64,000 bases of DNA from Streptomyces aurantiacus. Its GTDB lineage: Bacteria > Actinomycetota > Actinomycetes > Streptomycetales > Streptomycetaceae. This document shows, one piece after another, positions 1 through 64,000 of this stretch. A program made the translations under genes and the position numbers. Under the pieces are notes generated by a model. The model worked only from the letters and a program-made list of their open reading frames with translations, had not been told where the DNA came from and ran no database searches. Position 1 is the stretch's first letter. Each line of letters opens with the position of its first letter. The DNA lies in the NCBI RefSeq assembly GCF_027107535.1, contig NZ_CP114283.1:8184001-8248000 (forward strand), read 5' to 3'.

Positions 1-1419
1 GACGCCCGGCGCACGCACAACCTGAACCTCGCGCACTGGATCCCGGACGAGTTCATGCGCCGGGTGAACGAGGACCGCGTCTGGTCGCTGTTCTCGCCCT
101 CGGACGTGCCCGAGCTGGTCGACCTGTGGGGCGAGGAGTTCGACGCCGCGTACCGCAAGGCCGAGGAGCAGGGTCTCGCCAAGAAGACCATTCCGGCCCG
201 CGATCTGTACGGCCGCATGATGCGCACCCTCGCCCAGACCGGCAACGGCTGGATGACCTTCAAGGACGCCGCCAACCGCACGGCCAACCAGACGGCGCTG
301 CCCGGCCACACGGTCCACTCCTCGAACCTGTGCACCGAGATCCTGGAGGTGACGGACGACGGGGAGACCGCGGTCTGCAACCTCGGGTCGGTGAACCTGG
401 GCGCCTTCGTCGACGCGGACGCGCGGGACATCGACTGGGAGCGGCTGGACGCGACCGTCCGTACCGCCGTCACCTTCCTCGACCGGGTCGTCGACATCAA
501 CTTCTACCCGACCGAGCAGGCGGGCCGTTCCAACACGAAGTGGCGTCCGGTGGGCCTGGGCGCGATGGGTCTGCAGGACGTCTTCTTCAAGCTGCGGCTG
601 CCCTTCGACTCCCCGCAGGCGCGCGCGCTCTCCACCCGGATCGCCGAGCGGATCATGCTCGCCGCGTACGAGGCGTCCGCGGACCTCGCCGAGCGCAACG
701 GCCCGTTGCCCGCCTGGGAGAAGACCCGTACGGCCCGGGGGGTGCTGCACCCGGACCACTTCGACGTGGAGCTGAACTGGCCGGAGCGCTGGTCGGCGCT
801 GCGGGAGCGGATCGCCTCGGTGGGCCTGCGCAACTCGCTGCTCCTCGCGATCGCCCCCACCGCGACCATCGCGTCCATCGCCGGTGTCTACGAGTGCATC
901 GAGCCGCAGGTCTCCAACCTGTTCAAGCGCGAGACCCTGTCCGGCGAGTTCCTCCAGGTCAACTCCTACCTGGTGGCCGAGCTGAAGGAGCTCGGCGTGT
1001 GGGACGCGCAGACCAGGGAGGCGCTGCGTGAGTCGAACGGCTCGGTGCAGGGCTTCACCTGGGTCCCGCAGGACGTGCGCGACCTGTACCGCACGGCGTG
1101 GGAGATCCCGCAGCGCGCTCTGATCGACATGGCCGCCGCCCGGACGCCGTTCCTGGACCAGGCCCAGTCGCTGAACCTGTTCCTGGAGACGCCGACCATC
1201 GGCAAGCTCTCCTCGATGTACGCGTACGCCTGGAAGTCGGGTCTGAAGACGACGTACTACCTGCGCTCGCGCCCGGCCACCCGCATCGCCCGCGCCGCCC
1301 AGGCCCAGACCCGGACCGAGGCGCGGCCCGAGAAGACCATTCCCGTACAGCAGGCCGCCGACCCCGACGCCGTCGCCTGCTCCCTTGAGAACCCCGAGTC
1401 CTGCGAGGCCTGCCAGTAA
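1..1419 (+). CDS. nrdA: Ribonucleoside-diphosphate reductase alpha subunit (class Ia), 3' part
   Basis: The reading frame is open from the first base, so the 5' end lies outside the window and 472 C-terminal residues are present. NrdA reduces ribonucleoside diphosphates to deoxyribonucleotides using a radical delivered by NrdB. Visible family marks are HSSNLCTEI, NLGSVNLG, the finger-loop IAPTATIASI and the C-terminal SCEACQ, whose cysteine pair re-reduces the active site. The stop TAA shares one base with the nrdB start, so the two are translationally coupled. In Streptomyces this operon is known to be controlled by a B12 riboswitch upstream of nrdA, which would lie outside this window. Confidence 0.96.
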   Translation, partial: DARRTHNLNLAHWIPDEFMRRVNEDRVWSLFSPSDVPELVDLWGEEFDAAYRKAEEQGLAKKTIPARDLYGRMMRTLAQTGNGWMTFKDAANRTANQTALPGHTVHSSNLCTEILEVTDDGETAVCNLGSVNLGAFVDADARDIDWERLDATVRTAVTFLDRVVDINFYPTEQAGRSNTKWRPVGLGAMGLQDVFFKLRLPFDSPQARALSTRIAERIMLAAYEASADLAERNGPLPAWEKTRTARGVLHPDHFDVELNWPERWSALRERIASVGLRNSLLLAIAPTATIASIAGVYECIEPQVSNLFKRETLSGEFLQVNSYLVAELKELGVWDAQTREALRESNGSVQGFTWVPQDVRDLYRTAWEIPQRALIDMAAARTPFLDQAQSLNLFLETPTIGKLSSMYAYAWKSGLKTTYYLRSRPATRIARAAQAQTRTEARPEKTIPVQQAADPDAVACSLENPESCEACQ

Positions 1420-2444
1420 TGACCACCGCACCTGAGAAGAGCGAGAAGAACCTTCTCGACCCTGGCTTCGAGCTGACCCTGCGCCCCATGCGCTACCCGG
1501 ACTTCTACGAGCGCTACCGGGACGCGATCAAGAACACCTGGACCGTCGAGGAGGTCGACCTCCACTCGGACGTCACCGACCTGGCGAAGCTCTCACCGGG
1601 CGAGCAGCACATGATCGGCCGGCTGGTCGCGTTCTTCGCGACGGGCGACTCGATCGTGTCGAACAACCTGGTGCTGACGCTCTACAAGCACATCAACTCC
1701 CCCGAGGCGCGGCTCTACCTGAGCCGCCAGCTCTTCGAGGAGGCCGTGCACGTCCAGTTCTATCTGACGCTGCTCGACACCTATCTGCCCGATCCGAAGG
1801 ACAGGGCCGCGGCCTTCGACGCGGTGGAGAGCATCCCCTCCATCCGCGAGAAGGCCGAGTTCTGCTTCAGGTGGATGGACTCGGTGGAGAAGCTGGACCG
1901 GCTGGAGACGAAGGCCGACCGCCGCCGCTTCCTGCTCAACCTCATCTGCTTCGCCGCGTGCATCGAGGGGCTGTTCTTCTACGGGGCCTTCGCGTACGTC
2001 TACTGGTTCCGCAGCCGGGGCCTGCTCCACGGTCTGGCGACCGGCACCAACTGGGTGTTCCGCGACGAGACGATGCACATGTCCTTCGCGTTCGAGGTGG
2101 TCGACACCGTCCGCAAGGAGGAGCCGGAGCTCTTCGACGACGAGCTCCGGCGGCAGGTCACCGACATGCTCCGGGAGGCCGTCGAGGCCGAGCTGCAGTT
2201 CGCGCGCGACCTGTGCGGTGACGGCCTGCCGGGCATGAACACCGACTCCATGCGGCAGTACCTGGAGTGCGTCGCCGACCAGCGCCTGCAACGCCTCGGC
2301 TTCGCCCCGGTGTACGGCTCCGAGAACCCCTTCTCGTTCATGGAGCTCCAGGGGGTTCAGGAGCTGACCAACTTCTTCGAGCGCCGCCCCTCGGCGTACC
2401 AGGTGGCGGTGGAGGGTTCGGTCGACCTCGACGAGGACTTCTGA
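1419..2444 (+). CDS. nrdB: Ribonucleoside-diphosphate reductase beta subunit (class Ia)
   Basis: The 341-residue small subunit carries the di-iron centre and tyrosyl radical that start catalysis in NrdA. Family marks include EEAVHVQFY and RDETMHMSF (iron-ligand helices with Glu and His), SIVSNNL, and a C-terminal acidic tail ending SVDLDEDF that docks on NrdA. The start overlaps the nrdA stop by one base. The length is normal for the family. The 3' end is overlapped on the opposite strand by a possible small membrane-protein gene. Confidence 0.96.
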   Translation: MTTAPEKSEKNLLDPGFELTLRPMRYPDFYERYRDAIKNTWTVEEVDLHSDVTDLAKLSPGEQHMIGRLVAFFATGDSIVSNNLVLTLYKHINSPEARLYLSRQLFEEAVHVQFYLTLLDTYLPDPKDRAAAFDAVESIPSIREKAEFCFRWMDSVEKLDRLETKADRRRFLLNLICFAACIEGLFFYGAFAYVYWFRSRGLLHGLATGTNWVFRDETMHMSFAFEVVDTVRKEEPELFDDELRRQVTDMLREAVEAELQFARDLCGDGLPGMNTDSMRQYLECVADQRLQRLGFAPVYGSENPFSFMELQGVQELTNFFERRPSAYQVAVEGSVDLDEDF

Positions 2445-2593
2445 CCCTGCGAGCGGCCCTGTTCGGCCTCCCTGAGCTGACGGTCGATGCGCCGGTCGCG
2501 CACGACACCGGTCACCGCGGGGAGGACGAGCAGGACGAGGATTCCGAGGACGGTGAGCATTCCGATCAGGCCTTCCAGCTGTGTCGTATTCAT
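2357..2593 (-). CDS. Possible small single-span membrane protein
   Basis: A 78-residue frame opens with MNTTQLEGLIG and has one strongly hydrophobic stretch (LTVLGILVLLVLPAVTGVV, about residues 13-31) followed by a basic helix RDRRIDRQLREAEQ. That is the pattern of a small N-out anchored protein. It fills the gap between nrdB and nrdS on the opposite strand and its 3' end overlaps the last 88 bases of nrdB. The ribosome binding site is weak. No function can be assigned. It could be a chance frame, but the helix-plus-charged-tail layout and the otherwise empty gap argue that it is real. Confidence 0.42.
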   Translation of the reverse strand: MNTTQLEGLIGMLTVLGILVLLVLPAVTGVVRDRRIDRQLREAEQGRSQGQKSSSRSTEPSTATWYAEGRRSKKLVSS

Positions 2594-2643
2594 GGACACC
2601 ACTGTCGCGCCGAATGCTCCTTACCGTGAGTGGCAGGACTGCC

Positions 2644-2677
2644 GTGCACCCTCGATTTCCTGCCAGATCGGGTGCAC
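2644..2677. promoter_or_regulatory. Inverted repeat just upstream of nrdS
   Basis: Perfect 8-base arms GTGCACCC and GGGTGCAC are separated by 18 bases and end 9 bases before the nrdS start. They are extended by outer CTGCC and GGCAG. Size and position suit an operator, possibly for NrdS itself. This is inference from symmetry only. Confidence 0.45.
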
Positions 2678-2686
2678 ACTGGCAGC

Positions 2687-3652
2687 ATGCTGACCAACGT
2701 GGCCGCCGTCCTCCTCGACGGCGTGCATCCCTTCGAACTCGGCGTCGTCTGCGAGGTCTTCGGCCTCGACCGCAGCGACGAGGGGCTGCCGGTGTACGAC
2801 TTCGCGGTCGCCTCGGCCGAGGGGCCGCACCTCGGCACCCACGTACCGGGGCTCACGGTCTCCACGCCGTACGGCCTCGACCGGCTCGACGAGGCCGACC
2901 TGGTCGTCGTGCCCGCCGGGAACACGTATGCCGTCCGCGGCTATCCGCCCGAACTGCTCACCGCGCTGCGCAAGGTGGTGGACCGGGGGTCCCGAGTGCT
3001 CAGCGTCTGCTCCGGGGTCTTCCTGCTCGGCGCGGCCGGGCTCCTCGACGGGCGGCGCTGCGCCGTGCACTGGCAGCACGTGGACGAGCTGAGCCGGCAG
3101 TACCCGCGGGCGATCGTCGAGCCGGACGTGCTGTACGTCGACGAGGACCCCGTGATCACCTCGGCGGGCACGGCCGCCGGCATCGACGCCTGCCTCCACA
3201 TCGTCCGCAAGGAACAGGGCCCCGAGGTCGCCAACACCATCGCGCGCCGCATGGTGGTGCCTCCGCACCGCGACGGCGGCCAGGCCCAGTACATCGAGCG
3301 CCCGCTGCCGCGCTCCCAGTGCGACACGGTCGGCGAGGTGCTCGTCTGGATGGAGCGCCACCTCGGCGAGGAGGTGACCGTCGAGCAGCTCGCCGCTCGC
3401 GCGCACATGTCCCCGCGGACCTTCGCCCGCCGCTTCCAGCAGGAGACGGGCACCACCCCCTACCGCTGGCTGCTGAGGCAACGGGTGCTGCTGGCCCAGG
3501 AGTTGCTGGAGGCCACGGACGAGACGATGGACTTCATCGCGGATCGCACGGGGTTCGGGACCGCGGCCGCGCTGCGCCATCAGTTCGTACGGTCGCTGGG
3601 GACGACCCCGCACGCGTACCGACGCACGTTCAGAGGCCCGCAGGCCGCCTGA
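2687..3652 (+). CDS. nrdS: AraC-family regulator with DJ-1/PfpI-like sensor domain (NrdS)
   Basis: The 321-residue protein has a DJ-1/PfpI-like N-terminal domain (about 1-170) with a nucleophile-elbow cysteine in SVCSGVFLL, then a C-terminal AraC double helix-turn-helix (about 222-315, including VEQLAARAHMSPRTFARRF). This is the GlxA-type architecture. Position directly after nrdAB matches the third gene of the Streptomyces nrdABS operon, described in the literature as encoding an AraC-like regulator. The ATG was chosen because it begins the DJ-1 domain (MLTNVAAVLLDGV). There is no clear Shine-Dalgarno sequence. The ligand is not known. Confidence 0.88.
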   Translation: MLTNVAAVLLDGVHPFELGVVCEVFGLDRSDEGLPVYDFAVASAEGPHLGTHVPGLTVSTPYGLDRLDEADLVVVPAGNTYAVRGYPPELLTALRKVVDRGSRVLSVCSGVFLLGAAGLLDGRRCAVHWQHVDELSRQYPRAIVEPDVLYVDEDPVITSAGTAAGIDACLHIVRKEQGPEVANTIARRMVVPPHRDGGQAQYIERPLPRSQCDTVGEVLVWMERHLGEEVTVEQLAARAHMSPRTFARRFQQETGTTPYRWLLRQRVLLAQELLEATDETMDFIADRTGFGTAAALRHQFVRSLGTTPHAYRRTFRGPQAA

Positions 3653-3667
3653 ACGTGCGCCGCACGG

Positions 3668-5038
3668 TCACCGGGGTACGGCCTTCAGCAGCAGCCGGTG
3701 CGGCCGCAGCGTGATGCCGACCCGTGTCGTGTCGTTCGACCCGGACACCTGCTCGAGACGCCAGCGCGAGGCCACCGCAGCCGTGATGAGGCTGAGCTGG
3801 GCCATCGAGAAGTGGTCACTCGGGCACTTCCTGTTGCCCACGCTGAACGGGCTCATCGCGTACTTCGGCACGTCCTTGGCCCGTTCCGGAAGCCAGCGGT
3901 CGGGGTCGAAGTCGAGATGCCCGTCGTACGAACGCGCGTCGCGCTGTATCGCGTACGGACTGTAGACAATGTCGGCCCCGGCTGGAATGCGATACCCACC
4001 GAGTTCGGTTTCGGTCACGGCCCGGCGCGTCAATATCCATACAGCGGGGCGCAGCCGCATGGCTTCGACGACGACATTGTTCGTGTGGGACAGCTTCTGT
4101 ACGTCCGCGAATGCGACAGGACGGTCACCCGCGACGGATTCGACCTCTTCACGCACACGGTCCGCGTGTTCCGGGTGTTCGGTGAGGACCTGCAGGAGCC
4201 ACATGATCGTGGACGCGACGGTTTCGCTGCCGGGGGTGAGTATCGCGACCACCTGGTCGTGGATCTCCTGTTCCCCAATGGGATCGCCATTCTCGTCCTT
4301 CGCCTCCAGCAATGCCGTCAGCAAATCGTCCGGCTTTTGACCAGATGCCCGGCGTTCGGCGACGATCTCGTCGACCAGGAGGTGCAAATCGGCCAGCGCG
4401 CGGTCGAATTTGCGATTGGCCGGGAGCGGCAGCCTGTAGAGCGGCCCGGCCGGGATCACCATGCGGCGGTACATGCCGCGGAAGACGGTGGCGAGCGCGA
4501 TGCTCAGCCGCTCGGCCCGCTCGTCCATGAAGTCGCCGCGCAGCAGACAGCGGGCGGCGATCCGAACGGCGACCCGGAACGACTCCGAGGTGCAGTCGAT
4601 CGTCGCGCCGGACCCCAGGCGCTCCGCGAGGGCGTGCGCCTCCTCCTCCATGATCGGCCCGTACTCGGGGATGACGTCGAGCCGGAACGCGGGCTGGATG
4701 GTCCGCCGCTGGCGCCGGTGGCGCGGTCCGTTGGCCGTCGCCACCCCCTCCTTGCCGAGCAGGCCTTCAAGGGACTCCCAGAGCGGTCCGGCGATCTTGA
4801 AGTCGGGGCTCAGTGCCATCGCTCCGGTGAGGGCCGGCGACGTGAGCGCGTACACCGTCTTGGGGCCCAGCCTGAGCCGGACGACCTCTCCGTGGGTGCG
4901 TAGTCGGGCGAAGAAGCTCAGCGGGTCACGGGCCAGTTTCCAGCCGTGACCCAGGCCGGGGACACCGCCCCCGGCGAGGGGCGGGATGGTCGGTTCTGCC
5001 GCTCGGGGTGCAGCGGGCCGCACGGACTCGACGGTCAT
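3668..5038 (-). CDS. cyp170A1: Cytochrome P450 of the CYP170A1 type (albaflavenone monooxygenase)
   Basis: This 456-residue P450 is expected to oxidise epi-isozizaene in two steps via albaflavenol to albaflavenone. It has the I-helix motif TPGSETVAS, the K-helix EAMRLRP and the haem loop [11 protein letters not shown], in which Cys is followed by Pro instead of the usual Xaa-Gly. The stretch [17 protein letters not shown] matches the acidic terpene-synthase-like motif region reported for the farnesene-synthase side activity of S. coelicolor CYP170A1. Its ATG overlaps the stop of the terpene cyclase gene by 4 bases, so the two are one operon. Redox partners are not encoded nearby. Confidence 0.93.
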
Positions 5039-6120
5039 TTCTCACCTGCCGGTTCGTTGTTGACGTACGGGGGTGTGGAGCGGTCGTCCCAGGTGTCGAC
5101 CATGTACCGGCCCGACTCGTGGTGGAACCAGTACACGGAGCTGAACCAGTTCCGCATATTGAACAGACACGCCCGCACGGCAGCCGCCAATTCAGCGCCC
5201 CGCACGGACCCGTTGTCGATCCTTTCCGCGTACCTCAGCACCTCCTGTTCGACGTCGAGGAATTCAGTGATGCATTCCTCGACCCGGCGCCTCACTTCCT
5301 TGACTGCTTCTTCGAGTCGCATTCCTTCGTGATGAATGAGACTGATGCCGAGATTGTGGACCTCGTCACCCGCTATTTCCTTGGGAAGCGAACACAGGTC
5401 GTTGTACCAGGCGGCGAAATCCTGGCACAGCAGAGCGGCCCGCTGATAGTCGGAATTCTCCCGGACGGTGTCGGGCAGCTCGTACTTCGTGCTTGGCTCC
5501 AGCAGGTCGATCCAGATCCAGTGCGCGAAGGTCATCCGCCGCAGTTCGAGATATTCCTCGACGGTCGGGACGATTCCCGACGCACGATTGTGGAATTCCC
5601 GGTCGTACGCCTCGATGACGTCGTGGAAGTGCGCGGCGAACCGGGCGTTCCACCCTTCCCCGAGGAACGAGTACAGCCGCAGCACGCTGTCCGCGAACCC
5701 CGCCACCAGGGGATCCTGGTGGTGCAGGTGCTCTCGCGGGGAGTCGAGTGCCGTGTGCAGCTGCAGTCTCAGCAGCTCCCACGCCGCCGGCCGGCCGTGG
5801 ATGACGTCGCGGTCGTGGCGGTCGTCCCAGACGAAGAACCACGCGCTGTAGTCCGCTATCGCCTGGAGGACCTCGTCGGGCGCGCCAATGTAGTAGCCCG
5901 CCATGAGGTCCGTGTAGCAAAGCCCGTCGGCATATGCCTCGACCTTGTCCGCCGACATGAGGCGCTTTTCCAGGAGCCAGGCCCTGGTCTTCCCCTGGAG
6001 CTCGGGCCAATACGGATGGAGTTGACGGGGAAACTCGGTCTCGATCACCGGGAGAGAGAGCGCCGGTGGAACGAGGGCCGAGGTGTGCGTCGTTGTGGTG
6101 CTCTGTGAGAAAGCAGGCAC
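5035..6120 (-). CDS. cyc1: Epi-isozizaene synthase (sesquiterpene cyclase)
   Basis: The enzyme cyclises farnesyl diphosphate to the tricyclic sesquiterpene epi-isozizaene. The Mg-binding motif DDRHD falls at residues 99-103, and NDLCSLPKE carries the second metal motif. The C-terminal signature [19 protein letters not shown] matches the S. coelicolor enzyme SCO5222 as recalled. The GTG start ([10 protein letters not shown]) gives 361 residues, equal to that enzyme, and has GAGAGGGG upstream. A longer upstream frame exists but adds unrelated low-complexity residues. It is the first gene of the albaflavenone operon, followed by the P450. Confidence 0.94.
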
Positions 6121-6479
6121 GAACAAACCCCTCTCAGCCGCCTGTTGGCGACACGCCCCTCCCGCTGTGCCGGGCGTGCGCCGTTGCGTATCCCCGCACT
6201 TCCCATTCAGCACCACAACTGACCGTTCTGGGAACGGATTTGCTTCGCTCACTACCCCACCATGCCGAGAATCTCCCCTTGTGTGACTGAATATGGATCA
6301 TTACGGACGCACAAGGGATCGAACGTGCGACGCACAGACGAACGGCACCTGGTCGGAGAGTGATCCGTCCAGGCGCCGTGGTTGCGGGACGCTCACGCCC
6401 CGGTTGTCGTGCTCTGTCTCAGCCGTTCACAGTCGTTCTCAGTCGTTCGCACCGGTTCTCCGGCCGTGGCGGCGGTTGT
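6121..6479. other. Intergenic region before the terpene operon
   Basis: No convincing gene is seen in this stretch. It holds the presumed terpene-operon promoter, an inverted repeat listed separately, and a cluster of CAGTCGTTC copies (at 6430, 6440 and 6481) against the end of def. The copies repeat the last codons and stop of def on the minus strand. Confidence 0.6.
6276..6317. promoter_or_regulatory. Inverted repeat upstream of the terpene operon
   Basis: Perfect 8-base arms CCCTTGTG and CACAAGGG lie 26 bases apart, around an A+T-richer centre, about 155 bases before the cyclase start. The symmetry and position suggest a regulator site on the terpene promoter. The regulator is unknown. 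Confidence 0.4.
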
Positions 6480-7130
6480 TCAGTCGTTCGCGACGATCGG
6501 GTACCGCGGTTCGTTCTCGGCCATCTGTCGCAGCGCGTCCTTGCGCTCGCGCTTGGAGAGGCGGTCGATGTAGAGGTACCCGTACAGGTGGTCCGTCTCG
6601 TGCTGCAGGCAGCGCGCGAAGTAGCCCGTCCCGCGCACCTTGATCGGGTTGCCCTTCTCGTCCTGCCCGGTGACCTCGGCGTAGTCGGGCCGGGCCAGCG
6701 GCGCGTACGCGGTCGGCACGGACAGGCAGCCCTCGTTGCTCTCGTCCAGCTGGCGCCGCTCGGCGGGCAGTTCGACGAGCACGGGGTTGCAGATCACGCC
6801 CGTGTGCCGCTTGCCCTCGTCGTCGGGGCAGTCGTAGATGAAGACCTTGAGGTCGACACCGATCTGGTTGGCGGCCAGGCCCACGCCCTCGGCGGTGTGC
6901 TGGCTGGCGAACATGTCGTCGACCAGCGCGGCGAGGTCGTCGCCGAACTCCGTGACGTCCTTGCACTCCTTGTGCAGCACCGGATTCCCGACGACCGTGA
7001 TGGGCCGGGAGGTGCCGCGCTCGCGGTAGGCCGCCTCGCGCTCCTCCGGGTTCTCGGTGTCGATGACGAAACCGTCGTCGTCCACGGGGAGCACGCCCAC
7101 GTGCTGCTGATCGGTGTCCTGCTGCGCCAT
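6480..7130 (-). CDS. def: Peptide deformylase
   Basis: The enzyme removes the N-formyl group from nascent proteins at the ribosome. All three family motifs are present: [10 protein letters not shown] (about residue 82), EGCLS with the metal-binding Cys (about 132), and QHETDHL with two metal-binding His and the catalytic Glu (about 174). The start MAQQDTDQQ was chosen because GAGGAAGG lies 11 bases upstream. A longer frame upstream has no family similarity. The 216-residue product has an N-terminal extension of about 45 residues compared with short deformylases, common in Streptomyces paralogues. Confidence 0.95.
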
Positions 7131-7268
7131 GACCGACGTATGCCTTCCTCGGAAAAACGGGGGGGTTGTGATGCTGATACAGGGTACGGGGGGCGCCTCC
7201 TGACAGGGGCGCGGGGAACTGCGGACCGGCCGCGGACCGGCCTCAGCCCGCAACTGGTCCTCGCACCC

Positions 7269-8276
7269 CTAACAGACCTCTTCCAGATCCCGCCAGTCCC
7301 GGGAGTCGGGGCTGTCGGCGACCCACCCGTCCAGCAGTCCCCTGACCAGGGAGGCGGGCGCCGCGAGGCCGCACTCGCGCTCCGGCACCCACAGCTGCCC
7401 GTCGGTACGGTGCCCGAGAGGGCCGGGATGCCCCGGCTCGCTGTGGTCGTGCGGGTCGAGGTGCTCACCGTCGCCCTCGTCGGACGGCATCCGGGACTCG
7501 GAGCACATCCGGCAGAGCAGCCGTACGGACGACGACCAGTCCTCGGCGGCGAAGCCCGCGTCGGCCGCGAGCCGCTCCAGGGCGTCGCGGTCGTCCTCGG
7601 TCTCGGCCTCCAGCAGCACGACCCAGGTGGGCACCGGCGAGGGCGCCCACAGCTCGATCTCGTCGAAGACGGGATAGGAGTGGCCCGCGGCGGTCGTCCG
7701 CTCCCCGTGGGGCACCCCGTCGTGCAGCACGACCTCGCCCCAGCGCCGTCCGGACGACGGCAGCGGGATGGAGAGGACCTCGATGCGGGCGGGGTCGAGC
7801 CGCCGCCCCCACACGACCTCGGCCTCGCCCTCGGGCGACAGCCGTACGGCCGCGCTGCCGAGGTCCATGCCGACCGGCTCACCGGTGCCGAAGGCACCCG
7901 CGCCGGCTTTGGGCCGGGAGGGGCTGCCGGGCACCCGCAGGCCGTACGCCTGCCAGGCCCGCCGGGCCAGCGGCCAGTCCTGGAGGGCGGTCGCCGCGAT
8001 TCCCACGTTCCACCAGTCGGGGGCCCCGGTCTCCCGGTCGAGCAGGGCCACGGCCCTCAGCCCGGCCGCCCGCGCCTGTTCCCAGTCGTGCCGGAACTTG
8101 TGCAGCAGCGCCAGGTTGAACCAGGACTCGGACAGCCAGGGTTCCAGGTCCGCGGCGCGCGTCAGCAGCGCCCCCGCGTCCTCGTACCGGCCATCGCCGA
8201 TCAGTGTGAACGCGCGGTCGGTGGCCTGCCGCCATGAGGCGGAGGGCCGGTGCCGTCCCTTGCCGAAGATCCTCAC
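7269..8276 (-). CDS. Tetratricopeptide-repeat protein
   Basis: The N-terminal 100 residues form TPR helices (ATDRAFTLIGDGRYEDAGALL, then LSESWFNLALLHKFRHDWEQARAAGLRA). These are followed by a domain of about 200 residues rich in Trp and acidic residues that resembles no enzyme I know. TPRs mediate protein contacts. A GTG start (VRIFGKGRHRPS) was preferred. An in-frame start at 8390 would add 38 low-complexity residues. It lies between def and the HD-domain genes on the same strand with gaps of over 100 bases, so it may be monocistronic. Its role is unknown. Confidence 0.75.
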   Translation of the reverse strand: MRIFGKGRHRPSASWRQATDRAFTLIGDGRYEDAGALLTRAADLEPWLSESWFNLALLHKFRHDWEQARAAGLRAVALLDRETGAPDWWNVGIAATALQDWPLARRAWQAYGLRVPGSPSRPKAGAGAFGTGEPVGMDLGSAAVRLSPEGEAEVVWGRRLDPARIEVLSIPLPSSGRRWGEVVLHDGVPHGERTTAAGHSYPVFDEIELWAPSPVPTWVVLLEAETEDDRDALERLAADAGFAAEDWSSSVRLLCRMCSESRMPSDEGDGEHLDPHDHSEPGHPGPLGHRTDGQLWVPERECGLAAPASLVRGLLDGWVADSPDSRDWRDLEEVC

Positions 8277-8393
8277 GATTCCCGCCTGCCAGTTCGTTGA
8301 AGAGCGTGCAGCCTCGGGCTGGACTGTGCCCCCTGATGTCCTGTTCCTCGCATCCAACCACGTACGGTCGGACGGGCGCTCATTACCCATGGG

Positions 8394-9647
8394 TTACCCA
8401 GCCAGGGGCAAGGTAAGACCGTCTCTCGCCAGCACCCTGGCCAGCGACTCGACGACCTCGGGCTGATAGTCGCGTGCGGTGCCCAGCCGCAGCTCCTCCA
8501 GCGCCTTCAGGGGCCCGCCGGGGCCCGCTTCCCGGGCCTTCTCCTCGTAGGCGTTGACCGCTCTCACGATTCTGGCGCTGACGGGCTGTTCACGGTACGG
8601 GTCCGCCTGGCGTTCCACCACGACGGCGACCTCGGCGTCCACTCCCGTCTGGCGGACCACGGCCCCGCCGAGCAGGGCTATGCGCCGCTGGTCGGCGGGG
8701 GCGAGGGTGGCTGTGGCGCCGGCGGGCACGGGGTCGACGAGTGAGAGCTGGCCGATGTCGTGCATGAGGGCCGCGTACTCCAGAACGGTCAGCTCGGGTC
8801 CGGAGAGCCCCAGCTCACGGCCCACGGCCCGGCTGAGCGCCGCCACCCGCCGGGCGTGCCCGGCCGGGGTGTAGCCGGCGATCTCGGTGGCCCGCGCAAG
8901 GGAGGCGATGGTCTGCCGGTAGGTGGTCCGCACGGCCGCGTACCGCCGGAAGGACAGCTGCGTGAGCAGCAGCGGCAGGGAGAAGACGGGCAGCGCCCAC
9001 AGACCTGCGACGGCGACCGCGAGGGCCATCACGGCTCCGGTCGCGCAGACCGCCGACCCGATGCCGAGCGTGCCCCGCAGCTCGTCGCGCAGCAGCGGTC
9101 CGAAGGGCCACCGGGTCCGCGCGTGTGCCATGGCCGCGGCCAGCACGGCGTCCCACAGTGCGGTGAGCACGAGCAGCGCGACGACCAGCGCCGCGTACGA
9201 GGGCCCGCCCCCGGCCCATTCCTGGAGCCTGCCCCGGCCGTAGAGGGGCTGGAAGCAGACGGCGGCGAATCCGACGGTCAGGACGCGCCGGGTGAGATGG
9301 TCGGCGGTGGGTCCGCGGCCCTTGGCCACGTGCGGTACACAGCCCAGCAGGGAGGCGCCCGTGACCACGGCGACGATCTGGGGGACCCCGTCGTGGGTGG
9401 GGTGTCCGCCGTTCTCCCCGAGCAGCGCGTAGGCGAGGGCTCCGGCGGCGGCGAGCGGCGCCGACTCCCGCTCCTCGGCCCCGCTCCACCGGGCGAGCTC
9501 CCCCACGGCGATGAGCACCCCGAAGGCGAGCGCGGCTCCGCGCTCGTCGATGCCGTGCCACAGGGTGACGGCGAGGGCGAGGACGGCGAGAACCGCGGCG
9601 GCGGCCCGGACGAGCGTGAGGGCGAGCGGAGCGCGGGGGACGGTCAT
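8394..9647 (-). CDS. Membrane protein with degenerate HD domain
   Basis: The 417-residue protein has seven or eight hydrophobic segments in the first 250 residues, then a cytoplasmic HD-type domain. HARRVAALSRAVGRE and LMHDIGQLS keep the metal-binding HD pair, but the downstream GYP segment of HD-GYP phosphodiesterases is missing (ERQADPYREQP stands in its place). Its ATG overlaps the stop of the preceding full HD-GYP gene by 4 bases, so the pair is co-translated and may form a hetero-oligomer. The likely role is cyclic-di-GMP turnover or sensing. Catalytic activity is doubtful without the GYP loop. Confidence 0.85.
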   Translation of the reverse strand: MTVPRAPLALTLVRAAAAVLAVLALAVTLWHGIDERGAALAFGVLIAVGELARWSGAEERESAPLAAAGALAYALLGENGGHPTHDGVPQIVAVVTGASLLGCVPHVAKGRGPTADHLTRRVLTVGFAAVCFQPLYGRGRLQEWAGGGPSYAALVVALLVLTALWDAVLAAAMAHARTRWPFGPLLRDELRGTLGIGSAVCATGAVMALAVAVAGLWALPVFSLPLLLTQLSFRRYAAVRTTYRQTIASLARATEIAGYTPAGHARRVAALSRAVGRELGLSGPELTVLEYAALMHDIGQLSLVDPVPAGATATLAPADQRRIALLGGAVVRQTGVDAEVAVVVERQADPYREQPVSARIVRAVNAYEEKAREAGPGGPLKALEELRLGTARDYQPEVVESLARVLARDGLTLPLAG

Positions 9648-11038
9648 GTCCTGGGCCCGCCGACGGTTCCCCGACGGGTTTCCGGTCCGGCGGGAGCGTG
9701 CGGGGCCGGCACGCGGGGCTCGGCGTGCGGCGGTGTCTCGTCCGCCGTCACCACCGGGTGCCATCCCTGCCGGACGAGAGCCCGCACGAACGCCTCCACC
9801 ATCCGCGGATCGAACTGCGCCCCGGCACACCGCTCCAGCTCCTCCAGCGCCACCGCGACGGGCCGGGCCCGCCGGTACGACCGGGTCGACGTCATCGCGT
9901 CGAAGGCGTCGGCCACCGCCACCACCCGGGCGAACTCCGGAATCTGGCCCCCCTTCAGCCCGTACGGGTAACCGCTCCCGTCGAGCCGTTCGTGGTGGTG
10001 GAGGATCGCCGACCGGGCCTCCCCGAGGAATCCGATACCCCGGACCATCTCGTGCCCGTACTCGGGGTGCAGCTCGATCACCCGGCGTTCCTCGGGTGTC
10101 AGCGGCCCGTCCTTGCGCAGCAGCCGGGTGGGAACCCCGAGCTTGCCCACGTCGTGCAGGATCCCGGCGAACCTGAGCACCTCGGCCCGTTCGTCGTCCA
10201 TGCCCAGTTCACGCGCGATCATCATCGACGCCTGCCCCACCCGCTCACTGTGCCCGCGCGTGTAGCCGTCCTTGATGTCGACGGCCTGCACGAGCGCCCG
10301 GATGGTCGCCCGGTGGGCGGCCCGCTCCCGGTGGTACTGCGCGAACACCCACCACGACACGTACATCGGCAGCAGTACGAGCAGCGCCGCGGCCGGCCCG
10401 TACGGGCTGCGCCAGAGCACGGCCATCATCAGTCCGGCGAGCCCGTGCACGACGACGGGGGCGAGCGAGCGCAGGAACAGTCCGCGCCATGCGGCCCGTA
10501 CCGGCACCCGCTCGGCGAGCGCCAGGATCCCCCCGTCGAGCAGGGTCAGGGTCGCGCAGAACGCCACCACGGCCGCCCCGGCGGTCACGAGGGCGTAGGG
10601 AAAGTCGGAGGTGACGACCGCGTCCCGCCCGCCCAGTGCCCAGTGGACCTGCGAGGCGGCCCACGCGGCGAGCGCCAGTTGCGCGGCCCGCCACACCCGT
10701 CGCAGCCACCGCGGCCGCTGCTCGACCCGGGCCAGCAGCGCCCCCGGCAACGGCACGAGCGCCGCGGCGGGCGGGGGCAGCAGGAAGGCCGCGGCCAGCA
10801 TCACCGGCGTGTGCCACCTGAGAGAGGCCCCGGAGTCGCCCGGGCCCCCGGTGCCCTCGGGCTTGTGGTCACCCCTGAAGCGGCTTCCGGCGAGCAGTTC
10901 GCATCCCGCGCAGAGTGCCGCGAACAGCGCCACGGCTCCCCACGGGGCGTGGGTCGCCGAAACCGGCACGGCACAGAGGACCGCGCCGAGTGCGGTGCAG
11001 GCGACGTAGACACGCGCCCACGGCGGAACAGACCGCAT
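9644..11038 (-). CDS. Membrane-bound HD-GYP domain protein (probable c-di-GMP phosphodiesterase)
   Basis: An N-terminal membrane region with about seven helices (first 240 residues) precedes a complete HD-GYP domain. GHSERV, LHDVGKLG, HPEYG, HHHERLDGSGYP and VADAFDAMTS are all present, which are the metal ligands and the GYP loop. The family hydrolyses cyclic di-GMP, which in Streptomyces controls sporulation through BldD and WhiG/RsiG. The start MRSVPPWARV has GGGAGGGG 7 bases upstream. The frame stays open for 201 more codons upstream, but those are 78-bp periodic repeats and are probably non-coding. It heads a two-gene operon with the degenerate HD protein and resembles the HdgA/HdgB pair of S. 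venezuelae. Confidence 0.9.
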   Translation of the reverse strand: MRSVPPWARVYVACTALGAVLCAVPVSATHAPWGAVALFAALCAGCELLAGSRFRGDHKPEGTGGPGDSGASLRWHTPVMLAAAFLLPPPAAALVPLPGALLARVEQRPRWLRRVWRAAQLALAAWAASQVHWALGGRDAVVTSDFPYALVTAGAAVVAFCATLTLLDGGILALAERVPVRAAWRGLFLRSLAPVVVHGLAGLMMAVLWRSPYGPAAALLVLLPMYVSWWVFAQYHRERAAHRATIRALVQAVDIKDGYTRGHSERVGQASMMIARELGMDDERAEVLRFAGILHDVGKLGVPTRLLRKDGPLTPEERRVIELHPEYGHEMVRGIGFLGEARSAILHHHERLDGSGYPYGLKGGQIPEFARVVAVADAFDAMTSTRSYRRARPVAVALEELERCAGAQFDPRMVEAFVRALVRQGWHPVVTADETPPHAEPRVPAPHAPAGPETRRGTVGGPRT

Positions 11039-11739
11039 GGCGCTCCCCTCCCGGTGGCCCGGACTCGTTGTGCCGACCGGGCAGGCCCGCCCGGCACAAG
11101 CCCCGTACAGGCTTCGGGACATGGACGATAGGACGGCCGGGCGCGGCCCGGGGCGGGCATCGGGCGATTGGTTGGGCGGCGGGCAGCAGATTCGCCCGTT
11201 CGAGTGAGCCGTGCGCTCGTGCGAGGCCGCGAGCGCCTGTACGGCCGGACGCTCGTACGAGCCCACACGTCGCCGCACGGCCCGACGCCCGTGCGGGACG
11301 ACCCGAGCTCGGGCGTGACCGACCGCCGCTCTCGTGCACGCCCCGAGCTCGTACGAGGCCGCATGCCCCACCGCACGGCCCGAGGATCTGCGGGATGGAC
11401 CGGGGGTCGTGCGGGGCAGGCCCGCAGGTTGTACGAGGCCACGCGCCCCGCGCGGCCCAACGGTCCTACGGAGCGGTCCGAAGCTCGTACGGGGCAGGTC
11501 CGGGACCTGTACGAGGCCACACGCCCCGCGCGGCCCGACGCCCGTAACGCGACCGCGCCGGCCTCCTGCGGGGCAGGCCCGAGGGTTGTTCGGGCCACAC
11601 GCCCCGCGCGGCCCGACGCCCGTCCGAGACGGCGCCCGCACCCGTGCGGGGCCACTTGCTCCTGCGCGGCCGTGCCCTCAGCGGGCCGGGTCGTGGCCGC
11701 CGCGAATGCCCTGTCGGTGCAGTGCGTCCCGCCGGCGGG
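11039..11739. other. Long intergenic region above the HD-GYP gene
   Basis: These 700 bases separate the HD-GYP gene from the roadblock locus. Apart from the repeats listed separately and the HD-GYP ribosome binding site, I see no gene. Open frames exist in several phases, but they reflect the G+C content and the triplet-multiple repeat length. Confidence 0.6.
11210..11650. repeat. Degenerate tandem repeats, period about 78 bp
   Basis: A unit of the form (GGGGCAGGCCCG)-(GTACGAGGCCAC)-(GCCCCGCGCGGCCC)-(GACGCCCGT) recurs. GTACGAGGCC starts at 11351, 11431 and 11509, with a divergent copy near 11588 and a weaker one near 11250. Spacing is 80, 78 and about 79 bases. The three right-hand copies are the best conserved. 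The repeat runs in the untranslated region of the HD-GYP operon on the minus strand. Confidence 0.75.
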
Positions 11740-12129
11740 TCACTGCGCCACGTCGGCCGCGAGTGCCTGGTTCAGTTGCTCCACCGTGGCGGGCGACTCC
11801 CGTTGGAACGCGGCGATGTCGAGGCCGTCGTCGCCCATGACGGTCAGCAGTGCCCGGTCGCCGACGGCCATCACGATGACGTGCCCGGAGCCGCACCTGG
11901 CCACCACCTCGCGCAGCGCGCCGACACCGGCCTGGTCGGCCATGCGGCGTCCCACACCGAGGGTCGCCGCGGCGAGCGCGGCGACCGACTCGGCGTGGAC
12001 GGAGTCCGTGTCGGCGACGACCAGGAGTCCGTCCGCCGTGGACAGAACGCTCTCGGAGACCCCCATGACCCGGTCGCGCAGCGAGATCAGGATCTCGGTG
12101 AGGGGATTGGGCGGCGGCTTCTCGCTCAT
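11740..12129 (-). CDS. Roadblock/LC7-domain protein
   Basis: The 129-residue protein starts MSEKPPPNPLTEIL with AAGGAG 6 bases upstream. The fold signature is a central VSESVLSTADGLLVVADT strand pair, the helix ESVAALAAATLGVGRRMADQ, and hydrophobic strands GHVIVMAVGDRALLTVMG, typical of bacterial roadblock (MglB-like) proteins that bind small GTPases. In Streptomyces such proteins usually sit in conservons with a histidine kinase, a DUF742 protein and a GTPase. None of these is adjacent here. It is the last gene of a four-gene minus-strand operon. Confidence 0.85.
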   Translation of the reverse strand: MSEKPPPNPLTEILISLRDRVMGVSESVLSTADGLLVVADTDSVHAESVAALAAATLGVGRRMADQAGVGALREVVARCGSGHVIVMAVGDRALLTVMGDDGLDIAAFQRESPATVEQLNQALAADVAQ

Positions 12130-12178
12130 GGGGCTCCTTGCTGCGGGCATGTGTGGTCGTGGTGCGGTCCGAACGGCG

Positions 12179-12859
12179 TCAGTCAGGTTCCGGAAGTGCT
12201 CTCAGGCCCCGGCGGACTCGGCGCAGCATGTCGATGGAGGGCTGGTCGGCGGCGAGTTGCTCGGCCGACAGCGGGGGCATGGCGAACGGCGGCGCCCCGG
12301 CGGACCCGCCGTCCGCGTCCGGTCCGGCGCCGGCCCGCGCCGCCTCGCCCCGCACGGGCAGCGAAGGCTTGTCCGCCGCCGGGGCACCGGAAGACGCGGA
12401 GGCCGAGCCCCGACCGTCGGTCGCCCCCTCCGGCCCAGGACCCGATCCGGCACCGGCGCCCGATTCAGGCACCGCCCCGACGCCCGGCCCCGTCGCGGGG
12501 TCCGGTTCTGGAGCGGGGTCCTGCACTGGCGCCGGGTTCGGCTCCGGTTCGGACTCCGACTCCGCTCCCGGTTCGGGCTCCGGTCCCGGCTCGGACTCCG
12601 GTCCCGGCTCGGACTCCGGCTCCGGCTCCGGCTCCGGAATGATCTCCGGACTCGGCCCGCCGTCCGGTTCCGGCCCTGGCTCCGGATGCGGCCCGGTCTC
12701 CGGCTCAGGCACGGTCTCCCGCCCCGGCGCCGCCGCCTGCCCAGGCTCCTGCCCCGGCCCGTCCCCCGCTGCTCGTGTCCGGCGTTTCGCGGTGCGCCCC
12801 GGTTCGGCGTCCGTGCCCCGTCGGCGGCGCTGCGCCGCCCGACGTCTGCTTGAGCTCAC
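12179..12859 (-). CDS. Glu/Pro-rich protein with conserved-looking C-terminal helix
   Basis: The 226-residue product has three parts. The start is basic ([15 protein letters not shown]). The middle of roughly 100 residues is made of EPEP, EPGPES and similar units. The compact C-terminus is [31 protein letters not shown], an amphipathic helix. The GTG start overlaps the stop of the DUF4388 gene by 4 bases (GTGA), the same coupling used elsewhere in this operon, which argues for a separate gene rather than a frameshifted tail. The middle looks intrinsically disordered and acidic, and could act as a spacer holding the C-terminal helix for a partner. No known family is recognised. Confidence 0.62.
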
Positions 12860-13779
12860 AGGCCCCCTTGCCCCCAGCTTTTCCCCGCGGGAAAGGTGCC
12901 CGCGCCTCGTCCCTCGGCGGACCCCTTGCCCGACGGGCTCTCCCGTGCCCGGCCGCCCCCCGCCCGCGAGGCACCTCCAGGTGTACGCCTCGGCAGCGGC
13001 GCGGCCTTCGCGGCGGGCGCGGCCGACCCGTTCGGTGTCTGCGTCACGGCGGCGTCCCGGCCGGGCAGTACGCGCGGCGCGGTGCTCGGCCGCCCGCCGG
13101 TCGGCCCGCCCGCCTCCCACCGGATGAGTTCCAGCGCTTCCAGACGGGTCAGGTCCAGCATGACCGCGTACAGGCCGCGTCCGAGCACGAAGGACATGTC
13201 CCGCGCGGTACGGCGTCCGTTGACGGCGCTCAGTACGGAAAGGTGGCGGTGCGGCAGCCCATGGCGCTGTCCGGCGTCGGGAGCGGGCCGGACCCGGGCG
13301 AGCTCCCCCGGTGACCCCCAGGGGCCGGCCAGCCGTGCGATCCGCCGCGTGGTCTCCTCGGTCAGCCGCCGGGGCTCCACACCGGGCCCGGCGAGGAGAG
13401 TCGGCTCCGGGTCGCCCAGCGTCCAGCCGCCGGGCGGGCCCAGCGCCATGGCGAAGGCCGCGTCGAACACGGCCGCCGTGCACACGATCTCCAGTTCGGC
13501 GGCGCCGACCAGGCCGGCGTCCACCAGATGCCCGCCGAGACGGTCCGTGTCGCGCTGCGCCGCACAGGCGGCCAGCCAGGCCTCGTCGTCGATGCGGCCC
13601 GATGTGAGCAGCACCGACGTGGCGGTCGGCGCGCCCGGCGACTCGACCGCGCCGATCAGCCCGTCCCTCAGGTGAATCGTTCCGCCGGGGGAACCGGAGA
13701 CCCGCACGGTGCCGCTGTAGCCCTCTTCGCGCAGACTCTGCAGCAGCGCGGGCAGGTTGCGTGCAGCGGCTGCCGTCAT
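12856..13779 (-). CDS. DUF4388 (PATAN-like) domain protein
   Basis: The 307-residue protein begins [37 protein letters not shown], the strand-rich DUF4388/PATAN pattern also found in TtgA-like and gliding-associated regulators. It continues with a helical region ([19 protein letters not shown]) and a low-complexity tail. It overlaps the upstream roadblock-like gene by 4 bases and the downstream Glu/Pro-rich gene by 4 bases, so all are made together. DUF4388 domains are thought to mediate protein contacts in signalling. No enzymatic motif is seen. Confidence 0.78.
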
Positions 13780-14141
13780 GCGAGCACCTCGGCGACCCGG
13801 TCGCCGAGACTGCGTGTGGCGAGCGCCAGGTTGGCGCGCTCCCGGTCCATGCCCGCGGCCAGCAGCAGCGGGTCACCGGCCGGCCGGGGGACGGAGAGCA
13901 GCACCTGATGACGCAGCCTGCTGGTGGTGACCACGCTCTCCAACTCCCCCTCGGCGCCCGCCCGTCCCAGCCGTTCGGCGATGAGGGCGACGAGTTCGGC
14001 GCACTCCGCGCCGTCCCCCGCCTCGTCGGCGTCCCCGGCCACCCCGTAGGTGAGACCGGTGACCGCGTCGACCAGGGCGACGCCGGTGACTCCGGGGGAA
14101 TCGAGGAGCCGGGCCAGTGAGGCACCTACGGCGGTCGTCAT
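13776..14141 (-). CDS. Roadblock-like small protein, first gene of the operon
   Basis: The 121-residue protein follows the same pattern as the divergent gene across the promoter region: [32 protein letters not shown], a helix [14 protein letters not shown], strands [17 protein letters not shown], and an end helix [19 protein letters not shown]. The near-identical ending of the divergent neighbour (RSNLALARHSLKRIESGL) shows the two are paralogues. The fold is roadblock-like by this pattern. It leads the operon with the DUF4388, Glu/Pro-rich and second roadblock genes. Confidence 0.78.
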
Positions 14142-14301
14142 TTCCCGTTTCCCCCTTCACGTCCGGACGTCGCACAGTACTTTGAGCTTCAACTTACGCA
14201 ACAGGCTACAAAGTTGATGTTTTGTGGCGCACAAGTCGCTTGTGTTCGATCGTAGTTGTACGGACAACGACCGGTCAGCGTCACTGAGGAATTGGGGCAA
14301 C

Positions 14302-14667
14302 ATGAACATCGAGACCGCGCTCAAGGAAGCCATGGCCGTGGACGGCGCCCTCGGCGTCGCCCTCGTCGACTACGACAGCGGCATGTCGCTCGGCACGCTC
14401 GGCGGCGGGCCGTCGCTCGACCTGGAACTCGCGGCGGCGGGCAACACGGAGGTGGTGCGCGCGAAGATGCGCACGCTGTCCTCGCTCGCCATGGACGACG
14501 CCATCGAGGACATCCTGATCACGCTGGGCAGGCAGTACCACCTGATACGCCCGCTCACCACCAGCGGCGGAACGCTCTTCCTCTACCTCGCGCTGGACCG
14601 GGCCCGCAGCAACCTGGCGCTCGCCCGGCACAGCCTGAAGAGGATCGAGAGCGGGCTGGAGGTCTGA
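14302..14667 (+). CDS. Roadblock-like small protein, divergent paralogue
   Basis: The 121-residue protein starts MNIETALKEAMAVDGALGVALVDYDSGMSLG and ends DRARSNLALARHSLKRIESGLEV. It shares strand order and end helix with the divergently transcribed 121-residue protein. GAGGA lies upstream of the ATG. It is transcribed alone and closed by a hairpin terminator. The roadblock fold suggests dimerisation or partnering with a GTPase. No GTPase is in the window except RsgA, which belongs to another system. Confidence 0.8.
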   Translation: MNIETALKEAMAVDGALGVALVDYDSGMSLGTLGGGPSLDLELAAAGNTEVVRAKMRTLSSLAMDDAIEDILITLGRQYHLIRPLTTSGGTLFLYLALDRARSNLALARHSLKRIESGLEV

Positions 14668-14681
14668 CACCGCTCCCAGGA

Positions 14682-14707
14682 GCCGGACCGGGGACGACCG
14701 GTCCGGC
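14682..14707 (+). terminator. Hairpin terminator
   Basis: Arms GCCGGACCGG and CCGGTCCGGC (10 bp, perfect) enclose a 6-base loop just past the roadblock gene, between convergent genes. It has no T-run, which is usual for Streptomyces. Confidence 0.6.
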
Positions 14708-14775
14708 GCCGGGACGCCCGGCCCTCGACCGGCCACCCGACGGGTCGTCACCGACCGTCGGGCGGACGGGAGTCG

Positions 14776-15093
14776 TCAGCCTTCGGCGGCGGCACCGCGG
14801 ACGTCGGTGGCCGTGATCTCGTGCTCGGGCACGGCCTGCCCGGAGCGGATCAGCTCGATGCGGCCCATGACCTTCGACCGCAGGTCGGTCGGCACGTCGT
14901 CCTGACCGCAGCACCGCTTGACCAGCTTCTTCACGGCCTGCTCCAGGCCGTACTTCTCAAGGCACGGGGAGCACTCCTCGAAGTGCACCTCGAACTTCGT
15001 GCAGTCCGCGTCGGGCATCTCGTGGTCGAGGAACTCGTAGAGATGATCGAGTACTTCACTGCAGTCCGTCTCGTGCGGCTCTCCGCAGCTCAT
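14776..15093 (-). CDS. rsrA: Zinc-containing redox-sensitive anti-sigma factor RsrA
   Basis: The 105-residue ZAS protein binds SigR in the reduced state and releases it when thiols oxidise. Cys3, Cys11, the HFEECSPC segment (His-X3-Cys-X2-Cys) and KRCCGQ match the zinc and trigger-disulphide cysteines of S. coelicolor RsrA, and the length is the same. Its ATG overlaps the sigR stop by 4 bases, so sensor and sigma factor are made in balance. Confidence 0.96.
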
Positions 15094-15770
15094 GAGCCCG
15101 AGCCTTTCGTTCCGTCCGACTCTCCGGCGCCCGCCGGGACCAGGCCGCGGTCCTTGGCGTAGTCCTCGAGCATGCCGCGCAACTGACGGCGGCCCCGGTG
15201 CAGCCGGGACATCACCGTACCGATGGGTGTCCCCATGATGTCCGCGATCTCCTTGTACGCAAAGCCCTCGACGTCCGCGAGATAGACGGCGATGCGGAAT
15301 TCCTCGGGGATCGCCTGCAGAGCTTCCTTGACGTCCGAGTCGGGCAGGTGGTCGAGCGCCTGCGACTCGGCGGAGCGCAGACCGGTCGACATGTGCGACT
15401 CGGCACGCGCGAGCTGCCAGTCCTCGATCTCCTCGGCGCCGGAGCGCTGGGGCTCGCGCTGCTTCTTGCGGTACGAGTTGATGAAGGTGTTGGTGAGGAT
15501 CCTGTACAGCCACGCCTTGAGGTTGGTGCCCTCGCGGAACTGGTGGAAGGACGCGTACGCCTTCGCGTACGTCTCCTGCACCAGGTCCTCGGCGTCGGCC
15601 GGGTTCCGCGTCATGCGCAGCGCGGCCGAGTACATCTGGTCGAGGAACTCCAGCGCGTCCCGCTCGAAGCGCGCACTGCGCTCGGCGGTCGACTCACTGC
15701 TGCCCGTGTCCTCGGGCTGCTCCGCCTGGCCGTTTTCGGTCCCTGCGTCGGTCCCTGTGACCGGACCCAC
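15090..15770 (-). CDS. sigR: ECF sigma factor SigR (thiol-oxidative stress)
   Basis: SigR directs transcription of thioredoxin, mycothiol and protein-quality genes under disulphide stress. Region 2 ([19 protein letters not shown], then [20 protein letters not shown]) and region 4 ([32 protein letters not shown]) are clear. The GTG start ([14 protein letters not shown]) gives 226 residues, close to S. coelicolor SigR. The frame continues upstream without a stop to an ATG at 15956 (62 more residues), which agrees with the longer unstable SigR' isoform known from S. coelicolor. Regulation is by rsrA and by the self-recognised promoter upstream. Confidence 0.95.
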
Positions 15771-15985
15771 CTCCTCCAGAGTCTGGGCGGGGCCGAAACC
15801 GGTCCCACCTGAATCGGAGAATAGACGACCGGCGGTCGCGGCGGCTTGCCGATCCGGTCCGCCCGCCGCCCGAACAGGCGCGGTCTTCGCCGCGGACAGC
15901 ACGGACCACTCCAGGTCAGCGCTGCTGCTACGGCTCGGGCAGATGGTCGAACCCATGCGGCGGACTTCCTCTCGTACGACTTCTC

Positions 15986-16004
15986 ACAGCACGCTCCGTG
16001 CTGT
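15986..16004 (-). other. Short perfect hairpin in the sigR leader
   Basis: Arms ACAGCACG and CGTGCTGT (8 bp) surround a 3-base loop, about 12 bases inside the transcript expected from the sigR-type promoter and about 30 bases before the long-form start. It could affect translation or stability of the induced message. Confidence 0.4.
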
Positions 16005-16015
16005 CTGATCCGCAC

Positions 16016-16041
16016 AACAGTGCTCCGGGGCTCGGCATTCC
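16016..16041 (-). promoter_or_regulatory. SigR-dependent promoter of sigR (p2 type)
   Basis: On the minus strand GGAAT (-35) is followed after exactly 18 bases by GTT (-10), the published consensus of SigR promoters. It lies 60 bases before the long SigR' start, as expected for positive autoregulation. Confidence 0.85.
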
Positions 16042-16046
16042 CCGGC

Positions 16047-16691
16047 TCATCCGAGTGACGAGGTCCACATCAGGACACCGTCCGTGACGGTCCGCAGGGA
16101 CTGGTCCTGATCGACCGGGGCACGCTTCGGGACGGCGAACCCGTGATCGCCGTAGGGCACCTCCACGAGCTCGTACGAGCCCGCCGGGAACTCCTCGGGC
16201 CTGCCGAAGGGGTCGTTGCCGCCCTGGACGACGAGCGTGGGCACCCCCGCTCCCAGCAGTTCACCGGCGCGGGACTTCTCCGGCCTGCCCGGCGGGTGCA
16301 GGGGGAAGCTGAGCGCGAGGACGGCGTGGGCACCCAGTTCTGCGGCCGTGCGGCAGGCGACCCGGGCCCCGGCGCTGCGTCCGCCGGCGACGACGGGGAG
16401 CCCGGGCTTCGCGACCAGGGGCCACAGGCCCCGCCACCCGGCGTCCAGCGTCCTGGGGGCGGGCGCCAGCTTCTTGCCCGCCACCCGCCAGGGCTGTTCC
16501 ACGAGGGCCACGGTCACACCGTGGCCGGGCAGAGCGGCGGCGAGGGCCCGGAGGTCGCGTGCCTCGATCCCGCCCCCGGCGCCGTGGCTGACGGCGAGCA
16601 CCAGCCGTGCCTTCTTCGCCCGGTGCCAGGTGACGCGGGCCGTCCCCGCGTCGGTGTCGACCGTTTCGATGATCTCCGTCACATGCGTCAC
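16047..16691 (-). CDS. Alpha/beta-hydrolase fold protein (KANL3/Tex30-like)
   Basis: The 214-residue single-domain protein has AVSHGAGGG (oxyanion region), the nucleophile elbow GGRSAGARVA (Gly-X-Ser-X-Gly), and a late GDHGF supplying the catalytic His. It resembles small dienelactone-hydrolase-like proteins annotated only as alpha/beta hydrolases. The substrate is unknown. A GTG start one base past the SRAP stop was used, so the two genes are probably cotranscribed. The sigR promoter lies just beyond its end. Confidence 0.82.
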   Translation of the reverse strand: MTHVTEIIETVDTDAGTARVTWHRAKKARLVLAVSHGAGGGIEARDLRALAAALPGHGVTVALVEQPWRVAGKKLAPAPRTLDAGWRGLWPLVAKPGLPVVAGGRSAGARVACRTAAELGAHAVLALSFPLHPPGRPEKSRAGELLGAGVPTLVVQGGNDPFGRPEEFPAGSYELVEVPYGDHGFAVPKRAPVDQDQSLRTVTDGVLMWTSSLG

Positions 16692-16692
16692 A

Positions 16693-17508
16693 TCAGAAGA
16701 GTGTGCCCTCCTCGGGCCCCTCCAGCTCCTTCAGCAGCTCCGGGCCGTTGTTGCGGACGTTGCTCACCGCCGTGGAGACGGGATAGGCCCGCATCAGACC
16801 CTCCGGCGGCGGCGCGAGCAGGGCGCGCAGGTCCTCGACGTCCGTGCGGGAGGGGTCGAGCCAGGCGTCCCAGCGGTCCGGGGTGAGCATGAGCGGCATC
16901 CGCGGGTGGATGTCCGCGAGGGTGCGCGGGCCCTCCTCCGGGGCGACCGCGAGCGGGGCGGTCTCCGCCTCCGTGGTGATGACGGAGCACGTCACCCACC
17001 AGGCCCGCGGGTGGTCGTCAGGAAGCGTCTTGTCCCGCCAGAACTCGTACAGTCCGGCCATCGCGAAGACCGAGCCGTCGGCGGGGAGCACGAAGTACGG
17101 CTGCTTGCGGGGCCTCTTCTTCTTGCCCTCGACCTCCAGGTCGCGCTCGCCGGTACCGGTCACCCACTCGTAGTAGCCGTCGGCGGGAATGACGCAGCGC
17201 CGGGAGGAGAAGGCCCGCCGGAAGGAGGGCTTCTCGTGGACGGTCTCGGCCCGGGCGTTGATCATCCGGGCGCCGCCCTCGGGGGTCTTCGACCAGGAGG
17301 GGATCAGCCCCCACTTCAGCCGGCGCAGCTGCCGAACCGGCCCGGGGTCCTCCGCGTCCTTAACAGGGCGGTCCAGGACCGCGTAGACCTCCTTGGTCGG
17401 AGCCACGTTGAAATCGGGGTCCGGAGTCTCCTCCGGCTCCCACTTCTCGATCTCAAAGATTCCTGCGAGATCCTCGGGTCCACGACTCGCTGCATACCGT
17501 CCGCACAT
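16693..17508 (-). CDS. SRAP domain protein (YedK/HMCES family)
   Basis: SRAP proteins form a covalent thiazolidine link with abasic sites in single-stranded DNA and shield them. Cys2 must be exposed, so the start is fixed at MCGRYAAS despite weak upstream signals. The other active residues are visible in the family segments NVAPT, WGLIPSW, NARAET, IPADGYYEW and MPLML (His in IHPRMP). The length of 271 residues is normal. It diverges from the M50-like gene across a 49-base promoter gap. Confidence 0.93.
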   Translation of the reverse strand: MCGRYAASRGPEDLAGIFEIEKWEPEETPDPDFNVAPTKEVYAVLDRPVKDAEDPGPVRQLRRLKWGLIPSWSKTPEGGARMINARAETVHEKPSFRRAFSSRRCVIPADGYYEWVTGTGERDLEVEGKKKRPRKQPYFVLPADGSVFAMAGLYEFWRDKTLPDDHPRAWWVTCSVITTEAETAPLAVAPEEGPRTLADIHPRMPLMLTPDRWDAWLDPSRTDVEDLRALLAPPPEGLMRAYPVSTAVSNVRNNGPELLKELEGPEEGTLF

Positions 17509-17557
17509 ACGTGCCACACTGCCAGATTCCATATGCCCCTAGGGAGCCCACGCAACA

Positions 17558-18280
17558 ATGGACAGCACCGCGGCCACCTCGTTGGCCACCCTCTGGGACG
17601 AGGTCTTCGGGAGCCAGCCCGACCCCGACACCTGGGTCGTCGTCGTCACGCTGGCCGCCGCGCTGGCCGTGGTCGTCCCGCACCCGCTCTGGCGGCTCTC
17701 GCGCAACGCCATCACCATCGCCCACGAGGGCGGCCACGGTCTGGTCGCACTGCTCACCGGCCGCAGCCTCAGCGGCATCCGGCTGCACTCCGACACCAGC
17801 GGCCTCACGGTCAGCCGCGGCAAGCCGACCGGTCTCGGCATGATCCTCACGGCGGCGTCGGGCTACACCGCTCCCCCGCTGCTCGGTCTGGGCGGTGCCG
17901 CGATGCTGGCCGCCGGCCACATCACCGCGCTGCTCTGGCTGGCCACGCTGCTGCTCGTGGCGATGCTGGTGATGATCCGCAACGCGTACGGCGCGCTCAC
18001 GGTCCTGCTCACCGGCGGCACGTTCGTGGTGGTGTCCTGGCTGGCCGGCCCGCAGGTGCAGGCGGCGTTCGCGTACGTCGTCGTCTGGTTCCTCCTCCTC
18101 GGCGGCGTCCGTCCGGCCTTCGAGCTCCAGGCCAAGCGCAGCCGGGGCGGGGCGGGCGACTCGGACGCCGACCAGCTGTCCCGCCTGACGCATGTCCCCG
18201 CGGGCATGTGGTTCTTCCTGTTCCACGCGGTGTCACTGTGCTCCCTGATAGGCGGCGGCAGGTGGCTGCTGGCGCTGTGA
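17558..18280 (+). CDS. M50B-like membrane metallopeptidase
   Basis: The 240-residue protein has about six hydrophobic helices with the zinc motif HEGGH (in TIAHEGGHGLVALLTG) and a later NAYGALTVLLTGG. This is the M50B-like group widespread in actinobacteria, whose substrates are not established. It acts in the membrane. AGGGAG lies 11 bases before the ATG. Confidence 0.87.
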   Translation: MDSTAATSLATLWDEVFGSQPDPDTWVVVVTLAAALAVVVPHPLWRLSRNAITIAHEGGHGLVALLTGRSLSGIRLHSDTSGLTVSRGKPTGLGMILTAASGYTAPPLLGLGGAAMLAAGHITALLWLATLLLVAMLVMIRNAYGALTVLLTGGTFVVVSWLAGPQVQAAFAYVVVWFLLLGGVRPAFELQAKRSRGGAGDSDADQLSRLTHVPAGMWFFLFHAVSLCSLIGGGRWLLAL

Positions 18281-18438
18281 GCCGCTCCCCTCGCAGGCGC
18301 GCGAGCCGCGCGGGCGCCCGCCCACGCCCCGCAGCCGCCCGGCCGCCCCTCCCGCCGAGCACTCGGGCGCGCCCCGCGGCACGGTTTCACCGGATTCGAT
18401 CAAGATCCCGGCCAGTGCCGGACCATTAAAGTGAAGGC

Positions 18439-19755
18439 ATGCCCGTTAACCCCGCACACACCGCCCTCTGGCCCGCCCCGCACGCGAGCGGAACCGTCGA
18501 CGCGACGGTCCACGTGCCCGGGTCCAAGTCGGTCACCAACCGCGCGCTCGTCCTCGCCGCCCTGGCGGCCGAGCCCGGCTGGCTGCGCCGCCCGCTGCGC
18601 TCCCGCGACACCCTCCTGATGGCCGGTGCCCTGCGTGAGATGGGCGTGGGCATCGAGGAGGGCGTGGGTCCCGACGGCTCCGGCGAGGCATGGCGTGTCA
18701 TCCCCTCGGGTCTGCGCGGCCCGGCCACCGTCGACGTGGGCAACGCCGGCACGGTGATGCGTTTCCTCCCCCCGGTCGCCGCCCTCGCCGACGGGCCCAT
18801 CCGCTTCGACGGCGACCCGCGTTCGTACGAGCGCCCGCTGAACGGCGTGATCGACGCCCTGCGCGCCCTCGGCGCCCGGATCGACGACGACAGCCGCGGC
18901 GCGCTGCCACTGACCGTGCACGGCGGCGGGGCGCTGGAGGGCGGCCCGGTGGCGATCGACGCCTCCTCGTCCTCGCAGTTCGTGTCGGCGCTGCTGCTGT
19001 CCGGCCCGCGCTTCAACCAGGGCGTGGAGGTCCGGCACACGGGCTCGACGCTCCCCTCCATGCCGCACATCCGGATGACCGTCGACATGCTGCGGTCGGT
19101 CGGCGCCCAGGTGGACACCCCGGAGTCGGGCGGCGAGCCGAACGTCTGGCGGGTCACGCCGGGCGCGCTCCTCGGCCGTGACCTGACGGTCGAGCCCGAC
19201 CTGTCGAACGCCCAGCCGTTCCTGGCGGCCGCCCTGGTCACCGGTGGCCGGGTCGTCATCCCCGACTGGCCGGCCCGCACCACCCAGCCCGGCGACAGGC
19301 TGCGTGAGATCTTCACCGAGATGGGCGGTTCCTGCGAACTGACCGACCGGGGACTGGAGTTCACCGGTTCGGGCTCGATCCACGGCCTCGACGTGGACCT
19401 GGGCGAGGTCGGCGAGCTGACCCCTGGCATCGCAGCGGTCGCGGCCCTCGCCGACTCCCCCTCCACCCTGCGGGGCGTGGCGCACCTGCGGCTGCACGAG
19501 ACGGACCGGCTGGCCGCGCTCACCAAGGAGATCAACGAACTGGGCGGCGACGTCACCGAGACCGCGGACGGCCTCCACATCCGCCCGCGCCCGCTGCACG
19601 GCGGGACCTTCCACACGTACGACGACCACCGCATGGCCACGGCCGGCGCGATCATCGGCCTCGCGGTGGAGGGCGTACGGATCGAGAACGTGGCGACGAC
19701 GGCGAAGACCCTGCCGGACTTCCCCGACCTGTGGGCCGGAATGCTCGGGAACTGA
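18439..19755 (+). CDS. aroA: 3-phosphoshikimate 1-carboxyvinyltransferase (EPSP synthase)
   Basis: The enzyme joins phosphoenolpyruvate to shikimate-3-phosphate in aromatic amino-acid synthesis. Family segments include [17 protein letters not shown] (substrate Lys/Ser), [11 protein letters not shown] (normally GNAGT-R), LRVKETDR-like [13 protein letters not shown] and [10 protein letters not shown]. The 438-residue length is normal. It is followed after 16 bases by rsgA, as in other streptomycetes. Confidence 0.96.
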
Positions 19756-19771
19756 CGGGCGGACCAGGATC

Positions 19772-20782
19772 ATGCGCCGATACAGCAAGAACACCGACGA
19801 GGACGACATCCGCCACCGCCCGAACCGCAAGGGCAACCGTCCCCGTACGAACATCCGCCCCAAGCACGAGGAGGCGGTCCTGGGCATGGTCCTCACCGTC
19901 GACCGGGGCCGCCTGACCTGCCTGGTGGACGACCGGGTCGTCATGGCGATGAAGGCCCGCGAGCTGGGCCGCAAGGCCGCGGTCGTCGGCGACCGGGTGG
20001 CCATCGTCGGCGACCTGTCCGGCGAGAAGGACACCCTGGCCCGCATCGTCCGCATCGAGCCGCGCACGTCGGTCCTGCGCCGCACGGCCGACGACGACGA
20101 TCCGTACGAGCGGGTGGTCGTCGCCAACGCCGACCAACTGGCCGTCGTCACCGCCCTCGCGGACCCCGAGCCCCGCCCGCGCCTCATCGACCGCTGCCTG
20201 GTGGCCGCGTACGACGGCGGCCTGGATCCCCTGCTGGTCCTGACGAAGTCGGACCTGGCCCCGCCCGACGAACTCCTGGAGCTGTACGGGGCGCTGGGCG
20301 TCCCGTACGTCGTGACGAGCCGCGAGGAGCTGGAGAGCGGCGAGGCGCTGGACCGCGTGCACAAGCTGCTGGACGGCAAGATCACGGCGTTCGTGGGGCA
20401 CTCCGGTGTCGGCAAGACGACGCTGGTCAACGCGCTCGTGTCGCGTGAGCGACGGCGGTCGACGGGTGTGGTCAACGCGGTCACCGGCCGCGGCCGGCAC
20501 ACGACGACGTCGGCGCGCGCGATCCCGCTGCCCGGCAACGACGGCTGGGTCGTCGACACTCCGGGCGTCCGCTCCTTCGGGCTGCACCATGTGGACCCGT
20601 CGCGGGTCATCAAGGCGTTCCCCGACCTGGAGCCCGGCACTGAGGGCTGTCCGCGCGCGTGCAGTCACGACGAGCAGGACTGCGCGCTGGACGAGTGGGT
20701 GGCACAGGGTCACGCGGATCCGGCCCGCCTCTACTCGCTGCGCCGGCTGCTCTCGACGCGCGAGCGCCGCGAGGGTGACTGA
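19772..20782 (+). CDS. rsgA: Ribosome small-subunit GTPase RsgA
   Basis: RsgA is a circularly permuted GTPase that checks late 30S assembly. The permuted order is visible: G4 TKSD precedes G1 GHSGVGKTT, then G3 DTPG. An OB-like N-terminal domain (MVLTVDRGRLTCLVD) comes first and a zinc-binding Cys/His cluster (CPRACSHDEQDC) last. The 336-residue protein is probably cotranscribed with aroA. Confidence 0.94.
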   Translation: MRRYSKNTDEDDIRHRPNRKGNRPRTNIRPKHEEAVLGMVLTVDRGRLTCLVDDRVVMAMKARELGRKAAVVGDRVAIVGDLSGEKDTLARIVRIEPRTSVLRRTADDDDPYERVVVANADQLAVVTALADPEPRPRLIDRCLVAAYDGGLDPLLVLTKSDLAPPDELLELYGALGVPYVVTSREELESGEALDRVHKLLDGKITAFVGHSGVGKTTLVNALVSRERRRSTGVVNAVTGRGRHTTTSARAIPLPGNDGWVVDTPGVRSFGLHHVDPSRVIKAFPDLEPGTEGCPRACSHDEQDCALDEWVAQGHADPARLYSLRRLLSTRERREGD

Positions 20783-20905
20783 CCGGCACCTGATCGTCGC
20801 GTGACCTCGGTGTTGTTTGCGCCCCCGCTGCGACGGTAAAGGCATAATCGCACCAAGCGGTACGCAAGCGAGACGAAGCGGTCACGGAGCGTGGGAGGGC
20901 ATCAC

Positions 20906-21229
20906 ATGGCGTGGCTGCTGGTCGTCGTGGCGGGGTTCCTGGAGACGGGTTTCGCCGTCTGCCTCAAGCTCTCCCACGGCTTCACGAGACTCTGGCCGAC
21001 GGTGGCCTTCTGCATCTTCGCGCTGGGCAGTTTCGGTCTTCTGACCCTGTCCCTGAAGAAGCTCGACGTGGGCCCCGCCTACGCGGTGTGGACGGGCATC
21101 GGAGCTGCGGGCACCGCCATCTACGGCATGATCTTCCTCGACGACCTGGTGTCCACGCTGAAGATCGTCTCGATCTCCCTGGTGATCATAGGAGTCATCG
21201 GCCTTCAGCTGTCGGGCTCGAGCCAGTAG
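20906..21229 (+). CDS. SMR-family exporter (SugE/Gdx-like)
   Basis: The 107-residue protein has four transmembrane helices, the essential Glu in AGFLETGFAVCLK, and the segment GPAYAVWTGIGAAGTAIYGM. LKLSHGFTRLWP matches the SugE/Gdx branch, which exports guanidinium, better than EmrE-type drug pumps. The start has GGGAGGG 9 bases upstream. It is encoded singly, so it probably forms a dual-topology homodimer. I could not identify a guanidine riboswitch in the 120-base leader. Confidence 0.87.
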   Translation: MAWLLVVVAGFLETGFAVCLKLSHGFTRLWPTVAFCIFALGSFGLLTLSLKKLDVGPAYAVWTGIGAAGTAIYGMIFLDDLVSTLKIVSISLVIIGVIGLQLSGSSQ

Positions 21230-21275
21230 GCCCGCACCGCTCCGCCACCGGTCCGTAGCCGCGCACCCGGCCGCG

Positions 21276-21887
21276 TCAGACCACGGACCGCACGGTGGCG
21301 AGCGCGTCCCGGACCATCCCGGCCGTGCCGCCCTCCCCGGCGGGGGCCAGCACGCACGACACCCCCAGCCGCACCGCGAGTTCGCAGGCGCGGGCCAGCT
21401 CCGCCGCCTCGGACTTCGACCCCCCGGGCCCCGCCAGCGAGGCGACGGCCCGGTCCCGCACCAGTGCCACGAAGTCCCCGGGCGAGGGCAGCGGCCCGTC
21501 GGCCCGCCGCTGGGCCGGCACCGCCGAGGACGACGGCACGGCGGACAGGGTCGGCGAGGGCAGCCGCTCCCCCCAGCATCCCGTGAGCATCGCCCGCACC
21601 AGCGCGTTGCCCCGGGCCGCGGACGCCGTCCACTCGGCAGCCGCGGCCAACCGCTCCCGGGGCTCCGCACGGCTCACCAGGGCCCGCTCCACCCCCGCGA
21701 GATAGGCGTCGGCCTCCCGTCGTACGAGCGCCCGGGCGAGGCCTTCCTTGCTCCCGAACTCGTTGTAGAGGGTCTGCCGGGACACCCCGGCCACGGCGGC
21801 CACGTCGACCATCCGCACGGCGGACCACGGACGGCGTCCGAGCGCCGTGTAGGCGGCGTCCAGCAGGGATTCCCGCGCTGCAGGCAT
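21276..21887 (-). CDS. TetR-family transcriptional regulator
   Basis: The 203-residue protein starts MPAARESLLDAAY (GGAGG 6 bases upstream). The helix-turn-helix is clear: VRMVDVAAVAGVSRQTLYNEFGSKEGLARAL. The ligand domain is rich in Ala and ends with a Cys. It faces the SMR exporter convergently across 46 bases, so pairing by function is possible but not shown. It may control itself or the hisN region. Confidence 0.88.
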   Translation of the reverse strand: MPAARESLLDAAYTALGRRPWSAVRMVDVAAVAGVSRQTLYNEFGSKEGLARALVRREADAYLAGVERALVSRAEPRERLAAAAEWTASAARGNALVRAMLTGCWGERLPSPTLSAVPSSSAVPAQRRADGPLPSPGDFVALVRDRAVASLAGPGGSKSEAAELARACELAVRLGVSCVLAPAGEGGTAGMVRDALATVRSVV

Positions 21888-22127
21888 CGTCGCCTCCCTG
21901 GGGCGATCGGCTCTGCGCTTCAGAGTTGACGCGGACGGGGGCACTGTCAAGGGTTCGCGGCATCACCGGGGAGCGCGACCGCACCCCGGTGCGCCCCTGC
22001 ACGGGCGCGGGGCGGTGCGGGCCCACGGGACGCGGGCCGCCGGCACCGGCCCGCGGTCGCGGTCGCGGTACAACCTCGGCCTCTCCCCCCGTTTCCCGGG
22101 GACCGACCCGGAAGATACGGTTCGCTC

Positions 22128-22928
22128 ATGCTCGACTATCGCGATGACCTGCGCCTCGCCCATGTCCTGGCGGACGCCGCCGACGCCGCGACGATGGACC
22201 GGTTCAAGGCGCTCGATCTCAAGGTCGAGACCAAGCCGGACATGACACCGGTGAGCGAGGCCGACAAGGCCGCCGAGGAGTTGATCCGCGGCCACCTCGG
22301 GCGGGCACGTCCACGCGACGCGATCCTCGGCGAGGAGTACGGCGTCGAGGGCACGGGCCCCCGCCGCTGGGTGATCGACCCGATCGACGGCACCAAGAAC
22401 TACGTCCGCGGTGTGCCCGTCTGGGCCACGCTGATCGCGCTGATGGAGGCGGGCGAGGGCGGTTTCCAGCCGGTCGTCGGGGTGGTCTCCGCACCCGCGC
22501 TCGGCCGCCGCTGGTGGGCGTCGAAGGGCCACGGCGCGTTCACCGGCCGCAGCCTGTCGTCCGCCTCCCGGCTGAAGGTCTCCGAGGTCTCCCGCATGCA
22601 GGACGCCTCGTTCGCATACTCCTCGCTGGGCGGCTGGGAGGAGCGCAGCCTGCTGGACGGGTTCCTGGACCTGACCCGCGAGGTGTGGCGCACGCGCGCG
22701 TACGGCGACTTCTGGCCGTACATGATGGTCGCCGAGGGCTCGGTCGACATCTGCGCGGAGCCCGAGCTCTCGCTGTGGGACATGGCGGCGACCGCAATCG
22801 TGGTGACGGAGGCGGGCGGCTCCTTCACCGGCCTCGACGGCCGCCCGGGCCCGCACAGCGGCAACGCGGCGGCGTCGAACGGCATCCTGCACGACGAGTT
22901 GCTGGGGTACTTGAACCAGCGCTACTGA
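22128..22928 (+). CDS. hisN: Histidinol-phosphate phosphatase (inositol-monophosphatase family)
   Basis: The 266-residue enzyme of the IMPase fold has metal motifs [21 protein letters not shown] and [16 protein letters not shown]. The S. coelicolor orthologue SCO5208 was shown to be the histidinol-phosphate phosphatase missing from the his operon, and this context agrees. The last codons (Asn-Gln-Arg-Tyr-stop) supply the attachment core used by the adjacent integrated element. The gene remains intact because the repeated core restores its end. Confidence 0.9.
22915..22928. other. attL core (3' end of hisN)
   Basis: The 14 bases ACCAGCGCTACTGA include the hisN stop codon and recur exactly at the far end of the element. 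The integrase gene ends 38 bases away, the usual attP-int layout. Confidence 0.78.
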
Positions 22929-22965
22929 CGCGACTTACGGCCTGACCTGCGCGTTCCTCCTATCC

Positions 22966-24201
22966 TCACCCCTCCTGGGCCGTCGTGGGGCCGTCATCGG
23001 TCTTCGGGCCGTCCTCAAACGCGCGGTTCACCGCCTCCCGCGTGCGCTTCTCGCTGCTCGGCATGAGGTGCGTGTACGTCCGCAGGGTGAAACCGGGGTC
23101 ATGGTGTCCCAGGTACTCCGACAACGCCTTGATGCTCTCCCCCGCGTCCAGCAGCACGGACGCGTAGAAGTGCCTCAGCGCGTGCATGCCGTTCTCCCTG
23201 CCGCGCGGGACACCCGCCTTGTCTAGAGCGGGCCGCCACGCCTTGAGGTTGAAGCTGCAGCGATTCACCGCGCGCCCCTCGGCATTGGGAAAGAGCAGGG
23301 GCGCCGTGACCGGTGGACCGTCGACCGACCGCCACGGCAGCGTCACGGCCAAAGGTGAGTACTGCGCGATATGAGCCTCCAGCGCGCGAGCGACGCTCTC
23401 CGGCAAAGGGACCGTACGCGCCTTGCCGCCCTTGGGAAGCGCGAACACCTGCTTCGTGGAGATGAGCTTGACCTGGCGAACGATGTGAACGACCCCTTCA
23501 ACGAAGTCCACATCGTCAACGGTCAGGCCGAGCACTTCGCCCTGCCGCATGCCGCACCCGCCGGCCACATCCACCATGGCCCGGTACCGCTCCGGCAGTG
23601 CAGACCGCACGGCCAGCACACGCTCAGGCACCCACGGCGCGATCCGGCGAGGTTCCGGCTTGGGCGCCTTCACGGACGACGAACGGCACGGGTTGTGTGG
23701 GATCAGGCGATCGTCGACAGCGGCCGCCAACATCGCGTTGAGGTTCGCGAAGATGACCCGCTGATAGGCGGGGGCCAATCCCCCATCTTCGAGCTTCCGC
23801 AGCCACTCACGGATGTGGATCGGCCTCAGCGAGTCGAGTGAGCGGCTCCCCAAATGCGGCAGGACGTGCAGCCGAATGCGCGTCTCGGTACTCACAAACG
23901 TGCTCGGGTCCATCGTGAGGGAGGCCAACCACCGTTCGGCGTGCTGCCGCACCGTGAGGCGGCCGGCACGCGGGTCAATGTACTGCCCGCGCGACATGTC
24001 CGCCTCGATCCCAGATAGCCACTTCTCTGCAAGTCGCTTCTGCCCATCAGGGAAGCTCTTGGACTTCTCGGTGCCGTCAGGGCCGATGTACCGGGCTCGG
24101 TAGCGCAGGCCGCTTCCGTGGCGGTCGCTCTTGACGCGGACGGTCTTGCCTTCGGCGTTGGTGTCGGTCTTGAACCAGCGGTCTTGGATGTGGCCTGCCA
24201 T
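22966..24201 (-). CDS. int: Tyrosine site-specific integrase
   Basis: The 411-residue phage-type integrase has a SAM-like core-binding N-terminal domain (RLTVRQHAERWLASLTMDPST) and a catalytic domain with Arg in GMRQGEVLGL, HALRHFYAS (His-X-X-Arg), LGHHDPGFTLRTYTHL with the second His and the nucleophile Tyr. The start MAGHIQDRWFK was chosen because it begins the family-like Arg/Lys-rich arm-binding domain. It ends next to the attachment core in hisN and would catalyse integration and excision with the small protein encoded upstream. Confidence 0.94.
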   Translation of the reverse strand: MAGHIQDRWFKTDTNAEGKTVRVKSDRHGSGLRYRARYIGPDGTEKSKSFPDGQKRLAEKWLSGIEADMSRGQYIDPRAGRLTVRQHAERWLASLTMDPSTFVSTETRIRLHVLPHLGSRSLDSLRPIHIREWLRKLEDGGLAPAYQRVIFANLNAMLAAAVDDRLIPHNPCRSSSVKAPKPEPRRIAPWVPERVLAVRSALPERYRAMVDVAGGCGMRQGEVLGLTVDDVDFVEGVVHIVRQVKLISTKQVFALPKGGKARTVPLPESVARALEAHIAQYSPLAVTLPWRSVDGPPVTAPLLFPNAEGRAVNRCSFNLKAWRPALDKAGVPRGRENGMHALRHFYASVLLDAGESIKALSEYLGHHDPGFTLRTYTHLMPSSEKRTREAVNRAFEDGPKTDDGPTTAQEG

Positions 24202-24280
24202 GTGGCGGCGGTCCTCTCGACACGCAGCAGGGAGAGCCGCCGGATGACGGCTCTCCCTGCTGTCTGCGGTGGGTGTTGGG

Positions 24281-24526
24281 TCAAGCGGCGTTCTGGTCGG
24301 TGCTCTTGCGCTCGGCCACGTGGGCAAGCACGTCGGTGGGGTCGTAGCGGATGTACTTGCCGATGCGGAATCCGGGCGGCCCCACGCGCTTCCTGCGCCA
24401 CTGGTAGACGGTCTCTTTGGGCACCTCGAAGATTTCGGCGATGTCGTCGGGGGTGAGGTACCGATCGGGCAGGCCGCCGCGAAGGGTGGCGCGGGGGTCG
24501 GACTGAGCGGAACTGGTTCGGCTCAT
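24281..24526 (-). CDS. xis: Excisionase-like MerR/HTH_17 DNA-binding protein
   Basis: The 81-residue protein starts MSRTSSAQSD with GAGGAA upstream. DRYLTPDDIAEIFEVPKETVYQWRRKRVGPPGFRIGKYIRYDPTDVLAHV is a standard helix-turn-helix with the wing of Xis/HTH_17 proteins. It sits directly upstream of int on the same strand, as in pSAM2-like elements. An alternative upstream start would add 27 residues of low complexity. Confidence 0.87.
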   Translation of the reverse strand: MSRTSSAQSDPRATLRGGLPDRYLTPDDIAEIFEVPKETVYQWRRKRVGPPGFRIGKYIRYDPTDVLAHVAERKSTDQNAA

Positions 24527-24600
24527 GGGGTTCCTCGGAGGTTGAGGCACGTCGGCTTCGAGGTTCTCGGGCTCTGTGTGTGTCCGAGGTTCGGATTTCT

Positions 24601-24806
24601 GCGTCACCGCGTCACCAGCGTCACCCGAGGCTCTGACCTGCGGGTTTTGGTGACGCGACCGTTCAGGGCTGCGTCACCGGTGTGTCACCGGCTGCGTCAT
24701 CGGGTGACGCAGGTGACGCAGGATGACGCAGAGTCGGCCGTCTGCGTCATCGCTGTTGGCGCAGGTCAGCGGCCGGATTTCGGGCCGGGTGACGCAGATG
24801 ACGCAG
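24601..24806. repeat. Array of TGACGCA / TGCGTCA repeats
   Basis: At least a dozen copies of TGACGCA or its complement lie in about 200 bases, in both orientations. Examples are at 24601, 24609, 24618, 24671, 24693, 24705, 24714, 24724, 24743, 24790 and 24799. They fill the gap between the excisionase gene and the 3' end of the replication gene. Such arrays suit a replication origin (iterons) or cooperative regulator sites. The rest of the 330-base gap shows no gene. Confidence 0.75.
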
Positions 24807-24858
24807 CGTCTTCCTACTTAGGACAAAGAAGGGGCTGCCTGTAGTACTTCGGTGCGCC

Positions 24859-26451
24859 TCACAGCGTGAAGAAGGAGCCGCTGCGCGGCGCGACCTTGGG
24901 GCGGCGTTCCGCCGAACAGCAAGAGGAGCACGTGCTCTTCTTGCTGTTCGCTTGAGCGTGCGGGTCGTGGGTCAGAACGCCCGCGTCTGCTCGGGTGGAG
25001 GCAGGGTCAGGGCGACTGTGCGGGTCATTTCGAGGTAGCGGCCCGCTTTGGTGCGGCCCGAGTCGATGAGGACGCCCCGGGCGGCCAGGGTGGGCTGTAG
25101 GCGCTTGAGGCGGTCGGAGAGGACTTTGCCGGTGGTGGGCCACTTTGGGCAGGGGACGGCCGTCGTTGCCGCTGTAGAGGTGGCTGAGGCAGGCGAGCCA
25201 CTCGATGGACGTCATCTGCTGCGCTGCGCCCGGCTCGATGGTCTCCGCGTGCTGGAGGACGGTCTGCGCGAGGAGGTCACCTTCGATCACGTCGTCGTTG
25301 AGGTCGTCGAGACTGGCCCGGTACGCGGGCAGTGCCCCGAGGCCGGTGGCGGCGTCGAACTGCGCGCACAGGTGGGCGAAGTCAGCCATCCGCAGGTCGG
25401 TGGGGGTCTCCGCGTCCACGGCGCGGACCTTGACGGTGAGGTCCAGGAGCGAGCCGAGGACGACGGGCAGTACTTCCGCGTAGTCGGCCCACAGTTCGGC
25501 TTCGGTGCGCCGGACGCGGGGCCGCTCCAGCCGCAGCGGCAGGAGCCGTTCCGCGAGGTCGGGGCGGATGACGCCGACGTCGATTCCGGTGAGGAGCAGG
25601 GGGCGGCGGTAGCCGACGCGGAACACGTCCCCGTCGGTGAACAGGGCCCGCTTGACGCTCTCGGCTCCGGTCACGATGCAGCACATCGCATCCGACAGGT
25701 CCGGCGTCATGTGGGACAGGTTGTCCAGCGCGGTGACCCATCCCGCCGCAACAGCCGCGATCAGGTTCTCCTCATCCTTCGGCGCCCGCCGCAGGTCACC
25801 GCTCATGCCCTCGATGATCCGCACGAGCATGCGACCCCCGGTGGACTTGCCCGCTCCCTGGGGCCCGGTGAGGAACGGCGCGGGGACCGGCACGGACGGC
25901 CCGAGGCAGCCGATCAGCCATGCGATGGCCAGGCATTCGGTCTCGGCGTTGGCGAAGTTGCACAGCCGCATCAGCAGATCGATGCCCTTGCCGTCGGTGT
26001 CCTTGACCGGCAACGGGAGTTCCCCGGTGAGCTGGGTGCGTCGCCAGCAGACTTCACGCGGGTCGGGGGTGAGGATGTCCCAGCCCGACGGGTGGATGCG
26101 GACGGACTGCCCGTCGTCGCGGCCCAGGTCCAGCCACGTGGCCCCGTCGAATCCGGGGGCGACGCGGATGTTCACGGCGTGCGTGTCCGCGTCCAGCGCG
26201 AGGGCTTCGATGAGGTCCAACGCCTCTTTCATCGCGGACCCGTTGAACACGCCGCGCCCGTCCTTGAACAGGCCGACCATGAGTTCCTGCCGGTGGCTGC
26301 CTGTGGTGCCCTGAGAGCGCATCGGGCGGGCCACGGGGTGCCCGTTCTTCTGCGCGTAGACGGTTCCGTCGGGGGTGCGGAAGTACCGGAAGTGCGCCTG
26401 TGCGTAGTCGGTGATGACTTCGCGGCCGGGGGTCTTTTCGTCCTCAGACAT
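24859..26451 (-). pseudogene. Phage/plasmid primase-helicase-like ATPase, frameshifted near the 3' end
   Basis: The first ~435 residues look intact: an N-terminal domain, then a P-loop GPQGAGKSTGGRML, and VTALDNLSHM as the Walker B region, as in D5/primase-associated helicases. After NDGRPLPK the frame turns to Pro/Arg-rich nonsense (VAHHRQSPLRPPQ). Shifting by +1 at position 25143 restores a normal winged-helix ending (WPTTGKVLSDRLKRL ... AGRYLEMTR) with a stop at 24972. One inserted base explains this. The start overlaps the prim-pol stop by 8 bases. A sequencing error or a programmed +1 shift are the alternatives. Confidence 0.8.
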
Positions 26452-27307
26452 GCTGAAGTCCCAACGTGGTCAGGGCGTTGGTCCACGCATCCGTGCAGTG
26501 CCGGGGCGATTCGCCCTTGGCCTGCGCTGCGGTGAACAGGCGCGCGGTGTGCGTTTCGGTGAGGCAGCCGCACCGGCCGTGCGTGGACAGCACCGCGAGG
26601 AACGTCCGGTAGACGGTCGCGTGCACCGCACTACGGGCTTCGGTGATGCGCTGCTCCGCCATGGCGATGCCACGGTCCAGATAGGTGGGAGTGCGGTGCG
26701 GACACTCCCCGCCACCGGCCGGCGCGGGCACCGTGACGGACACCGGACGGGTCGGGCCCGGCTCTTTCACGGTCAGCGCGCGCACGGCGTCGGGCAGGGC
26801 CGTCATGGTGCCGGTACCGGGCCCGAGGTAGCGGGCGTAGGCCATGGTCGACTTGATGTCGACGCCGGGCCGTACGGCGTTGGCGGACGGCATGGACCCC
26901 AGGTAGAGCCAGTGCTCACCGCGCGTCGTCGGCATGGTTTGCGTGGCGGGCAGGGTTTCGCGGGCCCATGCGATGGCTTCGGCGTGGTCCAGGTCTACGA
27001 CCGTCAGCCAGGCTCCGCCCGGGTGATAGGCAACCGCGCTCGCCTGCACCCAGGCACGGCGCCACATGCCGGACTGGATGACGTCCGGGTCCGTGGTCGC
27101 GGCGGCCCAGCCGTGGCACGGGTACGGGCAGGTGCAGGGGCCGGGGGTCTTCATGTTCGGCCGGCCACCACACGCGTTGTCGGTGCAGCGGCGGCAGTTG
27201 CCGAACGGCACCTTGCCCACCCGCAGCGGCAATACGGGGATCTGCGAGGCGGCCAGGTCGAGGGCGGTGCGCAGGTGCTCTCGCCGAATGTCGGTCGGTT
27301 GGGTCAT
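26444..27307 (-). CDS. Prim-pol domain replication protein
   Basis: The 287-residue protein carries the bifunctional primase-polymerase signature: VVDLDHAEA (metal-binding Asp-X-Asp), TTRGEHWLYLG (the Ser/Thr-X-X-His-like motif) and GVDIKSTMAYARYLG. Cys-rich segments (CRRCTDNACGG, CTCPYPC) near residue 45 suggest zinc binding. AICEs are known to use RepSA, RepAM or prim-pol type replication proteins, and this is the last kind, working with the adjacent helicase-like protein. Confidence 0.88.
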   Translation of the reverse strand: MTQPTDIRREHLRTALDLAASQIPVLPLRVGKVPFGNCRRCTDNACGGRPNMKTPGPCTCPYPCHGWAAATTDPDVIQSGMWRRAWVQASAVAYHPGGAWLTVVDLDHAEAIAWARETLPATQTMPTTRGEHWLYLGSMPSANAVRPGVDIKSTMAYARYLGPGTGTMTALPDAVRALTVKEPGPTRPVSVTVPAPAGGGECPHRTPTYLDRGIAMAEQRITEARSAVHATVYRTFLAVLSTHGRCGCLTETHTARLFTAAQAKGESPRHCTDAWTNALTTLGLQHV

Positions 27308-27398
27308 GCTGGAGGTCTCCAGTTCCTAGACGTGCTGGATTGGCGGCGGCCCCGGTTCTTGGTCGGATGGGGGCCGCCGTTGTCGTTCGCTGGAGGGG

Positions 27399-29234
27399 TC
27401 AGGCCGCTTGCTGGCCGGGCAGGAGCCTGCCGTCGGCGGTCCGGTGCAGGGCTCCGCTCGCGGTGAGTGCCTTGATCTCGCGGGAGACGGTGCCCTTGTT
27501 CAGCCCGGTCGCATCCGCCACGTCCTTCGCGGTGCGCGCCCCGGACTGAACGGCGGCCAGCACCTTGTCCCGGTTGGATGCCGCCCCGGACGGTGCGGGC
27601 GTGTCCTTGACCAGGTGCAGCGCACGCGGCGACTGTCCGCCGGAGGCCTGGTCGGGGGTCCAGATCGACTTGGGCAGTGCGCGGACGCCTGCGTCGTCGA
27701 GGGTCCAGGTGCGCAGCATGCGCGGGCCGTAGCCCTTGAGGTAGCCGTGGCCTCGGTACTCGCGGCCGTCGGGGATCTGGTGCGGGGCGTAGTGCGCGCA
27801 GTCGTCCAATGCGACCTGTGCCTGTGTCGTGCCGGCCACCCGCAGCGAGAACCGCGTCAGCAGGTTGGGCGCGATCAGCTTGTGCACGCCCGGCGCCCCG
27901 CCGTCGGTGAGCGGGTACTGGGTGGCCCACCACAGAACGACACCGCGCGAGCGACCGAGTGAGGACAGCTCGATCAACCGTTGCAGCCGGTCCTTGTCCT
28001 TGGTGATCAGGGCCAGGATCACCTGTCCCTCGTCGACGACGACGGTGAGCTGTCGGCCGTCCCACACGCTGATCCCGCGCTGTTTCATGTCGACCTTGCG
28101 GCGGTTCATCTCCGCGTGTGCCTCGTCGACGGCGTCGGTGATCTCGTCGCGTTCTACGGCGACGCGGCACGAGTGCTCCCAGATGTTGGCTTCTTCGCCC
28201 TCGATGAGCAGCAGGTCTCCGCGCAGGTGGGCGGTCGCCATGAGGGGGCGGAACGACCAGGACTTGCCGGTGCCGGACGCGCCGGACACCAACAGCCGCT
28301 CGTCGAACGGGATCAGGACCTCATCCCCGGTTTCGGTGTCCAGAGCGAGGCTCATCATGAGCGGGTCGGACGGGATGCGGTCCGGGGTCCACAGCGAGGA
28401 AACGCCCGCGGCTGCCGAACGAGTAGCCAGGGTTACGACGGCCCACCCGCCGCGCGAGGCAGAGGTGATCCGGATGCGCAGCGCGGTGCGGGCCCCGAGC
28501 AGTGCACGGACCGAATCGGCCTTGTCCGCGAGCGTCTTGACCGTCCACGTCCCATCCAACCGGATCTCGCACCGGATGCCGCCCGGCTCCATCGCCGGAG
28601 GCGTCGTCACCGTGCCCGACAAGCCACGGTCGGGAGCGTGCTCCACCCAGTACGAGGGGTCGAGCCGCTCCATGAGCTGACGCTCTTCCAGCGACACCGA
28701 CTCATCCACCACCACCCGCAGCTTGCGCCGCCCGAGCGCGAGACCGGCCACGTTCGCCCCGATCAGCGCGGCCGAGGTGGCGGCCGGCCACAGCGTCAGA
28801 TGCGAGGCGGACATGACCACGGACGTGACGACCGTGGGCACGGCGTGCAGCGCATGCGCCTGAATCGCGCGGGCCTTGAGCGTGCTCGGGTAGTTCACCC
28901 GCGCGGCCTTGAGCTTGGCGCGGGTGTCGCGCTCGTGCCGCGCGGCTGCCTTGCTCGCCACCCGTGCGGCACGGCGGCCGGCCGCGAACGGATTGTTCGA
29001 CGCGGCGCGCGCGGTGAGCTTCTGCGACTTGGCCGTGGACAGCGTGGACCGCGCGGCGTTGTGCTCCTTCTGAGCACCCATGAGCGCCTTCAAGTGCTCC
29101 GGGGTGCGCAGCTTGTTTCGCCGGTCCGCCTCAAGATCCCAGCGGACTGCGAACGGCACGCACACGGGGGTGAGCGAATCCAGCGCGCTGTTGGTGGTGT
29201 TGGCGGTGGTCGACCATGCTTGCTTCCAGTCCAC
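27399..29234 (-). CDS. traB: FtsK/SpoIIIE-type conjugal transfer ATPase (TraB-like)
   Basis: The 611-residue protein moves double-stranded DNA between mycelia, the single-protein conjugation system of actinomycetes. It has a coiled, basic N-terminus, two hydrophobic helices at about 128-168, a RecA-like motor with Walker A GASGTGKSW and Walker B LTVVVDEGQV, and a C-terminal winged helix (AKDVADATGLNKGTVSREI) that should recognise the transfer locus. GTG start with AGGAGG 9 bases upstream. Confidence 0.92.
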   Translation of the reverse strand: MDWKQAWSTTANTTNSALDSLTPVCVPFAVRWDLEADRRNKLRTPEHLKALMGAQKEHNAARSTLSTAKSQKLTARAASNNPFAAGRRAARVASKAAARHERDTRAKLKAARVNYPSTLKARAIQAHALHAVPTVVTSVVMSASHLTLWPAATSAALIGANVAGLALGRRKLRVVVDESVSLEERQLMERLDPSYWVEHAPDRGLSGTVTTPPAMEPGGIRCEIRLDGTWTVKTLADKADSVRALLGARTALRIRITSASRGGWAVVTLATRSAAAGVSSLWTPDRIPSDPLMMSLALDTETGDEVLIPFDERLLVSGASGTGKSWSFRPLMATAHLRGDLLLIEGEEANIWEHSCRVAVERDEITDAVDEAHAEMNRRKVDMKQRGISVWDGRQLTVVVDEGQVILALITKDKDRLQRLIELSSLGRSRGVVLWWATQYPLTDGGAPGVHKLIAPNLLTRFSLRVAGTTQAQVALDDCAHYAPHQIPDGREYRGHGYLKGYGPRMLRTWTLDDAGVRALPKSIWTPDQASGGQSPRALHLVKDTPAPSGAASNRDKVLAAVQSGARTAKDVADATGLNKGTVSREIKALTASGALHRTADGRLLPGQQAA

Positions 29235-29606
29235 GAAAGGGTCCTCCTAGACCGTGGATGAGGGCCGGTGCGCCGTCGCATGGCGTCACCGGCCCGCCCG
29301 AGTTGCAGGGAGCAGCGCTGTCGGTTGCGCCGACAGCACCGGTTGAACCCCCGCAACCACATCTGACCTGCGAAGTTGCAGAGTTGAGCAGTGGGGAGGG
29401 GTGGGGGCCCTACGCGCCCGCGCGCGTAGGGCGGCGGAAAATCGGGCCGTGCAACCCCCTCACGGGACCCTGAACGGCCGTTCACGGACCGGGGTATCTC
29501 GACCCACACGGAAGGGGGTCCGGGCGCTCTCCGGGCCGCCTACGGCTCCCGGCTCTTCCCGGGGGCGAGCGGGGCCGTAGACGGCTCGTGCCGGGCGCCG
29601 TCCCGT
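29235..29606. other. Intergenic region before traB with a strong hairpin
   Basis: There is no convincing gene in these 370 bases. A perfect hairpin (CCCTACGCGC / GCGCGTAGGG, 29408-29431) and several GTTGCA/TGCAAC words lie here, followed by CCGGG-rich copies towards 29570. The position upstream of traB and beside the spread gene would suit the transfer locus or a terminator. Confidence 0.45.
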
Positions 29607-29915
29607 TCAGTGTTTGGGGCGGGCGAGGCGCAGCGTGATGCCGCCGATGCCGATGGGTCCGGCGGTTTGGGCGATGACCGTGACCGTGTGCGCGGCGGCG
29701 TCGAGCAGCGCGCACAGGGCGGCCACCAGTCCCCAGCACCCCACGGCGGCGGCACCGGCGATGACGAGGGGGAACAGGTAGTGGCGCAGCGGTCGGCCGG
29801 TGTGGTCGGTGGTGTGGACGACGATGACGACCGGTTGACCGGTGGCTTCGGCGCGGCGGTAGGCGTCGGCGGGAATGTGCGGGGCGATGATCCCCGGCGG
29901 GTCACGATGTGCCAT
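29607..29915 (-). CDS. Small membrane protein, probable plasmid-spread (Spd) type
   Basis: The 102-residue protein has a hydrophobic segment LFPLVIAGAAAVGCWGLVAALCALLDAA and a second weaker one near the C-terminus. GAGGGAGAG precedes the ATG. Location between the transfer ATPase and the SpdB2-like gene matches spd genes that help plasmid DNA cross septa. There is no specific family signature, so this is assigned by context. Confidence 0.65.
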   Translation of the reverse strand: MAHRDPPGIIAPHIPADAYRRAEATGQPVVIVVHTTDHTGRPLRHYLFPLVIAGAAAVGCWGLVAALCALLDAAAHTVTVIAQTAGPIGIGGITLRLARPKH

Positions 29916-29990
29916 CAGGGCTCTCCCTCACGATCAGTTGGAGTCGGCACCGGTACACAGGCAAAGAGCCACTGGCCGGTGCGGTGGTCA

Positions 29991-31001
29991 TCAGCGGCCC
30001 GTACCGGCGAGATCAACCGGCACGCCGTTGACGGGCCCGCGCAGTTCGGCATACCGGGTCGAGACCCAGCCCACCGACCAGCCGCATAGCTCCGCTGCGG
30101 TCCGCACCGACATGCCCTCCGCACGGGCGGCGGCCACGATGGCGCGCGCGTCGTCCTCGGGGAGCTTGTCCGTGACGGGGCCGGCGGACAGCAGAGCGGC
30201 GCGTTCACGCGCGGCCTGCTCCTCCCGCTCGGCCTGTTCACGGCTCTCGCGCTCGGCACGCTCCCGCTGCTCGCGTTCCGCGTGCTCGGCGGCCACTCGT
30301 TCACGGCGTTCACGGTCCCGCTCACGCTGTTCACGCTCACGGTCCACGCGTTCACGCTGCTCGCGCTCGGCCCGTTCCCGAGCCTGCTCACTCTCGCGTT
30401 CCTCGCGCCGGACGGCGGCCTCCCGCTCGGCCTGTTCACGGACCATGCGGGCTTCGTGCTCACGCTGTTCACGCGCCAGCGCCGCCGCATGCTCGCGTTC
30501 CTCGCGGGCCCGCCGGGTAGCCTCATCCCGCCGCTCGATGGCGGCGCGTTCGCGGGCTTCCCGCTCGGCTTGCTGCTTGGCTTCCAGTACCAGAACGGCG
30601 GCAGTGATGGCCCGCCGGTAGGCGAGTCCGGTCTCCGCCGTGACGATCAGCAGGAGCGGCGCGACCGCATGCACAGCCACGCCCACCAGGTCGTTCTTGA
30701 GCGCGGAGTCGGCGACGTTGAGGGCGAGGGTCATGCAGCCGGTCATCCACCGCAGGGCGATGGGCCACCGTCCGCCGTTGCCCCCGAGCCGGGCGAGCAC
30801 CGCGTCCAGCCGGACCACGATGACCACGGCGGCATCCACCACGAGGGGAAGGATGGGTGCGGTCCAGTCCCACTTGTCGGGGGTGTGCTCGGCCGCGAGC
30901 GGGGTGACGGTGAGGATCGAGTAGAGCATGGCGCCCGCCACGATCAGCCACGTGCCGACCGACAGCGCGCGCTCCGCTGAACGGATCTGAACGCCGTTCA
31001 T
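29991..31001 (-). CDS. DUF2637 / SpdB2-like protein with long charged coiled coil
   Basis: The 336-residue protein has four hydrophobic helices (about 10-145: GTWLIVAGAMLYSILTV, ILPLVVDAAVVIVV, TGCMTLALNV, AVAPLLLIVTAE). A coiled coil of about 120 residues follows, built almost only of Arg, Glu and Ala (REREQRERDRERRERV). The C-terminal helix-turn-helix is MSVRTAAELCGWSVGWVSTRY. DUF2637 proteins accompany transfer genes in AICEs and are linked to intramycelial spread. The HTH suggests DNA tethering to the membrane. Confidence 0.87.
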   Translation of the reverse strand: MNGVQIRSAERALSVGTWLIVAGAMLYSILTVTPLAAEHTPDKWDWTAPILPLVVDAAVVIVVRLDAVLARLGGNGGRWPIALRWMTGCMTLALNVADSALKNDLVGVAVHAVAPLLLIVTAETGLAYRRAITAAVLVLEAKQQAEREARERAAIERRDEATRRAREEREHAAALAREQREHEARMVREQAEREAAVRREERESEQARERAEREQRERVDREREQRERDRERRERVAAEHAEREQRERAERESREQAEREEQAARERAALLSAGPVTDKLPEDDARAIVAAARAEGMSVRTAAELCGWSVGWVSTRYAELRGPVNGVPVDLAGTGR

Positions 31002-31294
31002 ACGCCCACCCCCGAGCGTGAACGCACCCGGATCGCGGCGATCAGGACGACCGGGGAGGCGGGGTTGTCGGGGGTCTCGCGGTCCTCGGTCCACGTCCAT
31101 TCAGCGCCTGGTACCGGCTCGAAGCCGAGCACGCTGAGCGCGTCCGTACGGTCCGTGAACGTCGGGACCGTGTGCCCGAACCGGTGCTCCGGCCACCTCT
31201 CGCAGGTGTTCAGCAGCACCACGTACAGACGCCAGAAGCCCTCACGGGCGGACATCTGCGCGGTGAACTCCCGCGCCGTCTTCTGTCCGTTCAC
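30998..31294 (-). CDS. Small element protein (DUF6303-like)
   Basis: The 98-residue protein begins MNGQKTAREFTAQMSAREGFWRLYVVLLNTCERWPEHRF and contains an aromatic-rich core (GAEWTWTEDRE). It overlaps both neighbours by 4 bases and is part of the transfer operon. Similar small proteins occur in many Streptomyces AICEs without known function. Confidence 0.72.
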   Translation of the reverse strand: MNGQKTAREFTAQMSAREGFWRLYVVLLNTCERWPEHRFGHTVPTFTDRTDALSVLGFEPVPGAEWTWTEDRETPDNPASPVVLIAAIRVRSRSGVGV

Positions 31295-31557
31295 GCCGTG
31301 CCGCCCCGGTGCGTGTCCGCAGCCTGGTTGGCCAGCTCGCGGCGGGCGGCCAGAACCCGGCGGTGGGCCCGCCGGATGCGGCGGGTGTCCAGCTCGTTCG
31401 GGGCGTGGTTCAGGGCGATGATCTGCGCGTCCAGCAGCTCGACGCCGGCCAGGATGACCGGCATCTCCCGCTCAATCGCGTCCAGCTCCGCAGCCGTCGG
31501 CTCGCGGTCGAAAAAGTCGGCGGTAACAACCGCCTGAACAGCACCGATGTGCTTCAT
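31291..31557 (-). CDS. Small element protein (DUF6284-like), first gene of the transfer operon
   Basis: The 88-residue, helix-rich protein (PTAAELDAIEREMPVILAGVELLDAQIIALN, then RRIRRAHRRVLAARRELA) is typical of short proteins found upstream of spd genes. The GTG of the next gene overlaps its stop by 4 bases. Function unknown. Confidence 0.72.
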   Translation of the reverse strand: MKHIGAVQAVVTADFFDREPTAAELDAIEREMPVILAGVELLDAQIIALNHAPNELDTRRIRRAHRRVLAARRELANQAADTHRGGTA

Positions 31558-31593
31558 GGGTCGTAGTTCCCTTCACAGAGGAACGGCCCGAAC

Positions 31594-31623
31594 GCGGTCC
31601 CCGGGTTGCCCCCCGGGGACCGC
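31594..31623. other. Hairpin in the leader of the transfer operon
   Basis: Arms GCGGTCCCCGGG and CCCGGGGACCGC (12 bp) around a 6-base loop lie 37 bases before the first gene of the minus-strand operon. It could be an attenuator or processing site. A second perfect hairpin (CGCTGCTCGT / ACGAGCAGCG) follows at 31658-31682. Confidence 0.5.
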
Positions 31624-31933
31624 TCGCCGTTGAAGTCGGATGTCCGGCTCCCCTCAGCGCTGCTCGTACGAGACGAGCAGCGGAGGCAACCGGCCGCAGC
31701 GAACTGCGGTGGATGAGTGGTCTCTTTCGGGGACACGACTGCCGGATCAAGGAACAGCTCGCTAGGGCCCCGTTGCAGGCAGCGACCTGACCTTTCGGTC
31801 TGCCATCCGGACTGCCAAGGGATCGCCCGCCGTGAGACAGACGACTGTCCGGTGCCCTCCCCCCGTCCAATGCGGGGCTCCTGGTCATGCGTTGTTGCAG
31901 GTCAAGCAGCCAAAACAGCCACTCCCCGAACTG

Positions 31934-32030
31934 CCTAGGGGGGGTTACCGCTTCGCTTGCTAGGTACCGTAGGCAAACCCAAGGCTGCGCGCAACCCCCT
32001 CTCGCGATACAGTTCGTTAGCCCCCCTAGG
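31934..32030. promoter_or_regulatory. Widely spaced inverted repeat in the divergent promoter region
   Basis: CCTAGGGGGG (31934-31943) and CCCCCCTAGG (32021-32030) form a 10-base inverted repeat with 77 bases between. Near the middle is an imperfect palindrome around GGTACC. The pair frames the divergent promoter region between the transfer operon and the HTH gene, so it is a candidate operator for that regulator. The remaining part of the 490-base gap shows no gene. Confidence 0.5.
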
Positions 32031-32046
32031 CGATGATTGGAGAGTC

Positions 32047-32892
32047 GTGCACGACGACATGGAGCAGGTGCCTGGGATCGCGGACCCAGTCGACCGAGCC
32101 AAAGCCGCAATCGACCTGATGGCGAGGTATCAGGGCTGGGTGCTGGAGCTGTCCCGCATCCGGCGCGAGGCCATCGAGGAGGCGCAGGCGTCCGGTTTGA
32201 CTCAGGCTGAGATCGCCAAGCGGCTCGGGGTCAGTCGAGGCCGAGTAGGGCAGCTAGCGTCCGCCGGCCCGCCGCCAGAGCGGGCGTTCTTCGGTACGGA
32301 CCTGGTGACGGTGTCGCTCGGCGGCAAACCGGAAGCAGACAAGACCCCCGAACAAAACCCCAGCGACGTCGTCGCGAGGGAAGATCTCGACAACTTTGAG
32401 CACCTGCGCAAGCTGCTGAGCGGCATGAAGCTTGAGGCTCAGTACGAGGTGATCCCCTCGACAGGCATCGTCAACCTGAACCGCGAAAACCACGTGGTCG
32501 TCTGCGGCCCACGGCTGTCGCCCATCGTGGCTCAGGTTCTGGAGGGCGATAACAACCTGCGGTTTGAGAAGGACCGAGCCTGGCACTTGGTGGACCAAAA
32601 AGCCGGGAAGGCGTACCGGTCACCGATGGATGAGAACGGCTCAGCGGGTGACTTCGGCTACCTCGGGCGACTCCCTCGCCTGGACGGCCGAGGGACGTTC
32701 CTCTACATCGCTGGAATCCACGCCATAGGCGCCAACGGAGTCGTTCACTTCCTGGAGAACAACCTTGCCGAGCTTTACCGAGAGGTCCGCACTCGACGCT
32801 TCTCAACACTCATTTCGTGCCGCTACGACCCCGAGACACTCGACGTGCTGGAGAGTCGACGTGTCACTCCGCTGTACCGACATGAGGGCTGA
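32047..32892 (+). CDS. HTH regulator with unknown C-terminal domain
   Basis: The 281-residue protein has an N-terminal helix-turn-helix (SGLTQAEIAKRLGVSRGRVGQLAS, about residues 50-75) and a 180-residue domain of mixed strand character (NRENHVVVCGPRLSPIVAQVL, WHLVDQKAGKAYRSP, TFLYIAGIHAIGANGVVHFLENN). That domain looks like a sensor or TIR-unlike Rossmann fold I cannot name. The GTG start with GGAGAG close upstream was chosen. A later ATG at 32059 is possible. Two bases separate it from the phosphatase gene, so the two work together. Confidence 0.75.
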   Translation: MHDDMEQVPGIADPVDRAKAAIDLMARYQGWVLELSRIRREAIEEAQASGLTQAEIAKRLGVSRGRVGQLASAGPPPERAFFGTDLVTVSLGGKPEADKTPEQNPSDVVAREDLDNFEHLRKLLSGMKLEAQYEVIPSTGIVNLNRENHVVVCGPRLSPIVAQVLEGDNNLRFEKDRAWHLVDQKAGKAYRSPMDENGSAGDFGYLGRLPRLDGRGTFLYIAGIHAIGANGVVHFLENNLAELYREVRTRRFSTLISCRYDPETLDVLESRRVTPLYRHEG

Positions 32893-32894
32893 AC

Positions 32895-33701
32895 ATGCGC
32901 GTCTCCATTGATACGCGCCCTGGGGGAACCAACCCGAACGAAGACTGGGTGGCCGGCACGTCCACGCTCGCGGTCGTGCTCGACGGGCTCAGCACTGCAG
33001 GCCTGACCACGGGGTGCCGCCATGGCGTCCCGTGGTATGTCGCCCACCTCGGAAGTCAGCTCATAGCTGCTCTGACAGACCCAAACCGACCACTCGTAAA
33101 TGGCTTGGCGGACGCCCTCGAACGCGTGGCAAAGATGCACCCCGAGTGCGATCTCAACAACCCGGGAACGCCATCAGCCACAGTCGCGATCCTGCGCCAT
33201 AGACACGACGCCCTTGACCACCTGGTTCTCGCAGACTCACCCATCATCTTCAACAGCCCCCGTGGCTACTCAGTGATCACCGATCTCCGCGTTGACGATG
33301 TCCTTCCCGAGATGAAAGCCGAAGTCGAGAGGCACGAGACCCACACCGAAGGACACAGAGAGGCTCTTCGACGCTTCGTGCTTGCTCAACGACAGGTGCG
33401 CAATACGCCGGACGGGTATTGGGTCGCTGCAGCCAGGCCTGACGCGGCTGAGCACTCACTGACCGGCGCAACTCCCCTTCGAGAGGTGCACGCCGCCGCC
33501 GTCATGTCCGACGGCGCATCGCGGCTCGTGACCGAGTACGAGATGGCGACGTGGCCCGAAGTGTTCGCGACGCTCCGGACGGGGGGGCCGCGCGAGCTGA
33601 TTGACACCGTGCGCAAGGTGGAGGCCACGGATCCCACAGGGCGGCGGTGGCCTCGGTACAAGTCGGGGGACGACGCCGCCGTTGCCTTCTGTCAATGGTG
33701 A
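32895..33701 (+). CDS. PP2C-like (PPM family) phosphatase-domain protein
   Basis: The 268-residue protein keeps the metal-site pattern of PPM phosphatases: NEDW near the start, VVLDGLS (Asp-Gly motif), VMSDGASR and a C-terminal GDDAAVAF. The middle is shorter than in housekeeping PP2C proteins. It probably dephosphorylates Ser/Thr or acts as an adaptor for the HTH protein encoded just upstream. Its kinase partner is not in the element. Confidence 0.78.
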   Translation: MRVSIDTRPGGTNPNEDWVAGTSTLAVVLDGLSTAGLTTGCRHGVPWYVAHLGSQLIAALTDPNRPLVNGLADALERVAKMHPECDLNNPGTPSATVAILRHRHDALDHLVLADSPIIFNSPRGYSVITDLRVDDVLPEMKAEVERHETHTEGHREALRRFVLAQRQVRNTPDGYWVAAARPDAAEHSLTGATPLREVHAAAVMSDGASRLVTEYEMATWPEVFATLRTGGPRELIDTVRKVEATDPTGRRWPRYKSGDDAAVAFCQW

Positions 33702-33742
33702 CCACCGCTAGCCAGTGTTTCCCCCTGACCAGTGCAAAAGAA

Positions 33743-33775
33743 ACGGGCGCAGCCTCGCAGTCAGGCCGCGCCCGT
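33743..33775 (+). terminator. Hairpin terminator after the phosphatase gene
   Basis: Outer arms ACGGGCGC and GCGCCCGT enclose inner GCCT/AGGC. CTCATTT follows. It closes the two-gene operon before the convergent fic gene. Confidence 0.7.
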
Positions 33776-33936
33776 CTCATTTACCGCCGCACGCAGCCGA
33801 CAGAGCCGTTCGCCGCGTGCCTGTCGACTCAGCGCCCGTACTGGAATGAACGACGCTGAGCACGTCTAGATCATGCCCTGACCAGTATGAACAGTCCCTA
33901 AGCGAGCACTACAGGCGTAGCGTGAATCGCGATTCT

Positions 33937-35292
33937 TTACTCGGTTTCAGTTTCCTCATTCATCCCACGCAGACGCTGCGCCAGATCTTCCACCGGCCTC
34001 CAGCTAAACGAACGACCACTCTTCCCTTTTGCGAAAAGCCCGTAATTCTCCAACCCAATTAGATCTTGCCTCGCCGTTTCATACACAACGTTATGACTCG
34101 CCATATGCGACTGCGCAGTGACCGATGCACCCGGGTTCTTCATCGCATGATTGAGCAAGGCAATTTGCCGGTGATTGAAAAGCTTCTGCGCTCCAGAGAT
34201 AGTCTGCTGCAGCTCGCGAACCTCCTCCGCCTTTTTGCTCAAATATTCGTGCAACTGAGCAATGGACCGCTGCAGAACCCCCAATTGGTACAAGTGGAAG
34301 TAGGTGAGATCATTCTCATCATCTTCAGAATGCAAGTAACTATGCGCATACTTGGAAGGGGCATTCTTCAGAATCGGAGAGATGGCGACATACTCGGTGA
34401 GCCAGTAGCCCTGATTCAACATTGACCAGTAGAACAGAGCCCGAGCCGTTCGGCCATTCCCGTCCTCAAACGGATGGTCGTATCCGATCATAAAATGGAC
34501 CGTGATGGCCCGTAGGACGGGTGGAATATACGCATCATCCAATTCGCCATTTGCGAAGTCACATAGCTTTTGCACGCGCGCAGAAAGAGTCTCTGCCGCA
34601 GGGGGTGTATGCAGCAGGAGATCACCGTTCCAAACACTTACACGATCTTCGTCCGGCAACTGGAACCGACCGGACGCACTTGGATTGTCCAGCGTGCCAT
34701 CGGTAACGACTCGATGAATCTCGCAGATCATTTCCGGAGTCAAGCGCTCATTTCGCAAATCCCCAATCATTCGCATTGCTTGGTAATTATTGTAGATCAT
34801 TCGCTCGTCGCGGTCGCGCGGCTGACGCTGAGTTCGAATCATCTCTTTTGCCACTGCCCGGCTAGTGGATGCGCCTTCTAGCTGGCTAGAGTTAATTGCC
34901 TCCTCAATCAAGGAGTTAATCAAGTAGCGGTCGCGAGTTGCAGGGTTAGTGACCTGCTCGCTGATCGTGATTTTCCCGCTGGCGTCACGGCTAACTTCTT
35001 CCAGCGACTTCAAAATGACATCCGGGAGTGCGAAAACGAACGGCTTCCCATCGATGTCAAGCAATGGAAGTCTCCGCTGCACTCTGCGACGGGCAAGCTT
35101 AATTCCCGCCCACCACTCCTCGTGCGTGAGATCTTCGGGAGGGTTCTTGTACCGGAGCTTATCCCAGGGTAGATATGGATCAGTTGGCCCGGCACCCGGA
35201 GCGGTAAGAATCCTTGTAATCTTCTCCGGCTCCGATTCCACGATGAGCTTCATGGTCTCGTCCGGTGGTGGCGGCGGCATTGGCCGTCTCAT
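33937..35292 (-). CDS. Fic-domain AMP-transferase-like protein with N-terminal inhibitory motif
   Basis: The 451-residue protein has the full catalytic Fic motif HPFEDGNGRTAR and, about 120 residues earlier, SSQLEG, which fits the inhibitory Ser/Thr-X3-Glu-Gly/Asn helix of class II Fic proteins. A C-terminal winged helix (QIALLNHAMKNPGASVTAQ ... YETARQDLIGLENYG) follows. Class II Fic proteins AMPylate targets and need no separate antitoxin. ATG with GGAGAC 6 bases upstream was chosen. Its codons are clearly richer in A and T than the surrounding genes, a sign of recent transfer. Confidence 0.9.
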   Translation of the reverse strand: MRRPMPPPPPDETMKLIVESEPEKITRILTAPGAGPTDPYLPWDKLRYKNPPEDLTHEEWWAGIKLARRRVQRRLPLLDIDGKPFVFALPDVILKSLEEVSRDASGKITISEQVTNPATRDRYLINSLIEEAINSSQLEGASTSRAVAKEMIRTQRQPRDRDERMIYNNYQAMRMIGDLRNERLTPEMICEIHRVVTDGTLDNPSASGRFQLPDEDRVSVWNGDLLLHTPPAAETLSARVQKLCDFANGELDDAYIPPVLRAITVHFMIGYDHPFEDGNGRTARALFYWSMLNQGYWLTEYVAISPILKNAPSKYAHSYLHSEDDENDLTYFHLYQLGVLQRSIAQLHEYLSKKAEEVRELQQTISGAQKLFNHRQIALLNHAMKNPGASVTAQSHMASHNVVYETARQDLIGLENYGLFAKGKSGRSFSWRPVEDLAQRLRGMNEETETE

Positions 35293-35419
35293 GTACACGT
35301 CTCCAATCGCAAGGGCAGGCTCGATCGTCGCGCAGGCGCTGCCTAGGCGCGCGGTGCAGAGACGTCGGCACGTCCTGCCACCATCGCGGGCTCAGGCGCT
35401 CCTTGAAGCTGTCGTTGCA

Positions 35420-35532
35420 AACTACTAGCGAGCTACTATTTTGCACCAGAGTAGTAGAATCACGCATCTGGGCAGCTCAGAGCACTGCGATGCAGCGCCA
35501 GACACCCCCACAGCCACCCCCCGACTGAACCG
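35420..35532. repeat. Direct repeat copy 1 (divergent)
   Basis: It shares ACTACTAGCGAGCTACTATT at its start and CAGCTCAGAGCACTGCGAT followed by the 40-base CCCCCACAGCC-rich tail with the other two copies. Its middle differs and is about 3 bases shorter. It lies about 125 bases before the fic start. Confidence 0.85.
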
Positions 35533-35673
35533 TCGGCGACCGCCCACGCTGAACTACTAGCGAGCTACTATTTCGTCCCAGGCTAGTAGTGGCGTCATCT
35601 GTTCATCCAGCTCAGAGCGCTGCGATACAGCGCCAGACACCCCCACAGCCACCCCCCGACTGAACCGCCAGCA
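35533..35673. repeat. Direct repeat copy 2
   Basis: The 141-base unit is identical to copy 3 except at position 35619 (G instead of A), and starts exactly 180 bases before it. Each unit holds an internal inverted repeat ACTACTAGC ... GCTAGTAGT (9-base arms 35553-35561 and 35582-35590) plus a further CTACTA in direct orientation. Confidence 0.92.
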
Positions 35674-35712
35674 GCTCATACCCGGCTCCACTGACGCCAT
35701 CACGAAGACCCC

Positions 35713-35853
35713 TCGGCGACCGCCCACGCTGAACTACTAGCGAGCTACTATTTCGTCCCAGGCTAGTAGTGGCGTCATCTGTTCATCCAGCTCAGAGCAC
35801 TGCGATACAGCGCCAGACACCCCCACAGCCACCCCCCGACTGAACCGCCAGCA
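35713..35853. repeat. Direct repeat copy 3
   Basis: Offset by exactly 180 bases from copy 2 with one mismatch in 141. The 39 bases between the two copies (35674-35712) are unique. Confidence 0.92.
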
Positions 35854-35896
35854 CCGGCATCTGCACGCCCAAGAGTCGTCCGCGCCCCAACAGCAA

Positions 35897-35930
35897 GAAG
35901 CCCCCCAGCCAATCAAGGCCGAGGGGCTTC
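35897..35930. terminator. Possible bidirectional terminator
   Basis: Arms GAAGCCCC and GGGGCTTC (8 bp) lie 18 bases apart. A second hairpin CGGAGGC/GCCTCCG follows at 35952-35969. Confidence 0.4.
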
Positions 35931-36097
35931 GGACATCGGGACTCACACCAACGGAGGCAGCCGCCTCCGGCCGGGCCGCCTGTGGGCCGTCCGAGGGCGG
36001 CCCACGACGACCAACAACGACCACCGACAACGGCTGCCGCGCAGCTCTCCGAAGGGGTGCGAGCCAACACCGCACCCCGGGGAAAGACCAGTTCAAT

Positions 36098-36111
36098 ACC
36101 AGCGCTACTGA
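36098..36111. other. attR core
   Basis: ACCAGCGCTACTGA is an exact copy of the last 14 bases of hisN. It marks the right end of the element. Flanking bases differ on both sides. Confidence 0.75.
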
Positions 36112-36274
36112 GGTGTGTGGAGTCGTCAGAGGCACCGGACGACGCAGCGCGCGCCCCGAACCGTGCGCGCACGCCCTCTTGTTGACCCTCTCTTCGCCTG
36201 CGACTCTGAGAGTCCCCCCACTTGTGAACTTGTGAATCCGTTAACTAACGGATTCGTAGGAGGTGGCTCCGTCC

Positions 36275-36667
36275 ATGCTCGTCCGCGACGCCATGAGCAC
36301 GGTGGTCCTCACCATCGGCCCCGCCCACACCCTTCGCAAGGCCGCCGCGCTGATGTCCGCGCGTCGTATCGGCGCGGCCGTGGTCCTCGACCCCGACGAC
36401 AGCGCGCTCGGCATCCTCACCGAGCGCGACATCCTCAACTCCATCGGCCTGGGCCAGAGCCCGGACACCGAGCGGGCCCACGCCCACACGACCACCGACG
36501 TGGTGTTCGCCACCCCGACCTGGACGCTGGAGGAGGCCGCTTCGGCCATGGCCCACGGCGGTTTCCGTCATCTCATCGTCCTCGAGCACGGCGAGCCGGT
36601 CGGCATCGTCTCGGTCCGCGACATCATCCGCTGCTGGGCGCCGCTCCGTCAGCCCGCCCCGGCCTGA
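36275..36667 (+). CDS. Two-CBS-domain protein
   Basis: The 130-residue protein is a tandem CBS pair: MLVRDAMSTVVLTIGPAHTLRKAAALM ... GILTERDIL, then TTTDVVFATPTWTLEEAASAMAHGGFRHLIVLE ... GIVSVRDII. Such stand-alone pairs bind adenosyl nucleotides or NAD and act as energy sensors. AGGAGG lies 11 bases before the ATG. It is the first chromosomal gene after the integrated element, so the element separates it from hisN. A strong terminator follows. Confidence 0.88.
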   Translation: MLVRDAMSTVVLTIGPAHTLRKAAALMSARRIGAAVVLDPDDSALGILTERDILNSIGLGQSPDTERAHAHTTTDVVFATPTWTLEEAASAMAHGGFRHLIVLEHGEPVGIVSVRDIIRCWAPLRQPAPA

Positions 36668-36710
36668 GAGGACTTCGGCAGACCGGCACCGGCAACCGGA
36701 ACAGAAGGAC

Positions 36711-36752
36711 GAGCGGGCAGGCTCCCCCGGGACACGGGGAGCCTGCCCGCTC
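36711..36752 (+). terminator. Strong hairpin terminator
   Basis: Perfect 17-bp arms begin GAGCGGGCAGGC and end GCCTGCCCGCTC with an 8-base loop, followed by TCTAC. It closes the CBS gene. Confidence 0.85.
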
Positions 36753-36878
36753 TCTACGGCAGGCGTTCCAGTGCCGGCATCAGCCGCGCGCAGTGCCGGG
36801 ACCGCGGCTTCCGGCCGCTTGCCGAAGTCTTCGTCGGCCTGCCCGTCTTCTGGGCCAGAGCCGAGCCTGATCTTACAA

Positions 36879-36891
36879 TGGACACAGTCCA
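36879..36891. promoter_or_regulatory. Palindrome upstream of the Fur-family gene
   Basis: TGGACACAGTCCA (5-3-5 inverted repeat) in an A+T-rich promoter stretch, about 70 bases before the gene. Fur-family repressors usually regulate themselves at such sites. The match to a known box was not tested. Confidence 0.4.
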
Positions 36892-36957
36892 ATTCAAATT
36901 ATCTTCCAAAGTCACACCTGTTCGGGTTCTGGTCCTGCTGCTGTTAGGCTGTGCCGC

Positions 36958-37374
36958 ATGAGCGACCTGTTGGAACGACTGCGCGGACGCGGCTGGCGTA
37001 TGACAGCGCAGCGGCGTGTCGTGGCGGAGGTCCTCGGAGGCGATCACGTGCACCTGACGGCCGACGAGGTACACGCGCGGGCCGTTGTGAAGCTTCCGGA
37101 GATCTCCCGGGCGACCGTCTACAACACGCTGGGCGAGCTGGTCTCGCTCGGCGAGGTGCTGGAAGTCGCCACGGACAAGCGCGCGAAGCGGTACGACCCG
37201 AACGCCCACCGGCCGCACCACCACCTGGTCTGCGCCCGGTGCGGCGCGATCAAGGACGTGCACCCGGGCGGCAATCCGCTGGCGGATCTCCCCGACTCGG
37301 AGCGCTTCGGCTTCACGGTCTCGGACGTAGAGGTGACGTACCGCGGCGTGTGCCCGAACTGCGCGGCGGCCTGA
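36958..37374 (+). CDS. Fur-family metal/peroxide-responsive repressor
   Basis: The 138-residue protein has a winged helix (LRGRGWRMTAQRRVVAEVL, ISRATVYNTLGELVSLGEV), the His-rich sensor HRPHHHLVCARCG and a CPNC near the C-terminus, so the two Cys-X-X-Cys pairs of the structural zinc site are complete. This fits FurA/CatR (PerR-like) regulators of Streptomyces. Nur and Zur cannot be excluded from sequence alone. Confidence 0.87.
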   Translation: MSDLLERLRGRGWRMTAQRRVVAEVLGGDHVHLTADEVHARAVVKLPEISRATVYNTLGELVSLGEVLEVATDKRAKRYDPNAHRPHHHLVCARCGAIKDVHPGGNPLADLPDSERFGFTVSDVEVTYRGVCPNCAAA

Positions 37375-37404
37375 CCGGCCGGCCCTTCGCGAAGAACGGA
37401 CCAT

Positions 37405-37437
37405 GAAGCCCCGGCCCCTGTGGGACGCCGGGGCTTC
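37405..37437 (+). terminator. Hairpin terminator after the Fur-family gene
   Basis: Arms GAAGCCCCGGC and GCCGGGGCTTC (11 bp) with an 11-base loop, followed by TTCGT. Confidence 0.8.
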
Positions 37438-37510
37438 TTCGTACCCACCGCGCGGTACCCGCCGCCCAGGCCGCCCGCTCCTCGGTCACGTCACGCACGG
37501 GAAAACACCG

Positions 37511-37539
37511 AAGGCCCGGAACCATTGGTTCCGGGCCTT
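37511..37539 (-). terminator. Terminator of the first initiator tRNA gene
   Basis: Perfect 13-bp hairpin AAGGCCCGGAACC / GGTTCCGGGCCTT with a 3-base loop, 10 bases past the tRNA 3' end. Confidence 0.85.
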
Positions 37540-37549
37540 CGGTCTTCAG

Positions 37550-37623
37550 TAGCGGGGACAGGATTTGAACCTGCGACCTCTGGGTTATGAGCCCAGCGAG
37601 CTACCGAGCTGCTCCACCCCGCG
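37550..37623 (-). tRNA. Initiator tRNA-fMet (anticodon CAT), copy 1
   Basis: The 74-base gene folds as a standard cloverleaf. The anticodon stem has three consecutive G-C pairs (CTGGG-CTCATAA-CCCAG), and the first base C1 is unpaired with T72. Both are initiator features. CCA is not encoded. Its sequence is identical to the second copy downstream. Confidence 0.95.
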
Positions 37624-37843
37624 GCGATGAACTGAACACTACGTCACCACCGCCGACCAGCGCAAATCCCTTTCGCCCCCACCCCTCCAGCCCGTCCGGC
37701 GGACCAGGACGAAGCCCTGAGGCCCTGCTCCGGGCCGATGGCAAGGGCCTGGGGCGGCAGCCCTCAGGGACGGGCCGGGGCGGGACGGCCAGGGACGGGG
37801 CAGGCAGGGACGGCGGCGGTGCGGAACCCCGCCCGCCGTCCCG

Positions 37844-39649
37844 TCACGCGGACAGCTCCTGCCGCAACGCGTCCCGCAGCCGGGCCGCCCGCTCGGACAC
37901 CTCGTCCGGCCCGAGCGACACCGCACGGTCGGCCCACCGCTGCCCCTCGGCAAGCTCACCCCGACGCGCGTAGACGAGGGCGAGCCGCAGCGCCGCCCGC
38001 CCGTGCCCCGCGTCGGCGGCCCGGGTCCACCACAGGGCGGCCTCCGGCTCACTCCCCTCACGGGCCAGCAGCAGCCCCAGGTTGAACGCCCCGTTCCGGG
38101 ATCCCGCCTCCGCGGCCTCCCGGTACCACCGGGCCGCCTCCACAACGTCCCCGCGGGCGGACGCCAGCATGCCCACCCGCACCTGGGCCCGCCGATGCCC
38201 CTGGGATGCGGCCCGCTCGTACCACTCCTCGCACTCGCTCTTCTCCGTGGTCGGCTCACCCAGCTCGTGGGCGGGCGTGGGCGGGCGCCGGGCGTCGAGC
38301 ACGGTCGCCAGCCGGTAGGCCGCCTCCGCACTGCCGCCGCCCGCGGCGCATCGCAGATGCCGCTCGGCGGCCGCCTCGTCGCCGTCCCGGAGCCGGGCGA
38401 TCCCGACCTGGAGCGCGGCCTCGGTGTGCCCGGCGGCAGCGGCCCGCTCGTACCACCGCAACGCCGTCGCGTCCGCCCCGCGCCCCGCGTGCAGGATGCC
38501 GAGGTTGAAGGCGGCGTCCACGCTGCCGGCATCTGCGGCCTTGGAGAACCACGGCTCGGCCCCGGCCGCGTCGCCGACCTGGAGCAGCAGAATGGCCAGC
38601 GCGTTCGCCGCCTCGCGGTGCCCCGCGTACGCCGCGCGCCGGTACCACTGCTCGGCCTGAGCCGTCCGCGCCTGCTCGGCACAGAGCAGCCCGAGGTTGT
38701 ACGCGCCGTTCACGTCGCCGGCGTCCATCGCGGCGCGGTACCACCGCTCGGCGGTCTGCGTCTCACCCCGCTCGGCATGCAGCGCGCCGAGGGCGTTGGC
38801 GGCGTTCCCGTCCCCGTCCTGGGCGGCCCGCAGCCACCACACCGCCGCGCTCTCGGTGTCACCCGCGTCCCTCAGCAGGAACCCCAGCGCGCAGGCGGCC
38901 CTCGCCTCGCCGTCCTTGGCGGAGGTCAGGTACCAGCGCCCGGCCTCCTTCAGCTGCCCACGCTTCTCCAGGATCGCTCCGAGGTGCAGTGCGGCCCGGC
39001 GGTGACCGCGTGCGGCCGCCTGGCGGTACCACTGTTCGGCTGCTTCTCCGGTGGTCTCCGCGACACCGTTGTCAGTGTCGGTTCCGGCCGCCTCCGCGGC
39101 CGTCCGGTCGAGCGTCCGCGCGAGCCGGTACGCCGCCTCGCGGTGCCCCCGCTCGGCGGCGGCACGCATCCAGCTCTCGGCCGCGACGTCACCCCGGTGC
39201 TCCAGGAGATCGGCGAGCGCGTACGCGCCAAGGGCGTGGCCCTGCTCGGCGGACTGCCGCAGCCAGTACTCGGCGGCGGGTTCGTCACCGCGCTCGCGGT
39301 GGTGGCGGCCCAGCGCGTGCGCGGCGGCCGCCGAGCCCGCGACGGCGGCGATCCGCCACCATCCGGCGGCCTCCTCCGCGTATCCGCGCTGGTGCAGGAG
39401 GACACCGAGGTTGTTGGCCGCGGCCCGGTCACCGGCCGCGGTGGCGGCGCGCAGCTGAGGCTCGGCTCCGTCGAGATCACCGCTGCGAAGCAGCATGGCT
39501 CCGAGGACACTCATCGCCTCGGCGTCGCCCTCTTCCGCGGCGAGCCGTTGACGAACCTCCTCGACAGCCTCACCGGTTTCGTCCCGGTCGGAAGGCTGCA
39601 CAAACCGCCCTGTCTCCAACAGAGTTGCCTTGTCCCCCATAACGTCCAT
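37844..39649 (-). CDS. Large Sel1/TPR-repeat protein
   Basis: The 601-residue protein consists almost wholly of about fourteen repeats of 34-36 residues of the type (A)GD-AAANNLGVLL-(H)QRG-EEAAGWWRIAA-AGS, as in Sel1-like (SLR) repeats. The resulting solenoid is a protein-binding scaffold. No signal peptide or enzymatic domain is seen. It is encoded alone between the two initiator tRNA genes, on the same strand. DNA repeats within the gene make recombination between units possible. Confidence 0.88.
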   Translation of the reverse strand: MDVMGDKATLLETGRFVQPSDRDETGEAVEEVRQRLAAEEGDAEAMSVLGAMLLRSGDLDGAEPQLRAATAAGDRAAANNLGVLLHQRGYAEEAAGWWRIAAVAGSAAAAHALGRHHRERGDEPAAEYWLRQSAEQGHALGAYALADLLEHRGDVAAESWMRAAAERGHREAAYRLARTLDRTAAEAAGTDTDNGVAETTGEAAEQWYRQAAARGHRRAALHLGAILEKRGQLKEAGRWYLTSAKDGEARAACALGFLLRDAGDTESAAVWWLRAAQDGDGNAANALGALHAERGETQTAERWYRAAMDAGDVNGAYNLGLLCAEQARTAQAEQWYRRAAYAGHREAANALAILLLQVGDAAGAEPWFSKAADAGSVDAAFNLGILHAGRGADATALRWYERAAAAGHTEAALQVGIARLRDGDEAAAERHLRCAAGGGSAEAAYRLATVLDARRPPTPAHELGEPTTEKSECEEWYERAASQGHRRAQVRVGMLASARGDVVEAARWYREAAEAGSRNGAFNLGLLLAREGSEPEAALWWTRAADAGHGRAALRLALVYARRGELAEGQRWADRAVSLGPDEVSERAARLRDALRQELSA

Positions 39650-39849
39650 CGTCGCACCACCTGCAACCTGGGTACACCTGGTATACCGCAGCCAGTGAGG
39701 TCACTACAGCGTTTTGTCGACATGCCCACAGAGAGACAAGTGAAACACAGTTCTCTCAACTCGCTCCGTCCGGCGCGGCCTTCACCTCGGCAGCACTGGT
39801 GAACGAGAAGCGCCTCCAACCGCGGTCCGCCAGGAGTCCGCACACGCAG

Positions 39850-39882
39850 AAGGACCCGGATCCTTGGAGGATCCGGGTCCTT
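39850..39882 (-). terminator. Terminator of the second initiator tRNA gene
   Basis: Perfect 14-bp hairpin AAGGACCCGGATCC / GGATCCGGGTCCTT with a 5-base loop, just past the tRNA. Confidence 0.85.
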
Positions 39883-39891
39883 CAACTTCAG

Positions 39892-39965
39892 TAGCGGGGA
39901 CAGGATTTGAACCTGCGACCTCTGGGTTATGAGCCCAGCGAGCTACCGAGCTGCTCCACCCCGCG
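39892..39965 (-). tRNA. Initiator tRNA-fMet (anticodon CAT), copy 2
   Basis: Base-for-base the same as copy 1, with the same three G-C anticodon-stem pairs and C1/T72 mismatch. Only the flanks and the terminator sequence differ. Confidence 0.95.
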
Positions 39966-40008
39966 CCGTTGTGTTGCAACCGTACCACGGCGCGAGGTGG
40001 CTCCTGAC

Positions 40009-42975
40009 TCAGCCGCTGTCCGGGCTCTTACTGCTGCTCGGCTCACTGCTCGGCTTGCCGCTCGCCTCGGTGTTCTTGTCACCGGAGCCGCTCGGTTTGT
40101 CGCCGCTGTCGGCCTTCTTGTCGGCCGCGGCCTGTGCGTCCTCGGCCCGCTCGAGGGCGTCCTCAAGATCCTTCTGCGCTGTTCCGTACGCCTCCCAGTC
40201 GCCCTTCTTGAGGGCTTCCTGGCCTTGGTCGAAGGCCTTCTGGGCGTCGTCGAGCGCTTCCTGGACCGTGGGGTCGTTGGATGCCGGCGGTGGGTTCGTC
40301 TCGCCCTCGTCCGGTGGTTCGGTGGCCGAACTGTCGGCTCCGAAGACCTTGTTGAGCGCCTCGTCCAGCGTGTCCTCGAAGGCTGTGGCGCCTCCGTAGG
40401 TCACCAGCACCTTCCGCAGCAGGGGGTACTTGAGTCCACCGCCCTTCACGTAGACGGGCTCCACGTAGAGCAGGCCCCCGTCGAGCGGCACCGTCAGCAG
40501 GTTGCCGTACTCGACTTCCGAGTCACCACCTCTCAGGAGCCTGATGGACTCGGCGATGGATGGTTCGGAGTTGAACTGGCTCTGCACCCGTTTCGGTCCG
40601 TCGACCGTTCTGCCGGTGGGCAGTTTGAGGATGTTGATCTTGCCGTAGTCGCTCGTGTCGGCTTCGGCGTTCACCGACATGAAGGCGCTGAGGTTGTCGC
40701 GGCCGTTCGGTGTGAGCGTCGTCGTCAGGGAGAACGCCTGGGACTGCTCACCCGGCATCTTCATGCTGAGGTAGTACGGCGGCACCGCGTTGCCCGACTT
40801 GTTGGTCGGGTCGTCCGGCACCTGCCACACCTCACTGCCGCTGAGGAACGTCTCCGCGTCCTTCACGTGGTAGCGGGTCAGCAGCTCCCGCTGGACCTTG
40901 AACAGGTCCTGCGGGTACCGCAGGTGGTCCATGAGGTCCTGCGGGATGTCGGTCCGCGCCTTGACCGTCCCGGGGAAGGCCTTCTTCCAGGTCTTGAGGA
41001 CCGGGTCCTTGGTGTCCCACTCGTAGAGCGTTACCTTGCCGGTGTACGCGTCGACGGTCGCCTTCACCGAGTTACGGATGTAGTTGACCTGGTTCTGCTG
41101 GGCCACCACCGCCCGCTGGTTGTTGGCGGCGGTCAGCGAGTCGGCCGTCGTGTCACCGAGGGTGGTGCGCGAGGCGTACGGGTAACCGTTGGTCGTCGTG
41201 TACGCGTCGACGATCCACTCGATCTTGTCGCCGACGATCGCGGGGTAGGCGTCGCCGTCGATGGTCAGCCAGGGGGCGACCGCCTCGACGCGCTCCTTGG
41301 GCGTGCGGTTGTAGAGGATCCGTGAACCCTCGCCGATCGCACCGGAGTAGAGGATCTGCGGCTCGCTGAACGCCACCGCGTACGCGGCACGGTTGACCGG
41401 GTTCGAGAGGTTGACGCCGCTCTTGCCCTTGTAGCTGGTCGTCTTCTCGCCGGTGTCGTCGGAGTAGTCGATCTCCTTCTGCGGACCGCCGACGATCGAG
41501 TACTGGCTGGTCTTCTCGCCGTAGTAGATCCGCTGCTGGTACTCCCCGAGATCGCCCTTGGAGGGCAGGTCGTACTCGGTGAACTCCGGGCGGCCCTCGG
41601 CGTCGGCGTTGGTGCCCTTGGCCGCGACCGCTCCGAAGCCGTGCGTGTAGCGGAAGTGGTCGTTGATCCAGTTGTTCTTCGGGATGCCCTGGAGGTTCAG
41701 CTCGCGCAGACCGATGACGGTGTCCTGGTCCTTGCCGTCCTTGCTGTAGCGGTCGACGTCCAGGTTCGACGGGAACGCGTAGTAGTTGCGTACCTGCTGG
41801 AGCTGCTGGAACGTGGGCGAGACGACGTTCGGGTCGAGGAGCCTGATGCTCGCGGCGCCGTCGGCGTCGTCGCGCAGTTTGGTCTTGTCCTCGGTCGTGC
41901 TCGTGCCCGCGTACTCGGTGACCTCGGTGCCGTTGATCCCGTACGCGTCGCGGGTCGCCTTGAGGTTCTTCTCGACGTACGGCGCTTCCTTGGCCTGCTC
42001 GTTCGGCTGGACCTGGAACTTCTGGACGATCGCCGGGTACAGGCCGCCGATGAGGATCGCCGAGAGCACCATCAGGCCGAAACCGATGACGGGCAGCTGC
42101 CAGGTGCGCCGCCACAGGGTGGCGAAGAACAGCAGGGCGCAGATGACCGCGATGCAGAAGAGGATCGTCTTGGCCGGCAGGTAGGCGTTGGCGTCGACGT
42201 ACCTGAGGCCCGTCCAGTTGCCGGTCGCCTTGAAGTCACTGGACTTCACCGCGAGTCCGTACCGGTCGAGCCAGTACGCGACCGCCTTCAGCGCCACGAA
42301 GATGCCCAGCAGCACCGACAGGTGCCCGGTGGCCGCGGCCGTGGCGCGCGCTCCGGGGCTGGTGACGCGCAGTCCGCCGTACAGGTAGTGCGTCAGCGCT
42401 GCGGCGATCACGGAGAGGATCGCGGCCGCGAAGCCGAAGCCCAGCAGGAAGCGGTACCAGGGCAGGTCGAAGGCGTAGAAGGCGACGTCGAGGTGGAACT
42501 GGGGGTCCTTCTGGTTGAAGGGCACTCCGTTCACCCACATGAGCCACGTACGCCACTGGCCTGCCGCGGAGGCACCCGCGATCAGTCCGACGAGCGAGGT
42601 GATCCCGAGCAGGATCCACTTCTTGTACGGAGCCACGCCCATCCGGTAGCGGTCCAGGCTCTGCTGCTCCATCGACATGGCGCTGAGGGGTGGCCGCAGC
42701 CGGTGGGCCAGCCAGATGTTCACGCCGACGGCCACCGCCATCAGCAGTCCGAAGACGAAGAACAGGCCGATCTTGGTCCACAGGGTGGTGGTGAAGACGG
42801 AGGAGTACTGCACCGACCGGTACCAGAGCCAGTCCGTCCAGAACCCCGCGAACATGACGAAGGCCATGGCCAGCACGGCCAGTACGCCGAGTGTCATGAG
42901 CAGGGTCCGGACGCGCCGGGACGGTCGGCCCACTCTCATCCGCGGCCCTGTCGGGCCTCCGCCGCGGTCCGGCAT
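40009..42975 (-). CDS. UPF0182 family large membrane protein
   Basis: The 988-residue protein has seven N-terminal transmembrane helices (about 20-330), a large non-cytoplasmic domain of about 550 residues, and a disordered acidic/Ser-rich C-terminus ([19 protein letters not shown]). This is the UPF0182 layout, conserved through actinobacteria but with no known function. The start [16 protein letters not shown] was chosen because homologues begin here as recalled. An upstream GTG would add 23 residues. Confidence 0.9.
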
Positions 42976-43112
42976 CTGGAAAGCCAAGGTGCGCACCTCG
43001 AAGTTCGCTGTTGGTATCTGGGGGCCCTGCAGACGCCGGGCCACATCTATGCAACTTACTGATGCTTTACTCGGTTCCCGCTTCCGGGGCCGAACGAGGC
43101 AGGATTGTGACC

Positions 43113-43670
43113 ATGTCCAACACCGCCTCCTCAGGCACCCCCATGGCCGCCGGGCCCCTCACCCGTGCCGTCCTCGAGATCGACGAGTACGTTTCGGGGC
43201 TCGGCTGGGACCAGCCCGCCCGGCTCTTCGCCCTGGTCGACACCTCGCGCCTGCGTTCCCAGGAACCGGGACTCGCCGAGCGTCTGGGTCTGACCGAAGA
43301 TGTGCCCGAGGGCACCCTTACCCCTATTGAGCAGGACGAACTCCCCGCGGGCAGCCCGCTGGACGAGTTCCTCGGCACCATCGCCTGGCCGGACTCGGTC
43401 GTCGGCTGCGCGCTGTCCGTGGAGCGGCTGATGCTGCCGCCGTCCGCGGAGGCGTCCGTGCCGGACGGCCTCGACGAGAAGCGGCTGGCGAAGTGGGTCG
43501 CCGAGCATCCGGAGCGCCAGGAGGTCCGCATGACCGTGGCGGTGCTGCGCGGCGGCAAGCGCGACGCGGCGCTGCGGTTGCGCGAGAAGGACTCGGCGAC
43601 CGACGTGCTCACCGGGACCGATCTCGTACCGGGACTGGCCGAGGCGCTCACGGCGACGTTCGCGGAGTAG
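43113..43670 (+). CDS. PPA1309 family protein
   Basis: The 185-residue actinobacterial protein has [43 protein letters not shown] and a central [20 protein letters not shown], characteristic of this family of unknown function. The family gene lies next to UPF0182 and the PDZ protease in many actinomycetes, as here, where it diverges from UPF0182. Confidence 0.85.
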
Positions 43671-43697
43671 TCCGCGGGTCGGCGGCCTGCCGGTGTG

Positions 43698-44792
43698 CTA
43701 GGACCTGGTGCATTTCGGCAGGTCGGCCGTGTCGCCGCCACGGATGTCCTTGAGTGCGCTCATCGCGTCGTCGATGGTGTCGACCTTGATGAGCGTGAGC
43801 CCTTCGGGGACGTCACGGGCGGCGGCCGCGCAGTTGTCCTTGGGCGTCAGGAAGTACTGTGCGCCCTTGTCGCGGGCGCCGACCGTCTTCATCTCGATGC
43901 CGCCGATCGGGCCGACCTTGCCGTCGTCGTCGATGGTGCCGGTGCCGGCGACGAACTTGCCGCCGGTGAGGCTGCCCGGGGTCAGTTTGTCGACGATGCC
44001 GAGGGCGAACATCAGGCCGGCGCTGGGGCCGCCGACGTCGGCTAGCTTGATGTCGATGGTGAACGGGAACGTGTGGTCGGTCCCGGCCGAGATACCGACG
44101 ATCGCGCGTTCCTCGCCGTCGTCGTCGGACTTGGCGGTGGTGAGCGTGACGTCCTGCGCCCCGGTGGGTGTCCTCTTCTCCTTCTCGGCGGCGGCCTGCT
44201 CCTTGGCCGGCACGATCGTGAAGACGACCTTCTCTCCCGGCTTGTGCTTGGTGACCAGGTCCGCGACGTCGCCGGGCGCCTTCACGGTCGTACCGTCGAC
44301 GGCCTTGATGACGTCACCGGCGTGCAGCCTGCCCTCGGCGGGGGTGTCCTTGACGACGGTGGAGACGATCACCCAGGACTTCACCGGGATGTCCAGCTGT
44401 TCGAGGGCCGCGACCTTGGCGCTCTCCTGGGACTGGCTGAACTCCTCGGCGTTCTCCTGCGTCGACTGCTCCTCCGTCTTGCCGTCGGGATAGAGCGTGT
44501 CGTGCGGGACCACCTTCTGGTCGTGCGCCAGCCAGCCGTACACGGCCTCGGCGAGGTTCATGTTGTAGTCGGCGCTCGTGACCCGGACGGTGGTCATGTT
44601 CAGGTGGCCGCTCGTCGCGTAGGTCTTGCGGCCGGAGATCCGCAGCACCGGTTCGCCGTCGTGCTCGCCGAGCGTGTTCACCGTCGGACCCGGTGACATC
44701 TCCGAGTACGGCACTTTGATGAAGACTCCCGCGCACAGGAGCGCGATCAGCATCAGGGTGGAGGCGAGCATCGTCGCGGTGCGGCGTGGCAT
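43698..44792 (-). CDS. Membrane-anchored PDZ-domain Lon-like protease (YlbL type)
   Basis: The 364-residue protein has one N-terminal anchor (MLASTLMLIALLCAGVFI), a PDZ domain (about 150-215: VIVSTVVKDTPAEGRLHAGDVIKAVDG) and a Lon-type (S16) catalytic domain. The nucleophile lies in GGPSAGLMFALG and the Lys in GKVGPIGGIEMK. It should cut exported or membrane proteins on the outer face. Length and layout match YlbL. Confidence 0.92.
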   Translation of the reverse strand: MPRRTATMLASTLMLIALLCAGVFIKVPYSEMSPGPTVNTLGEHDGEPVLRISGRKTYATSGHLNMTTVRVTSADYNMNLAEAVYGWLAHDQKVVPHDTLYPDGKTEEQSTQENAEEFSQSQESAKVAALEQLDIPVKSWVIVSTVVKDTPAEGRLHAGDVIKAVDGTTVKAPGDVADLVTKHKPGEKVVFTIVPAKEQAAAEKEKRTPTGAQDVTLTTAKSDDDGEERAIVGISAGTDHTFPFTIDIKLADVGGPSAGLMFALGIVDKLTPGSLTGGKFVAGTGTIDDDGKVGPIGGIEMKTVGARDKGAQYFLTPKDNCAAAARDVPEGLTLIKVDTIDDAMSALKDIRGGDTADLPKCTRS

Positions 44793-44860
44793 GGAACGAC
44801 AGTACGGGACCCCACTGTCGGCGCACCGTCAGGGCCGTCCGTCCGGGGACCGAGGGCCGG

Positions 44861-45025
44861 TCAGGCGTCCGAGTGCGACTTCTCCATGGCCTCGCGGAAG
44901 CGTGTGTAGCCCGCGAGCTCGTGGCCGTCCCCGAGGGTCTTGCGGTTCCGTCCTGCCCAACTGCCCCAGGCTCCGGCGCCGATCGCGGCGAAAAGCGGAA
45001 TCAGCAACCAGGCGAGCGCTGCCAT
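44861..45025 (-). CDS. Short single-span membrane protein (54 aa)
   Basis: The short frame starts MAALAWLLIPLFAAIGAGAW and continues with GRNRKTLGDGHELAGYTRFREAMEKSH. It has one hydrophobic helix with a charged tail. GGGAGG sits 5 bases before the ATG, which supports translation. It fills the gap between the PDZ protease and moaE on the same strand. Function unknown. Confidence 0.75.
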   Translation of the reverse strand: MAALAWLLIPLFAAIGAGAWGSWAGRNRKTLGDGHELAGYTRFREAMEKSHSDA

Positions 45026-45264
45026 ACCGACCTCCCAACCCCATGAGCGACCGCAACTGACTGATCAGCAGATTAACCATCCGCTTGTTCAACGCTCACG
45101 GCAGGGGTCGGGTTACGCAACCGGAAGGCCGTACGGGTGGTGCCGATGGGGCCGGTAGGGCCAACCGGGCCAGGAGAACCGGTGTGGCCGGTGTGGCCGA
45201 TGACGCCGCCGCGGGCCGGTGGGACCGGTGCGGATGTGCTCCGGGGAGCGGGAGTCCTGTGGCG

Positions 45265-45726
45265 TCAGCAGGCCCCGACCCACTCCTCCGTACCGTCGGA
45301 GAACGTCTGGTGCTTCCAGATCGGGACCTCGTGCTTCAGGTCGTCGATCAGCTTCCGGCAGGCCTCGAAGGCTTCTCCCCGGTGCGGACAGGAGACGGCG
45401 ACGACCACCGCGAGATCACCCACCCGCAGGTCCCCGATCCGGTGCACGGCGGCCAGCGCCCGCACGGGGTACTTCGCCACGACGTTCTCGGCGACCCGCC
45501 GCATCTCGGCCTCGGCGGTGGGGTGGCACGAGTACCCGAGCGCGTCGACGTCCGCTCCCCCGTCGTGGTTGCGCACGGTTCCCACGAAGAGCGCGGTCCC
45601 TCCGGAGGCGTCGTCACCGACGGCCCGGAAGACCTCGTCCAGGGAGAGGTCGGTCTCCCGAATCGCCAGAAGCTTGATGGGCTCCTGCGCGGCCTGCTCA
45701 CCGGGATGATCATTCATGGGTGCCAT
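45265..45726 (-). CDS. moaE: Molybdopterin synthase catalytic subunit MoaE
   Basis: MoaE inserts sulphur from MoaD thiocarboxylate into cyclic pyranopterin monophosphate. Family segments are GGTALFVGTVRNHDGG, LGYSCHPTAEAEMRRV, VHRIGDLRVGDLAVVVAVSCPHRGEAFEACR and the catalytic KHEVPIWKHQTFSDGTEEWVG. The start was set at MAPMNDHPGE. MNDHPGE nine bases later is equally possible. Confidence 0.93.
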   Translation of the reverse strand: MAPMNDHPGEQAAQEPIKLLAIRETDLSLDEVFRAVGDDASGGTALFVGTVRNHDGGADVDALGYSCHPTAEAEMRRVAENVVAKYPVRALAAVHRIGDLRVGDLAVVVAVSCPHRGEAFEACRKLIDDLKHEVPIWKHQTFSDGTEEWVGAC

Positions 45727-45917
45727 ACCCCCATCGTGCCCCACCCCGCCGACTCCCCGGAATAGCGCTTTCACCCGCACGCACGCGCGCACGGTTGGAG
45801 CCGTCTACAGAGGCAGACCCATGGAACCGCTGGACCCGCCCCGCTCCGGAAGGTCCGTGCGGCGCTCACGCCGGCCGGCCGACGACGGGGCCGCGAGGAC
45901 ACGGCCCCGCCCACGCC

Positions 45918-47081
45918 TCAGATCCGCCGTCGCGCCTTCCGGGCCCGCCGCACCAGCGCGGCCGTACCGAGCAGGGCGACCGTCGCGCCCGCGGCTCCCG
46001 CGGCGGTGGCGTCCTTGCGCCCGAGGCGCCGCCCGGCGAGGGTGTGCCGCCCCGCGACCTCCCCGAGGAGTTCGGCGAGCACCTCCTCGTTGGTCCACTG
46101 CGGCCGCCATCCGGCTTCGTGGAGCCGGCTCCCGCTGACCACCCAGGGATACATCGTGTAGGCGAGGTCCCCGGCCGGCGACGGCGTGAGCCCGATCCGG
46201 TGGAGCCGGGCCGCGGCCCCCAGGGCGACGGCGGACGGCAGTTCCATCCGCCGGATCCCGCTGAGCTCCTCGACCTCCTCCTGCTCCAGCCATCCGTCGC
46301 ATCCGACGGCCAGCTCGCCGTCGACCTTCTCCAGGGCCGCGTACTCCAGCGCGCCGCACAGGTCCTCGACGTGGCAGAACTGCCAGGCGGGCCGGGACCC
46401 GGCGACGACCAGAAGCCGAGGGGACTCGAAATACCTGGTCAGAGCGGTGTCGGTGCCCCCAACGAGCACGGCGGGCCGTACGACGGTGACGTTGAGCCCG
46501 GGGTGTGCGCGGGGCGCCCGGCGGGCGAGCCGCTCGACCTCCAGCAGGTCCCCGACGCCCGTGGCCTCGGCGGTGGCCTGCAGTTCGGCGTCTTCGGAGA
46601 GGGGCAGTTCGTTGTCGGGCAGTGCTCCGTAGACCATGGCCGACGTGCACAGCACGACACGGTGGACGCCGGCGGCCGCGGCGGCCGTGAGCACGGTCTG
46701 GGTACCCCGCACGTTGTACGCCGTACGCGCGGCGGGGTCCGTTTCGAGGTCGAGGTCGAGCGCGAGGTGGACCACGACGTCCGCCCCGCGCAGCTTCTCC
46801 GCGATGGCCGGGTCCCGGACGTCCAGGATGTGCCACTGGGCGCCCGCGCACTCGCCGCGCCGCTCGTCGATGGCGATGACCTGCTTGATCTCGTCGCTTG
46901 CGGCGAGCCGCTCGGTGAGCATCGCGCCGATTCCGGACGCGGCGCCGGTGACCGCGACGACGGGGCCGCGTACGGCGGAGGTCCCGTCGGCACGCGCTGC
47001 CGACGTCGAGGGTCGTTGGTCGGGCGACGGATGGGCCGAGGGGTTTCGCGCTGCGCGAACCTGTGGATCTGGGGAACTCAC
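45918..47081 (-). CDS. NAD-dependent epimerase/dehydratase-like SDR protein
   Basis: The 387-residue extended SDR has VAVTGAASGIGAML (nucleotide-binding Gly motif), HLALD, a central CTSAMVYGALPDN (Ser-X-X-Tyr-like, without the usual Lys spacing), and a C-terminal membrane-like GATVALLGTAALVRRARKARRR. The GTG start VSSPDPQVRAARN with GGAGA 9 bases upstream was chosen over three upstream options. The substrate is not known. The C-terminal hydrophobic/basic tail suggests membrane association. Confidence 0.8.
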   Translation of the reverse strand: MSSPDPQVRAARNPSAHPSPDQRPSTSAARADGTSAVRGPVVAVTGAASGIGAMLTERLAASDEIKQVIAIDERRGECAGAQWHILDVRDPAIAEKLRGADVVVHLALDLDLETDPAARTAYNVRGTQTVLTAAAAAGVHRVVLCTSAMVYGALPDNELPLSEDAELQATAEATGVGDLLEVERLARRAPRAHPGLNVTVVRPAVLVGGTDTALTRYFESPRLLVVAGSRPAWQFCHVEDLCGALEYAALEKVDGELAVGCDGWLEQEEVEELSGIRRMELPSAVALGAAARLHRIGLTPSPAGDLAYTMYPWVVSGSRLHEAGWRPQWTNEEVLAELLGEVAGRHTLAGRRLGRKDATAAGAAGATVALLGTAALVRRARKARRRI

Positions 47082-47271
47082 CGGGCGTCTCCAGCGGTTG
47101 TCTTCAGTAAGAACGCGCATGACGCGTACGTACCAGGTGGCATCCATCCTGCCGCAGCCGCCGAGTCGGCGACGCACCGAGGCCCGAACCGGTTGTGGTG
47201 TCTACGCTGGGTGGTGATGCAGGGCAGCCGCCGTCGGAGCGAACCGGCGGCCTTAACAGCCGAGGAATCCC

Positions 47272-48717
47272 GTGAGTGACACCCCATTCGGATTCGGCCT
47301 TCCGCCGGAGGAGCCGGACGACGGCGACGAGGGCAAGAAGAAGGACCAGCAGAGCGGTGGTGGTCAGGGACCTGCCAACCCGTTCGGTTTCGGGCCCGGC
47401 GGCCCTGGAGGCGACAACCCGCTCGCAGCCATGTTCGGTTCGCTGAACCCGGGCGACCTGGGCGCCGCGTTCCAGCAGCTGGGCCAGATGCTCTCCTACG
47501 AGGGCGGCCCGGTGAACTGGGACATGGCCAAGCAGATCGCCCGCCAGACGGTGTCCCAGGGCACCTCCGACGGTACGAAGGACTCGAGCGTCGGCCCCGC
47601 CGAGCGCACCGCGGTCCAGGACGCGGTGCGGCTGGCCGACCTGTGGCTGGACGACGCGACGTCGCTGCCGTCCGGCGCGGCCTCCGCGGTGGCCTGGAGC
47701 CGCGCGGAGTGGGTCGAGGCGACCCTGCCGGTGTGGAAGGAGCTCGTCGACCCGGTCGCCGAGCGCGTCGGCGCGGCCATGGGCGATGTGCTGCCCGAGG
47801 AGATGCAGGCCATGGCAGGCCCGCTGCTCGGAATGATGCGTTCCATGGGCGGCGCCATGTTCGGTACGCAGATCGGGCAGGCCGTGGGCGTGCTCGCAGG
47901 CGAGGTCGTCGGCTCGACCGACGTGGGCCTGCCGCTCGGCCCGGCCGGCAAGGCCGCGCTGCTTCCGCTGAACATCGAGGCGTTCGGCAAGGACCTGGGG
48001 ATCGCCCAGGACGAGGTGCGTCTCTATCTCGCTCTGCGCGAGGCCGCCCACCAGCGGCTCTTCGCCCACGTGCCGTGGCTGCGCTCGCACCTGTTCGGCG
48101 CGGTCGAGGGGTACGCGCGCGGAATCAAGGTCGACACGGCGAAGCTGGAGGACGTGGTCGGCCAGTTCGACCCGCAGAACCCCGAAGAGCTGCAGCAGGC
48201 ACTCCAGCAGGGCATGTTCCAGCCCGAGGACACGCCGGAGCAGAAGGCCGCGCTGGCCCGCCTGGAGACGGCGCTCGCGCTCGTCGAGGGCTGGGTGGAC
48301 GCGGTGGTCCACTCGGCGGCGAAGCCGCGCCTGTCGTCCGCGGACGCGCTGCGGGAGACGCTGCGCCGCCGCCGTGCGACGGGTGGCCCCGCCGAGCAGA
48401 CCTTCGCCACACTGATCGGCCTGGAGCTGCGCCCGCGCCGCCTGAGGGACGCCTCCCGCCTGTGGGCCTCGCTCACGGACGCGCGCGGGGTCGACGGCCG
48501 CGACGGCCTGTGGGCTCACCCGGACATGCTGCCGACCGCATCCGACCTGGACGACCCGGACGGCTTCGTGCACCGCGAGCAGCTGGACTTCTCCGAGCTC
48601 GACAAGATGCTGGGCGAGGCCGCGGGCGGTTCACCCGAGAAGCCGAACCTCACGAAGGACGAGACCTCGGGCGAGCACAAGGGCGGGGACGAGGACAAGG
48701 GCGACGACGACAAGTGA
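47272..48717 (+). CDS. DUF2342 family (putative zinc-dependent metalloprotease)
   Basis: The 481-residue protein begins with a Gly/Pro-rich tail (NPFGFGPGGPGGDNPLAAMFGS). The core includes GTQIGQAVGVLAGEVVGSTDVGLPL and ALREAAHQRLFAHVPWL. EAAHQ replaces the classical HEXXH, and automated annotation as a protease rests on this family. The C-terminus is strongly acidic. GAGGAATCCC precedes the GTG. The next gene overlaps its stop by 4 bases. Confidence 0.87.
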   Translation: MSDTPFGFGLPPEEPDDGDEGKKKDQQSGGGQGPANPFGFGPGGPGGDNPLAAMFGSLNPGDLGAAFQQLGQMLSYEGGPVNWDMAKQIARQTVSQGTSDGTKDSSVGPAERTAVQDAVRLADLWLDDATSLPSGAASAVAWSRAEWVEATLPVWKELVDPVAERVGAAMGDVLPEEMQAMAGPLLGMMRSMGGAMFGTQIGQAVGVLAGEVVGSTDVGLPLGPAGKAALLPLNIEAFGKDLGIAQDEVRLYLALREAAHQRLFAHVPWLRSHLFGAVEGYARGIKVDTAKLEDVVGQFDPQNPEELQQALQQGMFQPEDTPEQKAALARLETALALVEGWVDAVVHSAAKPRLSSADALRETLRRRRATGGPAEQTFATLIGLELRPRRLRDASRLWASLTDARGVDGRDGLWAHPDMLPTASDLDDPDGFVHREQLDFSELDKMLGEAAGGSPEKPNLTKDETSGEHKGGDEDKGDDDK

Positions 48718-49235
48718 CCCTGTACGACGACGCCGTCCTGGTCCTGAAGGGCATTGAGGGCCAGGAGGAGCTCCGTCAGGCCTATCTCGGCCATCTGGAG
48801 GCTCATCCGGACGGCATGTGGAAGGCCTGTACGGCCGGGCACGTCACGGCGAGCGCCCTGGTGATCGATCCAGGGCACGGCAGGGTGCTGCTGACGCTCC
48901 ACAAGAAGCTCCGGATGTGGCTGCAGATGGGCGGCCACTGCGAGCCGGGGGACGCCACCCTGGAGGCAGCGGCCCTGCGTGAGGCCACGGAGGAGTCGGG
49001 CATCACGGCCCTGACACTGCTCCCGGGCGGACCGGTACGGCTCGACCGGCATCCCATTCCGCCGCCCTGCCACCGGCATTTCGACGTGCAGTACGCGGTC
49101 GTGGCCGCCCCGGGAGCTGTCCAGGAGATCAGCGACGAGTCCCTCGACCTCCGCTGGTTCGCGTACGACGAGGTGGAAAAGGTGGCCGACGACTCGGTCG
49201 TACGCCTGCTGCGGGCGACACGAGCAAGGCTCTGA
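48714..49235 (+). CDS. Nudix hydrolase
   Basis: The 173-residue protein has a variant Nudix box (GGHCEPGD ... LREATEESGI), keeping the REXXEE metal-binding core with one extra residue before it. The GTG start forms GTGA with the previous stop. Substrate specificity cannot be read from the sequence. Coupling to the DUF2342 gene is the main hint. Confidence 0.87.
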   Translation: MTLYDDAVLVLKGIEGQEELRQAYLGHLEAHPDGMWKACTAGHVTASALVIDPGHGRVLLTLHKKLRMWLQMGGHCEPGDATLEAAALREATEESGITALTLLPGGPVRLDRHPIPPPCHRHFDVQYAVVAAPGAVQEISDESLDLRWFAYDEVEKVADDSVVRLLRATRARL

Positions 49236-49242
49236 GAAATCT

Positions 49243-49276
49243 GTAAGGGGCGGCCGCAATGGCGACCGCCCCTTAC
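49243..49276. terminator. Bidirectional hairpin terminator
   Basis: Perfect arms GTAAGGGGCGG and CCGCCCCTTAC (11 bp) with a 12-base loop between convergent genes. Confidence 0.8.
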
Positions 49277-49387
49277 ACACTCGCCCCTGAAGGGGCGCGG
49301 GACACTGCACGACCGGTCACCACGGACCGGCGGGCAGCCCCACCCCGGGATTTACGCGGGCGCTCGACAGAGTGCCCGCGGAAGGTC

Positions 49388-50143
49388 CTAACTCCAGGCG
49401 TTGCCCTGGTTCTGGCCCCGGGCCCCCTGCTGGCCCATTCCGTACTGGGCGGCGACACCCGACCCGATCGCCGCGTTCTGCGGCGGCAGCATCTCGCTGG
49501 GCTGGACGAGCGCGTATCCCTGGCCCATGAAGCTGAGCTCCCAGCCCTCACCCGTGTTGCCGCGGCGACGGAACACACCGGAGGAGTGTGTCTGGGCCTG
49601 CATCTGTACGCGCAGGCTCGTGGACCAGGCGACGATCGCGTCCGCGTCGCAGTTGACGTACCGGTCCGGCGTGACCTGCAGCATCAGGGGCATGCCCGAT
49701 GTCATCAGGGCGACCTTGCCGCGCCCGGTGATGTTGAGCTGGTACTTGCCGGATCCGGAGATGCCGTACTGGCTGTCCACGGCGATCACGTCGTGGTGCA
49801 GCGACGAGTCCATCGCCAGGACGTAGCTGCTGTCCACGGTGAGACCGTCCTGGTCCACGTCCACCACATGGATGTGCTGGGCGAGGTTGGCCAGGTACAC
49901 GGTGCCCTGCCCGTGGCAGCGCATGAGGTCGAGACCCTCTCCGGTGTGCGCGCGCGAACGCTGCTGACCGGAGTTCTGGTACTCGGCGTCGAACTCCACG
50001 AGGCCCTGGTAGGCGACCATGGTGCCCTTGCGGGCGAGCATGTCGTCGTGGCCTTCCAGGACCACGCGCAGCATCTGCTTGTTCTGCAGGCTGTAGCGCT
50101 CCTGGGACTGCCGGTCGTTGTAGGCGAAAAGCGGGCTCTGCAT
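49388..50143 (-). CDS. AIM24 family protein, third of the trio
   Basis: The 251-residue protein of the AIM24 (TRAP-like beta-helix) family has LQNKQMLRVVLEGHDDMLARKGTMVAYQGLVEF, HGQGTVYLA, and VNCDADAIVAWSTSL repeats of short strands. Function in bacteria is unclear. The family is often encoded next to TerD proteins. GGAGGA is upstream of the ATG. It lies 17 bases after the second AIM24 gene. Confidence 0.87.
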   Translation of the reverse strand: MQSPLFAYNDRQSQERYSLQNKQMLRVVLEGHDDMLARKGTMVAYQGLVEFDAEYQNSGQQRSRAHTGEGLDLMRCHGQGTVYLANLAQHIHVVDVDQDGLTVDSSYVLAMDSSLHHDVIAVDSQYGISGSGKYQLNITGRGKVALMTSGMPLMLQVTPDRYVNCDADAIVAWSTSLRVQMQAQTHSSGVFRRRGNTGEGWELSFMGQGYALVQPSEMLPPQNAAIGSGVAAQYGMGQQGARGQNQGNAWS

Positions 50144-50160
50144 GATGTGTGTCCTCCCCC

Positions 50161-50841
50161 TCAGCCCCGGACCCGGAGGCGGTCGGTGCTGTCCTCGCTG
50201 GGCTGGACGACGACGATGCCCTGTCCGGAGAAGGCCATCTGGAAGGCCTCGCCGCTGCCCCGCCCGATCAGCGACTGTGCCTTGAAGCTGCGCTTGCCCT
50301 TCACCTTCAGGTTCGGGGACCAGGCGACGAGCGCGTCCGGGTCGACGTACGTCTCGTCCTCGCCGCCACCGCAGTCGACGACGATGGGCTTGCCCCGCGA
50401 GGTCAGCGCGACCCAGCCCTGCCCGGAGATCTTGGTGTTCCACAGGCCCTGGCCTGCGAACTTCGCCAGGCCCTTGACCCGCTCGACGCCCCAGGTGAGG
50501 TGCGCGTCGAAGGCGAGCAGGTTGGTGGCGTTGACGGAGATCGCGTCGCCGTTGAGGTTGATGACGACGACGTTCGCCCCGTAGTCGGAGAGGTAGAGCA
50601 GGCCGTCTCCGGAGCACTTCATCAACGGTGCGCCCTCGCCGGTCATCCAGTCCTTGGCGATCTGGCGCACGGCCGGCGGGTTGGGCTCGTACTGGACGAA
50701 CCCTTCGTAGGCGACCATCGACCCCACGCGCGCGAGGAGGTCGTTTCCGGTCTGCATGGCGACCTTGAGCATGTGGTTGCCGTGGTTCTCCATGCGCGCG
50801 ACAACGGGTGCCGGGGCGAAGCCCGCGAGTTGCTGGTTCAT
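50161..50841 (-). CDS. AIM24 family protein, second of the trio
   Basis: The 226-residue protein is collinear with its neighbours: NDLLARVGSMVAYEGFVQYEP, MKCSGDGLLYLSDYG, VDPDALVAWSPNLKVKGKRSFK, and a closing FSGQGIVVVQPSE. It is 14 bases from the TerD-AIM24 gene, so it is cotranscribed. All three products share the ending VVQPxE. Confidence 0.87.
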   Translation of the reverse strand: MNQQLAGFAPAPVVARMENHGNHMLKVAMQTGNDLLARVGSMVAYEGFVQYEPNPPAVRQIAKDWMTGEGAPLMKCSGDGLLYLSDYGANVVVINLNGDAISVNATNLLAFDAHLTWGVERVKGLAKFAGQGLWNTKISGQGWVALTSRGKPIVVDCGGGEDETYVDPDALVAWSPNLKVKGKRSFKAQSLIGRGSGEAFQMAFSGQGIVVVQPSEDSTDRLRVRG

Positions 50842-50855
50842 TTGGACGGGCTCCC

Positions 50856-52541
50856 TCAGACCTCGTACGGCTGGACGACGATGAAATTGCCGGGCGCCCC
50901 GCGGAACTGGAGGTTCACGCTCTCGCCGGTGTCACCCGGGTAGGCGTTGCGGCGCATCCGCACCTGGCTGGAAACGATCACCTGCGAGGCGGCGGACCAG
51001 GCGACGACGGCGTTGCAGTCGGCGAACGTCGTCGGCGTCACGGGCAGGACTACGGGCACCCCACGCGTCTTCACGACGACCGTGCCGGTCCCCTGGAACT
51101 GCATCGTGAACAGCGCTCCTCCGGGGATGCCGTGTCCTTCGACGCGGCGCACCTCGTACTGGAGCGTCTCGTCGAAGGCGAGGACGTTCTCCGCGGAGAC
51201 GCAGACGGCGTCACCCTGCAGCTCGATGGGGTGGAGCATGGCGCCGTTCTCCGCGAGGAAGACCTGGCCGCGGCCCGAACAGCGCATCAGCTGCATCTCC
51301 TGGCCGGTCGCGTTGCCCACGATCCGCCCTGAGAAACCGGCGCCCTTGTAGCTGAAGTCGACCTTGCCCTGGTAGAGCACCATGCTGCCCTGACGGGCGA
51401 GTACGGCCTGGTCGCCGCCCGCGCCGAGATCGACACGGACCATCTTCTTGTTCTGCGGCGTCCAGCGCTGCCCGGTGGGCGTCTCCTTGTACGCCTGCAG
51501 CGCCGCGGTGACACCGGCACCGCCCTGAGGGATGCCCTGCGGCACTCCGTACGCGGCGGGCGCACCCGGCGCGCCGGGCTGCCCCGGAGCCTGACCGAAC
51601 GGCGGCTGCCGGCCGTAGCCCGGAGGCGGAGTCGGCTGGCCGTAGCCCGGAGGCGGGACCGGTGCCTGAGGAGCCTGGGGCTGTCCGTAACCGGGCGGCA
51701 GGGGTGCGGTCTGGCCGGGGGCCTGGCCGTACGGAGGCTGCTGCTGGCCCGGCTGACCGTAGGGCGCGGGTGCGGGCGCCGGAGGCGGCACCGGGGCGCC
51801 ACCGGGCGGGGTCATGGGCGCGACTATGGTCGGCGCGGCATGCACCGAGGGCGCGGGCGCCGCGGGCGGTGCGAAACCCTGAGCGGGCTGCGGCGCGGGA
51901 GCCTGCGTGGCGGAGCCCGCGGGGGCTCCGAACGCGGGCGGCGCGGCACCCTGCGGAGGCGGCGCGAACGACGGAGCGCCGGCCTGCGGCGCGGGCGCTG
52001 CGGCGGGCTCCTCCTCGGCGACCTCGCCGCCGAAGTTCTTCAGCAGCGCGTCGAGCCCGCCGTCGAAGCCCTGTCCGACCGCGGCGAACCGCCACACGTC
52101 CTTCAGGTAGAAGTCGCCCAGCATCACGGCACGCTCGGTGGAGAACTCGGCGCCGGTGAACGAGTACCGGGCCACCTCCTCGCCGCCCGCCACGATACGG
52201 ATGTACCCAGGAGCGACCTGGGACATCTGTCCGGCCCCGTCGACCGTCGCGGTGAACGACAGCTTCTGGATCCGCGGAGGGATCTTGTCGAGGGTGACGC
52301 GGAAGGACTCCGTGTCACCAGCCTGCGCACCGAGAAGCTGAATGGACTCCTCGGGGCTCTTCGGCTGGTTGAAGAAGATGAAGTACTGGTCGTCCGACAG
52401 CCGTTCGTCGGCGTCCAGACCGAAGCAGCTGATGTCGAAGGTCAGCCCGGGGCCGGCGATCTGCACACCTACGTACAGATCGGTGCCCGCGGTGAGGTCA
52501 CTGATCCTGGCCTTGTGGCCGCGCTGGAATTCCCTGGCCAT
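50856..52541 (-). CDS. TerD domain fused to AIM24 domain
   Basis: The 561-residue fusion has a TerD domain (about 1-175: TAGTDLYVGVQIAGPGLTFDISCFGLDADERLSDDQYFIFF) with acidic calcium-binding residues. A 150-residue Pro/Gln/Tyr/Gly-rich linker (GYGQP, PYGQAPG units) follows, then an AIM24 domain (about 345-561) that ends VVQPYEV. TerD proteins bind calcium and take part in stress and tellurite phenotypes. It leads the three-gene operon. Confidence 0.9.
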   Translation of the reverse strand: MAREFQRGHKARISDLTAGTDLYVGVQIAGPGLTFDISCFGLDADERLSDDQYFIFFNQPKSPEESIQLLGAQAGDTESFRVTLDKIPPRIQKLSFTATVDGAGQMSQVAPGYIRIVAGGEEVARYSFTGAEFSTERAVMLGDFYLKDVWRFAAVGQGFDGGLDALLKNFGGEVAEEEPAAAPAPQAGAPSFAPPPQGAAPPAFGAPAGSATQAPAPQPAQGFAPPAAPAPSVHAAPTIVAPMTPPGGAPVPPPAPAPAPYGQPGQQQPPYGQAPGQTAPLPPGYGQPQAPQAPVPPPGYGQPTPPPGYGRQPPFGQAPGQPGAPGAPAAYGVPQGIPQGGAGVTAALQAYKETPTGQRWTPQNKKMVRVDLGAGGDQAVLARQGSMVLYQGKVDFSYKGAGFSGRIVGNATGQEMQLMRCSGRGQVFLAENGAMLHPIELQGDAVCVSAENVLAFDETLQYEVRRVEGHGIPGGALFTMQFQGTGTVVVKTRGVPVVLPVTPTTFADCNAVVAWSAASQVIVSSQVRMRRNAYPGDTGESVNLQFRGAPGNFIVVQPYEV

Positions 52542-52685
52542 GCGTAACGACCGTCCCCCATCCCGAATACAAGTACGTCGCGTCAGGCTAACGGCAAATT
52601 CCAGCCGCGGACGAGGCCGGTACAGACCCGGTACACAAACCCTGCCGCCAGTCGTCCCGGGCAGGGTGTCGGCGTCAGGCCGACG

Positions 52686-53282
52686 TCACTCGCCGCGCGC
52701 CACGGGCAGGTGGGGCAGCCGGTCGGCGGCCACCACCCCTTCGAGGTACCCACGGGCCCGCTCGGTGCGCGGGTAGGCCTCCAGGAGCCGCCAGAAATCA
52801 GGCCCGTGACCCGGTACGAGCAGATGCGCCAGCTCGTGGACGAGAACGTAGTCGACGACGTACTCGGGCATGCCCTGCAAGCGGTGCGACAGGCGGATAC
52901 TGCCCTCGGCCGGGGTGCACGACCCCCACCGCGTGTTCTGATTGGTGACCCAGCGCACCGAAGCGGGCCGGGCCCGCCCGTCGAAGTAGAGCTCGGAGAG
53001 CCGGGCGGCCCTCTCGGACAGCTCCGTGTCGCCGAGCACGCGCTTGCTCTCCTGGGCGGCCAGCTTGTCGAGCATGACGGTGACCCAGCGCTGCTCCTCC
53101 GCCTCCGACATGCGGGCGGGGATGAGCACGACGGTGCGATCGCCCTCACGGTACGCGGAGACCGTTCTGCGCCGTCGCGCGCTCCTGCGGACCTCGATCG
53201 CGCTCCCCCCCGAGCCGCTTGGCGGCTGGCTCGTCGTGCTGCGCTGTGGGTTTCCGGCGCGGTGCAGTGGGTCGGCGGGCAC
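52686..53282 (-). CDS. M48/YgjP-type metallopeptidase
   Basis: The 198-residue protein has the zinc motif HELAHLLVPGHGPDFW and the segment NTRWGSCTPAEGSIRLSHRLQGMP typical of YgjP/DUF45 proteins. A GTG start was used. The first 30 residues are low-complexity and may not be native. It diverges from the E1-like gene. Its cellular target is unknown. Confidence 0.82.
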   Translation of the reverse strand: MPADPLHRAGNPQRSTTSQPPSGSGGSAIEVRRSARRRRTVSAYREGDRTVVLIPARMSEAEEQRWVTVMLDKLAAQESKRVLGDTELSERAARLSELYFDGRARPASVRWVTNQNTRWGSCTPAEGSIRLSHRLQGMPEYVVDYVLVHELAHLLVPGHGPDFWRLLEAYPRTERARGYLEGVVAADRLPHLPVARGE

Positions 53283-53492
53283 GCCCCGACGTTACCCGTT
53301 GCACATGGGGGAAGTCCCGCCTCCGGGACGCATCGATGCCGAACCGCACCCCACGCGCTCGATTAGTACGACGAAATCCACTGCCTGTGGACAACTTTCG
53401 GCACGCGCCGGGCAATGCGGGCATCCTGGCACTCGACCGGCGGAGCAGGACGAACACCGCCGGCACCACGGGGACGTACGGGGGTCGTTTTC

Positions 53493-54689
53493 ATGCATCC
53501 GATGGTGAAACCCGCGCTGCGGCGCGGCTGGCGGGATCTGAACACCGTGCAGTTCGGCATGGCGCCCGCACACGCGATGGTGCTCGGCCCGATGGACACC
53601 GCGACAGGCAGCCTCATGACCTTGCTCGACGGCACACGCGGGCTGCCCCTCCTGCGCGACGAGGGACGCCGCATGGGCCTGCCCGACGGCCACGTCGACG
53701 GCCTTGTGGAGCGGCTGTCCCTGGCCGGGCTGCTGGACGACGCGACGGGCGGCGGACCCGCCGCCGACGCCCTGCGCGGCAAACCGGCGGTCTACGACCG
53801 GCTCCGGCCCGACGCCGCCTCGCTGTCCCTCGTCGCTCCCGAACCCGGCGAGGCCATGCGCCGGCTGGCCGCCCGCCGCTCACTGCGCGTACAGGTACGG
53901 GGCGCGGGCAGAGTCGGAGCCGTGCTGGCCTCGACCCTGTCGGGCGCGGGCGTGGGCCAGGTCGACGTACAGGACGGCGGCCGCGTCGAACCATGGGACG
54001 TGGCGCCGGGCGGGCTGCCCGTGGAGTCCATCGGCGAGCGCCGGGACGAGGCCGCCCGGCGCGCGGTGCGCGGAGCGGCCCCCGGCCGCCCGCCCCGCCG
54101 CGGCGGCGGCACACGCTCAACTCCCGGATCAGAGGATCCCGGCCTCACCCTGGTGATCATCGCGCCCCGGGAAGGCCTCGCCGTCCACGCACCCGACCCG
54201 GCATCATCCGAGTCACTCATCGAATCCGGTACTCCTCATCTCTACGCGGGGGTCGTGGAGGGCACGGGCGTCGTCGGCCCGCTGGTCCTCCCCGGCGACA
54301 CGGCCTGCGCGGGCTGCCTGGACCTGGGACGCACCGACCGGGATCCGACCTGGCCCCGCCTGCTCGCACAGTGGCGCTCCGTACAGTCCCGCCAGGTGCC
54401 GGCCTGCGATCTGGCACTGGCGGCCACGGTCGCAGGCCTGGCCGCAGGGCATGCGCTCGCCTTCCTGGACGGCCGGTCACCGTCCAGCGTGGGAGCCCGC
54501 TGGGAGGTTTCCCTACCCGGATTCGACTGGCACGCGCGACCGGTGTGGCAACATCCCGGATGCCCCTGCGGGGCCGCGGAGAAGGCTAAGGGGGAGCAGA
54601 CCTCGGACGACGAAGGGCCGCACGAGACAATGGCCGGGCAACAGCCGCACGCGGCACGGCTGTCCGGTACTTGGAGGGCGCATGTCTGA
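53493..54689 (+). CDS. E1/ThiF-like protein with Cys-X-X-Cys zinc sites
   Basis: The 398-residue protein has an N-terminal winged region (VQFGMAPAHAMVLGPMDTATGSLMTLLDG), a Rossmann segment VQVRGAGRVGAVLASTLSGAGVGQVDVQDGG and the Cys pairs CAGCLDLG and CPCG expected for the structural zinc of E1-type enzymes. The adenylating Arg finger and Asp of true ThiF/MoeB are not evident, so it may be a catalytically weak relative, similar to proteins of peptide-tailoring clusters. Its end overlaps the next gene by 8 bases. Confidence 0.75.
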   Translation: MHPMVKPALRRGWRDLNTVQFGMAPAHAMVLGPMDTATGSLMTLLDGTRGLPLLRDEGRRMGLPDGHVDGLVERLSLAGLLDDATGGGPAADALRGKPAVYDRLRPDAASLSLVAPEPGEAMRRLAARRSLRVQVRGAGRVGAVLASTLSGAGVGQVDVQDGGRVEPWDVAPGGLPVESIGERRDEAARRAVRGAAPGRPPRRGGGTRSTPGSEDPGLTLVIIAPREGLAVHAPDPASSESLIESGTPHLYAGVVEGTGVVGPLVLPGDTACAGCLDLGRTDRDPTWPRLLAQWRSVQSRQVPACDLALAATVAGLAAGHALAFLDGRSPSSVGARWEVSLPGFDWHARPVWQHPGCPCGAAEKAKGEQTSDDEGPHETMAGQQPHAARLSGTWRAHV

Positions 54690-56112
54690 TCTTCCCCGGA
54701 AGGCGGTCACCCGAACCGCCAAACTCGCCGCGCTACCGCTCGGCTTCGCCGGGCGCGCGACCTGGGGACTCGGCAAACGAATCGGCGGCAAGTCCGCGGA
54801 ACTCGTGGGTCGCGAGCTGCAACAGCGCACGGCGGACCAGTTGTTCAAAGTGCTCGGCGAGCTCAAGGGCGGCGCGATGAAGTTCGGACAGGCCATGTCC
54901 GTCTTCGAGTCCGCGCTGCCCGAGGAGGTCGCCGGCCCGTATCGCGCGGCCCTCACCAAGCTCCAGGAGGCGGCCCCGCCGATGCCGACGCGCACGGTGC
55001 ACTCCGTACTGGAGGAGCGGCTCGGCGAGGACTGGCAGGATCTGTTCCTGGAGTTCGATGACAAACCCTCCGCGGCGGCCTCCATAGGCCAGGTGCACCG
55101 GGCGGTCTGGCACGACGGCCGGGAGGTAGCGGTCAAGGTCCAGTACCCCGGAGCAGGCGAAGCCCTCCTGTCCGACCTGAACCAGCTGAGCCGCTTCGCC
55201 CGACTGCTGGGACCGCTGATTCCGGGCATGGACATCAAGCCCCTCATCGCGGAACTGCGCGACCGGGTGTCAGAAGAGCTCGACTACGCCCTGGAGGCAC
55301 AGGCGCAGCGGGCACACGCGGAGGAGTTCGCGGACGACCCGGACGTACTGGTACCGGCCGTGGTCCACCAGTGCGAGCAGGTGCTGGTGACGGAATGGAT
55401 CGACGGGATACCCCTGTCCGAGGTGATAACCGACGGTACGCAGGAAGAACGGGACCGGGCGGGACAACTCCTCGCCCGCTTCCTCTTCTCCGGCCCGTCC
55501 CGCACCGGCCTGCTGCACGCTGACCCGCACCCGGGCAATTTCCGCCTCATGCCGGACGACACCGACGGCTCCGACGGCTCCGACGGCTCAGCCGACAGAA
55601 GCGGCTGGCGGCTGGGTGTCCTGGACTTCGGCACGGTGGACCGCCTGCCGGGCGGCCTGCCGTCGACGATCGGCAACTCTCTGCGCATGACCCTCGACGG
55701 CGACGCGGAAGCCGTCTACGAACTGCTCTGCGAGGAAGGCTTCGTCAAAGAGTCCATAGAACTGGACCCGGACGCCGTCCTGGACTACCTGCTCCCCATC
55801 ATCGAGCCGGCCCAGGTCGAAGAGTTCACCTTCAGCCGAGGCTGGATGCGGAGCCAGGCCGCCCGGATCGCCGACCTCCGCTCCCCCGCACACCAACTCG
55901 GCAAACAGCTCAACCTGCCCCCCGCATACCTGCTGATACACCGGGTGACCCTGAGCACGATCGGCGTGCTCTGCCAGCTGGGAGCGACGGTACGACTGCG
56001 CCAGGAACTCGAGGAGTGGCTTCCCGGCTTCCTGCCGGACGTGGAGGCGGAACCGGACGAAATGGATCAGATGGACGAGATGGACGCGGAGGATTCGGCA
56101 GCCGGGGCTTGA
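54682..56112 (+). CDS. ABC1/AarF (UbiB-like) atypical kinase
   Basis: The 476-residue protein has the ABC1-specific KGGAMKFGQAMS (KxGQ) motif, the Ala-rich AAASIGQVH loop, the catalytic Lys in EVAVKVQYPG, HADPHPGNFRL and LDFGTVDRLP as Asp loops. ABC1 kinases act in quinone synthesis or lipid-linked processes through ATP binding. TTGGAGGGC precedes the ATG. Coding overlap with the E1-like gene suggests the two act together. Confidence 0.92.
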   Translation: MSDLPRKAVTRTAKLAALPLGFAGRATWGLGKRIGGKSAELVGRELQQRTADQLFKVLGELKGGAMKFGQAMSVFESALPEEVAGPYRAALTKLQEAAPPMPTRTVHSVLEERLGEDWQDLFLEFDDKPSAAASIGQVHRAVWHDGREVAVKVQYPGAGEALLSDLNQLSRFARLLGPLIPGMDIKPLIAELRDRVSEELDYALEAQAQRAHAEEFADDPDVLVPAVVHQCEQVLVTEWIDGIPLSEVITDGTQEERDRAGQLLARFLFSGPSRTGLLHADPHPGNFRLMPDDTDGSDGSDGSADRSGWRLGVLDFGTVDRLPGGLPSTIGNSLRMTLDGDAEAVYELLCEEGFVKESIELDPDAVLDYLLPIIEPAQVEEFTFSRGWMRSQAARIADLRSPAHQLGKQLNLPPAYLLIHRVTLSTIGVLCQLGATVRLRQELEEWLPGFLPDVEAEPDEMDQMDEMDAEDSAAGA

Positions 56113-56246
56113 TGTGACGCGGGCCGGCGCGAGCCGTCCCCGGACGCATGCGCGCGGGCGGGCGCGAGCATGCTCGAGCGGCGTATGGGGGCCCGAGGAT
56201 GGGCTTGGTCACGCGTTCGGGGCGGAGGGTGCTTGAGCTGTCATTT

Positions 56247-56277
56247 GGGATGGGGAGGGGTGGGAGGGGGTGGGGGG
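56247..56277 (+). other. G-quadruplex-type G tract
   Basis: Six runs of three to six G separated by single bases lie in the untranslated region after the ABC1 kinase gene. The RNA or the + strand could fold into a G-quadruplex. Confidence 0.6.
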
Positions 56278-56314
56278 AGCCCCCTCCAGACAGGGAACAG
56301 CAGAAAACCCCGCC

Positions 56315-56521
56315 TCACCACCAAGCCGAGTCCAGCCGCCCCTCGATCGCCCTGAGGTTGGTCCGGGCGCAGGTGTCGCAGAAGTAGCGGCGGGTGCCGT
56401 TCTCCAGGGAGCAGGTCCAGGTCGGTTGTGGGTCTTCCGAGGTGGCGCCGCAGTGCGCGCATGTGATGGAGCCCGGCTCCGTGGTGGAGCCGTCGTCGCT
56501 GTTCCCGCGGAGGCTGGTCAC
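56315..56521 (-). CDS. Small zinc-ribbon protein
   Basis: The 68-residue product carries two Cys-X-X-Cys pairs (CAHCGATSED and FCDTCART) with TWTCSLENGTRRYF between, a small zinc-ribbon. The GTG at 56521 (VTSLRGNSDD) was chosen. A GTG 13 codons earlier is possible. Streptomyces homologues are annotated only as hypothetical. A terminator separates it from the wblC operon. Confidence 0.7.
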   Translation of the reverse strand: MTSLRGNSDDGSTTEPGSITCAHCGATSEDPQPTWTCSLENGTRRYFCDTCARTNLRAIEGRLDSAWW

Positions 56522-56566
56522 AGCCCGACGATAGCTCCGGGGCTGGGCAACGGGAGTCACAACGCA

Positions 56567-56602
56567 CCGCGGGGGCCGGTCCGTTCGGACCGGCCCCCGC
56601 GG
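56567..56602 (-). terminator. Strong hairpin terminator of the wblC operon
   Basis: Perfect 16-bp arms starting CCGCGGGGGCC with a GTTC loop, between the small basic protein and the zinc-ribbon gene. Confidence 0.8.
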
Positions 56603-56695
56603 TGAGCGGTTGTGTCTGCTGCGTTTCGGCCGGTGGGCCTGACTGCATGGACCTCGTTGGATGGGTCCTTCTGCATGGGCCCTGTTGCGTGGGTC

Positions 56696-57019
56696 TTACT
56701 GCATGACCGCCATGGCCAGAGCGCGGCGGGCACGCAGTGACGCGCGCTCGGCGCGGCGCTGCATGCGGCGGGCCATCACCAGGCGCATGGCCCGGCGTTC
56801 CTGTTCGGCCTCGTGCATTCGGTCGTGCATATGCGCACGAGCGAGGGCTTCTGGGATGAGTTGCATTTCTCGGGTCCTGTTCTGACGCAAGTCGATCGCG
56901 CCGGTGGCGGTGAAGTCTGGGATCGCGGAGCCTGCGGGCTCGCCTGTGGACGGCTTCATCGGGGCCTGTTTCTTGGGGTCGTGCGTCAGGGGGCGATCGA
57001 TCGTTCCTGTGGTTTTCAT
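56696..57019 (-). CDS. Small basic helical protein downstream of wblC
   Basis: The 107-residue protein has an unstructured Pro/Lys start and a C-terminal half that is a long basic helix (RAHMHDRMHEAEQERRAMRLVMARRMQRRAERASLRARRALA). Its ATG overlaps the wblC stop by 4 bases (ATGA), so it is made with WblC and may be part of the same stress response. No known domain is recognised. It resembles a nucleic-acid or ribosome-binding helix only in charge. Confidence 0.7.
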   Translation of the reverse strand: MKTTGTIDRPLTHDPKKQAPMKPSTGEPAGSAIPDFTATGAIDLRQNRTREMQLIPEALARAHMHDRMHEAEQERRAMRLVMARRMQRRAERASLRARRALAMAVMQ

Positions 57020-57384
57020 GCCGCAACCGGGTTCTTGCGCGGGCGGCCACGCGGCCGCTTGCGGGCGACAACGACACCCTGGACGAAGAGCTCGCCACCC
57101 CAGACGCCCCAGGGCTCACGCCGCTCCTTGGCGCCGGCGAGGCAGGCCTCCATCAGCGGGCAGGTGCGGCAGAGGGACTTGGCGTACTCGACGTCGGCCG
57201 GGGACTCGGCGAAGAAGACTTCCGGGTCGTAGGAACGGCAGGGGACGGGTACGCCGAGGTTCTCGATGGCGTCGTCGAGCGCGGTGAGCGCCGTGAGCGG
57301 GGTCAAGGTGGAGTCCTCCGTGGAGCCGGGCGGGGTGATCGTTTCGGAAGGCGGTACGGACGGGGCGTGCGCTTCGAGTTGCAC
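57016..57384 (-). CDS. wblC: WhiB-family regulator WblC (WhiB7 orthologue)
   Basis: The 122-residue iron-sulphur protein has four cluster cysteines (CRSYDPE, and CRTCPLMEAC), the GVWGGE turn that contacts sigma region 4, and the AT-hook RGRPRKNP at the C-terminus that defines WblC/WhiB7. It activates intrinsic antibiotic-resistance genes with the main sigma factor when ribosomes are inhibited. The GTG start (MQLEAHAPS) has GAGGAAGA upstream. The long leader with an open reading frame and hairpins indicates attenuation control. Confidence 0.94.
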   Translation of the reverse strand: MQLEAHAPSVPPSETITPPGSTEDSTLTPLTALTALDDAIENLGVPVPCRSYDPEVFFAESPADVEYAKSLCRTCPLMEACLAGAKERREPWGVWGGELFVQGVVVARKRPRGRPRKNPVAA

Positions 57385-57504
57385 GGTTGGTCTTCCTCGT
57401 CTGGTCGTGCCGGCCGGTTGGCCGGTTGGCGGCTGGTACCGGGGTTCTTTTTTCTTGTCCCGAGGCCCCTTCGCTCCGCTGTCCCCGGTCGGGGACAAAC
57501 AGAA

Positions 57505-57537
57505 GGGCCGCGGATCCCGGGTGGGGTTCCGCGGCCC
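57505..57537 (-). terminator. Attenuator hairpin in the wblC leader
   Basis: Stem GGGCCGCGGA / TCCGCGGCCC (10 bp), followed on the minus strand by TTCTGTTTGT. It lies 25 bases past the leader reading frame and 120 bases before wblC. A second hairpin (TGTCCCCG / CGGGGACA) follows directly at 57480-57497. The set is consistent with translation-dependent attenuation. Confidence 0.72.
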
Positions 57538-57561
57538 TGAAGGCGCCGGCCTGATCGTCGA

Positions 57562-57876
57562 TCAGGCTGGATCACTCCAGGGGTCAGGCCCACGGAAGGC
57601 CCACATCGTGTGGTGCGTCTGCTTGGCGGCTCCGGCACCGGTGGCCGCGAAGGCATAGGCCTGCGCCTGTGCCTCTACTGCTTCCAGTGCCTTCATCGGT
57701 CGCTCATTGCGCTCGCGGACAGGGAGTCCGGCGAGAGACACGGAGGACGTCGGCCGGACGGCAGGGATGCCGGACAGACCGGTGCCCAGGTTCGAGAAAC
57801 CGAGCAGGCAGGTGGAGACGACCGAGCGATCGGTCATTTTGGCGGTGCTGATGGAGCTGGCGTTGATGCTGATCAC
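57562..57876 (-). CDS. Leader open reading frame of wblC (104 aa)
   Basis: The frame opens with GTG and AGGAGG 8 bases upstream, a strong signal. It encodes MISINASSISTAKMTDRSVV ... RNERPMKALEAVEAQAQAYAFAATGAGAAKQTHHTMWAFRGPDPWSDPA, with no known domain. It lies entirely between the wblC promoter and the attenuator. WhiB7/WblC genes of other actinomycetes have regulatory upstream frames, so ribosome stalling here should decide whether transcription passes the hairpin. It may also encode a stable peptide. Confidence 0.68.
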   Translation of the reverse strand: MISINASSISTAKMTDRSVVSTCLLGFSNLGTGLSGIPAVRPTSSVSLAGLPVRERNERPMKALEAVEAQAQAYAFAATGAGAAKQTHHTMWAFRGPDPWSDPA

Positions 57877-57939
57877 TGGAATCGCCTCCTCTCGGCGTCT
57901 CTGGGACCGGGCGAGCCGGTCCGTCGGTTGTTAAGTACA

Positions 57940-57980
57940 GCACGGAACCAGGGCCTTCGAGAAGGCCGCCGTTTCCGTGC
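57940..57980 (-). other. Hairpin at the 5' end of the wblC transcript
   Basis: Outer arms GCACGGAA/TTCCGTGC and an inner GGCCTTC/GAAGGCC form a long stem directly after the predicted transcription start. It could be a stability element or an early pausing site. Confidence 0.5.
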
Positions 57981-57985
57981 TTTAA

Positions 57986-58025
57986 AACCTATGGGGATTG
58001 CTGGGGCATGCGCAAACTATTTTTT
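57986..58025 (-). promoter_or_regulatory. wblC promoter with AT-hook site
   Basis: On the minus strand a TTGCGC (-35) and TAGGTT (-10) are separated by 18 bases, and AAAAAATAG lies directly before the -35. This is the arrangement of WhiB7/WblC-activated promoters, in which the AT-hook binds next to the -35, so it predicts autoactivation. Confidence 0.68.
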
Positions 58026-58038
58026 CGATGAGTTTGAA

Positions 58039-60276
58039 TCAATCCTCGCCTTCACCGGTCTCAGGCTCTTGACCTGCGCAGATGGCAAGTACGTCGGTTC
58101 CGTAGCGGGTGAGCTTGCGGGCGCGGACCCCTGGGATGCGGGCCAGCTCTACCGGAGTGGACGGCACCGCTTCCGCGATGGCCATGAGTGTCTTGTCCGT
58201 GAAGACGCAGAAGTCGGGCTGTCCGCTGCGCGCGGCCTGGACCGCTCGCCAGGCGCGCAGCCGCTCGTAGAGGCCTTCGTCCATGTCGGAGGGGCAGTCG
58301 TCGCAGCGCATCAGTTTCATTTCGCCGGCGTCGCTGAGGGTGCGGCCGCAGACGCGGCAGCGGGCGGGGGTGCGGTTGGTGCGTCGGGTCTCGCCGGGGA
58401 CGCTGCCGGGGGTTCCGCGCTCGATTCCGCCGGAGCCGCCGGAACCGGTGGTGGTGCCGCGGTTCGTGGTGGTGGTGACGGAGCCGGGGCGCAGGCCGTC
58501 GAGGAAGCGGCTGGGCCGCCTGTTGTGGCGGCCGCCGGGTGAGCGGGACAGCGCCCAGGACAGGGAGAGGTGTTCTCTGGCGCGGGTGACGCCGACGTAG
58601 AGGAGGCGGCGCTCTTCCTCGATCTGTTCGTCGGTCTTGGCGTAGGTGATCGGCATCATGCCTTCGGCGACGCCGACCAGGAAGACGACGTCCCACTCCA
58701 GGCCTTTGGCGGAGTGGAGGGAGGCGAGGGTGACGCCCTGGACGGTCGGGGCGTGCTGGGCGCCTGCGCGCTCGGCGAGTTCGGCGACGAGGTCGCCGAG
58801 GGTGGCGTCGGGTTTGGCGGCGGCGAAGTCCTGGGCGAGGTGTGCGAGGGCGGCGAGGGATTCCCAGCGCTCCCTGACGGCGCCGGAGCCCGCCGGTGGC
58901 TGGTGGGTCCAGCCGTCTCCCGACAGGACGGCTCGTACCTGGGAGGGCAGGTCGGGGGCGTCGTCGAGGAGTGAGTCGTTGCCTCCGAAGCGGGCTGCGC
59001 CGCGCAGGGCGTGGATGGCTCGCTTGACCTCGGGGCGGTCGAAGAAGCGTTCGGCTCCGCGTAGCTGGTAGGGCACTCCTACGTCGGCGAGGGCCTGTTC
59101 GTAGATCTCGGACTGCGAGTTGGTGCGGAAGAGGATCGCGATTTCGCTGGCGGGGGTGCCGGAGGTGATGAGGTCGCGGATGCGGCGGGCGGCGCCTTCG
59201 GCTTCGGCGGGCTCGTCGGTGTATTCGGCGTAGCCGGGCTCGGGGCCTGTGGCGCGCTGGGAGATCAGTTCCAGGCGGTGGTCGGCGGCGCGGCCGCGGG
59301 CCTGGGCGAGCAGGCCGTTGGCGAGGTGGACGACCTGGGGGGTGGAGCGGTAGTCGCGGACGAGTTTGACGACGGTGGCTTCGGGGTGGCGGGTGCGGAA
59401 GTCGAGGAGGTGGTCGGGGGTCGCGCCGGTGAAGGAGTAGATGGTCTGGCTGGCGTCGCCGACGACACAGAGGTTGTTGCGTTCGCCGAGCCACAGTTCC
59501 AGGAGGCGTTGCTGGAGGGGGCTGACGTCCTGGTATTCGTCGACGACGAAGTGCTGGTACTGGGCGCGGACCGCTTCGGCGATGTCGTGCTGGTCCTGGA
59601 GGATGGCGACGGTCAGGAGGAGGACGTCTTCGAAGTCGATGACGCTGCGGTCGCGTTTGATGTCCTCGTAGGCGGAGTAGAGCTGTGCGATCTCGGCTCG
59701 GTCGCGGGGTGCTTCCCGTCCGGCTTTCACGGCCGCCGCGGTGTAGTCGGCGGGGACGGTCTGGGTGACCTTGGACCATTCGATCTCGGCGGTGACGTCG
59801 CGCAGTTCGCCGCGGTCGAGGCGGATGCGGCAGGCGGCCGCGGCGTCGGCGACGAGTTGGATCTTGCGGTCGACGATGCGGGGCAGGCTGCCGCCGACTG
59901 CTTTCGGCCAGAAGTACTGGAGCTGGCGCAGAGCGGCGGAGTGGAAGGTGCGGGCCTGGACTCCGGAGGCGCCGAGCTGGCGGAGGCGGCCGCGCATCTC
60001 CCCGGCGGCGCGGTTGGTGAAGGTGACGGCGAGCACGCTGGAGGGCTGGAGGATTCCGGCTCGTACTCCGTAGGCGATGCGGTGGGTGATGGCGCGGGTC
60101 TTGCCCGTGCCGGCTCCTGCGAGGACGCATACCGGGCCGTGCAGGGCTGTGGCGACCTCGCGCTGCTCGGGGTCGAGCCCTTCCAGTACCGCGTCGGCTC
60201 CGTCGGCCGGGGCCGGGTACTGGGAACCACCGTGGGGGCCCTGTGGGAAGAGGGTGGAATGCGTTGCTGCTGTCAC
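58039..60276 (-). CDS. uvrD2: UvrD2-like superfamily 1 DNA helicase with HRDC domain
   Basis: The 745-residue helicase has motif I AGAGTGKT, the Walker B VVDEYQDV, motif III VGDASQTIYSF, TLASLHSAKGLEWD and YVGVTRAREHL. After the motor comes a four-Cys zinc site (CRVCGRTLS, CDDC) and a C-terminal HRDC domain (SGQPDFCVFTDKTLMAIAEAVPSTPVELARIPGV). That set defines UvrD2 of actinobacteria, a 3'-5' helicase in DNA repair. GTG start (VTAATHSTLF). Confidence 0.92.
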   Translation of the reverse strand: MTAATHSTLFPQGPHGGSQYPAPADGADAVLEGLDPEQREVATALHGPVCVLAGAGTGKTRAITHRIAYGVRAGILQPSSVLAVTFTNRAAGEMRGRLRQLGASGVQARTFHSAALRQLQYFWPKAVGGSLPRIVDRKIQLVADAAAACRIRLDRGELRDVTAEIEWSKVTQTVPADYTAAAVKAGREAPRDRAEIAQLYSAYEDIKRDRSVIDFEDVLLLTVAILQDQHDIAEAVRAQYQHFVVDEYQDVSPLQQRLLELWLGERNNLCVVGDASQTIYSFTGATPDHLLDFRTRHPEATVVKLVRDYRSTPQVVHLANGLLAQARGRAADHRLELISQRATGPEPGYAEYTDEPAEAEGAARRIRDLITSGTPASEIAILFRTNSQSEIYEQALADVGVPYQLRGAERFFDRPEVKRAIHALRGAARFGGNDSLLDDAPDLPSQVRAVLSGDGWTHQPPAGSGAVRERWESLAALAHLAQDFAAAKPDATLGDLVAELAERAGAQHAPTVQGVTLASLHSAKGLEWDVVFLVGVAEGMMPITYAKTDEQIEEERRLLYVGVTRAREHLSLSWALSRSPGGRHNRRPSRFLDGLRPGSVTTTTNRGTTTGSGGSGGIERGTPGSVPGETRRTNRTPARCRVCGRTLSDAGEMKLMRCDDCPSDMDEGLYERLRAWRAVQAARSGQPDFCVFTDKTLMAIAEAVPSTPVELARIPGVRARKLTRYGTDVLAICAGQEPETGEGED

Positions 60277-60438
60277 CCCGCCATGCTGCCAGGTCGGCGG
60301 AGACGGGTGCGCCGGTTGTCCACAGGGGGGCACTCGTAGTCGTACTAATGCGGCAGGCGTGCTGCCCGGTTCGGTTCGCCGGCGTCGCTCTCGCGCGCGG
60401 CCGGGTGTGTGCGGCGGCTCTCACCCCTGACGGTTGCG

Positions 60439-60464
60439 GGAATGGCGGCCTGGTCTCGTACGTT
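60439..60464 (+). promoter_or_regulatory. SigR-type promoter of the mycoredoxin gene
   Basis: GGAAT is followed after exactly 18 bases by GTT, the SigR consensus, 50 bases before the start. It matches the promoter ahead of sigR in this window. Confidence 0.78.
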
Positions 60465-60513
60465 CCCCTGACTGCGAACACGCACCTCCCTGCAGCGAAG
60501 GAGCATGAGACAC

Positions 60514-60756
60514 ATGCCGGGCACTGTGACGATGTACAGCACCACGTGGTGTGGCTACTGCCGTCGGCTGAAGAGCCAGATGGACCGCGAGGGCATCACG
60601 TACGACGAGATCAACATCGAGCACGACCCGGAGTCGGCGGCGTTCGTGGAGAAGGCGAACGGCGGAAACCAGACGGTTCCCACCGTCCTCTTCCCGGACG
60701 GTTCGACGCTGACGAACCCTTCGCTGGCGCAGGTCAAGCAGAAGGTCGGCGCTTAG
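60514..60756 (+). CDS. mrx1: Mycoredoxin (glutaredoxin-like)
   Basis: The 80-residue thioredoxin-fold protein has TMYSTTWCGYCRRLKSQM (redox Cys-Gly-Tyr-Cys), TVPTVLFPDG with the cis-Pro, and SLAQVKQKVG. Mycoredoxin-1 reduces mycothiol mixed disulphides. GAAGGAG lies 10 bases before the chosen ATG. An ATG three codons earlier has too short a gap. Its promoter places it in the SigR regulon. Confidence 0.92.
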   Translation: MPGTVTMYSTTWCGYCRRLKSQMDREGITYDEINIEHDPESAAFVEKANGGNQTVPTVLFPDGSTLTNPSLAQVKQKVGA

Positions 60757-60760
60757 GGCC

Positions 60761-61708
60761 TCAGGCGGCCACTCCGCGTGTCGGCAGGGGTTTGCCGTAC
60801 CAGAGCTCGATCAGGCGGGCCGCAATCGAGATGCCGTACGGAGGGAGGACCTCCCCGGACTCGAAGGCGGCCCGCAGGTCTTCGCGGGAGAACCAGCGTG
60901 CTTCCTGGATCTCCTCGCCGTCGACGTTGATCTCCGCCGAGGTGGCGCGGGCCATGAAGCCCAGCATGAGGCTGGAGGGGAAGGGCCAGGGCTGGCTGGC
61001 GATGTACTCGACCTCGCCGACGGTGACGCCGGCCTCTTCGAAGACCTCGCGGCGGACCGACTGCTCGATGGACTCGCCGGGCTCGACGAAGCCGGCGAGG
61101 GTGGAGAAGCGGCCTTCGGGCCAGTGCATCTGGCGGCCGAGCAGGATGCGGTCCTCGCTGTCCGTGACGCCCATGATCACGGCGGGGTCGGTGCGGGGGT
61201 AGTGCTCGGCGCCGCATGCGGGGCAGCGGCGGATGTGGCCGGCGGCGGCGATGACGGTGCGTTCGCCGCAGCGGGAGCAGAAGCGGTGCAGGCGCTGCCA
61301 GTTCTCCAGGGCGACCGCGTGCACCATGAGGCCCGCGTCGCGCGGTGACAGGAGGAGGCCGGCTTCGCGCAGGCCTGCCGCGCGCGCGGACTGGTCCATG
61401 CGTCCGGGGAGGGTGTCCTTCTGGAGGGCGAAGTAGCTGACGCCGTCGTCGTCCGTGCCGAGGAAGTAGCGGTGTGCTTCGGTGAGGGGTGCTTCGAAGG
61501 ACGGTGTCATGACGAGTTCGGTGGTGCCGTCGGGTGTCTCGTCGATGAGGACCTGGCCGCCGGAGACCACGAAGGCGCGGGTGGAGGGGTGGCTCCATGC
61601 CGCGGCGAGCCAGGCTTCGTCGAGCCGCTGGTGGGCGGCCCGGTCGATGCCGCTCGGGGCGGTGAGCGAGATGGGTCGGTCGGCGGTGTGGTCGGTCCAG
61701 GTGGTCAC
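60761..61708 (-). CDS. nudC: NAD(H) pyrophosphatase NudC
   Basis: The 315-residue enzyme has a zinc-ribbon (FCSRCGE, RCPACGAEHYPR), a canonical Nudix box (GFVEPGESIEQSVRREVFEEAGV) and the NADH-specific SQPWPFPSSLM downstream. It hydrolyses NADH and removes NAD caps from RNA. The GTG start (VTTWTDHTADRP) has GGAAG 7 bases upstream. It converges with mrx1 at a 4-base gap. Confidence 0.95.
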   Translation of the reverse strand: MTTWTDHTADRPISLTAPSGIDRAAHQRLDEAWLAAAWSHPSTRAFVVSGGQVLIDETPDGTTELVMTPSFEAPLTEAHRYFLGTDDDGVSYFALQKDTLPGRMDQSARAAGLREAGLLLSPRDAGLMVHAVALENWQRLHRFCSRCGERTVIAAAGHIRRCPACGAEHYPRTDPAVIMGVTDSEDRILLGRQMHWPEGRFSTLAGFVEPGESIEQSVRREVFEEAGVTVGEVEYIASQPWPFPSSLMLGFMARATSAEINVDGEEIQEARWFSREDLRAAFESGEVLPPYGISIAARLIELWYGKPLPTRGVAA

Positions 61709-61794
61709 GGGTGCTTCCAACTCCCCCGGTGGAACGGTTGTTTCGGCGGGCTGTTCAGCCGGTTGTACGGCAGGACGTGTGCGGCGGGGCTTCT

Positions 61795-63198
61795 TCAGTG
61801 TGCATCGCGCCAGTTCTGGGCCAGGTCGCCCCACAGGTAGGCGGTGGTTTCGACGCCCTTGAGGAGGAGGTCCAGCTCGACCTTCTCGTTGGGGGCGTGC
61901 CAGCCGTCCGACGGGATGGAGATGCCGAGGAAGAGCACCGGTGCGGCGAGGACGTCCTGGAGGTCGGCGGCCGGCCCTGATCCTCCTTCGCGGGTGAAGC
62001 GGATGTCCTGCTCGAAAGCGCGGCCCATGGCGCGTGCGACGGACTGCAGGGCGGGGTGGTCGAGGGGTGTCAGGCACGGGCGGGTGGCGGCGCCGAAGGT
62101 GATCTCGTGGCGGATCCCGGCAGGCAGCTGTTCTGCGGCCCAGGTCCGGACGGCCTTCTCGATGTGGTCGGGGTCCTGTCCGGCGACCAGTCGGAAGGAG
62201 AGTTTCACCATCGCCGAGGACGGGATGATCGTCTTGCTGCCTGGGCCCTGGTAGCCGCCGCCGATGCCGTTGACCTCGGCGGTCGGGCGGGCCCAGACGC
62301 GCTCGAGGGTGGTGTGTCCGGCCTCTCCGTGGGTGGCGGTGGATCTGGCGGTTCGCAGCCACTGTTCCTCGTCGAAGGGCAGCTCGGCGAAGAGTTCGCG
62401 TTCCCGGTCGGTGAGTTCGGTGATGCCTTCGTAGAACCCGGGGACGGCCACGCGCGCGTGCTCGTCGTGCAGGGCTGCGACGAGGCGGGCGGCTTCGGTG
62501 GCCGGGTTGGGTACGGCGCCTCCGAAGGAGCCGGAGTGGATGTCCTGGTCGGGTCCGTACAGCTGGATCTCGCACTCGGCGAGGCCGCGCATGCCGGTGC
62601 ACACCGTGGGGGTGTCCTCGGACCACATGCCGGTGTCGGAGACGATCACGGCGTCGGCGGTCAGTCGGTCCCTGCGGGCTTCGACGAGGGCGCGGAAGTG
62701 GGGGGAGCCGGATTCCTCCTCGCCCTCGATGAGGAGCTTGAGGTGGACGGCGGGAGTGGTGCGGCCGGTGGCGGCGAGGTGGGCGCGGACGCCGAGTGTG
62801 TGGAAGAACACCTGGCCCTTGTCGTCGGCGGCTCCGCGCGCGTGGAGGCGGTTTCCGCGGACGACGGGTTCGAAGGGATCGGTGTGCCAGCCGTCCTCGC
62901 GGGCGGCGGGCTGTACGTCGTGGTGGCCGTAGACGAGGACCGTGGGTGCCTGGGGGTCGTCGGAGGGCCAGTCGGCGAAGACGGCGGGTGCGCCGGGGGT
63001 GTCCCAGATCTCGCAGGTCGGGAAGCCGGTTTCCTGGAGTTTCGCGGCAAGCCAGTCAGCGCTGCGCCGTACGTCCGCGGCGTGTTCGGGCTGGGCCGAG
63101 ACGGACGGGATGCGCAGCCATTCGGCGAGGTCGTCGAGGAAGGCTGCGCGGTGGTGTCCGATGTACGTGCGGACGGCGCTGTCCGGAGTCTTGCTCAT
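61795..63198 (-). CDS. M20-family dipeptidase
   Basis: The 467-residue zinc peptidase has GHHDVQP (metal His/Asp), RGAADDKGQ, IEGEEESGS with catalytic Glu, SDTGM, and a lid region GGGYQGPGSKTIIPSSAMVKLS. The HAPNEKVEL motif holds the last His. These are family M20A/F marks of Xaa-dipeptidases. An upstream GTG would add two residues. Confidence 0.93.
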   Translation of the reverse strand: MSKTPDSAVRTYIGHHRAAFLDDLAEWLRIPSVSAQPEHAADVRRSADWLAAKLQETGFPTCEIWDTPGAPAVFADWPSDDPQAPTVLVYGHHDVQPAAREDGWHTDPFEPVVRGNRLHARGAADDKGQVFFHTLGVRAHLAATGRTTPAVHLKLLIEGEEESGSPHFRALVEARRDRLTADAVIVSDTGMWSEDTPTVCTGMRGLAECEIQLYGPDQDIHSGSFGGAVPNPATEAARLVAALHDEHARVAVPGFYEGITELTDRERELFAELPFDEEQWLRTARSTATHGEAGHTTLERVWARPTAEVNGIGGGYQGPGSKTIIPSSAMVKLSFRLVAGQDPDHIEKAVRTWAAEQLPAGIRHEITFGAATRPCLTPLDHPALQSVARAMGRAFEQDIRFTREGGSGPAADLQDVLAAPVLFLGISIPSDGWHAPNEKVELDLLLKGVETTAYLWGDLAQNWRDAH

Positions 63199-63208
63199 GG
63201 TCACGAGC

Positions 63209-64000
63209 CTAGCCGTCCACGCGGGCGTGCTGGTCCGGCGGTTCGTCGGGGACCCCTTCGGGTGGTTCTTCCAGGAGGAGGCGTTCCAGTGCGGTCCGGT
63301 CCGGGAGGTTCTCGGGCCGGGCGATCTCGCCGCTGCGCACGTACAGGAAGGCGGCCTGTACGGATTCCAGGGGGATGTCGTGCTGTTCGGCCCAGGCGAG
63401 CCGGTAGAGGGCGAGCTGGAGGGGGTCGGCGGTGCGGGTGCGGTTGGTCTTCCAGTCGACGATCTCGTATGTCGTCGGCGCTTCGCCGTCGCCTTCTTCC
63501 TTGTACACGGCGTCGATGCGGCCCCGTACGACGCGTCCGGCGATGGCGAGCTGGAAGGGTGCTTCGACCCGGTAGGGCGTGCGGTGGGCGTAGGGGGTGC
63601 GTTCGAAGGCGGTCTTGAGGGTTTCGAGGTCGCGTTCGTCGGCGATCTCGGCGTCGCTGCCGGGCAGTTCCCCGGGTTCCAGCATCGGGAGCCGCAGTTC
63701 TTCGAAGCGGGCTTCGACCCAGGCGTGGAAGCGGGTGCCCCGGCGGGCGGCCGGCTGGGGCGGGCGGGGCATGGGGCGGGCCAGGTCCTGTGCGAAGCCG
63801 TCGGGGTCGGCGGCGAGTCGCAGCAGCTGGGAGGCGGTCAGGGAGGCCGGCAGGGGGACGTCCGTGACGCTTTCGCGGGCGCGCAGGAGTTCTCCGGTGA
63901 GGGCGTCCAGGTCGCGGTCCCAGGAGGCGATGGTGCGGGCTTCCTCCGGGGTGAGGGGGGTGGTTCCGGTGGCGGGAGGTGTCGTTTCCGGTGGGTGGGG
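63209..64000 (-). CDS. adnB: UvrD/RecB-like helicase-nuclease, C-terminal part (AdnB-like)
   Basis: The frame runs off the right edge of the window, so the 5' part is missing. The visible 263 residues contain a RecB-type nuclease domain: GTRFHAWVEARFEEL (His), VRGRIDAVYKEE (Asp), YEIVDWKTNRT (Asp-X-Lys) and LQLALYRLAW. AdnAB is the actinobacterial end-resecting machine for double-strand breaks. As the downstream gene of the pair this fits AdnB. AdnA cannot be excluded without the motor domain. Confidence 0.8.
   Translation of the reverse strand, partial: PHPPETTPPATGTTPLTPEEARTIASWDRDLDALTGELLRARESVTDVPLPASLTASQLLRLAADPDGFAQDLARPMPRPPQPAARRGTRFHAWVEARFEELRLPMLEPGELPGSDAEIADERDLETLKTAFERTPYAHRTPYRVEAPFQLAIAGRVVRGRIDAVYKEEGDGEAPTTYEIVDWKTNRTRTADPLQLALYRLAWAEQHDIPLESVQAAFLYVRSGEIARPENLPDRTALERLLLEEPPEGVPDEPPDQHARVDG

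Follow-up and report, generated by a model that had tools for sequence, protein, structure and literature searches.

In the 64-kb stretch of Streptomyces DNA analysed here (the window), a 13.18-kb AICE-type element separates hisN, encoding histidinol-phosphatase, from a CBS-domain gene, and its own tyrosine integrase has very probably placed it there. The element is a real case of a known kind, since housekeeping genes other than hisN are also followed by elements whose integrases are related. We describe the boundaries of the insertion, the genes that it carries, and the integrase lineage to which it belongs.

Insertion boundaries and the empty site

The boundaries are defined by the following features.

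22128..22928, + strand: hisN (histidinol-phosphatase), the target gene, stop codon included (NCBIfam TIGR02067; Pfam Inositol_P)
22915..22928, + strand: left attachment core ACCAGCGCTACTGA, the final 14 bases of hisN (exact repeat)
22942..22951, + strand: CTGACCTGCG motif, candidate integrase-binding site starting 14 bp past the core (putative function)
36098..36111, + strand: right attachment core, the second ACCAGCGCTACTGA copy (exact repeat, same strand)
36263..36667, + strand: CBS-domain gene, which adjoins hisN on chromosomes with an empty site (PF00571, 90.1 bits)

The assignment of hisN is based on a TIGR02067 score of 300.9 bits against a cut-off of 275.15. The original prediction held that the terminal 14 bases of this gene recur at 36098-36111, and the match is exact; the 13-mer core CCAGCGCTACTGA occurs exactly twice in the 9.9-Mb genome, both times at this locus (a control pattern occurs 0 times). 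No further copy of ACCAGCGCTACTGA with up to two mismatches was found in the 64-kb window beyond both cores, and shuffled sequences gave a mean of 0.35 matches at this tolerance, with 3 of 100 shuffles reaching two. From the base after hisN to position 36111 the element measures 13,183 bp.

The same prediction placed an AICE-type element at the hisN 3' end with the stop codon kept, a placement confirmed by empty sites in relatives and by the repeats that flank independent copies. The expected empty site, in which the end of hisN is followed by the sequence from 36112, was looked for and is present; its absence would have spoken against this reading. hisN was found in 387 of the 392 genomes searched, and the CBS gene lies directly behind it in 43 of 47 related Streptomyces loci (28 of 29 and 15 of 18). 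Around genome G081, which carries another element at hisN, the 18 same-genus loci (L182-L199) of 30 were read, with 12 from other genera set aside; none of the 31 genomes returned for its neighbourhood is especially near G081. The window flank from 36112 onward aligns with two of the relatives, L138 (87%) and L140 (86%), with the same 163-bp spacing. Against this, one comparison of the 12 made with the flanks, that with L137, gave a better alignment for the end of the element than for the right flank. The insertion point, the core, the empty site and the independent copies are each established by comparison of sequences.

A repeat of 14 bp is by itself short, and it might have arisen by chance in an island that arrived otherwise, for example by homologous recombination. 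We reject this explanation as exceedingly improbable, given that 9.9 Mb of genome contain just two copies of the core, that relatives have empty sites, and that the arrangement recurs in seven other genomes, three of which have matched variant cores.

Other elements at hisN

Flanking repeats were also looked for in other copies of the element and were present, each in its own version of 11-16 bp, in seven other genomes where an element encoding a related integrase separates hisN from the CBS gene. The eight elements, window included, have both ends resolved, span 9.4-27.5 kb, and are followed in each case by the CBS gene. The integrases analysed were a similarity-based sample (one search contributed 80 of its 126 candidates, two others 30 loci each), which gives no prevalence of hisN occupation. 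Their repeats measure 14, 14, 13, 15, 14, 11, 14 and 16 bp, the 11-bp repeat being that of G081, where the stop codon is unlike at the two ends (TGA versus TAG), a point against the main reading. In three of the eight, a variant core (CAGAAGTAC, ATGCGCTAC or GCGGTAC) is common to both ends of the same element. The hisN-end variants NQKY and NMRY, each with one codon spelling, occur in 1 of 392 genomes apiece, the occupied one, and the 15-base hisN ends of 47 loci fall into 17 kinds, 12 of them singletons. Since singletons are common and the variant stands at both element ends, neither an element nor a host origin of the variant cores is favoured.

The sequence TGACCTG starts at element base 15 in all eight elements. 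The argument for the CTGACCTGCG motif, which was picked after the sequences had been seen, derives from this fixed place and not from its enrichment in the window, which is mild (18 occurrences at up to one mismatch in 64 kb against 10.7 expected, with 3 of 100 shuffles equally high). An integrase and an HTH/xis match are present in all eight elements and every other module in at most six, so that the integration module tracks the site. The transfer ATPase (Tra) of the window has a single partial match, at 30%, among the other hisN elements, and the Pfam FtsK family reaches its cut-off in only two of them (G221 and G092); not all elements at hisN can therefore be taken as conjugative.

Gene content, class and proposed mechanism

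Between the two cores the element contains the following features.

22966..24201, - strand: tyrosine recombinase (integrase), 411 aa (PF00589, 76.3 bits)
24281..24607, - strand: HTH_17 protein, likely excisionase (PF12728, 41.2 bits)
24600..24805, no strand: nine TGCGTCAYC repeats from the xis start to rep, candidate replication origin or transfer site
24859..26451, - strand: replication protein (Rep); compared with three relatives, its reading frame shifts near residue 436
26444..27307, - strand: primase-polymerase-like protein (52% identity to L181 11775-12680)
27399..29234, - strand: FtsK/TraB-type transfer ATPase, pIJ101-like (homology; Walker A GASGTGKS)
29607..29915, - strand: small protein adjoining tra, spdA-like by position only (no convincing family match)
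29991..31100, - strand: membrane-like/HTH protein, spdB-like (38% to L180 1594-2694)
30998..31294, - strand: DUF6303 protein (PF19820, 125.6 bits)
31291..31557, - strand: DUF6284 protein (PF19801, 135.1 bits)
31957..32892, + strand: sigma-70 region 4-like HTH protein, possible regulator (PF04545/PF08281)
32895..33701, + strand: PP2C-like phosphatase (PF13672, 21.9 bits, below the cut-off of 24)
33937..35298, - strand: Fic-domain protein (SoFic-like), cargo (PF02661, 64.8 bits)
35420..35853, no strand: long direct repeats with three ACTACTAGCGAGCTACTA boxes, upstream of fic

The integrase is full length and carries RQGE, HALRH, LGH and TYTH, which we take to be tyrosine-recombinase motifs. Of the modules named in the original prediction, the integrase is supported by PF00589, and an excisionase-like HTH gene is present, but the excisionase model TIGR01764 scores 15.7 bits on its product, below cut-off. 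The primase-polymerase-like protein has no Pfam prim-pol match of its own and is assigned through homologues, its L181 relative being annotated as prim-pol with a PF09250 score of 39.2 bits. Similarly, Pfam FtsK scores 14.3 bits on the transfer ATPase, below the cut-off of 24, but homologues support the assignment: the protein is 61% identical to an S. californicus plasmid protein and 42% identical over 594 residues to a protein of pIJ101 (NC_001387.1), presumably its Tra, which itself scores 38.8 bits. The pIJ101 record has spdA and spdB annotated beside this gene, but neither spd-like protein of the window matches pIJ101 at E <= 1e-3; the spd assignment is founded on position and, for the larger protein, on its 38% relative, a DUF2637 protein of the plasmid with the 61%-identical Tra. 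The spdA-like protein has relatives of 63-65% identity in two other hisN elements.

The TGCGTCAYC pattern was picked after the sequence had been seen; nine of its ten copies in the window are inside the cluster (1.66 expected in 64 kb), and three relatives have clusters at the same place. Rep has no Pfam match, and its frame shift is evident in a DNA alignment and in the third-position G+C, which switches to another frame at that point. The shift may represent decay or a sequencing error, the shifted C-terminus may impair the Rep of this copy, and present mobility is uncertain because of it. Among the remaining genes, the sigma-70 region 4-like protein has 773 homologues, and the Fic protein matches PADLOC SoFic at 1.4e-37 and contains an HPFEDGNGR motif. 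The ACTACTAGCGAGCTACTA boxes are absent from the seven other hisN elements.

AICEs possess a tyrosine or serine integrase with att repeats, an FtsK/SpoIIIE-type Tra for double-stranded DNA transfer, and a Rep of the RepSA, RepAM or Prim-Pol type, and they lack a relaxase and a type IV secretion system. The window element has the integrase (PF00589), the repeats and the empty sites; its Tra is assigned by homology and retains Walker A; a Pfam scan of 13 element ORFs, taken to E <= 0.1, found no relaxase or type IV secretion family; and its replication functions may be represented by the 52% relative of a PF09250 protein, itself without a Pfam match, and by the frame-shifted Rep. The tyrosine-integrase AICEs surveyed in Ghinet 2011 (PMC3218068) share int, HTH/xis, FtsK-type Tra, spd-like genes and att repeats with the window element, and probably the prim-pol-like and Rep proteins as well; in contrast with those AICEs, no GntR (KorSA-type) or NUDIX family was matched by any of these 13 ORFs.

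That the element is a prophage or an integrated plasmid in place of an AICE is very improbable. Among plasmid records, Tra is closest to the Tra of small plasmids such as pIJ101, but a plasmid able to integrate and equipped with Tra, Rep and Int would nearly equal an AICE. The record of pIJ101, a plasmid, has no annotated integrase, unlike the window element. Against a prophage stand the Pfam scan of the 13 element ORFs, in which phage structural families were absent, and the low identity of phage integrases (all matches in phage records below 60%, ten listed at 30-32%).

For an AICE-type element, the integrase would have recombined attP, the core of a circular form, with attB, the end of hisN. 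The core common to both holds the final codons and the stop, which is why hisN is complete after integration and why a core stands at either end. For excision, the integrase would recombine the two cores back with the aid of the HTH/Xis protein. Prim-pol and Rep would then replicate the circle, perhaps starting in the TGCGTCAYC region, the FtsK-type Tra would transfer it in double-stranded form, and the Spd-like proteins would spread it. Excision, replication and transfer are predicted here from homology. A circular 18.45-kb record with a 56%-identical integrase and prim-pol and FtsK genes suggests, by gene content, what an excised relative would carry.

A variant of this reading, compatible with it, is that an AICE has decayed at hisN into a remnant that can no longer move, which we consider possible though rather unlikely. 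The Rep frame shift points in this direction, as do genome G119, where an element-like left end without integrase follows hisN and the CBS gene lies 2.2 kb off, indicating decay at the same site, and the AICE decay described in PMC9513070. Arguing for an intact element are the full-length integrase with its motifs, the open frames of HTH/xis, prim-pol and Tra, and the identity of both cores.

Integrase lineage and target genes

The original prediction also regarded a protein-coding target as unusual. In PMC3218068, most tyrosine-integrase AICEs by far are at tRNA genes, the whole pSLS subfamily excepted, and the window element differs from those AICEs in its target, hisN. For the present lineage, a protein-coding target as something unusual is not supported. 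Among 127 related integrases, a search on the int-proximal side found a single one whose stop codon is followed by a tRNA gene at no more than 300 bp, and protein-gene sites had already been reported: Choufa 2022 (PMC9513070) lists 36 tRNA genes and 14 protein-coding genes that hold sites, plus a single intergenic one. A protein-gene target is thus no rarity for such elements. Among those sites, Streptomyces elements at rlmN and at a glycosyltransferase gene likewise combine a protein-gene target with a short repeat (11 nt at rlmN); hisN is not named as a site in the main text of that paper. PAISt (PMC4057263) likewise occupies a specific site at a protein-gene 3' end, that of bacA in Streptomyces; unlike the window element, it is a genomic island of large size whose site is an 8-bp palindrome.

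Related integrases fall into groups whose neighbouring genes include those for glutamine synthetase, murA and gpmA, and one further group is denoted 'cdsA-side'; for distant integrases the putative target is the gene ending beside int, some loci being short behind int (131 bp in L019). In a tree of 60 of the 127 integrases (9 of 21 of the large glutamine synthetase group; only rows with a resolved target), the nine hisN integrases form one clade (support 100/99) nested among integrases with another core. That core lies at the moeZ 3' end in two of six integrases, those with both ends read (L035 and L119/L172); the four others are placed with them because their int adjoins a similar core. The host gene is int-distal in three loci of this group (two with moeZ and one with an Mrp-like gene) and int-proximal at hisN, as in more distant relatives. 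We regard as evenly balanced the proposal that the lineage radiated over conserved protein-gene 3' ends and that hisN specificity arose once from moeZ-core integrases, with the core changed, TGACCTG kept, and the host gene moved from the int-distal to the int-proximal side.

hisN represents a further candidate landing site in Streptomyces; it is present in 387 of 392 genomes, is left complete by integration and is used by a short-core integrase, so that it could become an integration tool. The family also offers naturally occurring integrases that are closely related but differ in target, in which the residues that govern target choice can be examined. Sequence difference between the hisN and moeZ-core integrases is only 17-26%, and residues 121, 123, 128, 155, 156, 183, 251, 279 and 306 are fixed in the nine hisN integrases and absent from the six moeZ-core integrases, making these nine positions candidates for the specificity change.

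The hisN attachment site and its empty form

The hisN gene at 22128-22928 scores above the cut-off of the curated histidinol-phosphatase model, and its final 14 bases, the attachment core (22915-22928), have a second copy at 36098-36111. No further copy of the core is found elsewhere in the window with up to two mismatches allowed. A 13-base version occurs in exactly two places in the 9.9-Mb genome, both of them element ends, and a reversed control pattern of it occurs nowhere in that genome. The element, from the first base beyond hisN up to 36111, is 13,183 bp long. Two tRNA-Met genes, 2.3 kb apart, lie near the site (37549-37623 and 39891-39965), and the element uses neither.

hisN is present in 387 of 392 Streptomyces genomes (E <= 1e-80), and the CBS-domain gene found beyond the element (36263-36667, plus strand) usually follows it directly. 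This is the case in 28 of the 29 best hisN matches, own locus excluded (gap of 118-867 bp), and in 15 of 18 further loci that form the same-genus portion of a set of 30, or 43 of 47 loci together. The remaining three same-genus loci comprise the genome G081, which is occupied at hisN, and two in which no CBS gene was found within about 1.5 kb of hisN. In the window the CBS gene starts 163 bp past the right core, with identical spacing in the empty sites L138 and L140, to which the right flank is 87% and 86% identical. Alignment scores at these two loci were 228 and 238 for the right flank versus 14 and 16 for the left end of the element. The right flank outscored the left end in 11 of the 12 loci (out of the 29) for which this comparison was made, the sole exception being L137 (9 versus 30). 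The empty site expected from the original prediction is thus represented in other Streptomyces.

Independent occupation of hisN by mosaic elements

Among 134 loci collected by similarity to the integrase, 12 carry an integrase adjoining hisN, representing nine distinct integrases that include those of Streptomyces sp. SID12488, S. fulvorobeus and S. durocortorensis. The S. durocortorensis contig stops at the integrase start; for the other eight elements, the window's included, both ends were resolved. These measure 13.2, 15.3, 9.4, 12.3, 11.5, 17.4, 27.5 and 19.9 kb, with terminal repeats of 14, 14, 13, 15, 14, 11, 14 and 16 bp in the same order, and a CBS gene lies beyond the far end of each. 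Where the hisN end departs from its commonest form (G242, G092 and G182), the far repeat carries the matching variant; in G081, with its 11-bp repeat, the stop codon reads TGA on the hisN side and TAG in the far copy. The prediction of an AICE-type element bounded by a 14-bp core at hisN was right about what is inserted, where it ends and which site it occupies: core copies, empty sites and independent copies agree, and a repeat of 11-16 bp flanks each of the seven further elements.

The hisN locus of G119 (L164, L178) has an element-like left end after hisN and a CBS gene 2.2 kb behind hisN, with no integrase match and no second core detected by the core pattern used; we take this locus for a decayed copy. 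By eye, a tRNA-like 3' end can be made out between its hisN and CBS genes.

Genes of the window element
22966-24201, minus strand: integrase (tyrosine recombinase)
minus strand: HTH/xis
24859-26451, minus strand: Rep
minus strand: prim-pol-like protein, Tra, small tra-adjacent protein, spdB-like protein, DUF6303 and DUF6284
31957-33701, plus strand: sigma-70 region 4-like HTH protein and PP2C-like protein
33937-35298, minus strand, after the HTH/PP2C-like pair: Fic protein

When these genes were scored by tblastn across the eight hisN elements, the integrase (83-100%) and HTH/xis (55-100%) matched in all eight, ORF clustering having found xis in six. Rep matched in six (two of them at only 32-33%), the prim-pol-like protein and DUF6284 in four each, the HTH and PP2C-like proteins in three, and full-length Tra and Fic in the window element alone. 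Judged by this gene content, the hisN elements are mosaic, held together by their integration module. The G081 element has a RepSA of the pSAM2 type and, within L171 8840-16502, genes for a Tn3-family transposase and a 1469-aa WD40 protein. Pfam FtsK reached its cut-off in the G221 and G092 elements and in none of the scanned subset of proteins from G288, G242, G182, G106 and G081. The motif TGACCTG starts at base 15 in all eight elements; of 114 integrases with at least 55% identity, 56 have it, in either orientation, no more than 120 bp from their stop (about 2 expected with equal bases). Chosen after the sequences had been seen, it is taken as a candidate integrase-binding site.

Target genes of related integrases

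Tyrosine-integrase AICEs have been described as overwhelmingly located at tRNA genes, with the whole pSLS subfamily excepted (Ghinet 2011, PMC3218068). The insertion sites of conjugative elements reported by Choufa 2022 (PMC9513070) comprise 36 tRNA genes, one intergenic site and 14 protein genes, of which the paper names rlmN and one for a glycosyltransferase; its main text contains neither hisN, "histid-" nor "inositol". Queries for hisN and histidinol-phosphatase in the open-access literature, supplements excluded and in part covering the best of longer lists, turned up no publication in which hisN is given as an insertion site of such elements.

Of 127 distinct integrases, one (L074) has a tRNA gene no more than 300 bp from its stop. 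A glutamine synthetase gene ends beside int in 21, the largest group, a CAP-domain protein gene in 10 (plus 4 by eye), hisN in 9, a second glutamine synthetase gene, glnA, in 6, murA in 2, gpmA in 2 (plus two by eye) and nusG in 1 (plus one by eye); many fall in no clear target-gene group. A single representative per group was run against NCBIfam. The representatives of both glutamine synthetases, murA, gpmA and nusG passed curated cut-offs, and "CAP-domain" is our own name, from a sub-cut-off YkwD match. The gpmA representative (L068) has its end 372 bp from int, farther away than the other representatives. The view that a protein-coding target is unusual was thus overstated, and the element at hisN is a fresh example of an already known type.

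The closest relatives of the hisN integrases (L032, L035, L036, L037, L119 and L131, the last truncated) have a different core in common. In L119/L172 and in L035 a second copy of it, giving repeats of 80 bp and 11 bp respectively, lies int-distally at the 3' end of moeZ. For the last 300 residues, the MoeZ model gave 550 bits (cut-off 647). In L038, from Kitasatospora, a 13-bp core is repeated, again int-distally, at the end of a gene that we take from its sequence to be Mrp-like. On a midpoint-rooted tree of 60 integrases the hisN integrases fall into a single clade (100/99), whose sister (96/96) is L032, a member of the moeZ-core group. The moeZ-core group itself requires two changes. This topology fits the view that hisN targeting arose once, from moeZ-core integrases, four of the six moeZ assignments being made by core alone. 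Nine residues distinguish the hisN integrases from the moeZ-core group; many such differences arise from chance and common ancestry, and the nine are therefore candidates only. This specificity series around the hisN integrase is the aspect worth following.

Replication, transfer and accessory regions

The Rep gene is 2 bases shorter near residue 436 than in three relatives, whose long open frames span this point, and third-position G+C switches frame there. Past about residue 436 Rep is thus out of frame relative to these relatives, through either decay or sequencing error. Between the xis start and rep, TGCGTCAYC occurs nine times, in both orientations, within 206 bp (24600-24805). Clusters at the same place in G288, G242 and G092, which have a similar Rep, suggest a putative origin bound by Rep; a transfer site is a possible alternative. 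The cluster is absent from the G182, G221 and G081 elements, and G106, with a Rep of just 32% similarity, has one at another place. A near-perfect 38-bp palindrome of two 19-nt arms (24913-24950) lies towards the 3' end of the rep frame; its arms also occur, parted by a spacer, in G092, G242 and SID12488.

Tra shares 61% identity with a protein encoded on an 8.7-kb S. californicus plasmid and 42% with a pIJ101 protein (NC_001387.1) that is annotated as helix-turn-helix, lies next to spdA and spdB and is presumably the Tra of that plasmid. The prim-pol-like protein has a relative of 52% identity in NZ_CP107792.1 (L181, 1-18451). This circular 18.45-kb record, deposited as a plasmid, encodes an integrase of 56% identity and has prim-pol and FtsK-annotated genes; it may be an excised AICE related to the window element.

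The HTH/PP2C-like pair is common to the window, G221 and G092 elements; its HTH protein has 773 homologues, and those named among the 120 listed are mostly from Streptomyces. The fic gene and the repeats with TAG-rich boxes upstream of it (35420-35853) are unmatched in the other seven hisN elements, and both are lower in G+C than the rest. The Fic protein is SoFic-like, with an NSSQLEG stretch that, we assume, resembles the inhibitory motif.
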